From positions 1 through 41,308 of the forward strand of contig SUVY01000019.1 of NCBI GenBank assembly GCA_015061775.1: a stretch of 41,308 bases of DNA, given 5' to 3'. The stretch is from Lentisphaerota bacterium (GTDB taxonomy: Bacteria; Verrucomicrobiota; Lentisphaeria; Victivallales; Victivallaceae). Below, piece after piece: positions 1 to 41,308 of this stretch. The translations under genes were made by a program, and so were the position numbers. The notes under the pieces were generated by a model, which ran no database searches, was not told the DNA's origin, and saw nothing but the letters and a program-made list of their open reading frames with translations. How positions within the stretch are numbered: position 1 is the first letter of the stretch; each line of letters begins with the position of its first letter.

Positions 1-6
1 GGCTCC

Positions 7-164
7 GGGCGGCATAGTAGCCGCCCCTGAGCAGCCTTTTCTGGCTGCTCAGGCACTCTCTCCGTGCGATGCGCAAGGAATTATGCATTCCTTGACCAGC
101 AGCAGGGTTTGCACCCTGCACCCGTCGTGAGCCGATTTTTATATCGGCTCACTCCTACACGCAC
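7..164. other. Cluster of five perfect hairpins (possible structured RNA)
   Basis: Five perfect inverted repeats lie in about 150 bases: 7-13/20-26, 27-36/43-52 (10 bp), 74-81/87-94 (8 bp), 102-108/113-119 (7 bp) and 127-136/143-152 (10 bp). GTGCG at 64-68 is complementary to CGCAC at 160-164 and could close the last three into a multibranch structure. Read on the minus strand the fourth hairpin has a GCAA (GNRA) tetraloop, which favours an RNA made from that strand. A further hairpin, CTCAAACG-AAA-CGTTTGAG, lies at 194-212. No protein gene was found between 1 and 498. I could not match it to tmRNA, RNase P, SRP or a riboswitch, and it may continue beyond the window edge. Confidence 0.4.
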
Positions 165-302
165 TTCATCTTATAAGCATTTGTCTCCATTTCCTCAAAC
201 GAAACGTTTGAGCTTAGGAACAAAACAGCTTTAAGAAGCAGTAAAATAAGTCTTTCTTCTATCATGACCTATTATATTTCAAACTTTAAGCTCAAGTAAG
301 AG

Positions 303-349
303 AAAGATATTATGAGAGACACAAGAGGTCTCTCATAATATCTTTTTTA
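303..349. terminator. Strong hairpin with T-tract (terminator repeat, left copy)
   Basis: An 18 bp stem (303-320 with 328-345) closes a loop of ACAAGAG and is followed by a T-run on the plus strand; the minus strand also has a T-rich tail, so it may work both ways. The core ATGAGAGAC-loop-GTCTCTCAT recurs with the identical loop at 41205-41229. Confidence 0.65.
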
Positions 350-377
350 TGCAAGCAATGTATCAATCACAATTTCA

Positions 378-482
378 AAAAAGTACACCGCTTTTCTTGA
401 AAAAGGATGGGGTTTGGGGAAGGGAAAAACTTCTTTTCCCGTGAAAAGAAGTTTTTCCCTTCCCCAAGAACAATCTCCCTTT
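378..482 (-). repeat. Palindromic intergenic repeat, copy 1
   Basis: The core is a perfect 25 bp inverted repeat (414-438 and 443-467) with a 4-base loop. The flanks (AAAGTAC.CCGCTTTTCTTGAAAA on one side, CCAAGAAC.ATCT on the other) match copy 2 in inverted orientation. It lies about 30 bases downstream of the aminotransferase stop codon and is oriented with that gene, as copies 2 and 3 are with theirs. It may act as a terminator or as a REP-like element. Confidence 0.8.
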
Positions 483-498
483 CCTGAAAAACCTCCTG

Positions 499-1692
499 TC
501 AGCCGCGGAGTTTTGCTGCGGCTCTGGCAAAACCGTCGCGGGAGTTGAGGATGACTTTATCCTCGACGCAGAAGGCTATGCGGATGTATCCGGGTCTTCC
601 GAAACCGCGTCCGGGAACGACCAGTATCTGTTCGTTGAACAACGCATCGACCAATTTCTGCTCGTCTGCACAGGGGCTCTTTACGAAGAAATAAAATGCT
701 CCGCGCGGAAGAGTGAACTCCAATCCGGCGTTGGTCAGCACCTCTGCCATCGCATCGCGACGGCGGCGGTAGATCTCAAGATCGATTCCGCAGTCGAGGC
801 AGTTGAGGAGTATCTGCTGTCCGATCGCAGGAGCGTTGACAAATCCGAGGATGCGGTTGCTCATGATCAATCCGGCGGCAAGCTCGGCGCGGTTGGCGAT
901 TTTGGGAGATATGGCGATATATCCCAGACGCTCTCCGGCAAGCGACAGATTCTTGCTGAAACTGCCGATGACTGCGCTGTGGTTGAATATCTTGAAGGTT
1001 GACGGCAATTTCACTCCGTCAAAATTAAGTATGCGGTAGGGCTCATCTGCGAGGATGTAGATCGCGCGGTCATACTTCTTTTCAGCTTCAGCTACGACTT
1101 CGGCGAGAGCGGAAAGCTCCTCTTCGGTGTAGATCGCTCCCGTGGGATTGTTGGGGCTGTTGATGATTATTGCGCGGGTGCGCTCGTTTATCGCGGCGCG
1201 GAATGCGTCTATATCAAGCTCAAAAGTCAAATCCTTAGACTGGACAGGAATGAGTTTGCCTCCGTGGTTGGCGGCGTAAAAATTGTACTCGACAAAGTAG
1301 GGAGACGGAGCAAGCACCTCATCTCCGGGAGAGAGTACTGTATGGAAAAAGACGTTCAATCCGCCAGCGGCTCCGCAAGTCACGAGCAGATCTTCGGCTG
1401 AGCACTCCATTTCCTGCTCAACAGAGACCACCTGGGCGAGCTTTTCGCGCAGGGCGGGATATCCGGCGTTGGGCATGTAGCCGATGGAAAAGGGCTTATC
1501 TGCACTCTCAGATATCTTCTGAAGAGTCTCTTTCACCTTTGCCGGAGGCGGCAGGTCGGGATTTCCCAAGCTGAAATCATATACCTTATCCGCTCCGTAT
1601 TTCTTCCTTAATTCTATACCGGCTTCAAACATCCGGCGGATCATCGAACTGTTGGCAAGACTGCCTTTGATGACCGGGTTGAGCAATTCCAT
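499..1692 (-). CDS. PLP-dependent class I/II aminotransferase
   Basis: A 397-residue fold-type I aminotransferase of the aspartate aminotransferase superfamily, close to the usual length of about 390-400. Visible motifs are the substrate/PLP segment NSPNNPTG (residues 178-185), Asp216 and Tyr219 in ADEPYR, the Schiff-base lysine Lys247 in SFSKNLSLAGERLGY, and a C-terminal YIRIAF segment that should hold the carboxylate-binding arginine. It would move an amino group between an amino acid and a 2-oxo acid in the cytoplasm; the amino-acid specificity cannot be read from the sequence. The start at 1692 is supported by a GAGGT ribosome-binding site 7-8 bases upstream. It appears monocistronic, with its own promoter near 1833-1861 and repeat copy 1 just beyond its 3' end. 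Confidence 0.93.
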   Translation of the reverse strand: MELLNPVIKGSLANSSMIRRMFEAGIELRKKYGADKVYDFSLGNPDLPPPAKVKETLQKISESADKPFSIGYMPNAGYPALREKLAQVVSVEQEMECSAEDLLVTCGAAGGLNVFFHTVLSPGDEVLAPSPYFVEYNFYAANHGGKLIPVQSKDLTFELDIDAFRAAINERTRAIIINSPNNPTGAIYTEEELSALAEVVAEAEKKYDRAIYILADEPYRILNFDGVKLPSTFKIFNHSAVIGSFSKNLSLAGERLGYIAISPKIANRAELAAGLIMSNRILGFVNAPAIGQQILLNCLDCGIDLEIYRRRRDAMAEVLTNAGLEFTLPRGAFYFFVKSPCADEQKLVDALFNEQILVVPGRGFGRPGYIRIAFCVEDKVILNSRDGFARAAAKLRG

Positions 1693-1832
1693 ATTTATAC
1701 CTCACAAAAGTTGTTTACGATTTCATAAGTATCTAATATACCACAAAAACCGCAAATTAACAAATAGGTATTGTCCCAATTTTTGTGAAAAATTTTTTAA
1801 ATTGATGACAAACGTTATTTGATATGTGCTTA

Positions 1833-1861
1833 AATATAGCATATTCGTTATATTTTGTCAA
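1833..1861 (-). promoter_or_regulatory. Sigma-70-type promoter for the aminotransferase
   Basis: On the minus strand a consensus -35 TTGACA (1856-1861) is followed after exactly 17 bases by a -10 TATATT (1833-1838). Transcription would start near 1826, giving a leader of about 130 bases. The intergenic stretch 1693-2038 otherwise holds only this and the terminator of the giant-protein unit. Confidence 0.65.
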
Positions 1862-1947
1862 CATACGCCACACGCTTGTTTGCCTCGGTGGATCGCCGGT
1901 CATTTTTCTTCACAACATTTGAGACATTAACAACAAATAAATTCGGC

Positions 1948-1988
1948 AAAAAAGAGGGGCGTTTTACCGTTATTTCAGTAAAACGCCC
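1948..1988 (-). terminator. Rho-independent terminator of the giant-protein unit
   Basis: A perfect 11 bp stem, GGGCGTTTTAC (1957-1967 paired with 1978-1988), is followed on the minus strand by a T-rich tail (1948-1955). It lies about 50 bases beyond the stop codon of the 2809-residue gene and marks the end of that transcript. Confidence 0.85.
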
Positions 1989-2038
1989 GACTTTTCACCG
2001 CACCTGGAGCAACTTACTCCGGGCGCAGCAGGGATATG

Positions 2039-5000
2039 TTACGCGATGATAGCGAACTTGTTGTCCTTGACATCGGTCGCGATGGAGCTTCCCAGACTGG
2101 TGATGCTTGAGAGGTCTCCGCCGTTTGCGAAGTAGAGGCCGCCGTAACCGCTGGTGAGCTCGCGGAGCAGCAGGTCTTCCTTGCCGTCGCCGTTGTAATC
2201 GCCGACTGCGGAAATCTCCCACTTGCTGTCGTTGAGAGTGCCGATCACGGTCTGCTCGTCGTTCTTGCCGTTCTCAAGCAGGACGACTTCGCCGTCGTTG
2301 CTGTTCCACATGGCGATATCGTCGATTCCGTCACCGGAGAAGTCTCCGATCGCGGCAACTTCCCAACCCTCAACTGCCGGAGTGATGGTGACTTTGCCCC
2401 ATCCCCACTTCTTGCCGTTGATATTGGAGTTGTGCCACATCTCGTAGCTTCCGTCGGTGAGGTTCTTGACAACCAGACTGTCAAGTCCGTCCTCGTGACC
2501 GAAGGTACCGGCTCCGATGAGCTCGACGGTCGGAGGAGCATCGCTTACGTGCCAGATATCCTTGTAGGTGGCGGCGCCGAGAACAGCTCCGAAGCTGCCT
2601 TCGGTGTTGTAGATGAGGACATCATCAAATCCGTCGCCGTCGAGGTTGGCGGTGCACTTGGTCGAAAAGTCGCTCTCGACCCAGCAGAGGGACTTGTAAC
2701 CGTGAGTTGCGTTGCTGAGATCGGTCCAGGCTGCGAAGGTGTTGTTGACCTTGTTGTAGAGCAGCAGTCCGTCGTTGTCAACGGTGCTTCCGGCGAACTT
2801 ACCGGTAGCGACGATATCCCAGATATCAGCCATTCCGTATCCGACTGAGACCCACTTGGCAGAGCCGTCAACATCGGTTGCGATGTAACCGGCAGCACCG
2901 CGTCCGGCATCCCAGGCGACGATCTGTGAAACTCCGTTGTCGAGCAGTTTTGCTCCGACCTGGAGATTGATGGTGCTGGTCTCGCTTGAGACGCGGTTTC
3001 CAGCCTTGTCGTAGGCGGAAACGGTGATGCTGTACTTGCCTTCGTCAAGATCAAGGAAGTCAAAGCCGACAGCCTCGCCGGTGACCGGGAACTTGAGGTT
3101 GTAAACCTGACCGTTGCACTCGATCTCGTATCCGGCGACACCGGTCTCGTCGGTTGCAATCCAGGAGACATTGATGTCCTTGCCGGCGACAGAGGTGAGC
3201 ATATCGATCTTGGGAGCGGTGTAGTCCGCAACGTCGGCTGCGAAAGCATCGGTGGTGTACTTGGTGGTCTCGCCGTAAGCATCGGTGACGGTCATGGAGA
3301 CGTTGAGTTTTCCGGCTGCCGGAACGTCGGTGAGAGTGAACTCAAGGCCGTTGGCAACTGCGTTGAACTCTTTGCCGGTGCTGTCGGTGACGGTGTAGCT
3401 GTAGGTGTAATCCTCAGCACCGCTTCCTCCGGTGATATCGGCTGCGACGGTAAAGGTGTAGGTACCGGCAGTCTGAGTGACAGAGGTGATTGCTCCGGAG
3501 ATCGGAGTGTAATCGCTGTCTGAGGTGCTGAGCACGATCGCGCTGTCGGTGATCTCGACATCATAGAGCTCGTTGTTGATGACAATGGAGTTGTCAGCGC
3601 AGGTCGAGCCGTTGATGACCAGAGTCTTGATATCGGCCTTGCCGCTGTAAACCACGATGTCCGCATCGGTCGGAAGTTCGACACCGGTCAGGACGATGGT
3701 GTCGGCAGTCAGGGATCCGGAAACGGTGTTCCAGGTCGCGGTGACAGTTCCGGACGCGTTTATCATGCCGTCAACGGTAAGCGCGGTATCCGCAGAGAAG
3801 ACGGTTCCGTCGGTGACGGTGATATCGCCAACGACATTCGCCTTGACGGTGCTGTTTCCGGAAACGGTGACTGAACCGTAGTTGTAGAGGGTAACTCCGA
3901 CGCTGAAGTTCGAGTCATCGACAGTAATGCTGCTGCCTTCGTTGACAAGGACGCTGTAAAGCGCGTTGAAGTTGGCATTGTTCTCAACAGTAACAACACC
4001 CGCTGCACCATTGTAACCAATCACCAGCTTGTCCTGCGGAAGATCAGTATAGCTGCTGCCGTATCCGCAACGTGAAACCGTGACGGTCGCATCGTTGACG
4101 GTAAGCTTACCACCGCTGCTCTTACCGATGACAACAATGCTGTTGCTTGAGCCGCCGATGGTGTACTCTGCACCGTTCTGGACGATGACCTCAGCCTCGA
4201 CACCCATATCGTCGTTCTTGTAACCGATCTGGACTTCGCCGGAAAGCTTGGCGTTGTCGAGGATGACTTTACCCATGACGTTCATGGTGTTGATCTGATT
4301 GTTTCCGGTGGTGTTGGCGATGGTAAGAACTCCGTCGCGGCGGACGCTGACGTCAGCGGAGTAGAAGACCTTGTCGGTGGCTTCGCCATCGGCATCACCA
4401 AAGGTGACGGTGTTGGCTCCGGCAACAAGGCTGTCATAACCGATAATCATCTGACCGCCGACGCTGACGTTACTGTCAGTACCGAAATCGACGCTGCCGT
4501 CGAATGACTCACCTTCCCAGTCTCCGACAAAGGCATAACTTGCCTTGAAGTCTCCGGAGTAGGTGTTGTCGCCCTCGAAGATGACACTTCCCTTATTGAT
4601 ATTGGACTCGGTGAGCTGGGCATCAGCGATATTCAAAGTTCCGTTGAGGTTGGCGACGCTTACGCTGCTGGCACCGGTGACATTGAATGCACCATTGCCG
4701 ACCGAAACTCCGTTGAGGGAGATTTTTCCATCCGCGACGTTGATCGTACCGTTGGTGACGGTGGTCTCGGCAGTGACGACGTTTGTTCCGTCAACGATGG
4801 TGAGGTTGTAAGTGCCGTCAGCGAGGTCATTGGTGTAGAACTTGACGCCGGTCTCTCCGGCGGCGACGGTGACTGTGCGGATCAATCCTTCGGTTGCTCC
4901 AGCGGGCATAAGCGCGACGGTGAGCTCACGGGCGTCTCCGGCGGTAAGTCCGTCGAAGATGAGGTAGGCACCGAGATTGACAGTTCCCTCTGAGGTGAAC

Positions 5001-8000
5001 TCGCCGCCGACTTCGATGACACCGGTGTTGTTGATAACGGTGTTAGCATCGGCGTTGAAAGTTCCATCCACGTCAAGTTTTGCTCCGTTGACCACGTTAA
5101 GAGTGTTCTTGGACTGACCTTCGGTGGTGTTGATGTTAAGCTCGCCGCCCTCGGCAACGGTGAGAGAAATCTCGCTGTTGTCGAGTTCAAGATTACCGAT
5201 AAGGTTCTCTCCGCAGGAGGCGTCGGTGGTGATGTTCAGTTTGCCGTCAACGTTGACTTTGCCGTAGTTGGCGAAGATGCCGTCAACACCGTTGTATCCA
5301 CCGGTGACGTTGAGTTCGCCGTCGATATCAAGCTCGCCGCCGGGCTGGACGTAAGCGTTGGCAACGCTGACTTTTCCGGCTTCGGCAATGGTGAGTTTAT
5401 CGTTGGCAGCGACGCCTTCGGCGAACTCATCCCATGAACCGACGGAAATCATTGAGGCGTCAATGGTGTCGGCAATGGTGGTGTCGCCGGTGACTTTGAT
5501 GTTTCCGGAAGCGTTTTCGCCCTCGCCCTTGACCATTCCGGCAAGAGTTCCGTTGAAGTCATTGAGCTCGACAACGTTGTTGTTGACGAACTTGGTTGCG
5601 CTCATGGAGGCGTTGGAACTCAGTTTGATGTATCCATCGTTGGTGAAGGTGCGGTTGTTCATATCAACGACACCATCCTGTCCGACCAGAATCTCACCCT
5701 GGTTGTCGAAGTATCTCGGAGTGAGATTTGCGTAATCGGCATCATCGGTGAACTCAAAAGTTCCGTCGGTAATGTTGAGGACGTTGTTTTTTCCGTTGCG
5801 GAAAGTGACCGCCGCGGTGGTGATTTTACCTCCGTTGATGATATCGACGCTGCACTCGTTGGGAGCATCAATCCAATCCACGCTGGTGTTGCCGCCGCCG
5901 AAGTTGATCTGGTTGTGTTTGACGTTGAGAATACCCTCGCCGTCTTTTCCGTCAACGATCAGGTGACCGTCCCATCCGCCGTTACCGGGAGTACCGACAC
6001 CGGCGAGTTTGGGAGCATCACCGGCTTTGCCGAGCTCCATGGTTCCGAGCACGGTGACAGTACCGTGGTTCTCGATGTTTCCGGCATCGGCTTTGAGCAG
6101 ACCGCCAGCATTGATGACCAGCTCTCCGGGAGTGCTGTTCATTCCCCAGAGGTAAATAGCTTTATTGCCGCTGTTGGCGTTAGCGAAATAGAGTTCGCCG
6201 TTGACGATGAGTGCGCCGCCCTGGTTGTTCGCGCCGGAAAGTCCGGTCAAAGTCAGAACTTTGACTTTGGCATCCTCATCAATCACGAGATCAACACCCA
6301 TGTTGACGATTCGGTCAACGACGGCGTAGCCCTCTCCGGAGGTCTTGACGACGAGGTCCTGAGTCGGACGAAGCTTACCGTATTCGGCACTGTCTGCGTT
6401 TCCGGCAGCAAGTACGATTTCGGTGGTATCCTCAGGAAGGATGAGCAGGTTGCTCCAGCCGCTGCTGTTTTTGCCGTCATCGACGAACTCGCTGAAAGCG
6501 TTGACTCCGAAGACTTTTCCGTCGCCGAGGTCTTCGCCGGCAGTTTTGCCTGCCCATGCGGCATCGTAATAAACAGTCTTGGTGGAGGCGTTGGTGATGG
6601 TGACATCTCCGTCAGCTCCGTAGATAGCGGTGACGCCATCTCCGAGGATGGTGACTTTGCCTTCGAGAGAAGCTGCGGCATTGAGATCAATGACCTTTGC
6701 GATTCCGTCGAGCTCGGTGGCATCGATGACAATGGAACCGGTTCCGGTGATGTTCTTTGCGGTGATAAGGCTGGTGGCATCAATGGTGATGGAGCCGCCG
6801 TTATTGATGGTTCCGACTGTGGTGATGGTCGAATTGACCAGCTCAACGCTGCCGTCGAGAACGTTGGAACCATTGCCTTCTTTACCGAGAAGCAACGCAG
6901 AATCGGTGAGGGATAACGATGTTCCCTCATGCATTGAAAGATAGCCAAAACCATTGGGACCGGTGAGGTCGAGCACAGAATCGTTTTTGGCTTCGAGAAC
7001 CGCTCCGTTCTGAACGTACATCTGTCCGGGCTGTCCATTCGGACCGCCGATGGTCTTCAGCAGAGCGTTGTCCAAAACGATCTTGGCAGATGAGTAACCA
7101 TTGTCAACAGCTGTTCCGAAGTTGATGTATCCGAACTCGGCTGCGGTGTCTTTCACGGTGACAACGCCGGAGTATGTTGAAAGATATCCGGTTGCTTTGT
7201 ACTGAAACTCAGCTTCTTTGCCCTTGCCCGCTTCAGCTGTACCGATAATGCTGATATCAGAACCGTAACGGTTGAAAGTATTGTAGGTCTCAACGCTGCC
7301 GTTGATGGTGGTTTGGGCTCCGTAGCCGTGCCAGAACTGTCCGCCGGAAGCAGACTTCACATTACCATCAATGGTGTTGGTACCCTGGAGGAAAATGTAT
7401 TTGGCATCAACAGTTACACCATCACCGATAGAGGCACTGTTCAGGGTGACATAATCACCATTTACGCTGTCGGTAACGGTAACATCGGTCTCACCGTCTT
7501 TGACGATTTTGCCGGAGAGAGTTTTTCCGCTCAAAGCCTCGGTGACGTTGCTGGCAACGCGGATCTCGGTGGTTTCGGAAGTGGCGGCAGCCAAAGCGTC
7601 TCCGAGAGTCGCGAAGGTGTTGATACCGAAAAACTTGCCGTTTCCGAGGTCTTCTCCGAGCTTCTTGTCTGCATATTCGGCGTTGACAACGAGAGTAGTC
7701 ATCTCGGCGTCTGAGAGAGCGACGTCTCCGTCAGCTCCGTAAATGACATTGACTCCCTCGGCAAGGTTCTCGATGGCGACTTTGTCTTTGAGAGACTCTT
7801 TGCCGTTGAGGTCGATGAGCACCTTGACTCCGGTGGAGTACTCTGCGGCGTCGATGGTGATGGTGCCGGTTCCGGTCAGGGTGTTCGCGGTGATATTTCC
7901 GGTAGCGGTGATGGTGATCGCACCGGTATTTGCCACGGTGTCGGCAACGACATTTCCGGAAACACTCATGCTGCTGCCGGTGTGAACACTCAGAGTAGAT

Positions 8001-10468
8001 GCATCGACCAGTCCGCCTGCGTCAACAGTAAGTGAGGCAGTCATTGCACCCCAGCTTTCGGGCTGTCCGACCCACAGGCTCTTGTCGTGAATGGACTTGC
8101 CGCCTTCGGCAATGGTCAGCGCGCCGCGGACATAATCAAGTCCGTCGCCGGTACCCTGGCTGTGGAAAGTTCCTTTGACAGTAATATCACTGCCGTAAGA
8201 GTAGTACATATAGCCGGTCTCGAAATCGGACTCAATAGTGTATTTACCATGCTGGAAGAAACCGTAATTTGCGGTGATTGTTCCTCCGGTTATGGTGTAT
8301 TCGGCGGAGGCATTGTCTTTGCTGCCGAATGAGAAATTATTGAGAGTAAGAGTTTTGCCCTCTTCAAGAGTCAGAGTTCCGCCATTTTTGCCGGAAATGG
8401 CGGTAAAGCTGTTATCACCGGCAAGGTTGAGATTGCCGAGCATAGACACTGTGCCTCCGACAACACTATCGGTCAGAGTGGTATCGGCTTCTGCCTTGAG
8501 TGCTGAAGAGAGACTCCTGATGTTCAGCTTGCTGCTGCCGGAAACTTTTACCTCACCATCGTTGGTGAGTTTGGTGGCAACTTCAAGAGAACTGTCAGCA
8601 ACCGAGATGGTGTTGTTGGCTCCCAGAGTGAGGTTTGCGACAACCAGACGGCTGCCGTTATTGACGTTGAACACGTTGCCGGAGCTGCTGACAGTAAGTG
8701 AACCTGCGGAATCTCCGCCGCCGATTTTCATTACGGAGTTATCAAGATTGAAAGTTCCGTTTGAACCTGCGACGGTGAACCAGGCGCCTCCTTCAAAGTA
8801 GGTGTCGTTCAAGTTGATGGTGTTGCCGGTTCCGCGGGTTTCGGAGTAACCGGCTTTGAACTGCGGTCCGTCGGTCAATGACTCTTCTTTGGTGTTTTCG
8901 AGAGTTCCGTTGACGGTGAGATAACCGTTGCCGTAAGCCAAATCCAACTGTCCATCGCCATAACCGAGGAAGACTTTTCCGGTCTCATTGACGGTGATAC
9001 CGTTGTTGTTGGTCCAGACTTTCAAGCTGAGTGCCTTCATCTCACCGTTGATGATCATCTCTTCGTTGGAAGTAGCAAATCCGTCGGCAACGACATCAAG
9101 GTTTTCGACGGTCACGCCGTCTTCGATGGTAAGGGAAGCTCCATCGCCCATAACAAGGATCGCAAGTGAACCCGCGCTGACGGTGAATTTGCCGCCGGAG
9201 GCTGCTCCGATGGTGAGCTTCTGGGCGATATCATAATAATTGTCGGTATCAACATTGCTGTTGGTGGTAATATCGCTCTCGATCTCAATGCGGGAGACAA
9301 GGTCATTGTCTCTGGCAGCAGCCATTGCGCTTGCGAAATCGGCGAAGGCGTTGAAACCGAAGATTTTTCCCTCTCCGAGGTCTGCTCCGGCAGCGTATGT
9401 GCTGTTGACGTAAACAGTGGAGGCAGTCGCGCTGTTCACGAGAACTCCGTCATCATAGATGCTGTAAGTTCCCTCGTTGACGACATTGAGTGAGCCCTCG
9501 CTTTTGCCGATGATAGCATCAACATCGTTGCTGGTGCTGGTGATTCCGTTGACCGTGATGCGGTCGTTGGCGGCGGCGGTATTTTCGTTTTTGCTGAAGA
9601 ACAGGTCTCCCTGAAGCAGAGCGGCATCGGTGAAGTTGACTTCGATGTCAGAAGCGTTCCACTTGGTGGCGCCGTTCTTGCGCTGATGGAGGACGCCCCA
9701 TTTCGCCTGCTCGCCTGCGTCTTCGGTAAGAGTGGAGTCGATGTTGAAAACGCAGTCCTCGATATTGACGGCAATATCGTTGGAGCGGATGCAGTAGAAG
9801 CTGTCTCCGACATTTGCATCAGTAACAGTTGCGTTGAAGGTGTTTCCGGAGAAGTTCACTCCGTTTCCACCCTGGATGTTGACACAGGAGTCGTTGAAAG
9901 TACAGTCGGAAATCTCAAGGTCGGTTCCGAAGTTTCCGGAAATCTGCATTCCGGCGTTCTCAAAGGTGCAGTCGGTAATGGTGCTGCCCGGAGTGGTGTT
10001 GTTTCCGCCGGTAGAACCGATTCCGTACTCACCGTCGCCGATGATTGTGCAATCGTTGAGAGCAAATCCGTCAACGCTGTAAACGAGGATGCTGTGAGTG
10101 GCTGCATCAGCGTGATCGAAAGTGATACCGGAAAAATCGACGGCACTTTCCCACTTCTCTACGCCCACGCCTTTCTCATACAAGCCGAGCTGCAATGTTC
10201 CGCTGAAAGTGACGTCTGCACCCTCAGCCGCGACAAATTTGATGTCACCTTTCTGCTCACCGATGACGGAGGCGCGGAAGACGATGGAGTCGTCATAAGT
10301 TCCGCTTGCCACGGTGATGGTGTTTGCCTCAGTTGCAGAAGCCGCATTGACGGCATCGGTCAGATTGCTGAACGCAGTCGTTCCCCAGACTGCATCAGCG
10401 GACTTGGTGGTGTCAGCCTCAAATGCGGCTTGATCGACCCAAGCTTTGTTTACATAAATATTAGCCAT
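2039..10468 (-). CDS. Giant modular beta-helix / FG-GAP propeller protein (2809 aa)
   Basis: A very large, Asn/Gly/Thr/Asp-rich protein, probably a surface or secreted adhesin. Residues 1 to about 2310 are beta-helix-like repeats of short beta-rungs (patterns such as SGNTFNATV, GTITIDATS), punctuated by a recurring hinge of the type YVN..Y....G.DLG.GK.FG.NAF near residues 350, 923 and 1296; the N-terminus MANIYVNKAW is a variant of the hinge. Two Ig/FN3-like domains follow (about 2318-2413 and 2414-2500), the second after AFAADVADYTAP. The last 300 residues form an FG-GAP/VCBS-type propeller with calcium-loop motifs NLDGDGFDD, DFSGDGIDD and DYNGDGKED. No signal peptide or membrane anchor is present, so export must rely on another signal; type I secretion is an inference. 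The start has an AAGGG site upstream. It is paralogous to the gene just upstream. Ligand unknown. Confidence 0.88.
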   Translation of the reverse strand: MANIYVNKAWVDQAAFEADTTKSADAVWGTTAFSNLTDAVNAASATEANTITVASGTYDDSIVFRASVIGEQKGDIKFVAAEGADVTFSGTLQLGLYEKGVGVEKWESAVDFSGITFDHADAATHSILVYSVDGFALNDCTIIGDGEYGIGSTGGNNTTPGSTITDCTFENAGMQISGNFGTDLEISDCTFNDSCVNIQGGNGVNFSGNTFNATVTDANVGDSFYCIRSNDIAVNIEDCVFNIDSTLTEDAGEQAKWGVLHQRKNGATKWNASDIEVNFTDAALLQGDLFFSKNENTAAANDRITVNGITSTSNDVDAIIGKSEGSLNVVNEGTYSIYDDGVLVNSATASTVYVNSTYAAGADLGEGKIFGFNAFADFASAMAAARDNDLVSRIEIESDITTNSNVDTDNYYDIAQKLTIGAASGGKFTVSAGSLAILVMGDGASLTIEDGVTVENLDVVADGFATSNEEMIINGEMKALSLKVWTNNNGITVNETGKVFLGYGDGQLDLAYGNGYLTVNGTLENTKEESLTDGPQFKAGYSETRGTGNTINLNDTYFEGGAWFTVAGSNGTFNLDNSVMKIGGGDSAGSLTVSSSGNVFNVNNGSRLVVANLTLGANNTISVADSSLEVATKLTNDGEVKVSGSSKLNIRSLSSALKAEADTTLTDSVVGGTVSMLGNLNLAGDNSFTAISGKNGGTLTLEEGKTLTLNNFSFGSKDNASAEYTITGGTITANYGFFQHGKYTIESDFETGYMYYSYGSDITVKGTFHSQGTGDGLDYVRGALTIAEGGKSIHDKSLWVGQPESWGAMTASLTVDAGGLVDASTLSVHTGSSMSVSGNVVADTVANTGAITITATGNITANTLTGTGTITIDAAEYSTGVKVLIDLNGKESLKDKVAIENLAEGVNVIYGADGDVALSDAEMTTLVVNAEYADKKLGEDLGNGKFFGINTFATLGDALAAATSETTEIRVASNVTEALSGKTLSGKIVKDGETDVTVTDSVNGDYVTLNSASIGDGVTVDAKYIFLQGTNTIDGNVKSASGGQFWHGYGAQTTINGSVETYNTFNRYGSDISIIGTAEAGKGKEAEFQYKATGYLSTYSGVVTVKDTAAEFGYINFGTAVDNGYSSAKIVLDNALLKTIGGPNGQPGQMYVQNGAVLEAKNDSVLDLTGPNGFGYLSMHEGTSLSLTDSALLLGKEGNGSNVLDGSVELVNSTITTVGTINNGGSITIDATSLITAKNITGTGSIVIDATELDGIAKVIDLNAAASLEGKVTILGDGVTAIYGADGDVTITNASTKTVYYDAAWAGKTAGEDLGDGKVFGVNAFSEFVDDGKNSSGWSNLLILPEDTTEIVLAAGNADSAEYGKLRPTQDLVVKTSGEGYAVVDRIVNMGVDLVIDEDAKVKVLTLTGLSGANNQGGALIVNGELYFANANSGNKAIYLWGMNSTPGELVINAGGLLKADAGNIENHGTVTVLGTMELGKAGDAPKLAGVGTPGNGGWDGHLIVDGKDGEGILNVKHNQINFGGGNTSVDWIDAPNECSVDIINGGKITTAAVTFRNGKNNVLNITDGTFEFTDDADYANLTPRYFDNQGEILVGQDGVVDMNNRTFTNDGYIKLSSNASMSATKFVNNNVVELNDFNGTLAGMVKGEGENASGNIKVTGDTTIADTIDASMISVGSWDEFAEGVAANDKLTIAEAGKVSVANAYVQPGGELDIDGELNVTGGYNGVDGIFANYGKVNVDGKLNITTDASCGENLIGNLELDNSEISLTVAEGGELNINTTEGQSKNTLNVVNGAKLDVDGTFNADANTVINNTGVIEVGGEFTSEGTVNLGAYLIFDGLTAGDARELTVALMPAGATEGLIRTVTVAAGETGVKFYTNDLADGTYNLTIVDGTNVVTAETTVTNGTINVADGKISLNGVSVGNGAFNVTGASSVSVANLNGTLNIADAQLTESNINKGSVIFEGDNTYSGDFKASYAFVGDWEGESFDGSVDFGTDSNVSVGGQMIIGYDSLVAGANTVTFGDADGEATDKVFYSADVSVRRDGVLTIANTTGNNQINTMNVMGKVILDNAKLSGEVQIGYKNDDMGVEAEVIVQNGAEYTIGGSSNSIVVIGKSSGGKLTVNDATVTVSRCGYGSSYTDLPQDKLVIGYNGAAGVVTVENNANFNALYSVLVNEGSSITVDDSNFSVGVTLYNYGSVTVSGNSTVKANVVGDITVTDGTVFSADTALTVDGMINASGTVTATWNTVSGSLTADTIVLTGVELPTDADIVVYSGKADIKTLVINGSTCADNSIVINNELYDVEITDSAIVLSTSDSDYTPISGAITSVTQTAGTYTFTVAADITGGSGAEDYTYSYTVTDSTGKEFNAVANGLEFTLTDVPAAGKLNVSMTVTDAYGETTKYTTDAFAADVADYTAPKIDMLTSVAGKDINVSWIATDETGVAGYEIECNGQVYNLKFPVTGEAVGFDFLDLDEGKYSITVSAYDKAGNRVSSETSTINLQVGAKLLDNGVSQIVAWDAGRGAAGYIATDVDGSAKWVSVGYGMADIWDIVATGKFAGSTVDNDGLLLYNKVNNTFAAWTDLSNATHGYKSLCWVESDFSTKCTANLDGDGFDDVLIYNTEGSFGAVLGAATYKDIWHVSDAPPTVELIGAGTFGHEDGLDSLVVKNLTDGSYEMWHNSNINGKKWGWGKVTITPAVEGWEVAAIGDFSGDGIDDIAMWNSNDGEVVLLENGKNDEQTVIGTLNDSKWEISAVGDYNGDGKEDLLLRELTSGYGGLYFANGGDLSSITSLGSSIATDVKDNKFAIIA

Positions 10469-10514
10469 TTTTTATCCCTTTGTTATAAGAATAACAATAT
10501 TGAACACATGATCA

Positions 10515-10552
10515 GCCGCACTCGCGGAAGTTTTTCATTCCGAAAGTGCGGT
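10515..10552. other. Intergenic hairpin between the two giant genes
   Basis: An imperfect 13 bp stem (10516-10528 with 10539-10551, 11 of 13 paired) lies in the 96-base gap between the two giant genes. On the minus strand no T-tract follows, so it may be a partial terminator, a processing site or an mRNA-stabilising stem rather than a true end of transcription. Confidence 0.4.
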
Positions 10553-10564
10553 GCGTGCTTTATA

Positions 10565-13500
10565 TTACGCGAGGACGCTGAACTTGGTTCCGTTGCGGTC
10601 GGTCTCGATGCGGGCACCGAGATCGTTCCAGTCACCGGCGTAAGCACCGCCCCAGTAGCCGAGTCCGCCCCATCCGGTGGTGGTTTCGCGGAGCAGGAGA
10701 TCCTCTTTGCCGTCGCCGTTGTAATCGCCGACAGCAGCGATCTCCCAGCCGGACTGATCGAGGGCACCGACCCAGCGTTTGGTGTCGGCATCGCCGTTCT
10801 CCCAGGCGTACATGTAGCCGGTGGACTCCTGCCAGACCACGATATCGTCGATACCGTCACCGGAGAAGTCGCCGATAGCGGCGATGGTCCAGTCGTCTTC
10901 GACTGCCGCGAGGGTGCTGGTGCTCCACTCGCCGACGGTGCCGTTGACGCTCCAGAGCTCGTAGTTCTCGCCGTTCTTGACGATCAGGCTGTCATTATCG
11001 GTGCCGAAGTTGGCTCCGCCGATGACCTCGACGCCGCTGCCGAGCTGGACATACTTGGCTCCGTCGATGGAAGCACCGAAAGTTCCGTCCTCATAGCTGA
11101 CCAGCAGGTCGTCGTAACCGTTGCCGTCGAGATCGGCAATTCCCTCGACGGTGAAGCCGTCCTTGAGGTAGCCGTATGACTTGTAGGCGTATCCGGAAGC
11201 TCCGAGATCGGTCCAAGCCCAGAGGCTCTGGTTTGCGGAGTTGTAAACCAGGATTCCGTCGCCCTTGCCGGTGCTGCCGGAGAAGCATCCGACCGCAACA
11301 GCCTTGTCGGCGGCATCAGCTCCCCACTGCCAGAGACCCTTCCAGACGGGTTTGGTCTCGCCGTCGTTGTAGATGTATCCGATAGCACCGCGTCCGGCAT
11401 CGTAAGCGACGATCTGTGAGTAGCCGTTGCTCTTGATGTTGGCGGCGACGCTGATGGAAACAGTCTGCTCTTCGGAGGTGACTTTGTTTCCGGCGGCATC
11501 ATAAGCGGTGACGGTGTAGGTGTGTTTGCCCTCGCCGATATTGTTGAGAGTGAACTTGGCATCGCTGCCCGCGGCATCGAAGGAGTAGCTGGCTCCGTCG
11601 AAGACGATATCGTAAGAGGTGACTCCGGTGACATCGGTGAAGCTGCAGGTGATAGTGACGCTGCTTCCCTTGACGGTCGCCTCAGGTCCTTTGGTGAACT
11701 CAGGAGCGGTGTAGTCGGCAACATCAGCGGCGAATGCGTTGGTGGTGTAGGTGAATCCTGCCTCGTCGGTGACGGTCGCGGTGACGTTGATGACTCCGGC
11801 GGCGGGAACTTCGCTCAGGGTGAAGCTGGTTCCGTCGAAGGTGAGGTCAAGTGCGTTACCGGCGGCATCGGTGGCGGCGAAGCTGTAAGTGTAAGCTCCG
11901 AAACCTCCGGTGATGGCGGAAACATCGACGCTGAAGGTGTAGGTATCGGCGGTCTGGGTGACGGCTGCGATATCGCCGGACATCGCGGTGTAGTTGGCGG
12001 TGTCGTTGACCAGCACGATTCCGGTATCGTCAATAATGGTCTTGTAGATCTGCTGATCGACTCCGATGACGGAATCGATGGCAGTAAGTCCGTTGATGAC
12101 GAGACCGTTGCAACTGGCATCGGTGACACCGGAAACCAGAGTGACGGTCTCACCTGAGCCCGGAAGAGTGACATTGTCGATGGACAGCGTTCCCTCGACC
12201 GAGAGAGTCTTCGCAGAGGCAAGTCCGCCGAGATCGAAGGAGAGGTCTCCTGCGGCGGTGACGTCTCCGTCAACGGTGAGCACGGAGCCGGTTCCGAGGA
12301 CGGTGTCGTCGGTGAAGCTGACTGCGCCTGTGACTGCGCTGGTGACCTTGCTGTTTCCGGAGATCTCGAGAGTTCCGTTGCCGACATTGAGGGTTCCGGC
12401 GGTGAAGTCTGAGTCTGCCACGGTCATAGTTCCGTTGGTGACGGTGACGGTGGTGGCAAAGACATCACCGGTGGTGCTGTCGATCACGGTCGCGTTATAG
12501 GTTCCATCCGCGAAGTCCTGAGTATAGATAGTCGCGCTGGTGCTGTTCTTGGCGACAGAGAGGTTGAAGGTCTTGCCTTTGCTCTCGCCGACTCCGACCA
12601 TGGCGACGATGACGTCGCGTGCGGAATCTGCCACGGCGGTAAATCCGTCGATGGTGATGTAGTCACCGAGAGTGACATCGCCGGTGAACGCGAAGGTGCT
12701 GTTTGAAACGTTGATGGCTCCTGCGTTCTCGATCCTGACACCGTTGACAGTTCCCTCGGAAACGTTGACTTCGCCCTCGTTGAAGAGGATTCCGCCCCTG
12801 GTGGGATCATTCTTGTTCGCCTCACGCTTGGTGATATCGAGCTTGCCGCTGACGTTCAAAACGCCGCCTTCGTGGACCAGGGCGTTGTGTCCTTCAACGG
12901 TCACATCGGCGGTGGAGTTGATGTTGGCAACGCCTCCCTCGAAGATCTGGATGAGCTTCTGTCTCGGATCGCTGTGGGTGAGGTTCATCGTACCGTTGAT
13001 ATCGGCATTGCTCATCACGTTGAAGAAGCGGGTGTTGAGCGTTGCGCCCTCCTCGAGAGTGAACTCGCTGCCGACTCCGACGATCGTGGTGCTGCCGGTG
13101 AACTCGGAACCTTTCTTGATGGTCGCAGCGCCGTAGAAGTTGGTCTGCTTGACATCAAGAGTACCGTCGAGGACGATGTCTCCGTAAACGCGGATGTTGC
13201 CGCCGATCTTAGAGTCTCCGACCAGAGTGGTATCCTCGAAGCGGACGTAATTTCCGCTCAGAGTTTCGATATTGATGGTGGACTCACCGCTGACGGTGAT
13301 GGTACCCTTGTTGTTGACAGTACCCGCGCTGAATTTGGCTCCGTTGATTTCGACAGTACCTGCGGCGGCGACGTTGACGATACCGGCAGCCTCAACTTTG
13401 GCTCCGTCCTCAACGATCAGGGCTCCGTTGGTGACAGCGATGTCGGATTTCCAGGATTCGGGTTTCTGGATAGCGGTGGTGAGAGAGGCTTTCTCGCCGC

Positions 13501-16500
13501 TCAGGGTGAGAGAACCGCCCCTGTTGATGATGAGCACATTGCTCTGCATGGTGTCAAGTCCGGACATCGCACCATAGCTGATGACCTCATCATAGATGGC
13601 ATACTGTCCGCTGTTGCTGGAAGCAAGAGAGAGAACGCTGTCCTCGGAAATGATGGCTTTTCCGCCGAGGAACTGGATGTTCTCTGCGGCGTTGAATGTT
13701 CCATCGATGTTGAAGACGGTATCCTCGGCTCCGACGAAGCGGATGTGTCCGGTGTAAAAGGCGACGTCGCCGAGCTCAGCGTCCCAATCGGCGCGGTCGA
13801 GGGTCGAATAGTTGCCGTTGACGAAGACATCACCTGCGGCGGAAGTCTCGAAGACGAGGCATCCGACGGTAATAACGACGTCGCCGGAAGCATTGACGGT
13901 GGTAACTCCGTCCTTCATGACCGAGACGTTCTCGGTGGTGTTGTAGATGCTCTCATAGTTTCCGCCTGCGATATTCAGAGTGGTGGTATCGGCAGTGGTC
14001 TTGTAGTCGAGCAGAGCTGAGAAGGCGTTGTGGCCGATGATGTAACCCTCGTCGGTGACGTCTCCTGCTTTCTTGTCAGCCCAGGCGGCGTTGACATAGA
14101 CATCGCTGACGGCGACGTCGGTGAGGTAAACGTCTCCGTCTGCGGCGTGGACGACAGAGATTCCTTCTCCGTTGACGGTGACCTTGTCGGCAAGAGCTCC
14201 GGCAGTGGAGGTGATGTCGATGATCTTCTTGTAGCCGCCTTCAAAGTTTTCGGCGTCAATGACGATCGAACCCTCACCCTTGATATCAGCCGCGGTAATG
14301 GTGCTGGTTGCATCAATGGTGATGGTTCCCGCATTGGAAACAACTCCCGTAGAGTTGACTTTTGCTCCGTTATTCAGGAACACCTCGGTTCCAGCGCCGA
14401 TATTGAAGGCGACGGAATTATTGACAACGGCGGAAGTATTGACGGTGGAGCCGTCAACCGTAAGTTTAACGGTGTAATCGGTTCCCTCAACGGTGGTCAA
14501 TGCAAGGTTTCCGGCGGTGAATTCAGATCCGCCCTTGATGATGACATCAGCGTAACCGCCTGCGACACCAGCATTGTAGCTGCCGAGGCAGACGTAAGAT
14601 CCAGCGTTCCAGATTGAATTGTCAACAACAACCTGATCTTCAGCATCAGCCAAACGGAAATAAGTATTAGTACCGCCAACGATATTCAGAGTACTGTTGC
14701 TGACATTGGCAGCTCCCTGCAGGAACATATAGCTGTAATCAACATCAGCGTTGGTGATATTGAGAACGGAATTGGCAAACGTTCCGATCTGACCGCCGTT
14801 GAAGTCGGTTCTTTCGGCATCGGCAGCTCCGATGGAGACAACTGAAGTATAGTCGCCGCCCCACAGAAGCATATTGCTGTTGTTGAACTTGCCGGTAATG
14901 TTGACAGCGATATCACCGACACCGTAGTTGTTATAACCCGCGCTGAAAATACCAGTTACGGTATTGGTGCCCTGCCAGGTGCTCTCTCCGGACACGATAT
15001 CGATCCGACCGCCGATTTTGGAATCAGTGACCGTAGTTCCGTCAAGGACTTTGATGGCTTTGCCGTCAACTTTGTTGATGTTGAGAACAACATCACCATT
15101 GACCTCAACGGAGTCGTCGCCTTTGTTGAAGAGGGTGGATGCGACAGAGAAGTTACCTCCGTCGATGACCAGCTTGCCGTCGGCTTCAACATTCATGCTC
15201 TCGGCGACGGAGACAGTTCCGCCGTTGATGTTGAGGCTGCCGCCTCCCCAGATGTTGATATCTGCCAAGGCGGCAACATTGTCGATGTGATCGGCAATGA
15301 TTTCGCCGGACACATTGACCGCACCGCCGCTGAAGATACGCAAACTTGCGGTCTTGACAGTTCCATCAACATTGACAACGCCCGCCGCAGCTTCTGAGAT
15401 CTCGCCGTTTTCGACGCAGAACTCAGCGGAGTCGAGAACGGCTCCGGTTTTGACGTTGATGACTCCGTCGGCGTCGGCGTTGGTCTGGTAAACTTTGACG
15501 TTGCCGTAGATGTCGATGGTGCCGCCCTTGGCGTCTCCCTCGTTCTCACCGAAACCGAAGTATTTGTCGTTTCCGGCGGCGAGGTATCCGTAAGCGGTGG
15601 AGTAATTCGCGCCCTCGGCGATGGTCAGAGTTGAACCGTTGGCAACTTTGGTTTTTCCGGAGACGGTGACATCGCCGCTGATGGTCGAGTCGCCATTGAC
15701 GAAGGCGTTTCCGGTGATATCAGTTGCGGAGAGGTTTGCTCCGTTGATCTCGACCGCATTTCCGGTGACGGCGAGGTCAGCGGAAACGTTTCCGGTAAGT
15801 TTGACACTTCCGGAAGTGTTGTCGAAGTCGTCTGAAACAAACGTGGTGTTGGCAATGGTGAAGTTTCCTTCGTTGATGATCTTGGTTGCGGTGAATGCTC
15901 CGCCGTCGATCTCTACATCACCCTTGTTCTTGACATAATCAGCTTTGAACGCCGCTTTGTCGGTAACATTGACGGTTCCTTCGTTATAGAAGGGATATCC
16001 TGCCGGAGTGGATGAGGACATATCAAAGAGTGAGCCCTCTCCGGTCACATTCAGAGTTCCGAAGTTGCCGGTCTTTTCATAGCTGGGACCATCAGCGTTG
16101 CCGCCGACGGTCATCTGGGAGTCGTTCTGAAGAGTGAACTCGCCGACGTTCTTGAACTGCTGGTTGATGGTGACAACTGAGTTATCGACCACCGCAACGC
16201 TGTTGGCATGATTGAAGGCAAAACGGCTGCCGACATTGAACACGCTGTCGGTGATGTTCAAATTGAAGTGCGGGTCAAGTCCATCTTTGGTGGAGGCGGC
16301 AGTCTGGAAATCAGCAGTGAAATCAACGATGCTGTTATCGAAGTTCCAGACGAAGTTTCCGGTAGCTCCGCTGTTTTTGGAGGTCGAGCTGCCGAATGAG
16401 ACATAGGCATTATCAACATCAAGAGTTGCATCCTGACCATCGTAAGTGCCGTCGCCGTTGAATGAGAAGCCGCCTTTGATATCCAGAGACTTGGTGACGC

Positions 16501-19500
16501 TCGCCTTGTCGGCGGTCTTGGCGTCCTCAATGGTTCCGTCAACATCGATGGTGCTGCCGTAGCTCAGGGTGGTGCGGGTGCCGGTTGCGGTCAGGCTGCC
16601 CTCGGTGCCGACGATAAGTTTGTGGTTGTAGTAGCCGACATTCAGAGTACCGACGGTGTTGACTCCCTTGAACTCAGCGGTTCCCTCGAGAGCAACCGTA
16701 CCGCCGTTGATGGTGGAGTCTTTGACAACTGCTCCATCAGCAAGGTCGATGGTTCCGGTGAGAGAGAAGATATCCAGAGTGCTGGTTCCGGAAACGGAGA
16801 TAGTTCCGTTGTTGGTGAGCACGCCGCTCTTATTTGCGGCAGGAATGGTTCCGTTGCCGACGGCATGGGTGTTGGCGATGAAGGTACTGTCATCTATTAA
16901 TATAGTACCGTTGTTGGTGATGTTTCCGCTGGCTTTCAGGACGGAGCCGTTGGTCAACTCGATGACGGCATCTGCGCTGGAGACGTTGAAATCTCCGTAG
17001 CCGTTGGGAATCGGGTTGCTGTGCCAAACGCCGTCATATCCGACACCGAACTCGAGAGCGGAGTTGTCGGCAGTAACTTTGCCTGAACCCTTGAGGCCGA
17101 TACGCTGGTATGAAGCAAAGAGAGTGTCTTCCAGTTCGATTTCGCCGTTGATATTCTGGCTGTACTGGATGAAAACCTGACGGTCGGCAAGCTCTGCCTC
17201 GGAGGCTTTGAAGTCAGCGTTTCCGGAAACGGCAAGTTTTCCGTCGATGTTGAGAGACTCTCTGTAAACGTTGAGCTGGCTTCCGGCTTCGACCTGAACG
17301 GTTGCGCCTTCCATGATTTTGGCGTTGTAGAACTCAAGAGCGGAGTTGCCGTCAACCACGGTATCAGTTCCGAAGTAGAAAGCTTTTTTGGCTTCGGTGC
17401 CGTTGAAGGAGACTCCGTCGAAGGTAACAGCAAGATCTTCTGCCGCGTTCTCGCCCTTGGTGAACCAGACGTAGCCGCCGAGACTTGTCCAGGTGATGTC
17501 GCCTCCGGCAATGGTCAAATCGTCGTTCAGGGTGATGGTGGTGTTGGCAGCGGGCCCCGCTTCGGTGATGCTGCCGATAACTTCGATTTTGGAAGTGGTG
17601 TCGGTAACAGCCGAAAGAGCATTGGTGAAGCTGGAGTAGGCATTGATTCCGACGGTGTAGGTCTTGCCGTTGATAACAACGGTGTCACCATCTTTTCCGG
17701 CGATGCCGCCGCAGACGGTGAGATCGGTTCCCTCGTATGCCTCATAGAGACCGGCGAGATCGTTTCCGTCAACGGTGTTGCCGGAAATAACAGTACCATC
17801 ACCGAGGCGGACGACTCTTTCATCTTTGACATTGGTAATAGTATTGTCGGTGATGACTGCTCCGCCGTTGGTGGTGCGGATTGCGACATAAGCAGTGTCG
17901 CTGATAGTGTTGTCACTGATAACGACACCGTCTTTGACATTGGTGATGTAAATTCCCGCCCAACCTGCGTAATTGGTGTTGGTGGATTTCTCTTCACGTC
18001 CGTAGATGGTGTTGCCGCTGACGGTCATATTGGCGTTGGTCGCACCCTCGGTGTAGATACCGCAGTCGGCGGTGATGGTGTTGCCGGTGATAACGGCTCC
18101 ATCAACGTTGACTCCCCAGCCGAACTGGACACCCTCGGTGCCGATTCCGTCTCCGGTAGCAACACTGGTAAGAGTGCAGTTGGTGACAGAAATTCCGCTG
18201 GCGTTCACACTTCCGTTGGCGTTGATGCCGATCGGAGTGTAGTAACCGTTGGCTTTTTCGACACACTCGATATTCAAGCCGTCAAAGGCGACATCTTTAA
18301 TGTCGGTTGCTCCGCTGTTGATCCAGAACTGACCGGTGATGTTGACTTCGGCATCAGCGGCAGCTTTGATGGTGATTCCGCCGACATAGGTTTTGTCGTC
18401 TTCGGTGAAAGTCTTTTTGCTCAGAACGACAGGTTTTGCCTCGACATAATCTCCGGCAGCGATTTCAATGGTCACTTTGCCGTCGATCGCGTTGGCAGCC
18501 GCAGCAGCCGCGCTGATGGTGGTGAAGGCGTTGACTCCGATAACGTAAGCTTTTCCTCCGACAAACACCATGCTTCCGGCTTCTCCCTCGATCGAGGCAT
18601 CGACCAGCATATTGGAGGCGGGCTCGGCGATGAGCACTTCATTTCCCGCAGCGTCTCCGGCAGAAATGGTTCCGTTAACATTGTCGTAAACCTGAAGTGC
18701 GGAAGCGGCAACGGTGTCGTTTCCATCGTTGCGATCAACAAGGGTGAATTTGTTTCCGGAAATATTCACGCTTCCCTCAGCACCATCTTTGAGCGCAACG
18801 CCCTGATAGATTCCGACGTTTCCATTGGTGATGGTGTTATCGGTGATGACGAGGTCGCGGACATAACCGGAACCGAAACGGATGGCTCCGTAGTACTGGT
18901 GAACATCGCTGACGTTGATGTCGGTCATAGTGTTTCCAGACACTTCAAATGCAGTGTTGTTATTTTGGATATCTGCCGCATGGATCGCGTTCGCACCAAT
19001 ATTGGTGAAGGTGTTGTCAGAAATCTTGACATTGGTATTTTCGTTGTACAGATACACCTTGCCGGTCAGGCTCAGTTGAACAGCGTGTCCGCTGAAATCG
19101 CTGACAGTATTGCCGCTAAAGTTAACGTTGCTGGTGTAAGCTGAGTAAATCGCTCCCATAGAACGGGCTTCAGCACCACTGCCATCGCCTTTGAAGGTGC
19201 AGCCGGTAACGGTCATGTTGTCGATTCCGGGGAAGTTAAGTGTGCAGAAAATTCCGTAACCGACGGAATCGGAGGCTATGCCTGTGAGATCAAAAACGCA
19301 ATCGGTAACGGTGAGATTTGTCAAATCAGTACCGGTCTGATAGATACCGCTGGTGTTGTTATTGGGATAAACGGTGTTGGCGGTAGGCTTGAAGGTAAAG
19401 CCCTGAATGGTGATATCCTGCTCGGTACCCTTGGCGGCACCGACTCCAAACTTATCGACGACCACCGTACCTTCAGCCTGAAGGGTGACTGCCTTGTCAA

Positions 19501-19636
19501 CGATGACTGACTCGTTCGTAAGAGCGTACTCACCGCCTTTGACGATGATGATGTCTCCATCCACAGCCGCTTTCACGGCATCGCTGATGGTTGCGAAACT
19601 ACCGTCTGCGGTTCCGACATAAAGTGTGTTTGCCAT
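10565..19636 (-). CDS. Giant modular beta-helix / FG-GAP propeller protein (3023 aa)
   Basis: Paralogue of the 2809-residue neighbour. The first 650 residues contain clear right-handed parallel beta-helix (PbH1/NosD-like) rungs such as VSGNTMTDI and ISDNTISDT. The hinge recurs near residues 355 (VIGVNAFTTI), 649 (TVGINAYSSF) and 1842 (YIIGHNAFSAL). Long beta-solenoid repeats run to about 2545, then two Ig-like domains, the second after AFAADVADYTAP at about 2630, and from about 2734 an FG-GAP-like propeller with DLDGNGYDD, DFSGDGIDD and DYNGDGKED. The C-terminus ends KFSVLA, matching KFAIIA of the neighbour. There is no N-terminal signal peptide (start MANTLYVGTADG). The ribosome-binding site AAAGGAG is 9 bases from the ATG. 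Likely a secreted or surface-attached adhesin or carbohydrate-binding structural protein; no catalytic residues were recognised, and the ligand and export route are unknown. Confidence 0.88.
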   Translation of the reverse strand: MANTLYVGTADGSFATISDAVKAAVDGDIIIVKGGEYALTNESVIVDKAVTLQAEGTVVVDKFGVGAAKGTEQDITIQGFTFKPTANTVYPNNNTSGIYQTGTDLTNLTVTDCVFDLTGIASDSVGYGIFCTLNFPGIDNMTVTGCTFKGDGSGAEARSMGAIYSAYTSNVNFSGNTVSDFSGHAVQLSLTGKVYLYNENTNVKISDNTFTNIGANAIHAADIQNNNTAFEVSGNTMTDINVSDVHQYYGAIRFGSGYVRDLVITDNTITNGNVGIYQGVALKDGAEGSVNISGNKFTLVDRNDGNDTVAASALQVYDNVNGTISAGDAAGNEVLIAEPASNMLVDASIEGEAGSMVFVGGKAYVIGVNAFTTISAAAAAANAIDGKVTIEIAAGDYVEAKPVVLSKKTFTEDDKTYVGGITIKAAADAEVNITGQFWINSGATDIKDVAFDGLNIECVEKANGYYTPIGINANGSVNASGISVTNCTLTSVATGDGIGTEGVQFGWGVNVDGAVITGNTITADCGIYTEGATNANMTVSGNTIYGREEKSTNTNYAGWAGIYITNVKDGVVISDNTISDTAYVAIRTTNGGAVITDNTITNVKDERVVRLGDGTVISGNTVDGNDLAGLYEAYEGTDLTVCGGIAGKDGDTVVINGKTYTVGINAYSSFTNALSAVTDTTSKIEVIGSITEAGPAANTTITLNDDLTIAGGDITWTSLGGYVWFTKGENAAEDLAVTFDGVSFNGTEAKKAFYFGTDTVVDGNSALEFYNAKIMEGATVQVEAGSQLNVYRESLNIDGKLAVSGNADFKASEAELADRQVFIQYSQNINGEIELEDTLFASYQRIGLKGSGKVTADNSALEFGVGYDGVWHSNPIPNGYGDFNVSSADAVIELTNGSVLKASGNITNNGTILIDDSTFIANTHAVGNGTIPAANKSGVLTNNGTISVSGTSTLDIFSLTGTIDLADGAVVKDSTINGGTVALEGTAEFKGVNTVGTLNVGYYNHKLIVGTEGSLTATGTRTTLSYGSTIDVDGTIEDAKTADKASVTKSLDIKGGFSFNGDGTYDGQDATLDVDNAYVSFGSSTSKNSGATGNFVWNFDNSIVDFTADFQTAASTKDGLDPHFNLNITDSVFNVGSRFAFNHANSVAVVDNSVVTINQQFKNVGEFTLQNDSQMTVGGNADGPSYEKTGNFGTLNVTGEGSLFDMSSSTPAGYPFYNEGTVNVTDKAAFKADYVKNKGDVEIDGGAFTATKIINEGNFTIANTTFVSDDFDNTSGSVKLTGNVSADLAVTGNAVEINGANLSATDITGNAFVNGDSTISGDVTVSGKTKVANGSTLTIAEGANYSTAYGYLAAGNDKYFGFGENEGDAKGGTIDIYGNVKVYQTNADADGVINVKTGAVLDSAEFCVENGEISEAAAGVVNVDGTVKTASLRIFSGGAVNVSGEIIADHIDNVAALADINIWGGGSLNINGGTVSVAESMNVEADGKLVIDGGNFSVASTLFNKGDDSVEVNGDVVLNINKVDGKAIKVLDGTTVTDSKIGGRIDIVSGESTWQGTNTVTGIFSAGYNNYGVGDIAVNITGKFNNSNMLLWGGDYTSVVSIGAADAERTDFNGGQIGTFANSVLNITNADVDYSYMFLQGAANVSNSTLNIVGGTNTYFRLADAEDQVVVDNSIWNAGSYVCLGSYNAGVAGGYADVIIKGGSEFTAGNLALTTVEGTDYTVKLTVDGSTVNTSAVVNNSVAFNIGAGTEVFLNNGAKVNSTGVVSNAGTITIDATSTITAADIKGEGSIVIDAENFEGGYKKIIDITSTAGALADKVTVNGEGISVVHAADGDVYLTDVAVSDVYVNAAWADKKAGDVTDEGYIIGHNAFSALLDYKTTADTTTLNIAGGNYESIYNTTENVSVMKDGVTTVNASGDVVITVGCLVFETSAAGDVFVNGNYSTLDRADWDAELGDVAFYTGHIRFVGAEDTVFNIDGTFNAAENIQFLGGKAIISEDSVLSLASSNSGQYAIYDEVISYGAMSGLDTMQSNVLIINRGGSLTLSGEKASLTTAIQKPESWKSDIAVTNGALIVEDGAKVEAAGIVNVAAAGTVEINGAKFSAGTVNNKGTITVSGESTINIETLSGNYVRFEDTTLVGDSKIGGNIRVYGDIVLDGTLDVKQTNFYGAATIKKGSEFTGSTTIVGVGSEFTLEEGATLNTRFFNVMSNADINGTMNLTHSDPRQKLIQIFEGGVANINSTADVTVEGHNALVHEGGVLNVSGKLDITKREANKNDPTRGGILFNEGEVNVSEGTVNGVRIENAGAINVSNSTFAFTGDVTLGDYITIDGFTAVADSARDVIVAMVGVGESKGKTFNLSVAKNSTSATIYTQDFADGTYNATVIDSTTGDVFATTVTVTNGTMTVADSDFTAGTLNVGNGTLEISGNSKVTSAVTGAVSFTDDTVLGTGSVLTVDGDVTAAGDLSFDLGGLASAKTLSVEGTLSIDNVTLPGSGETVTLVSGVTDASCNGLVINGLTAIDSVIGVDQQIYKTIIDDTGIVLVNDTANYTAMSGDIAAVTQTADTYTFSVDVSAITGGFGAYTYSFAATDAAGNALDLTFDGTSFTLSEVPAAGVINVTATVTDEAGFTYTTNAFAADVADYTAPEFTKGPEATVKGSSVTITCSFTDVTGVTSYDIVFDGASYSFDAAGSDAKFTLNNIGEGKHTYTVTAYDAAGNKVTSEEQTVSISVAANIKSNGYSQIVAYDAGRGAIGYIYNDGETKPVWKGLWQWGADAADKAVAVGCFSGSTGKGDGILVYNSANQSLWAWTDLGASGYAYKSYGYLKDGFTVEGIADLDGNGYDDLLVSYEDGTFGASIDGAKYVQLGSGVEVIGGANFGTDNDSLIVKNGENYELWSVNGTVGEWSTSTLAAVEDDWTIAAIGDFSGDGIDDIVVWQESTGYMYAWENGDADTKRWVGALDQSGWEIAAVGDYNGDGKEDLLLRETTTGWGGLGYWGGAYAGDWNDLGARIETDRNGTKFSVLA

Positions 19637-19682
19637 AACAATAACTCCTTTGTTATTCGATACTATTTATTAATATATGTAA

Positions 19683-19745
19683 ACACAAAAACACAACAGG
19701 AACCCTCCCCCAGGCTTTTTCCGCCGGGGAAAACCTCATGTTGTG
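19683..19745 (-). terminator. Hairpin upstream of the first giant gene (attenuator-like)
   Basis: A long imperfect hairpin has an outer stem CACAACA (19692-19698 with 19739-19745) and an inner CCCC/GGGG stem, followed on the minus strand by TTTTTGTG. It sits between the small gene pair and the first giant gene and could end or attenuate transcription, giving more copies of the small-protein mRNA than of the giant one. Confidence 0.5.
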
Positions 19746-19773
19746 CATTTGCGTTTTGTGATCTGAAATCCAT

Positions 19774-20126
19774 TTATGCCTCAAAAGCATACTTTTCTAT
19801 CATAGCCGCAGGACTGATACCCTTCTCGCCGCAACCATCGGTAACGGCGGACAGACGAATGCGGCACGCGGAGTCTTTCGGATATGCCGTATCCTCTCTG
19901 TCTTGAATGTAAAGCTTGTGTCGGTGACGGTAAGAGTGATACCGTCCGCGGCAAAGAATTTGTAAGCACGGGATACACTGCTCTTCACCACGAAAAGCAA
20001 TCCGCTCCCGAGACGCGGAGCCGCAACTGCGAACAGACGTCCGCTGTCAATGGTCCGCGCCGCGAAAGAGACGGTAAATTCTCTCTCGGGAGCTTCAAAT
20101 ATAAATTGTGTATCCAATGTGCTCAT
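19774..20126 (-). pseudogene. Small conserved-looking gene with an apparent -1 frameshift
   Basis: Translation from the ATG at 20126 gives a natural-looking protein (MSTLDTQFIFEAPERE...) as far as SFTF at residue 74, then an Arg-rich tail of poor quality to a stop at 19800. Around 19905 the -1 frame takes over with typical protein sequence (QDREDTAYPKDSACRIRLS... to MIEKYAFEA) and ends at the stop 19774-19776. The intact product would be about 117 residues. Either a base was lost by mutation or sequencing error, or a ribosomal frameshift is used; no classic slippery heptamer was seen at the junction. It begins 16 bases after the 80-residue gene and lies ahead of the giant genes, so all four are probably co-transcribed. 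No signal peptide, no recognised domain, and only a weak ribosome-binding site. Confidence 0.6.
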
Positions 20127-20142
20127 TCAAGTCAACTTTTTA

Positions 20143-20385
20143 TCAGTTGGCGTTCTCGTTCTTGCGGAGGACACCTGCCTCGACCAGCTTGTCAACCAGC
20201 TGCTGCATGGAGTTCAGCGCGCTCAGGAAGCCCTGCGGCGGCATGATGACGCGGACATTGCTCTGGGCGACAGGAGCCTGTCCCTCTTCGGCAGGCTGAA
20301 GGGTGACGAAGTCGAAGCGGACCATGTTTCCGGCGAAGTGGATCTGACCGATTCCATCGGCAAAAATTTCTTTTTTGGTTTCCAT
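20143..20385 (-). CDS. Small soluble protein leading the giant-protein unit (DUF3467-like?)
   Basis: An 80-residue protein without signal peptide or membrane segment. The middle (FADGIGQIHFAG..VRFDFVTLQP) and the later block VRVIMPPQGFLSALNSMQQL resemble in layout the small DUF3467 family (beta-strand, DF....P, then RVI..P and a helix), but this is recall by eye and uncertain. It is first in the transcript that also carries the frameshifted gene and both giant proteins, which suggests a helper, chaperone or regulatory role for them; that is inference. An AAAGG-like site lies 13 bases upstream of the ATG, which is somewhat far. Confidence 0.75.
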   Translation of the reverse strand: METKKEIFADGIGQIHFAGNMVRFDFVTLQPAEEGQAPVAQSNVRVIMPPQGFLSALNSMQQLVDKLVEAGVLRKNENAN

Positions 20386-20494
20386 TTTAACAATAATACC
20401 TTTCTTTTATTACGGAGAATATCTCTCCCGTGCAGTTCATTCTCTACGTTCCGGATGCATAAAAAAGCACCGGAGCGGAAAGACTCCAGAGGTT

Positions 20495-20522
20495 AAGATA
20501 ACTCCTATTTTGTTTTTTTCAA
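20495..20522 (-). promoter_or_regulatory. Candidate promoter of the giant-protein unit
   Basis: On the minus strand TTGAAA (20517-20522) and TATCTT (20495-20500) are separated by 16 bases. The leader to the ATG at 20385 would be about 100 bases and contains small hairpins, including TCCGG.TGC...GCA.CCGGA near 20453-20476. The 381-base gap 20386-20766 holds this promoter and the divergent one at 20695-20723. Confidence 0.4.
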
Positions 20523-20694
20523 GTCTTTTTGCTTAAAATAATCGGCTTTTTTCTGTTTTTTCATTTTATATCGTTATAACTGCGCGAAATACAGCTTTTG
20601 CGCTGCTTTACTGCATTTCAGCCGTTACATACGCTCAAAATGCGGTAAAACTAAGAAAATCTTGATATTTTATGCAAAAATGTTATTTTTCTGC

Positions 20695-20723
20695 TTGCAT
20701 TTTTCTTTTTAAGAGTGTAGATT
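20695..20723 (+). promoter_or_regulatory. Candidate promoter for the zinc-finger/GH78 operon
   Basis: TTGCAT (20695-20700), a 17-base spacer and TAGATT (20718-20723) lie about 44 bases ahead of the ATG at 20767, with an AAGGAGGA ribosome-binding site at 20753-20760 in between. Confidence 0.45.
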
Positions 20724-20766
20724 GCACCTGAGGTCGCGTTCAACCCCCAAGCAAGGAGGAATCATT

Positions 20767-21180
20767 ATGGTCTGTCTCAACCATCCAGATGTAAACGCAG
20801 TTGCCAAGTGTGCCGCCTGCGGCAAACCGCTCTGCGCCGATTGTGTCATGATATGCGACAATCAAAAATACTGCTCAGAAGCCTGTCATCTCAAAGGTCT
20901 TGCCTCAAGTCTGAGATCCGATGAGGTCATCAGCAAAAAGAGAGACACGGAACGCAAAAGCGGCTTGAAGAAATTTATAACGTTTCTCATCATCGCCGCG
21001 ATCGCGTCCGGAGCAGCATATTACTACTCCCAAAACAAAAAGTCCATCGACAAACGCGCAAAAGCCGGACTGGAAACAGTTAAATCACAAGCCAGCAAAG
21101 CTATCGAAGAGGGCAAAAAAGCTGTTCCGACAAACAGCAAATACAAACAGCACCGCGAAGGTCTGGTAAACGAAAAATAA
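20767..21180 (+). CDS. Small B-box-type zinc-finger membrane protein
   Basis: A 137-residue protein. The ATG at 20767 is chosen over an upstream in-frame ATG at 20722 because AAGGAGGA lies 6 bases before it. Residues 3-41 carry a Cys/His pattern (C3, H6, C15, C18, C23, C30, C37 and C41 with H42 or nearby) of the B-box zinc-binding type, including KCAACGKPLCADCV. A basic linker is followed by one membrane segment at about 75-92 (FITFLIIAAIASGAAYYY) and a Lys-rich tail. It would sit in the inner membrane with the zinc domain probably cytoplasmic. The function is unknown; such small zinc/membrane proteins are often uncharacterised. It ends 25 bases before the GH78-like gene, so the two probably form an operon. 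Confidence 0.88.
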   Translation: MVCLNHPDVNAVAKCAACGKPLCADCVMICDNQKYCSEACHLKGLASSLRSDEVISKKRDTERKSGLKKFITFLIIAAIASGAAYYYSQNKKSIDKRAKAGLETVKSQASKAIEEGKKAVPTNSKYKQHREGLVNEK

Positions 21181-21205
21181 GCTTAGTACCCGAGGAGATA
21201 TGCCT

Positions 21206-23938
21206 ATGAACAATATACCCCTGCCTACCATCACCAGCGCAAACTGGATCTGGAACAACAACAAAGACGGCAAACCCGAAGAGTTTGTCCTTTTCAGAAA
21301 AGACTTTGTGTGCGATGCCATCGGTTTTGAAGGACATCTGCACATTGCCTCCCCCTGCTGCTGCCGCGTCTTCATGAACGGTTACAGCGTGGGATTCGGT
21401 CCCGCGGCACATCCTGAACACAACAGAGTGTACGCCGCCTGCTTCAACATATCAGACTTCCTTGATTGCGGAAACAACACCATATCCATCCTCGCATGGC
21501 ATGATCCGGAAAACTCGACGACCCCCGCCATCTGGTGTGAGCTCGATGTCCGCGATCCCCAGCGCAGCCGCGCCGCCATCAAAATCGGAAGCGACAAAGA
21601 GTGGGATTCCGCTCCCGGAAGCTTGTGGCCGGGTCTTGCTCCGCACCTTGAATTCCGCAAGAATGCCGGATTCCGCCACTACACGGGAACCATTCCGGGC
21701 GACTGGATGATCCCCGGACGCGCAGGAGACGCCCGCTGCTGGAAAAACCCCGATGTCGTCATTCCGGTCGGTAAATATCCATGCACCATAGAAAAAGATA
21801 TCACCGTTCCTCCGGTCACGGGAAGCGAAGAGATTTTCCTCACCCCCATATCCAAGGGCAGGATCACCTCCGCTCCGGCTTACACCAGAGTTGAGCTCCC
21901 CGGTGGAAACCGCGCCGCGATCGGCTACATTTACAGCGAAGAACCGGCCGTTGAGAAATGCACCATCCGCTGCCGCAACGCCTTCAAAATATATGTAAAC
22001 GGCGGAAGAAGCGCGATCACATCAAACGAAGCAGCAATTCCGCTCAACGCCGGTTGGAACGAACTTCAGGTCTTCTGCAAACCCGCCGGACGCAGGCAGG
22101 ATGTGGAAATCGAATTTGAAAATCAAGAACGGAAAAAAGCTTCCGTCTTCGCCTCGGCTGATTTTGAAGCCGTTCCCGGATGGAGCATCACCAAGCCGCT
22201 AAAAATATCCTTTGAAGCCGCCGGATGGCTGCTCAGAAGCGAATCCCTGATCGATGGAGTGTTCCGCACGGCAAAAGCCCGTTACTCCGACGACGGTTCT
22301 CTGCTCAGAAACAGCACCTACACCGAAGAGGAGCTCTCAGAAGATGACTCCCTCGGAGGCGGAGAGTGCGTCATATATGAGCTCGATGAAATACGTTACG
22401 GTTTTGTGCATCTCAAATTTTCCGCTCCGCAGGATACCGTCATAAACATCCTTGCCGGAGCCAAGAGAAGTGCCAACGGTCTGGTCGAATCCGGAACTGC
22501 CACCGGTGCAGATATCCGTATTTCCGGAGTGTCAGGAAACAACCTCGAATACCGCATGGCTCTGCCCTGCGACTGCCGCTATGTCGCCCTCAAGGTGAGC
22601 GCACTCGCCCAGCACCGGGTCAATATCCACTCGGTGAGCTTCTGGGAGCTCGCCCGCCATGACTTCCCGGAAAACGGCTTCAACTGCTCGGATGAATTCC
22701 TCAATCTGATGTGGAAAAAGGGCTGCAATATGCTCAAACGCAGCACATCCTTTGTTCCGATACGCTCCGTGCGTCCGAGGATGAACAGCTTCCTCTTCGA
22801 CGGCTACATCCAGTCGTACAGCGTAGCCTGCATCACCGGAAGCCCCACATATATCACCAACCGGCTCAATCAATGCCTCGACGCCCAGATGGAAAATGGA
22901 GCGATCCCCGCCCTTACCGGAGGCAGAAGAAGCGGACATCAGCTTCCGCATCTGCTCTTCCTTCCGGCATGGATCAACGAGGCGTTCCGCTACACGGCTG
23001 ACCGCAAAATGCTCGCAAAATGGATCGAGAAACTCGATCTCGTAAGAGAGTTTTATGAGAGTCTGCTCGTCGAAGAGTACGGGCTGTTGAGAACTCCGGA
23101 AAACTGGGACCGCTCCGCAGGAAGGCTGAGCTCGATAGACTTCTCCGATCCCGACCGCTATTACAGCTGTCTTACCGCCCTCTTCTGCCGCTTCATGTTC
23201 AACGCTTCTGAGTGTTACGCCAACGCGGGACTGGAAGAGTACGCCAAGCACTGCCTCGATGTCGCGGCTTACGTCACCGAATCGTTGCGGACTTACTGCT
23301 ATGTTCCTGAGCAGCGGCTCTTTTCGATGGTTGCCGCCGAAGAGGGAGACTCAGAGCCTGTGTGCGATGCGTTCACCAACTTCTGCATGCTTTATGCCGG
23401 AGTAACTCCGCAGGAGGATTATGAGTACGCGCTCAACTATTTCCTCAATCCTGAACCTCCATACGACCGCAGGGGAGAGATCAACTCGGCATATTTCCAC
23501 GTGCTTCTGTCGAGCTCGCTCTTCGCCATCGGTCTCAGGGATTTCGTGCTGCAGTATCTCAAAGACCGCTGGCAGAGGTGCCTGGATAATGAGGATGACT
23601 CAGCTATTCCGGACGGCTCGCGGATAATTCCGCCCAATATCTTCCTGCAGAAGAGCATCCTCGGAGTCCGCATGGGCGAAAACGGACAATCGACCGTCTT
23701 TTTCAAACCGGCATACGATCTGGTCAAAAAAGCCTCCGGAGTCCTGCCCTTCCCCTGCGGAAGCCTGCGCGTAGAATGGGAAATGCACGATGACGGTCAC
23801 CTGAGCGTCCTGCTCGATGCCAATGTGCCGCTCAAAGTCGTTCCTGAATTGACCATGGAGCGTCTCGCCGATACAGAATTCCAGCTCAGCGAGCATATCA
23901 CGCTGCTCAAACCGCCGGAAAACATCGCAGAGTACTGA
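21206..23938 (+). CDS. Alpha-L-rhamnosidase-like glycoside hydrolase (GH78-like)
   Basis: A 910-residue protein with the layout of GH78 enzymes: an N-terminal beta-domain beginning ANWIWNNN and VLFRKDF, further beta-sandwich domains, an (alpha/alpha)6 catalytic barrel from about residue 490 to 800, and a C-terminal beta-domain. Known members release L-rhamnose from plant or bacterial glycans. There is no signal peptide, so it would act in the cytoplasm on imported oligosaccharides. The usual acidic segment before the barrel (like D.P.RE...W.GDA) is replaced here by RSVRPRMNSFLFDGYIQS, so the activity or specificity may differ. The ATG at 21206 is preferred to that at 21200 because GAGGAG (21192-21197) is 8 bases from it. 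It is the second gene of the operon starting at 20767. Confidence 0.8.
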   Translation: MNNIPLPTITSANWIWNNNKDGKPEEFVLFRKDFVCDAIGFEGHLHIASPCCCRVFMNGYSVGFGPAAHPEHNRVYAACFNISDFLDCGNNTISILAWHDPENSTTPAIWCELDVRDPQRSRAAIKIGSDKEWDSAPGSLWPGLAPHLEFRKNAGFRHYTGTIPGDWMIPGRAGDARCWKNPDVVIPVGKYPCTIEKDITVPPVTGSEEIFLTPISKGRITSAPAYTRVELPGGNRAAIGYIYSEEPAVEKCTIRCRNAFKIYVNGGRSAITSNEAAIPLNAGWNELQVFCKPAGRRQDVEIEFENQERKKASVFASADFEAVPGWSITKPLKISFEAAGWLLRSESLIDGVFRTAKARYSDDGSLLRNSTYTEEELSEDDSLGGGECVIYELDEIRYGFVHLKFSAPQDTVINILAGAKRSANGLVESGTATGADIRISGVSGNNLEYRMALPCDCRYVALKVSALAQHRVNIHSVSFWELARHDFPENGFNCSDEFLNLMWKKGCNMLKRSTSFVPIRSVRPRMNSFLFDGYIQSYSVACITGSPTYITNRLNQCLDAQMENGAIPALTGGRRSGHQLPHLLFLPAWINEAFRYTADRKMLAKWIEKLDLVREFYESLLVEEYGLLRTPENWDRSAGRLSSIDFSDPDRYYSCLTALFCRFMFNASECYANAGLEEYAKHCLDVAAYVTESLRTYCYVPEQRLFSMVAAEEGDSEPVCDAFTNFCMLYAGVTPQEDYEYALNYFLNPEPPYDRRGEINSAYFHVLLSSSLFAIGLRDFVLQYLKDRWQRCLDNEDDSAIPDGSRIIPPNIFLQKSILGVRMGENGQSTVFFKPAYDLVKKASGVLPFPCGSLRVEWEMHDDGHLSVLLDANVPLKVVPELTMERLADTEFQLSEHITLLKPPENIAEY

Positions 23939-23949
23939 AAAAGCTTGCA

Positions 23950-23978
23950 TTGACGAAAAAACAGATATATATTATATG
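23950..23978 (+). promoter_or_regulatory. Promoter for the aldolase gene
   Basis: TTGACG (23950-23955) and TATATG (23973-23978) are spaced by 17 bases, about 65 bases ahead of the aldolase ATG. The region right after the GH78 stop is AT-rich and has no terminator. Confidence 0.5.
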
Positions 23979-24044
23979 AATAACATGAAGCGGATTTTTC
24001 CGTATAATAACGAGCCGGAGGCTCAATCAAGAAAGGTTTAGACA

Positions 24045-25019
24045 ATGGTCAGCTACAAGGAACTCGGACTGGTCAACTCACGTGACCTGTTCAAAAAGGC
24101 AGTCGATGGCGGATATGCCATTCCCGCCTACAACTTCAACAACCTCGAGCAGATGCAGGCTATCCTGCAGGCCTGCTGCGAGACCCAGTCTCCTGTCATT
24201 CTCCAGGTTTCCAAGGGTGCCCGCAAGTATGCCAACCAGACCCTGCTGCGTTACCTCGCCCAGGGAGCAGTCGAGTACGCCAAAGAGCTTACCGGCGGCA
24301 AAGGTATTCCGATCGTTCTGCACCTCGACCACGGTCCGGATTTCGAGACCTGCAAAAGCTGCATCGACCTCGGATTTTCTTCTGTCATGATCGACGGCAG
24401 CCACCTGCCCTACGAAGAGAACATCGCCCGTACCCGCGAAGTCGTTGAGTACGCCCACAAATTCGACGTCACCGTCGAGGGCGAGCTCGGAGTTCTCGCC
24501 GGAGTCGAGGATGATGTCAAGAGCGAGCACCACACCTACACCCAGCCCGAAGAGGTCGAGGACTTCGTCAAACGCACCGGCGTCGATAGCCTCGCCATCG
24601 CTATCGGAACCAGCCACGGCGCATACAAATTCAAGCCGGGCGACGATCCGAAAATCCGTCTCGACATCCTCCACGAGATCGAGAAACGCATCCCCGGATT
24701 CCCGATCGTTCTGCACGGAGCCTCCAGCGTTCCGCAGGACATGGTCAAGATCATCAACGAGAACGGCGGACGGCTCAAAGACGCCATCGGTATCGGTGAG
24801 GATCAGCTCCGTGAAGCCGCCAAGAGCGCGGTCTGCAAAATCAACATCGACTCTGACGGCCGCCTGGCTATGACCGCCGGAATCCGCAAAGTCATGACCG
24901 AAGATCCCTCCATCTTCGATCCCCGTCTCTACCTCGGCCCCGCCCGCGAAATGCTCAAAGAGCTCTTCGCCCGCAAGAACCGCGAAGTTCTCGGTTCTGC
25001 CGGACACGCCAACGACTGA
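24045..25019 (+). CDS. fba: Class II fructose-bisphosphate aldolase
   Basis: A 324-residue zinc-dependent class II aldolase. It should catalyse reversible cleavage of fructose-1,6-bisphosphate, or a related tagatose bisphosphate, into dihydroxyacetone phosphate and an aldehyde phosphate in the cytoplasm. Seen motifs are AIPAYNFNN near residue 25, HLDHG (catalytic Asp and zinc-ligand His), VEGELGVLAG, the zinc-ligand region GTSHGAYKF, and VLHGASSVP near the C-terminus. Codon use is strongly biased, consistent with high expression. The start has an AAAGG site about 9 bases upstream. It has its own promoter and is followed by a strong terminator. Rhamnose breakdown also yields dihydroxyacetone phosphate, but it need not be linked to the GH78-like neighbour. 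Confidence 0.95.
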   Translation: MVSYKELGLVNSRDLFKKAVDGGYAIPAYNFNNLEQMQAILQACCETQSPVILQVSKGARKYANQTLLRYLAQGAVEYAKELTGGKGIPIVLHLDHGPDFETCKSCIDLGFSSVMIDGSHLPYEENIARTREVVEYAHKFDVTVEGELGVLAGVEDDVKSEHHTYTQPEEVEDFVKRTGVDSLAIAIGTSHGAYKFKPGDDPKIRLDILHEIEKRIPGFPIVLHGASSVPQDMVKIINENGGRLKDAIGIGEDQLREAAKSAVCKINIDSDGRLAMTAGIRKVMTEDPSIFDPRLYLGPAREMLKELFARKNREVLGSAGHAND

Positions 25020-25045
25020 GGTCAAGGCAAAACCTGATCACAACA

Positions 25046-25088
25046 CCCGGAAATGCGTATTTCAAAATACGCCTTTCCGGGCGTTTTT
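25046..25088 (+). terminator. Rho-independent terminator after the aldolase
   Basis: A two-part stem, CCCGGAAA/TTTCCGGG around GCGTATT/AATACGC (25046-25081, one mismatch, 4-base loop), is followed by TTTTT. It separates the aldolase from the unknown membrane gene that starts 12 bases later. Confidence 0.85.
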
Positions 25089-25099
25089 ACTTAATAACT

Positions 25100-25642
25100 A
25101 TGGCGCAAACTGCAACAATTTTTCTCTGGAGCATCATCGGTGCCGCTATCTGCGGAGCCGCAGGTCTTGCCGCTGTCAAATCGTCTCCGGAAACCATTGA
25201 ACGTATTGAAAAAATTCCGCGCAACCGCTATATCGGACTTATCGTGGGATGGTTCGCGCTGCTCATGTGCGTTCCGCATGCTCAGGCTGTCGCTCCGGAT
25301 TTCATGCTGAAACTGCTCTATCCGCTTGCGGTGATCGTTCCGATTGCCGGATTTTTCACTGTGGATCACGCCGCATCCCGTGCGGTATCGGGAACGCTCA
25401 TACTCTGCTCCTACAACATGATACACCTCGCCTTCGAGCTCGACATTGCCGGAACCTGGTTCTTTTCGGTCTGCGGATGGCTGTCAGGTGCCGCGGGAAT
25501 ATGGTGTTCCGGTTTGCCGTGGACTTGGAGAGATATCTTCAGAAAATGCGCCGCAAACAATAATTTCCGCAAAATTTCCGCCGGAATACTGTTCTTTTTC
25601 GCCGCCGTATATCTCGTATTCTGCGGAGTCGCCGCAATATGA
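25100..25642 (+). CDS. Unknown integral membrane protein
   Basis: A 180-residue protein with about five hydrophobic segments: near residues 7-26 (IFLWSIIGAAICGAAGLAAV), 45-60, 70-88, 98-115 and 158-178. No family was recognised. Its stop codon overlaps the rsmG start (ATGA at 25639-25642), so the two are translationally coupled. There is no visible ribosome-binding site at the ATG, which lies just behind the aldolase terminator; the gene may be read from transcripts that pass the terminator or from a promoter hidden in that region. The overlap and codon use support a real gene. Confidence 0.75.
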   Translation: MAQTATIFLWSIIGAAICGAAGLAAVKSSPETIERIEKIPRNRYIGLIVGWFALLMCVPHAQAVAPDFMLKLLYPLAVIVPIAGFFTVDHAASRAVSGTLILCSYNMIHLAFELDIAGTWFFSVCGWLSGAAGIWCSGLPWTWRDIFRKCAANNNFRKISAGILFFFAAVYLVFCGVAAI

Positions 25643-26280
25643 ATTTCGATCTTATCCAATACGCTTTGGAATGTAATGCTGCCGATCCCCAAAAATTTGC
25701 GGCTCAGGCTGAAAATCTGCGCGATATCATTCTCGAAGCCAATAAATCAGTCAATCTTACCCGCATAACCGATCCCGTTGAGTTTATGGTCAAACACGTG
25801 GCGGACAGTCTCGCTATCGGCAAGTTTTTTCCGGAAGAGATCGCAAATGCCCGCGAAGTCGCCGACCTCGGATGCGGAGGAGGTTTTCCCACACTTGTTC
25901 TGGCTATGGCCTACCCGCATCTGCACGTCACCGGAATAGACTCGACCGGTAAAAAAGTGCGTCTTGTTCAGGAAACAGCCGGAAAACTCGGACTCTCAAA
26001 CGTCTCCGTCATCCACGCAAGAGTCGAAGAACTCAATCGCAAGAAGCAGTTCATGCACCGTTTTGATATCGTCACCGCCCGCGCTGTTGCTCAAGGAAAA
26101 ATTCTGGCAAAATACGCCTCAAATATGCCAAAAGAGAACGGCTCATTCATCTTTTATAAAACTCCACAGCAGGCAGCGGAAGACCTCGAAACGCTGCGCT
26201 GGCAGACTACCCCTGCTTACGAACTCCCGCTCGATATGGGCACAAGAGTTTTTCTATATAAAAGGCTGTGTTCCCGATAA
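25639..26280 (+). CDS. rsmG: 16S rRNA (guanine-N7) methyltransferase RsmG
   Basis: A 213-residue SAM-dependent methyltransferase of the GidB/RsmG family, which methylates G527 (E. coli numbering) of 16S rRNA. Seen are NLTRITDPVEFMVKHVADSL near the N-terminus, the SAM-binding VADLGCGGGFPTLVLA (about residues 73-88) followed by GIDSTGKKVRLVQ, and DIVTARAV typical of RsmG. The length fits the family. It overlaps the preceding membrane-protein gene by four bases. Repeat copy 2 begins directly at its stop codon. Confidence 0.93.
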   Translation: MNFDLIQYALECNAADPQKFAAQAENLRDIILEANKSVNLTRITDPVEFMVKHVADSLAIGKFFPEEIANAREVADLGCGGGFPTLVLAMAYPHLHVTGIDSTGKKVRLVQETAGKLGLSNVSVIHARVEELNRKKQFMHRFDIVTARAVAQGKILAKYASNMPKENGSFIFYKTPQQAAEDLETLRWQTTPAYELPLDMGTRVFLYKRLCSR

Positions 26281-26383
26281 GGATAGATGGTTCTTGGGGA
26301 AGGGGAAAACTTCTTTTCACGGGAAAAGAAGTTTTCCCCTTCCCCAAACCCCAACCCTTTTCAAGAAAAGCGGGGTACTTTTT
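26281..26383 (+). repeat. Palindromic intergenic repeat, copy 2
   Basis: A perfect 25 bp inverted repeat (26294-26318 and 26323-26347, 4-base loop) is followed by CCCTTTTCAAGAAAAGCGGGGTAC, shared with copies 1 and 3. It lies between the convergent rsmG and LexA-like genes, starting at the rsmG stop, and could terminate both. Confidence 0.85.
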
Positions 26384-26428
26384 ATGTATTGGCATTGTCC
26401 CAATTTTGGTCTTCGCTCTGTATTGATT

Positions 26429-27019
26429 TTACATTTTGCGATATTGGTGTATCACTTTGCCGACTATCCGGTCTCCACCGGTCAATGAATTTATACAAAC
26501 AGCCGGAAGCAACCCGGAAAATCCACGGTCAAGCATTTTTCCAACATACATTTTAAGACAGAAGAAATTCTTGCATCTGACCACCAGAAGGTCTCCCGGT
26601 ACAGTCCGCTCACCGGAAAAAGGTGCAGCCTCGACGACATCTCCGGCACGTAACCCCAGAACATTGAAACAATCTGTGCAAATCAGGAATACTCCATGCT
26701 CTGCCGGCACCGCAATATCGTCAAAAAAGCATGGCTTCACGCCGGAAGGAAAATTTTCCGTTCCGGAAAAAGCACACTCTCCCGCTTCATTCAGAGTCAA
26801 TGCCCCATAGACTTTATTGCAGACGACACGCCGTCTCTTCTTCAACTCAGCAATAAGATGGGTAATAGCGGCAGATGATACACCTAAATCTTCTCCGATA
26901 ACAGAAAACGGCGGAATATATCCCTTTTCCCGCACTGTTTCATACAAATAATCCCAGAGTGCCTGCTGCTTTTCGCTCAACGCGGACGGCAGCGGCTCAC
27001 TTCCCCGTACAAACTTCAT
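26429..27019 (-). CDS. LexA-like transcriptional regulator, atypical S24 domain
   Basis: A 196-residue protein with a LexA-type winged helix-turn-helix (LSEKQQALWDYLYETVREKG..PPFSVIGEDLGVSSAAITHLIAELKKR, shown in parts) and a peptidase-S24-like C-terminal half. LexA represses DNA-repair genes and cleaves itself using a Ser/Lys pair. Here the serine motif region reads ICTDCFNVLGLRAGD, with Cys117 at the expected serine position; the lysine (Lys156 in FFCLKMY) is retained, and no Ala-Gly cleavage site was seen. Self-cleavage is therefore uncertain. The ATG at 27019 is chosen because an upstream in-frame TTG at 27055 would overlap the HNH gene; neither has a clear ribosome-binding site. It is the last gene of the receiver-HNH-LexA set. 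Confidence 0.8.
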   Translation of the reverse strand: MKFVRGSEPLPSALSEKQQALWDYLYETVREKGYIPPFSVIGEDLGVSSAAITHLIAELKKRRRVVCNKVYGALTLNEAGECAFSGTENFPSGVKPCFFDDIAVPAEHGVFLICTDCFNVLGLRAGDVVEAAPFSGERTVPGDLLVVRCKNFFCLKMYVGKMLDRGFSGLLPAVCINSLTGGDRIVGKVIHQYRKM

Positions 27020-27026
27020 CTGAAAC

Positions 27027-27332
27027 TTAATCTGAGCCCTCTTTTTCTGCTGCAAAAAGTATCATTTCCGCCGGAGTGAGACACCGTTTTTTCTGGTTGC
27101 AGTCAAGACAGCACACCACCATGTTGCCGCGGGTGCTTCTGCCTCCGCGCGCAACAGGGACTATGTGATCTATCGTCAGTTCCTCTCTGGGAAATTTTTT
27201 TCCGCAGTAACGACAGATACCCTGCCTGAGCAACTCCTGAAAATACGGAGAATTTTTCAACTCCCGCGCCTTCGCCCTCTCGCGTTTGATGTGGCGTTCG
27301 TCGCGGACTATCTCTACGTAATCATCGAGCAT
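27027..27332 (-). CDS. Stand-alone HNH endonuclease domain protein
   Basis: A 101-residue protein. After a charged helix (RDERHIKRERAKAREL) it carries a full HNH motif with structural zinc cysteines: CRYCGKKFPREELTIDHIVP, then GGRSTRGNMVVCCLDCNQKK. The His of IDHI, the Asn of GNMV and the closing Asn of CNQKK provide the metal-binding fold of HNH nucleases. The substrate is unknown. The ATG at 27332 directly follows the receiver stop codon (TGATATG); an in-frame GTG at 27341 would overlap the receiver gene. GGAG lies 12 bases before the ATG. It sits between a receiver and a LexA-like gene, suggesting shared regulation, perhaps a DNA-damage setting; that is inference. Confidence 0.88.
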   Translation of the reverse strand: MLDDYVEIVRDERHIKRERAKARELKNSPYFQELLRQGICRYCGKKFPREELTIDHIVPVARGGRSTRGNMVVCCLDCNQKKRCLTPAEMILFAAEKEGSD

Positions 27333-27333
27333 A

Positions 27334-27744
27334 TCAGGCACTCACTCCTTTGCCGTCAAGCGCGTCACGGACTGCCTGGATGACCACCGGCAGACGGTGG
27401 GGTTTGGAAAGAAATCCGCAAGCGCCCTGTTCGAGCAGATGCTGGATATCCTCTTCGTTTACAAATCCGCTTGAAAGCAATATCTTAGCGTTGGGGTCGA
27501 TCTCGCGGATGCGGGTAAAAGCCTCGCTTCCGCCTACTTTCGGCATTATCATATCCATAAGCACAAGATCGACGGCTCCCGGATTTGCCTCGTATATTTC
27601 TATCGCATCCTGCCCGTTTTCCGCAAGCAGGACGGAGTATCCGAGCATTTGCAATGCCTCAATGAGGAAATCCCAGATCGTCTCCTGGTCATCGACTATA
27701 AGAATAGTCTCTGTTCCTCCGGGAAAATCATTTATATTTGCCAT
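27334..27744 (-). CDS. Stand-alone response-regulator receiver domain
   Basis: A 136-residue CheY-like receiver with no output domain. The acidic pocket is Asp18 and Asp19 (LIVDDQ), the phosphoacceptor is Asp64 (LVLMDMIMP), followed by Ser91/Ser92 and Lys114 (FLSKPH). Such domains take a phosphate from a histidine kinase and act through protein contacts. The kinase is not in this window. It is the first gene of the short set receiver-HNH-LexA-like and is preceded by a good promoter (27778-27806). A ribosome-binding site GGGAAACCTG lies just before the ATG. Confidence 0.93.
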   Translation of the reverse strand: MANINDFPGGTETILIVDDQETIWDFLIEALQMLGYSVLLAENGQDAIEIYEANPGAVDLVLMDMIMPKVGGSEAFTRIREIDPNAKILLSSGFVNEEDIQHLLEQGACGFLSKPHRLPVVIQAVRDALDGKGVSA

Positions 27745-27777
27745 CAGGTTTCCCTTTCAATTAAGATGTTCTATGTA

Positions 27778-27806
27778 ATTATATGGCAAAAGCTGTTCTT
27801 TGACAA
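27778..27806 (-). promoter_or_regulatory. Promoter for the receiver-HNH-LexA set
   Basis: On the minus strand TTGTCA (27801-27806) and a perfect TATAAT (27778-27783) are separated by 17 bases. Transcription would start near 27771, giving a leader of about 27 bases to the receiver ATG. Confidence 0.7.
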
Positions 27807-27814
27807 GGGGATTT

Positions 27815-27994
27815 TCAAAAAAACATGAAAAAAATCCCTGCTGCGAAAAAAAATGCACTTGCTACCGCAAAGACTGTTCTGAACAGTTTGCGCTCGCGCA
27901 CCGGATCGGCGATCCTTTTTCCGGAAATCGTGTCATAGGGATTATGCTTTATTGTCCGGCAAAACCTGACCCCGTTTCGTGAGACTCTTTTCAC
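27815..27994 (-). CDS. 59-residue tail-anchored small membrane protein
   Basis: A short reading frame starts with GTG at 27992-27994, overlapping the TGA stop of the M42 peptidase gene (GTGA), and ends with TGA at 27815-27817. GGAG lies 11 bases before the GTG inside the peptidase gene. The product begins MKRVSRNGVRFCRTIKHNPY, is very basic, and ends in a single hydrophobic segment (TVFAVASAFFFAAGIFFMFF) that reaches the C-terminus, as in tail-anchored proteins with a cytoplasmic N-terminus. The stop-start overlap, natural composition and sharp end at the next promoter support a real gene. Its function is unknown and no relatives were recognised. Confidence 0.65.
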   Translation of the reverse strand: MKRVSRNGVRFCRTIKHNPYDTISGKRIADPVRERKLFRTVFAVASAFFFAAGIFFMFF

Positions 27995-29055
27995 AGCTCA
28001 AAGTTCTCCTTGCCGGTCATCGCGGAGATGGTCTCAACAATGATATCGACCGCGCTTTCGGCATCGCGCAGGTCGCACATCTCGACCTGGCTGTGCATAT
28101 AGCGGTTGGGAATACTTATCAAAGCTGTCGCAACTCCTGCACGGGTGAGCTGGATGGCGGCAGTATCGGTTCCGCCGGTTGCGCGGTGAGCGGCACTCTC
28201 CTGATACGGAATATTGTATTTCGCTGCGCTGTCACGGAGCATCTGTCCCCAGATGCGGTTGTTGTCACAGCTGCGGGTCAATATGGCTCCGGAACCGAGG
28301 GAGATGTCTCCGTACTGTTTCTTGGGGATATCAGGGAGATCAGTAGCAAAGCCGACATCAAGCGTGATAGCAGCTGCGGGATCGATTCCGAACGCGCTGA
28401 CAGTAGCTCCGCGCAGACCGACCTCTTCCTGGACGGTACCGACTCCGTAAACTCCGACCGCAAGTTTGCGGGATGAGAGTTTTTTGAGTGCTTCGGCAAC
28501 GATGAAGGCTCCGATCTTGTCATCGGTTCCCTTGGAAATAAAACGGTTGCCGTTGAGCATTTTGAAATTGCTCCGCATGGCGATATAGTCTCCGACTGAA
28601 ACCATTTTTTCAGCCTCGGCGCGGCTTGAAGCACCGATATCTATCCAAAGATCCGAAAGCTCGAGGGCCTTGCTGCGCTCAGCCTCCTTGAGCAGGTGGA
28701 TGGGCTTTTTACCGATAACGCCGGGAACTTTGCCCGCCGGAGTAAGGATATCGACCTCGCTTGAGGGAACGTTGAGCTTGTCGATTCCGCCGTTGGCGCG
28801 GAAATAGACCAGTCCGTCATCGCTGATATAGACGATCTGGAAGCCGATCTCGTCGTAGTGACCGGCAAGCATCACTTTGAAAGGAGCATCTGCATTGAGC
28901 ACAGCGATGGTGTTGCCCATCACGTCTCCGCGCACCTGCTCGCAGAACTGTGAGGTATAGCCGCGGAACACTTCAGCCGCCGCGCTTTCGTACCCGGTGG
29001 GGCTTGAAGTCATCATGAATTTGCTGAGAAAATCAAGGCTTTCCTGATTGAACAT
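27991..29055 (-). CDS. M42 family metallopeptidase (glutamyl aminopeptidase-like)
   Basis: A 354-residue enzyme of the M42 family, which are dinuclear-metal, often tetrahedral aminopeptidases. Seen are the metal-binding MLAGHYDEIGF (His and Asp), the bridging Asp in KGTDDKIGA, catalytic VQEEVGLRGA (Glu-Glu), an Asp in LDVGFATD, and the C-terminal His in RYMHSQVE. It would trim N-terminal residues from peptides in the cytoplasm; no signal peptide is seen. The ATG at 29055 is chosen because GGAG lies 9 bases before it, whereas an upstream ATG at 29070 has none. Its stop overlaps the GTG of a 59-residue ORF. Confidence 0.93.
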   Translation of the reverse strand: MFNQESLDFLSKFMMTSSPTGYESAAAEVFRGYTSQFCEQVRGDVMGNTIAVLNADAPFKVMLAGHYDEIGFQIVYISDDGLVYFRANGGIDKLNVPSSEVDILTPAGKVPGVIGKKPIHLLKEAERSKALELSDLWIDIGASSRAEAEKMVSVGDYIAMRSNFKMLNGNRFISKGTDDKIGAFIVAEALKKLSSRKLAVGVYGVGTVQEEVGLRGATVSAFGIDPAAAITLDVGFATDLPDIPKKQYGDISLGSGAILTRSCDNNRIWGQMLRDSAAKYNIPYQESAAHRATGGTDTAAIQLTRAGVATALISIPNRYMHSQVEMCDLRDAESAVDIIVETISAMTGKENFEL

Positions 29056-29238
29056 TTGGGAAATCTCCATATTTTATGATTTTGAAAATGTTATTATGAA
29101 AATATAACAGTTCACAACCGAAAAATCCACTTTACTTTGTAATTATTTTCAGGAATTTGCCGCCTTTAGCTTGATTTTTTGCGGTTTGCGGTATAAAGTA
29201 AACCCTGATGTGTTTTAATTGCTCAATTTTTTACTGGT

Positions 29239-31416
29239 ATGGATAATCAAAATTCTCCGGGATCCGGATACGCAGAACTCGAAAAAGAGCTGCTTATACT
29301 GAAAAAACAAAATGAATTCCTCGAGGAGGAAAACCGCAGACTTGCGCGGGAAAACACCCGGCTCAGCTCCGCTGTATCTCAAGCGGCTCTTGCGGTGGAA
29401 AAACTCAAGGGGTCAAAAACTGCCCGGATATCAAAACTCATCCATATCCTCCGTCACCCGGAAAAATTCGGAGCCTCAAATGCAGCAACCCTGCTGTGGA
29501 AAAAGTTTATCCGCAGACAGCCGCTCGGCAGCTCCTACCATATCGCCCATGAGATAGCTGCGGCACTGTCAAGTCACCAGGCGGAAGAAAAGAGATTTTT
29601 TCCGCAATTTGACCGTTCAAAAGATTTTGCCGGAAGAGTTTATATCTTCGCCGCCGTTCCCTGCGACGATATCGGCGGAGGTCAGCGCAGCGCACAGATC
29701 GCCCGCGCATTACTTGAGCGGATGTATCAGGTGTACTATATATGTCAATATCCCAAATTTGAAAATCATACAGAACAGTCTGCCGAGTTTTCCTCCGCAC
29801 AATTCACCCACCATCTGCTGAAAAACTGCGATATCGGAGAACTCTTCTGCGACGCTCCGGAAAACAGCAGGATCATTTTTGAGATGCCGCACCCGGATTT
29901 TGTTCCGGTGCTGGAAGCGGCACAGCAAAGAGGATTTCACACCACCTACGAATTGATCGACCCGTGGAATACTGAACTTGGCAGCGGATGGTACTCTTCC
30001 AAGACCGAACAGCTCTTCATCGACCGCTGTACTGTAGTCTGCGCCACCGCGAAAGTTTTGCAGAAACATCTCTTTTCTATGGGAAGAACCGATGCGCTCT
30101 ATCTGCCCAATGCCGCAGATGAAACAAGATTTTCCGCAGATAAACAGTATCCGAAGCCTGCGGATTTTCCGGAAAAATTCCGCCGTGTCATCACGTATTT
30201 CGGCTCGCTTTACGGCAGCTGGTTCGATTGGGAGACGGTAAAATATGCCGCAGAAAACAACCCTGAACACGCATTTCTGCTTATTGGAGACGTTCCCAAA
30301 CACGCTCCGGAGATGCCGGGAAATGTCATCTTTGCGGGAGTAAAAGAGAACAGCTCGCTCGCAGGATACCTTGCGTGGAGCGACGCTGCCATGATACCGT
30401 TCACTCCGGGAAAACTCACCGATGCCGTGTCTCCAGTCAAAGTTTTTGAATATATATTTGCCGGAAAACCCGTCATAACTCTTGCCATGCCCGAGACCGC
30501 CGACTACCCCGGAGTCTATCAGGCAGTTTCACGGGAGGAATTTTCAAAACTGTGCTCTCTCTGCCACGTATGCGCTCCTGAGCAAAATGAACGCGAACTC
30601 TTTATTTCCAGAAACTCCTGGAACTGCCGAGTCGATACTTTGCTTGAGCCGCATAAGCTTGAGAGCAGTTACTCCATAATCACGCTCATCCACAACAACG
30701 CCGGAATAATCGGACGTTTCCTTGACACGCTTCTGTTCCATACCCGCAACTTTAAAAATGTGGAAATAATCGTTGTTGACAACTCCTCGTCAGACGGAGG
30801 AGCTGAAATCGTTGAAAAGAGTTATCCGCAGGTAAAGCTGGTGAGAAATTCCGAAAACGGATGCGCCTCAGGACGCAATCTCGGAGTTGCCTCCTCAACT
30901 GGCGAGCGGCTGATATTTTTTGACTCAGACCAGTATTTTTCCTCTTCGGCGTGGCTGACGGACTGTGAACTGCTCTGCGATCTCAACTTGGAAACAGGAG
31001 CCTTCGCCTGGGGAGCCGGATGGTTCGTCTCTGAGTCGCTCGGAGGACCTTCCGTCGATGATCTGCCCCTGCGCGCCGTCAACACACAGGAATACCGGAG
31101 CAACGGTTTCAGGACAGACATCCACTATCTCGCCACCTGCGGACTGTGCATGGAACGAAAACTGTTTGACGATATCGGAGGATTTGATACAGCATACGAT
31201 CCCACCATTTTTGAGGATACGGATCTGAGCATGAAAATTCTGGCGCACGGCAGAAAAATCGCCTACCGCAACTTCCCCGGAATAATGCATCAGCCCCACC
31301 AGACAACTGGTGCCGGAGACAACTCCGCAGCCTATCGCAAACTCTGGCAGCGTAACAGCGCGTACTTCGTCAACAAGTGGAAAGAACTCCTGGAAAAAAT
31401 GCTCAATCGCGGGTAA
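29239..31416 (+). CDS. Two-domain glycosyltransferase (GT-B plus GT2)
   Basis: A 725-residue protein. Residues about 10-62 form a coiled coil (LEKELLILKKQNEFLEEENR). Residues about 128-460 look like a GT-B glycosyltransferase, with GGGQRSAQIARALLER near the N-terminal end and the donor-side region FTPGKLTDAVSPVKVFEYIF followed by AGKPVITL. Residues about 475-725 are a GT2-type GT-A domain: SIITLIHNNAGIIGRFLDTL, IVVDNSSSDGG, GCASGRNLGV and the metal-binding FFDSDQ. It would add sugars to a surface polysaccharide or glycoprotein in the cytoplasm; donor and acceptor are unknown. There is no evident ribosome-binding site. Its 3' end overlaps the convergent MATE gene by 14 bases. Confidence 0.9.
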   Translation: MDNQNSPGSGYAELEKELLILKKQNEFLEEENRRLARENTRLSSAVSQAALAVEKLKGSKTARISKLIHILRHPEKFGASNAATLLWKKFIRRQPLGSSYHIAHEIAAALSSHQAEEKRFFPQFDRSKDFAGRVYIFAAVPCDDIGGGQRSAQIARALLERMYQVYYICQYPKFENHTEQSAEFSSAQFTHHLLKNCDIGELFCDAPENSRIIFEMPHPDFVPVLEAAQQRGFHTTYELIDPWNTELGSGWYSSKTEQLFIDRCTVVCATAKVLQKHLFSMGRTDALYLPNAADETRFSADKQYPKPADFPEKFRRVITYFGSLYGSWFDWETVKYAAENNPEHAFLLIGDVPKHAPEMPGNVIFAGVKENSSLAGYLAWSDAAMIPFTPGKLTDAVSPVKVFEYIFAGKPVITLAMPETADYPGVYQAVSREEFSKLCSLCHVCAPEQNERELFISRNSWNCRVDTLLEPHKLESSYSIITLIHNNAGIIGRFLDTLLFHTRNFKNVEIIVVDNSSSDGGAEIVEKSYPQVKLVRNSENGCASGRNLGVASSTGERLIFFDSDQYFSSSAWLTDCELLCDLNLETGAFAWGAGWFVSESLGGPSVDDLPLRAVNTQEYRSNGFRTDIHYLATCGLCMERKLFDDIGGFDTAYDPTIFEDTDLSMKILAHGRKIAYRNFPGIMHQPHQTTGAGDNSAAYRKLWQRNSAYFVNKWKELLEKMLNRG

Positions 31417-32761
31417 GGTTGCGAACCCATTTGTACTTTTTGTAGTGGTGCATCACCCACGGAACTTTTCCGACCTCATCAAGACAGGTACAGGCATAGA
31501 CCGCCAGCACAGGAAGTTTGAAGTAAAACGCTCCGAGCAGCGCACACGGAAGAGCTATTGCCCACATGCAGACGATGAGACTGTACATGTCGAACATGGT
31601 ATCGCCTCCCGAGGAGAAAACCGCGTTGATGACTACTGTGCAGACACAGCGGCCCACCATGTAAACGGCAAGTATCACAAACATTCCATTGAGATAAGTC
31701 TGTGCCTGAGATGTGAGCTTCACCAGATTTGATGTAAGGGGAATCGAAAGCAATATCAGCACCATAATAACAAATCCGACAACGAAAGAGAGTATTGCTG
31801 AGCGTTGTCCATATTTTTTACCGAGCTCAAGATTTCCTGCTCCGAGCTCATTGCCGATAAGCACGGCACAGCCTCCGGCAAGACCGTTGCAGAGACAGCA
31901 CATCAGATCCCGGACTACCGCCGCGATGGAATTCGCCGCAGCAGCATCGCGTCCCATGTGTCCCATTATGGCGGTGTAGGCTGTGAAACCGACTCCCCAG
32001 AGAGCACAGCTCGCCATAATGGGGAGAGCACATCTCCAAAAGTCGCATATCAGAAGCCGGTCAAACTCAAACACAGAGCGTACTCTCAACCGTATATAAT
32101 CCTTGCGGAGCGATATTATCACACAAAGCAGCAATTCGATCACCCGCGATGCCACCGTAGCGGAGGCCGCTCCTTCTACTCCCATCGCAGGAAATCCGCA
32201 ATATCCGAAAATCATCAAAGCGTTGAGAATTATATTGAGCACCACCGCGATCGAACTTATCCATGCCGAACTTGCAGCGTGGTCACTTACACGCATCATG
32301 GCAAGATACGCCTGAGAGACTCCGACCAGCAGATATGACCAGGAGGCTATCTTCAGATACCTGACTCCATAATCCAGCAGCACGGGGTCGTGGGCGAAGA
32401 GTCTCATAAGCGGCTCGGGAAAAAAGCGGCAGCCGGCAAAAAACAGCAGCGACATAAGCGTTGCATCCCGGACTCCCAGTCCGAATATCCTGCCCATCAC
32501 AGGAATATCACCTTTGCCCCAATATTGAGCTCCGAGAATATTTATTCCGGAAACCACCGAATAGAGCAGCATCGCCTGCACAAACTGTATCTGCGTCGCA
32601 AGCGACACCGCCGCCATCGCATCCTGATCGAGCTTGCCCAGCATCAAGGCATCGGCTGCGGCTACCAGCGCGACCATCAGGCTCTGCAATGTCATGGGTA
32701 CTGCGAGCGTCACGAGCTTATTGTTGAAATTACGGTCACAGAAGAGCTCTCTTAATGTCAT
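31403..32761 (-). CDS. MATE family efflux transporter (first)
   Basis: A 452-residue integral membrane protein with about 12 hydrophobic segments and the MATE layout (residues 8-40: NFNNKLVTLAVPMTLQSL, AAADALMLGKL). Members export drugs or metabolites using Na+ or H+ gradients. The ATG at 32761 is preferred because GGAG lies 7 bases before it; an upstream ATG at 32794 would add 11 residues. It is transcribed divergently from the second MATE gene. Substrate unknown. It overlaps the glycosyltransferase 3' end. Confidence 0.92.
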   Translation of the reverse strand: MTLRELFCDRNFNNKLVTLAVPMTLQSLMVALVAAADALMLGKLDQDAMAAVSLATQIQFVQAMLLYSVVSGINILGAQYWGKGDIPVMGRIFGLGVRDATLMSLLFFAGCRFFPEPLMRLFAHDPVLLDYGVRYLKIASWSYLLVGVSQAYLAMMRVSDHAASSAWISSIAVVLNIILNALMIFGYCGFPAMGVEGAASATVASRVIELLLCVIISLRKDYIRLRVRSVFEFDRLLICDFWRCALPIMASCALWGVGFTAYTAIMGHMGRDAAAANSIAAVVRDLMCCLCNGLAGGCAVLIGNELGAGNLELGKKYGQRSAILSFVVGFVIMVLILLSIPLTSNLVKLTSQAQTYLNGMFVILAVYMVGRCVCTVVINAVFSSGGDTMFDMYSLIVCMWAIALPCALLGAFYFKLPVLAVYACTCLDEVGKVPWVMHHYKKYKWVRNLTRD

Positions 32762-32798
32762 TTTAAACTCCGGTAAATATATTGCATTTCGCATTCAC

Positions 32799-32828
32799 AT
32801 AATATGTCACCAAAAGATGTTTTTTCAA
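32799..32828 (-). promoter_or_regulatory. Promoter for the first MATE gene
   Basis: On the minus strand TTGAAA (32823-32828) and TATTAT (32799-32804) are spaced by 18 bases, about 40 bases ahead of the ATG at 32761. Confidence 0.5.
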
Positions 32829-32867
32829 ACAGCCGATGTAATTTAACAGAAAATAAATATTTTTTCT

Positions 32868-32896
32868 TTGAAAAACGGTCCGTTTTGTTGTATATT
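32868..32896 (+). promoter_or_regulatory. Promoter with a palindromic operator for the second MATE gene
   Basis: TTGAAA (32868-32873) and TATATT (32891-32896) are spaced by exactly 17 bases. Between them a 15-base palindrome AAAACGG-T-CCGTTTT (32872-32886) overlaps the -35 and the spacer, the usual place for a repressor such as TetR or MarR to block RNA polymerase. No such regulator gene is next to it. Confidence 0.6.
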
Positions 32897-32936
32897 TTGA
32901 GCTTACAACAATAAAACTTTCAGGATAAAACAAAAA

Positions 32937-34319
32937 ATGTCAAAAAATAAGATCGTCCGCGACCTCACTTCCGGAAATGTGACGTGGACTATGATAACGT
33001 TTGCGGCTCCGCTTTTTCTGTCGAGCCTGCTCCAGACAGTTTACAATGTGACAGACATGATAATCGTCGGACGCTTCGTCGGCAAAGAGGGTCTGGGAGC
33101 GGTATCCATCGGAACGGATATCCTGCACTTTCTCTGCTTTATCGCCATGGGATTTTCCAACGCCGGACAGGTGATCATATCCCAGCTTATCGGAGCAGGT
33201 ATGCACGCCAGAGTGAGACGCACAATAGGAACTCTTTTCACCTTCCTCGGAGCAGGAGCGATACTCATAAGTGTTTTCGGATTGATTTTTCTCGACAATA
33301 TGCTCGACTGGGTCAACACTCCTCCGGAAGCCCGGGCGTACACCCGCTCTTACCTCGGCATCTGTCTCGCCGGAATGATCTTTATCTACGGTTACAACAT
33401 CATAAGCGCGATCCTGCGCGGAATGGGCGACTCACGCCATCCATTCATCTTTGTCGCAGTATCGGTCGTAATAAACGTGATACTGGACATCCTCTTTGTC
33501 GTAAAATTCGGCTGGGCACTCTACGGAGTAGCTCTCGCAACTATCATAAGTCAGGCGGTGAGTTTCTTCTGGGCTCTCATCTTCCTGTACCGCAATCGCG
33601 TGCAGTTTGGATTCCACTTCACTCTTCAGGAGTTCGCCGTTTCCGCAGATGCCCTGAAACCGCTGATAAAACTGGGAATTCCCATGGTCATCCAGAGCGC
33701 GGCAATAACCTTTTCGATGCTCTTTGTCAACTCTTACATCAACACTTACGGAGTTGTCGCAACCGCCATGACCGGTATCGGAAACAAGCTCTCAAGCATC
33801 GTCAACATCGTCAACATCGCCCTCTCCGCCGCCGGAAGCACCATGATCGGTCAGTGTATCGGCGCCGAAAAATATGAGCGCGTTCCCAAGGTTCTCAAAG
33901 TCTCTTTTTCCATCAACGGAGCCATCGCCTTCGCCGCCGGAGTCGTTACAGTACTGTTTCCGCGCACTGTATTCGGAATTTTCACCACCGATGCTGATGT
34001 TTTAAAGATGTCCACAAGTTATATTCCCGTCCTGATGCTGCTTTTTGGCGGCGGCGCATTGCGTCCTCCCATGACCAGTCTCATCAACGGCTCAGGAAAT
34101 TTCAAACTCAATCTCGCAGTCGCCCTGCTCGACGGAGTGTTTATGAGAATATGTCTCTCCATGCTTCTCGGACTTGCAGTCGGCTACGGAGTTTACGGCT
34201 TCTGGTACGGTCATGCGCTCGCAGGTTTTACCCCTTTCGTCATCGGAGGAGTCTATTTCCTCTCAGGCAACTGGCGCACCAGAAAATACATTATCGGGAA
34301 AAACCAGCTTAAAAAATAA
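32937..34319 (+). CDS. MATE family efflux transporter (second)
   Basis: A 460-residue membrane protein with about 12 hydrophobic segments. The N-terminus has LTSGNVTWTMITFAAPLFLS and LQTVYNVTDMIIVGRFVG, typical of the NorM/DinF-like MATE group, and both halves show the internal repeat (later SSIVNIVNIALSAAGSTMIG). It is not a close copy of the divergent MATE gene: the N-terminal motifs differ and resemble another subgroup, so this looks like two separate acquisitions rather than a recent duplication. AGGA lies about 12 bases upstream of the ATG. Substrate unknown; expression is probably controlled at the 32872-32886 palindrome. Confidence 0.93.
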   Translation: MSKNKIVRDLTSGNVTWTMITFAAPLFLSSLLQTVYNVTDMIIVGRFVGKEGLGAVSIGTDILHFLCFIAMGFSNAGQVIISQLIGAGMHARVRRTIGTLFTFLGAGAILISVFGLIFLDNMLDWVNTPPEARAYTRSYLGICLAGMIFIYGYNIISAILRGMGDSRHPFIFVAVSVVINVILDILFVVKFGWALYGVALATIISQAVSFFWALIFLYRNRVQFGFHFTLQEFAVSADALKPLIKLGIPMVIQSAAITFSMLFVNSYINTYGVVATAMTGIGNKLSSIVNIVNIALSAAGSTMIGQCIGAEKYERVPKVLKVSFSINGAIAFAAGVVTVLFPRTVFGIFTTDADVLKMSTSYIPVLMLLFGGGALRPPMTSLINGSGNFKLNLAVALLDGVFMRICLSMLLGLAVGYGVYGFWYGHALAGFTPFVIGGVYFLSGNWRTRKYIIGKNQLKK

Positions 34320-34327
34320 CTCTCTGT

Positions 34328-34356
34328 TTGAAAATATCTCTCTATTGTGTTATAGT
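34328..34356 (+). promoter_or_regulatory. Promoter for the TPR-protein set
   Basis: TTGAAA (34328-34333) and TATAGT (34351-34356) are spaced by 17 bases, about 33 bases ahead of the first TPR gene, which has a GTGGAG ribosome-binding site. Confidence 0.55.
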
Positions 34357-34388
34357 AAGTCAGCAACATAACCAAGTGGAGTTATATC

Positions 34389-35258
34389 ATGAAGAAAATT
34401 TTTTATCTCTTTCTCGCCGCCGCGGTCGCTCTTCCGCTTGCCGGCGCCTCGCTCAATGAAGTCAACGCTCTCATCAAAGCAAAAAAATGGGCAGATGCTG
34501 AAAAATCATGCCGCGTTCTGATAAGTGAAACAAAGGGTGAACAGGTAAAATATATCGCCTATATGAAACTTATGATGGTCATGCGGAGACTGAATAAAAA
34601 CGCTGAACTCATCAAAGATGCAGATATATTTCTCGCGGATTGCAAAAACGATCTCCACGCCGCAAACCTGCTTATTTACAGAGGTATCGGAGAGCGTCAC
34701 ATCGGCAAACGCGCTGAGGCTTTCAAATCCTTCGAGCTCGCCATCGACAAGGCAAAAGACGGAAGCGCAGCCCGGGAAGCAGCTTATTACTGCATCGATG
34801 TTGCCTCTTCCTTGAGAAAATATGCTGAGGCTGATGCGATTTACCAGCGTGCCGCAAAATTCAAAGGTGCCGACTCCGACGCAAGACTGCATATCGCGGC
34901 TGCATACAACGCCATCTGCCTGAAAAAGTATGACGACGCCCTTGCCATGCTTGACAAGGTCGATGCCATTGAAAAGAAAACTGTTGTCCACGCCGAAAGC
35001 AGCTTGAGATATCGCGGCAACATCCTTGCTGCACAGAAGAAATATGAAGAAGCTATCTCCAGTTACGACAAGGCTCTCGCGCTGAAACTCGACGCATACT
35101 ATGAAGGAAGGCTTCTCTGGAACAAAGCCAAAGCCCTCGAAACTGTCGGCAAAAAATCAGAAGCTCTGGAAATATACAAAAAGTGTGCTGAATACAAAGA
35201 TAACGTATTCTTCAAACGCGACTCTCAAAATGCCGTCAAAAGACTGTCAGCAAAGTAA
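34389..35258 (+). CDS. Exported TPR-repeat protein (first of three)
   Basis: A 289-residue protein with a signal peptide (MKKIFYLFLAAAVALPLAGA, probable cleavage after AGA at about residue 21) followed by tetratricopeptide-like helical repeats, for example KKYEEAISSYDKALALKLDA near residue 217. TPR proteins act as scaffolds for protein-protein contacts; this one would be in the periplasm or on the outer membrane side. It is the first of three consecutive genes for exported TPR proteins and is the most divergent of them. Spacing to the next gene is 31 bases, fitting an operon. Confidence 0.87.
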   Translation: MKKIFYLFLAAAVALPLAGASLNEVNALIKAKKWADAEKSCRVLISETKGEQVKYIAYMKLMMVMRRLNKNAELIKDADIFLADCKNDLHAANLLIYRGIGERHIGKRAEAFKSFELAIDKAKDGSAAREAAYYCIDVASSLRKYAEADAIYQRAAKFKGADSDARLHIAAAYNAICLKKYDDALAMLDKVDAIEKKTVVHAESSLRYRGNILAAQKKYEEAISSYDKALALKLDAYYEGRLLWNKAKALETVGKKSEALEIYKKCAEYKDNVFFKRDSQNAVKRLSAK

Positions 35259-35289
35259 AACCCAAAACTTTCAACAAGGAGGATAAAAC

Positions 35290-36186
35290 ATGAAAAAAAT
35301 TGCCCTTGCCATCACAGCAACCATCTTCTCGCTGACGCTTTTCGCAGATGCCGCCCCGACCACAAAAGCCGGTTTTGCGCTTCTATCAAAAGGAAAACAC
35401 GCTGAAGCAGAAAAGATTTTCCGCGCCATCGCTTCCCGTGAATCAAAGCTTGATAAATATGCCGGAACTCACGGACTTATGTTCGCGCTCAGATATCAGA
35501 AAAAAAATGAAGAGGTCATAAAAGAGGCTGATGCCTGGCTCAAAGCAAATCCGGATGCCACTCCCCGCCAGAAAGCCTCACTTTATGTTTTCAAAGGCAA
35601 CGCGTTCCGCGATCTCCAAAAAGTTGACGAAGCCCTCGCCGTTTACCAGGCGGGTTTTGAATTCAAAGACATTCCCAACAGCATTGACTGTGCAAGAGAG
35701 TATGTTTCGCTTGCCGCCAACAGCCGGAAGTATGATCTTGCCCTCAAGATGTTTGAAGAGGCTTACAAAGAGCCCGCTTCCAAGAAAAGTATCCCGTTCC
35801 TGATAAACTGTGCAAATTTGATGTGGAAAACCAACAAGGGTGATATCGGAATCAAACTGCTCACCGAAGCTGAAAGCCTGAAACTTTCCAACTCCCAGAT
35901 GGAATCGCTCTACCGCCACAAGGGATATATTTACCGTGACTGCATCAAAAATCAGGAAGAGGCGGTCAAAGCTTTTGAAAAGGCACTCGCTGTTCCCGGA
36001 ATCAGGGACATCGATAAAGCCATCCTCTGGAACAACATCGGCAATGCTTACGAAAAAGATGACGACTACGAAAAAGCTGTCGAAGCCTACAAAAAAGTCG
36101 GAACCTTCAACGCCAAGGGCTGGTTTATCAAATCTGCTGAGAACTCAGCCAAACGCCTGCAGAAGAAAATCGATGCTGGCGAATAA
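35290..36186 (+). CDS. Exported TPR-repeat protein (second of three)
   Basis: A 298-residue protein with a signal peptide (MKKIALAITATIFSLTLFADA, cleavage expected after FADA) and TPR-like repeats throughout: GKHAEAEKIFRAIASRESKL, KVDEALAVYQAG, NQEEAVKAFEKALAVPGI and YEKAVEAYKKVG. A strong AAGGAGG site lies 9-10 bases before the ATG. It is a clear paralogue of the third gene: the last 38 residues are almost identical, both ending RLQKKIDAGE. The pair thus looks like a tandem duplication with recent gene conversion at the 3' end or strong constraint. Role unknown; probably a periplasmic scaffold. Confidence 0.88.
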   Translation: MKKIALAITATIFSLTLFADAAPTTKAGFALLSKGKHAEAEKIFRAIASRESKLDKYAGTHGLMFALRYQKKNEEVIKEADAWLKANPDATPRQKASLYVFKGNAFRDLQKVDEALAVYQAGFEFKDIPNSIDCAREYVSLAANSRKYDLALKMFEEAYKEPASKKSIPFLINCANLMWKTNKGDIGIKLLTEAESLKLSNSQMESLYRHKGYIYRDCIKNQEEAVKAFEKALAVPGIRDIDKAILWNNIGNAYEKDDDYEKAVEAYKKVGTFNAKGWFIKSAENSAKRLQKKIDAGE

Positions 36187-36216
36187 GAACTACAAATAAT
36201 ATAAGGATGATCCAAT

Positions 36217-37116
36217 ATGAAAAAACTCACTCTTTCGATCGTTGCAGCTCTCAGCGCAGTCACCGTGTTCGCTGACGCCGCCCCAACTATGAATGACGGT
36301 TGGGCACTTCTCAACAAAGGAAAACGTCCGGAGGCGGAAAAGGTGTTCCGCGCCATCGCCGCGAGAGAGTCTCTCGTGGATAGATATTCCGGAACCCTCG
36401 GCTTGATGTTCGCTCTCCGCCAGCAGAAGAAGAATGAAGAGGTCATCAAGGAAGTCGATTCCTGGATCGCCAAAACTCCGGACGCCACTCTCAATCAGAA
36501 AGCTTCTCTGTACCTTTTCAAAGGCAACGCGCTGCGCGATCTCAGAAAAGTAGATGAAGCACTCGCCGCTTACAAAACCGGTGCTGATCTGAAAAGCCCC
36601 AAGCACAACAGCTCCGACTGCGCCAAAGAGTATATCATGCTTGCCGCAAACGAAGGCAAATTTGAACTTGCAAAACAGATGTACGAGGAGACTTCCAAAA
36701 TGCCGGTTGCCATGAAGAATATCGGATTCCTCATCAACAGCGCGTGGCTCATGTGGAAGACCAATCAGCCGGAAATCGGACTCAAGCTGCTCGATGACGC
36801 AGAAAAGCTCAAACACCCCGCTTACCTCGACGAGAACATCTACCGCACCAGAGGATATATCTACCGCGACTGCACCAAAGACCAGGAAGAGGCGGTCAAA
36901 GCTTTTGAAAAGGCGCTCGCCGTTCCCGGACTCCAGAACTACCAGAAAGCTGTCCTCTGGAACAATATCGGTATGGCTTATGAAAGAGATGATGAGTTTG
37001 AAAAAGCTGTCGAAGCCTACAAGAAGGTCGGAACTTTCAACGCAAAGGGCTGGTTTATAAAATATGCCGAGAACGCAGCAAAACGCCTGCAGAAGAAAAT
37101 CGATGCCGGTGAGTAA
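36217..37116 (+). CDS. Exported TPR-repeat protein (third of three)
   Basis: A 299-residue paralogue of the preceding gene, with a signal peptide (MKKLTLSIVAALSAVTVFADA) and matching TPR blocks: GKRPEAEKVFRAIAARESLV, KVDEALAAYKTG, DQEEAVKAFEKALAVPGL and FEKAVEAYKKVG. It starts 30 bases after the second gene with an AAGGAT site. The SanA-like gene begins inside its last codons (ATG at 37103), so the two are translationally coupled. Role unknown; the conserved tandem arrangement suggests the proteins work on the same partner or under different conditions. Confidence 0.88.
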   Translation: MKKLTLSIVAALSAVTVFADAAPTMNDGWALLNKGKRPEAEKVFRAIAARESLVDRYSGTLGLMFALRQQKKNEEVIKEVDSWIAKTPDATLNQKASLYLFKGNALRDLRKVDEALAAYKTGADLKSPKHNSSDCAKEYIMLAANEGKFELAKQMYEETSKMPVAMKNIGFLINSAWLMWKTNQPEIGLKLLDDAEKLKHPAYLDENIYRTRGYIYRDCTKDQEEAVKAFEKALAVPGLQNYQKAVLWNNIGMAYERDDEFEKAVEAYKKVGTFNAKGWFIKYAENAAKRLQKKIDAGE

Positions 37117-37774
37117 GTTAAGTTTTAAAATCAGCAAAAAAGGAAAACGGCTCCTTATCGGGCTCGCCGTTTTCCTTTTTCTTTCGGTGACAGGAGCGGT
37201 GTCTTTTGCCGCCTATTGCAACCATGTTGTAATGAGCTGCAGCAAATACTGTTACCGCGATATCGAAAAGTTTCCGTTCCATGAGACTGCGCTGCTTCCC
37301 GGAGTGGCAAAAATAGCTCCCAGCGGACGCCTTAACCAGTATTTCAAGGGGCGCACCGAAGCCGCGGCAAAACTCTATCATGCAGGAAAAATAAAACACA
37401 TCCTGATATCCGGAGACAACAGCCGCAAAAACTACGATGAACCCACGGATATAAAAAATGAGCTGATATCGTTCGGAGTTCCCGAATCCGCCCTCACCCT
37501 CGATTATGCAGGATTCCGCACTCTGGACTCAGTCGTGCGGGCAAAAAACGTTTTCGGGAAAAGCCGCTACGCCATAATCACCCAGCCATTCCATGCCGAA
37601 CGCGCCGTCTATCTCGCCCGCGAACACGGAATCGAAGCCACAGCCTTCTATGCCGATGAACCGCTTCCGTATAAATATGTGCTGCGGCGCAACCGAAGAC
37701 GCGAAAAACTCGCCTGCATCAAAGCATGGCTAGATATAAATATCCTCCACAAGACTCCGAAGTTCGTCAAGTAA
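37103..37774 (+). CDS. SanA/DUF218 family membrane protein
   Basis: A 223-residue protein with one N-terminal membrane segment (about residues 17-37, LLIGLAVFLFLSVTGAVSFAA) and a periplasmic DUF218 domain. Family features seen are GRTEAAAKLYHAGKIKHILI, SGDN, a TLDSVVRAKNVFG block and ITQPFHAERAVYLAREHG. SanA-like proteins are linked to envelope barrier function and vancomycin tolerance in enterobacteria; the biochemical activity is unclear. The ATG at 37103 overlaps the end of the third TPR gene and is preferred over an upstream ATG at 37064, which would overlap it by 53 bases. It is the last gene of this set and is followed by repeat copy 3. Confidence 0.85.
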   Translation: MPVSKLSFKISKKGKRLLIGLAVFLFLSVTGAVSFAAYCNHVVMSCSKYCYRDIEKFPFHETALLPGVAKIAPSGRLNQYFKGRTEAAAKLYHAGKIKHILISGDNSRKNYDEPTDIKNELISFGVPESALTLDYAGFRTLDSVVRAKNVFGKSRYAIITQPFHAERAVYLAREHGIEATAFYADEPLPYKYVLRRNRRREKLACIKAWLDINILHKTPKFVK

Positions 37775-37789
37775 TGTGATGTTTGCTTG

Positions 37790-37899
37790 ATAAGGAGATG
37801 AGAATTGGGGGGAGAGCGAAAACTTCTTTTCACGTGAAAAGAAGTTTTCGCTCTCCCCCCAAGCCCCCCTCTCACTTTCAAGAAAAGCGGGATACTTTT
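37790..37899 (+). repeat. Palindromic intergenic repeat, copy 3
   Basis: A fully symmetric 58-base palindrome (37805-37862, 29 bp per arm, no loop, centre CACGTG) is followed by CTTTCAAGAAAAGCGGGATAC, shared with copies 1 and 2. The outer arm sequence differs from the other copies (GGGGGGAGAGCG instead of GGGGAAGGGG) on both sides at once. It lies between the convergent SanA-like and DUF2079-like genes. Confidence 0.85.
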
Positions 37900-37908
37900 G
37901 TCCTGCGT

Positions 37909-40125
37909 TTACATTGGAGCCTGCATACTTCTCAAGTCAACGACTGTGACCCGGCACATGGTGACATTTTCTGCCGGCGGATAGTTGACAACAAAGAAAA
38001 ATGTCTCTCCGGGGTCTGCAAGGTCGGCGGGAAATCTTCCATTTCCGAATGTTGTGAAGTGTTTGACTTTCTGTCCTGAGCCCAGCTGAAGCTCCACACG
38101 GAATCCGGCATCGCAGTCTCTCTTTTTCTGCAGTTGAACTCCAAAACGCAGCTGTCCGGGAGCGATCACAGCTCCGCGGATTTGAAGGTCGGAAGAAACT
38201 CCGGGGATCAACATTCCGCACCTGTTCCATTGCTGAGGTGACAATTTGAACAGCGGACGGACTTTTGCCAGCGGAGTTGACCTCCTGCGGAAAAGCTGCA
38301 CCGAACGCTCATCAATAAACTCCTGCAAAACCAAATCCCAGTTGGGAGAGAGAAGCAGTCTGCGGCTCAATTTGTCCTCAGGAAAGTAGAAGGATGTGGT
38401 GTTTTCAATCAGCACATGATCCTGCAGTTTGCTCTCTTCCACATCAAAATCAAAGAAAATCCGGTAATCCGGCAGAAGCATGGAAGCCAGACGCGCTCCA
38501 GAAGTAACAGCGGCTCCGCGGGGAATGATCGAACGGATCTTCTGTATCACAGGACGGGCATCCTCCCACAACGGAATATTTTCGGCAGCCTCATACCGTC
38601 TCTGGGGTTCGGAACACGGAAGTCCGGGAAGATGGACGAAATAAAACGATGAAATCACCACCGCTGCCGCAGTCGCGGCGAGAACTCCGGAACGGAAATC
38701 GGCATTTCCAAGTCCGCAGAAAATATATCTCAACCACTGCGGACACCCCTTCCTGCGGAGTTTTGCCGCTCCCGCCAGAGCCGCCACTATCAGCACGAGC
38801 ACCAGAGATATCTGGTAGTGACGCAGCACACTCTGCGTATCGTATCTGCGATCAACTGAAAGCATGACCAGCTCAGGAAGCAGCGGAAGCAGCAGCGGCC
38901 ACGCCTGGACTGCAAGCAGAATAAATGGAAGAAACAATGTCACCCAGAAAACAAAATTGTGCTGCGAAAACAATGAAGAGAAAAATACTCCGGGTTTCCG
39001 GATGGGAGAAAGGGCGATCTCTGCCATATCGTTCCCGAGGTGAGAAAAGTATTTGACGTGGACATAAGTGTTTCCGGCAGTGTCAAAAAGCGGCATAAAA
39101 ACTTTCAATGCGGCGAAAACATAGAGCAGAGATACGGCGAAAAGAGCTGCTCCGCTGCGGCGGTGTCCGCGGCAGAAGAGAACGACTCCGTAACCTGCGA
39201 AAATGACTCCGGAAGTCTCTCTCACTCCAAGCGAGAGGAGAAAGAGGATACCTGCAAGGATGTATCTCTTTTCAAGCGCGAGCCAGACCGTGCCAAGCAC
39301 CAGCGGAAACAGCATGAAAACCTCGTGGAAACCGTCGATGAGTGGCAAATTCATATTGGCGACTCCGGGAATGAAAAAGTACAGCACGGCAGCACCAAAT
39401 GCTTCGTTTACCGTACTTTTCAGCGAACGGGAAATAAGATAAACGAACAATGCTCCGGAACAGACCAACAGACTTCCCGTAAACAGGAAAAGCGGAACCG
39501 CCCCCGTTGCCACGACCGGCAGCAACAGTATGAGAGAGGGAGAGAACCTCACTCCGAGAAAACTTCCTCCGCACAAATTGAGGTGGAAGGGCTTTCCGTA
39601 AAAAAAGTTGTTGAGACATTCGTAAAAGTGTCCCCAGTCAAACCACGACATGCTCATCGTGTTCATGGAGCGCATCTGCTGCCAGAATCCGAGCGAGGCA
39701 AAGAGGAGAACGAGAACTCCCAAAATACCGAACGCCTTGCGGGGAGAAAGTTGAGGAATTTCCGCAAAACGGCACAGAGAGAAAGTTCGTCCAACACTCC
39801 ATGCGGTGAGAACAAGGATATAAAACAACATAAAGAAGTTTATATCCGTAAACCAGAGGAGTCCAATTCCGGCAAGCGGAAAATTAGCATAAAAGAACTC
39901 TTTGACGCTCCTTCCGGAGCGGCGCATAAGCTCAAAAGAGAGACAAGGTAACAGCAGCGCGATACCTGCGGCTGTCAGCAGGGAAGAATTTGTATATCCG
40001 GGGCTGTTGAGAACCTCCTGCTGCCGCAAATCAATAAAGAAGATATTAAAATATTTCAGCAGCGCGGGAAAAATAACTCCGGAAAAAAACAACGGAGCAA
40101 CATAATTTTTGATCTTTTCCGCCAT
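37909..40125 (-). CDS. Large DUF2079-like polytopic membrane protein
   Basis: A 738-residue protein with roughly 11-13 hydrophobic segments in the first 500 residues, then a soluble domain to the C-terminus. The segments MSWFDWGHFYECLNNFFYG, NLCGGSFLGVRFSPSLILLL and IDGFHEVFMLFPLVLGTVWL followed by LGVRETSGVIF fit the DUF2079 family, whose members have a GT-C glycosyltransferase-like layout. A role in transferring sugars from lipid carriers outside the membrane is plausible but unproven. The C-terminal 130 residues look like a beta-rich domain. No clear ribosome-binding site. It is convergent with the SanA-like gene across repeat copy 3. Confidence 0.8.
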   Translation of the reverse strand: MAEKIKNYVAPLFFSGVIFPALLKYFNIFFIDLRQQEVLNSPGYTNSSLLTAAGIALLLPCLSFELMRRSGRSVKEFFYANFPLAGIGLLWFTDINFFMLFYILVLTAWSVGRTFSLCRFAEIPQLSPRKAFGILGVLVLLFASLGFWQQMRSMNTMSMSWFDWGHFYECLNNFFYGKPFHLNLCGGSFLGVRFSPSLILLLPVVATGAVPLFLFTGSLLVCSGALFVYLISRSLKSTVNEAFGAAVLYFFIPGVANMNLPLIDGFHEVFMLFPLVLGTVWLALEKRYILAGILFLLSLGVRETSGVIFAGYGVVLFCRGHRRSGAALFAVSLLYVFAALKVFMPLFDTAGNTYVHVKYFSHLGNDMAEIALSPIRKPGVFFSSLFSQHNFVFWVTLFLPFILLAVQAWPLLLPLLPELVMLSVDRRYDTQSVLRHYQISLVLVLIVAALAGAAKLRRKGCPQWLRYIFCGLGNADFRSGVLAATAAAVVISSFYFVHLPGLPCSEPQRRYEAAENIPLWEDARPVIQKIRSIIPRGAAVTSGARLASMLLPDYRIFFDFDVEESKLQDHVLIENTTSFYFPEDKLSRRLLLSPNWDLVLQEFIDERSVQLFRRRSTPLAKVRPLFKLSPQQWNRCGMLIPGVSSDLQIRGAVIAPGQLRFGVQLQKKRDCDAGFRVELQLGSGQKVKHFTTFGNGRFPADLADPGETFFFVVNYPPAENVTMCRVTVVDLRSMQAPM

Positions 40126-40165
40126 TTAAAATCACTCTGTTCATTGTGTAAATCGCAATCTTACA

Positions 40166-40306
40166 TTATAAAATAATCTGCTTTACCTCAAAAGTAAAGC
40201 TCAATCCGGAAGTTTTACCGTATTTCTTCTTGTTCCAAAGGAGATCGCGCCCCTTCTCCAGCACCTGCCTCTTTCCGGGAAAAACGGAATACTTTATCAC
40301 ACTCAT
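40166..40306 (-). CDS. Possible 46-residue small protein upstream of the DUF2079-like gene
   Basis: A short frame from ATG at 40304-40306 to TAA at 40166-40168 gives a natural-looking basic peptide (MSVIKYSVFPGKRQVLEKGR, then DLLWNKKKYGKTSGLSFTFE and a short tail). It ends 40 bases before the DUF2079-like gene on the same strand. There is no ribosome-binding site, and the 3' end coincides with a TATAAT-like sequence (40165-40170) that might instead be the promoter of the next gene. It could be a small gene, a relic, or chance. Confidence 0.3.
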   Translation of the reverse strand: MSVIKYSVFPGKRQVLEKGRDLLWNKKKYGKTSGLSFTFEVKQIIL

Positions 40307-40389
40307 GCCAGTGATATTTCTGTAAAAATTTTTGTTTTTTTTGATTTTTTATCCTTACTCCTTTAACAAAATCTTAACAAATGACAGCA

Positions 40390-40457
40390 AAAAAGGTTAA
40401 TGAAACTCTGTTTTTTCACGAATAAACAGTAATTTTTGCCATTTCATTAACCTTTTT
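40390..40457. repeat. 68-base dyad with 16 bp arms
   Basis: A perfect 16 bp inverted repeat (AAAAAGGTTAATGAAA at 40390-40405 and its complement at 40442-40457) encloses 36 bases that contain a second short stem (CTGTTT/AAACAG). T/A tracts flank both sides, so it could terminate transcription in either direction, but no gene ends here; the neighbours are transcribed away. It may be a regulatory dyad or a tiny MITE-like element. Apart from the items listed, 40126-40798 holds nothing recognised. Confidence 0.5.
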
Positions 40458-40497
40458 CCGCCAATTATGTAAATACTGTTAACTCAATGTTTTACCC

Positions 40498-40527
40498 TTG
40501 CATTTCCTTCCTTGAAGGATATATTAT
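40498..40527 (+). promoter_or_regulatory. Promoter with internal palindrome for the candidate small RNA
   Basis: TTGCAT (40498-40503) is followed by TATATT (40520-40525) after 16 bases or TATTAT (40522-40527) after 18. The spacer is a 15-base palindrome TCCTTC-CTT-GAAGGA (40505-40519), which could be a repressor site. Confidence 0.45.
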
Positions 40528-40529
40528 AC

Positions 40530-40665
40530 ACAGAATGAAACGAAAGACGCCGACACGGTACGGCAGGCTGATTAAAAATTTGAGAGTGGAGTTCCATAAC
40601 CGTTTTGCGGTACGTGAATCCCCCCGTAAGCGGACTCAATTCCGTTATGGAACCACTCTTTTTTT
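40530..40665 (+). ncRNA. Candidate small RNA ending in an intrinsic terminator
   Basis: About 130 bases between a promoter-like sequence and a strong terminator stem: GAGTG(GA)GTTCCATAAC (40584-40600) pairs with GTTATGGAACCACTC (40644-40658), and seven Ts follow (40659-40665). A short inner stem (TACG/CGTA) lies in the loop. A basic reading frame also begins at ATG 40535 (MKRKTPTRYGRLIKNLR) but runs through the terminator, lacks a ribosome-binding site and degrades in quality, so an RNA is preferred. A relic of a small regulator gene is the alternative. Confidence 0.35.
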
Positions 40666-40798
40666 GAAACATCTCTTTCGGAATTTCCCTGGAAGAGATC
40701 AACATATTTGCAGAACAGCAAATGCAGTTGGCGAACATACTCAAAGTGCATCCCCCCCCTAATACACTTCATGTCAACGCATTTTCTGTTCTGCTTTT

Positions 40799-41026
40799 TT
40801 ATTTGGTGTTTTCCGGTTCTGGAGGAATTCCGGGGGTCGGGATCGGCACAGCTTTTTTCTCCGTTTTTTGAACATCGGTTTCAGGAAGCGAAGGAGGCTC
40901 AGGAGGAACTCCGCTTGTTACACAAGAGCGGACCACTTGACAAGATGCCACAGCAGTAACCAATACCGCAACTGAAACTCCGGCGCGCAGACACATCTTT
41001 ACCATATCAGATTTACTTTTGCTCAT
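40799..41026 (-). CDS. Small proline-rich lipoprotein
   Basis: A 75-residue protein. A basic start (MSKSKSDMVKMCLRAG) and hydrophobic stretch (VSVAVLVTAVAS) lead to a lipobox-like VASC with Cys29 as the likely lipidated residue. The mature part is short and rich in Pro and Glu (PPEPPSLPE, PTPGIPPEPE), probably unfolded. The start at 41026 has AGAGGT 7 bases upstream. It would be anchored to a membrane facing the periplasm or cell surface. Function unknown; similar short lipoproteins are often entericidin-like or spacers. It lies alone between the candidate small RNA and repeat copy 4. Confidence 0.7.
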   Translation of the reverse strand: MSKSKSDMVKMCLRAGVSVAVLVTAVASCQVVRSCVTSGVPPEPPSLPETDVQKTEKKAVPIPTPGIPPEPENTK

Positions 41027-41060
41027 TTTCTTACCTCTGAAAGTTATTTTTATTTAGCTT

Positions 41061-41200
41061 TGTTCCCGATATGGGGAGATGATGCGAAAGAAAGCGGGAA
41101 AACTTCTTTTCACGAGAAAAGAAGACGAACGTCGGCTTCGTTATTCTTTTCCCCTTGTCCCGCCATAGCCTTGGCGACGGCGGATCTCTCCCTTTCAAGA
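41061..41200 (+). repeat. Palindromic intergenic repeat, copy 4 (decayed)
   Basis: The conserved core GGGAAAACTTCTTTTC-ACGA-GAAAAGAAG is present (9 bp inner stem 41103-41111/41116-41124), but the right arm is interrupted by about 20 bases with their own small hairpin (ACGAA...TTCGT) before TTCTTTTCCCC resumes. The right flank CCCTTTCAAGA is joined directly to the terminator repeat at 41205. Unlike the other copies it is not 3' of a same-strand gene. Confidence 0.65.
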
Positions 41201-41204
41201 TATT

Positions 41205-41234
41205 ATGAGAGACACAAGAGGTCTCTCATTTTTT
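41205..41234 (+). terminator. Hairpin with T-tract (terminator repeat, right copy)
   Basis: The stem ATGAGAGAC/GTCTCTCAT (41205-41213 and 41221-41229) with loop ACAAGAG, followed by six Ts, repeats the left-edge terminator at 303-349, including its upstream AAGATATT. The outer stem is lost on the 3' side here. Nothing was recognised from 41235 to the end. Confidence 0.6.
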
Positions 41235-41308
41235 ATGCCTGAAAAACAAAAAGTGGTTTGCCTCTTGATAAAAATGGATTTATGTTAAATCCGAGAACAA
41301 ACCGAAGT

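Follow-up and report, generated by a model that had tools for sequence, protein, structure and literature searches.

Giant Victivallales proteins ending in an FG-GAP propeller are candidate type I secretion substrates

Two neighboring genes in a 41,308-nucleotide stretch of Lentisphaerota bacterium DNA (the window) encode giant proteins, P1 and P2. Our best reading is that both are adhesins or matrix proteins secreted by a type I system, with an FG-GAP β-propeller in the place of the RTX module. The data are best explained by type I export of the ordinary kind combined with an unusual C-terminal module, a reading to which we give a probability of about 0.75. A role in adhesion or in a matrix is most likely, judging by analogy from the domain types present.

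RESULTS

P1 and P2 Are Intact Genes without an N-terminal Signal

2039..10468, minus strand: P1, a 2,809-residue giant, paralogous to P2 over the last ~640 residues (ORF and translation, Pfam, BLASTP, ribosome-binding site)
10565..19636, minus strand: P2, a 3,023-residue giant with β-helix segments, an Ig-like pair and an FG-GAP propeller (ORF and translation, Pfam, ribosome-binding site)
1957..1988, minus strand: predicted intrinsic terminator directly 3' of P1, a 13-bp stem and a T run (consensus match only)

Both reading frames are intact, lie on the minus strand exactly where a first-pass annotation of this DNA had placed them (2039-10468 and 10565-19636), and are separated by 96 bases. 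A purine-rich ribosome-binding site is located 5' of the ATG in each gene. We found no hydrophobic N-terminal stretch in a hydropathy scan (not SignalP) of the first ~85 residues, where the best 15-residue values are 0.64 for P1 and 1.08 for P2. The clear ribosome-binding sites and the lack of a hydrophobic segment bear out the earlier claim that neither protein has an N-terminal signal. On the same grounds we rejected a hidden signal peptide from an alternative start. The two proteins had further been described as sharing one build. This holds for the last ~640 residues, the only region of end-to-end homology in BLASTP (42% identity, E 1e-116), but upstream of it the common parts are scattered β-helix modules only.

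β-Helix and Ig-like Parts

17537..18619, minus strand: right-handed β-helix segment, P2 residues 340-700 (PF13229, AlphaFold2 model and fold matches)
11417..12004, minus strand: P2 Ig-like pair, residues ~2545-2740 (sub-threshold Big_13/MtxA_IG-like Pfam matches, homologues elsewhere)
2894..3436, minus strand: P1 Ig-like pair, residues ~2345-2525 (homology to the P2 pair, fn3-like sub-threshold match)

PF13229 matches P2 residues 470-641 with an E value of 1e-9. A single-sequence AlphaFold2 model of residues 340-700 is of low confidence (pLDDT 57, pTM 0.68) and aligns with right-handed β-helices at Z about 22, its matches comprising β-helix enzymes, tailspikes and the adhesin PfbA (Z about 19-22). 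Profile and model together support the β-helix assignment made earlier. The Ig-like assignment is likewise supported, by the sub-threshold Pfam matches, by homologues of the P2 pair in 13 other genomes and by a moderate-confidence structure model. The pairs of P1 and P2 share 49% identity.

The C-terminal Domain Is an FG-GAP Propeller

10568..11416, minus strand: P2 FG-GAP β-propeller, residues 2741-3023 (PF13517/PF01839, AlphaFold2, fold and profile matches)
2042..2893, minus strand: P1 FG-GAP β-propeller, residues 2526-2809 (as for P2, plus alignments)

The Ig-like pair is followed in P1 and P2 by an FG-GAP (integrin-type) propeller of ~285 residues, which extends to the last residue. PF01839 and PF13517 both score above cut-off, and the predicted fold is that of a propeller. 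The first-pass annotation had proposed a structure prediction of the C-terminus, and for P2 we obtained an FG-GAP propeller with a mean pLDDT of 76 over the model and of about 90 over most of the propeller. Its best fold match is UmbA4 (9oee_A, Z 22.1, 280 residues). Other matches are to propellers including lectins (Z about 13-15); with the lectins 4tqm, 5mb4 and 2bwr (Z about 13) the model aligns up to its last residue. The model contains 24 strands from model residue 183 on, the last at residues 460-462. This suggests about six four-stranded blades, with the final three-residue strand predicted to complete the first blade. A profile of the domain matches the integrin α-V propeller (E 1e-5), and a sequence search of solved structures with P1 and P2 gave nothing useful.

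The domain thus has FG-GAP repeats, DxDGDGxDD-type loops and the fold in common with integrin-like FG-GAP proteins such as integrin α-V, UmbA4 and the Psathyrella-type lectins, the likeness to the last being one of fold only. Unlike in those proteins, the propeller here is the C-terminal module of giant bacterial proteins, and the strand count suggests six blades. The earlier description of a C-terminal domain with a calcium motif, on proteins of a surface or secreted type, is supported.

A Family Defined by Its C-terminus

At least 14 proteins of the source genome carry the propeller domain at their extreme C-terminus, with otherwise different N-terminal parts; the assembly is 2.70 Mb in 107 contigs, and the count is a lower bound. 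This is as expected of a sorting or export module. The two genes, first taken as a unit, are both present, but they belong to this larger set. AIDA stalk repeats occur in at least one other family member of this genome (one was checked), and among members with a readable start none has a convincing signal peptide. In a relative, an FG-GAP-ended protein without a signal peptide (L070:7577-10465, plus strand) has an N-terminal part resembling a C39-type cysteine peptidase (PF13529). Full-length copies of the domain are found elsewhere in the genus-mate G172 (nine) and in G119 (one). Shorter related versions in other Victivallales often end in WTVIA, and FG-GAP homologues in other phyla (Streptomyces, Acidobacteria) lack the exact [FW]-x-[IV]-I-A-type end.

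The Conserved Last Residues

10568..10582, minus strand: P2 terminal pentapeptide FSVLA, predicted to form the strand that closes the propeller and possibly part of an export signal (motif statistics, model)
2042..2056, minus strand: P1 terminal pentapeptide FAIIA, predicted closing strand and possible part of an export signal (as for P2)

The matching C-termini KFAIIA and KFSVLA reported earlier are real, as is the FG-GAP domain (PF01839, PF13517) that they end. A terminal [FWY]-x-[IV]-[ILV]-[AS] is present in 39/42 FG-GAP-ended proteins versus 1/774 other ORFs. The conserved end [FW]-x-[IV]-I-A is probably the propeller's own closing strand, because most FG-GAP repeats likewise open with a strand of the pattern [FW]-x-[IV]-x-A (97 of 120 GDF/GDY loops). 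We therefore rejected the motif as sole proof of an export signal. In type I substrates a hydrophobic motif at the extreme C-terminus has been described, and its necessity is disputed (PMC2642768, PMC3430570).

The recurrence of the pattern within the repeats speaks for an alternative in which the propeller has its function outside the cell, as a lectin-like domain or a calcium-stabilized adhesion tip, the end is simply its closing strand, and the type I signal lies elsewhere or is unconserved. Alignment of the model to its last residue with the three lectins and UmbA4 is in line with this, as are some FG-GAP homologues of other phyla that also stop soon after a W-x-hydrophobic strand. However, isoleucine at motif position 4 is specific to the end (39/42), versus mixed residues inside the repeats, and a terminal [ILMV]-Ala is enriched in giants lacking the propeller too. 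It is found in 39/42 FG-GAP giants, 10/22 other giants and 19/1,084 other ORFs, the giants having been picked by length and composition, including some doubtful ORFs and not being phylogenetically independent. We give this alternative slightly less than an even chance. As read from sequence, the conserved end is ambiguous: it is a structural closing strand, yet [ILMV]-Ala also marks propeller-less giants. The earlier proposal that the matching ends are an export signal keeps the latter enrichment in its favor, but the evidence is weaker than it seemed, as the motif recurs within FG-GAP repeats.

The Source Genome Encodes a Type I System

The first-pass annotation had noted that no transporter accompanies the genes. 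This holds for the window, but an HlyB/HlyD pair and TolC-like proteins are encoded elsewhere in the genome. On contig 23, an HlyB-type ABC transporter adjoins HlyD. The latter matches TIGR01843 with 281 bits (cut-off 209), and the transporter has TIGR01846 (HlyB) as its best match with 642 bits, below the cut-off of 726, and contains a PF03412 C39-like domain. Two OEP (TolC-like) proteins are found on contigs 27 and 89. P1 and P2 thus combine the lack of an N-terminal signal peptide with HlyB, HlyD and TolC components in the genome, though unlinked; that the exporter is not beside P1 and P2 is a point against the type I reading. In an observation of its own, this HlyB (L047:4922-7474, minus strand, contig 23) has an extra ~140-residue N-terminal stretch resembling a second C39-like domain, and many relatives share this extension.

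RTX repeats are the usual mark by which type I substrates are recognized. Pfam found no GGxGxDxLx repeats (PF00353) in P1 or P2, nor anywhere in the source genome. The genome also contains no autotransporter barrel (PF03797) and no type IX sorting domain (Por_Secre_tail, PF18962). Type V export was rejected on the missing barrel, the lack of a signal-like start and the propeller at the C-terminus; type IX export was rejected on the missing sorting domain and, again, the start.

A further ABC transporter was considered. Directly downstream of one family member (the L022 member, contig 73) lie genes for an RbbA/YhhJ-type ABC-2 transporter and an HlyD-like protein (L022:3149-8126, minus strand). 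We rejected this HlyD-like gene as a linked type I system, as it belongs to the ABC-2 transporter. The exporter could still be such a pair, either this one, which has its place beside a family member in its favor, or an MsbA-like ABC protein with an HlyD-like protein on contig 25; both systems are present in the source genome. With scores of 64.5 and 47.6 bits, neither HlyD-like protein attains the 209 bits set as cut-off for type I HlyD, no C39-like domain is reported in either ABC protein, unlike in HlyB, and the exporter-adjoining giants of relatives sit by a canonical HlyB/HlyD pair. We consider export by either pair unlikely.

Related Giants Carry RTX Modules

In sibling genomes, parts homologous to P1, P2 and their family are joined to other C-termini. 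Residues 301-1250 of the 1,539-residue L022 member match a protein of G171 (L212) with an E value of 0.0, the homologous stretch spanning 980 residues at 37% identity, but that protein ends in RTX repeats. The P2 Ig pair has a homologue in a giant of G101, where it is followed by RTX repeats, and HlyB/HlyD are encoded about 3 kb away from this giant. A 4,882-residue giant of G165 with another C-terminus matches P2 over residues 4-510 (E 4e-33) and in the Ig pair. More generally, same-class giants (L199, L209, L212, L215, L267) have homologous N-terminal parts, an Ig pair or an AIDA stalk, and in many cases an [ILMV]-Ala end, but RTX or other sequence at the C-terminus where P1 and P2 have the propeller. 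RTX matches are absent from the source genome and from G172, both of which have the full FG-GAP family, and present in 13 of 34 genus members. Type I systems export RTX proteins via a C-terminal signal that is not cleaved (PMC3034196). Together with the module swaps, this indicates that the propeller occupies a position filled in relatives by an established type I module. A 4,486-residue protein at L214:2526-15986 (plus strand) combines an AIDA stalk, RHS repeats and a C-terminal RTX module.

Linkage and Co-occurrence with HlyB/HlyD

Among roughly 38 type I loci that we read, those of G084, G111, G112, G114, G135 and G153 have a giant lacking a signal peptide at a distance of 16 bases to 2.1 kb from HlyB or HlyD (a raw count), and the giants of G111, G112 and G135 contain the FG-GAP domain; most loci have no giant alongside. 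Type I genes are present in 24/29 genomes with the FG-GAP domain versus 94/169 without (Fisher 0.007, shared ancestry ignored), and in 10/11 versus 108/187 when only strong FG-GAP matches are counted (p 0.05, shared ancestry ignored). In the test for a co-occurring exporter proposed earlier, type I genes are thus commoner in genomes with the domain, but a few genomes with domain matches have none detected.

The first-pass annotation had suggested C-terminal export by an undescribed route dedicated to this protein end. C-terminal export remains plausible given the RTX-ended relatives, but a private route is not needed, because an HlyB/HlyD pair is present in the genome and related giants end in RTX or other modules. 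The window without an exporter speaks for such a route, as do five domain-matching genomes in which type I genes were not detected (G069, G088, G108, G116, G170). Those genomes are drafts, 72-92% complete, however, a type I system is present in the source genome and in both others with the full-length domain (G172, G119), and siblings have RTX repeats joined to homologous N-terminal parts. We regard a dedicated route as quite improbable.

Two Small Genes Upstream of P2

20143..20385, minus strand: orf80, a conserved 80-residue protein upstream of P2 (relatives precede giants or flank HlyB/HlyD)
19800..20126, minus strand: orf108, a small ORF between orf80 and P2 (position and size only)

Relatives of orf80 occur in 127/198 genomes of the class. 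Type I genes are found in 101 of these 127 versus 17 of the 71 others (Fisher 1.7e-14, shared ancestry ignored), leaving 26 genomes with orf80 in which none were detected. In G144, G158 and G090, too, orf80 and then a small ORF come before a P2/P1-like giant; G156 has a less strict form of this arrangement, and in G101 the gene immediately before the RTX giant is orf80. Close or divergent relatives adjoin HlyB/HlyD in G054, G104, G117, G119, G120, G123, G135 and G185. orf108 has no BLAST match in the loci searched; RL-ended ORFs of similar size occupy the same place in other genomes. The only Pfam match of the small ORF pair is very weak (DUF3467-like, E 0.08).

DISCUSSION

In the type I reading, P1 and P2 would be made without a Sec signal, each with a β-helix stalk, an Ig-like pair and a C-terminal calcium-motif propeller. 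They would exit in one step through the contig 23 HlyB-type transporter and HlyD, together with one TolC-like protein (contig 27 or 89). The propeller would hold the place of the RTX module, bear a signal at or close to its very end that is not cleaved off, and fold extracellularly once its DxDGDGxDD loops bind calcium. Outside the cell, the proteins would most likely serve in adhesion or in a matrix. The sequences themselves show the genes, the domain common to at least 14 proteins, starts unlike signal peptides, the exporter genes, the exchange of C-terminal modules among genomes and the nearness of giants to HlyB/HlyD in relatives; we infer the movement of P1 and P2 by the contig 23 exporter, the calcium-triggered folding and the adhesion. 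The sharpest uncertainty, on a reading from sequence, is the propeller itself as carrier of the putative export signal. In a broader and tentative form, to which we give appreciably less than even odds, the Victivallales propeller would be an interchangeable type I export and calcium-folding module that takes the place of RTX on passengers of like kind, with a shared terminal [ILMV]-Ala signal and with orf80 and orf108 as accessory factors of the giant substrates. That P1 and P2 instead stay and act inside the cell would agree with their lack of an N-terminal signal peptide, but relatives with AIDA stalks, β-helices, Ig-like domains or RTX fusions are of extracellular types, and the L070 relative with an FG-GAP end has a C39-like peptidase passenger; we consider an intracellular role highly improbable.

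Among known systems, RTX and giant non-fimbrial adhesins (LapA/BapA type, SiiE) resemble P1 and P2 in being giant and repetitive, in lacking an N-terminal signal and in having calcium-binding motifs. They use an HlyB/HlyD/TolC-type exporter, as encoded in the source genome and adjacent in some relatives. Unlike these adhesins, P1 and P2 have no GGxGxDxLx repeats, end in an FG-GAP propeller and are unlinked to the exporter. AIDA/Ag43-type autotransporters (PF16168, TIGR04415) share AIDA stalk repeats with at least one other family member of the source genome, but the proteins here have no signal peptide, and a C-terminal barrel is missing from them and from the genome.

In the literature that we searched, we found no paper that treats FG-GAP domains as modules of type I export or that deals with Victivallales substrates of such systems, and a study of type I-related proteins in the PVC group (PMC4452313) does not mention FG-GAP or Victivallis. 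Should the propeller giants leave through that kind of exporter as well, gut Lentisphaeria would have a whole class of secreted surface proteins, at least 14 of them in the source genome, that is being overlooked. With RTX and propeller exchanged naturally on a homologous N-terminal part, type I C-terminal recognition could be tested directly, to tell whether the exporter reads the fold, the binding of calcium or the final few residues.

Elsewhere in the window, two divergent MatE-family transporter genes adjoin each other (31403-34319), and three TPR-repeat protein genes of similar size stand in a row (34389-37116, plus strand).
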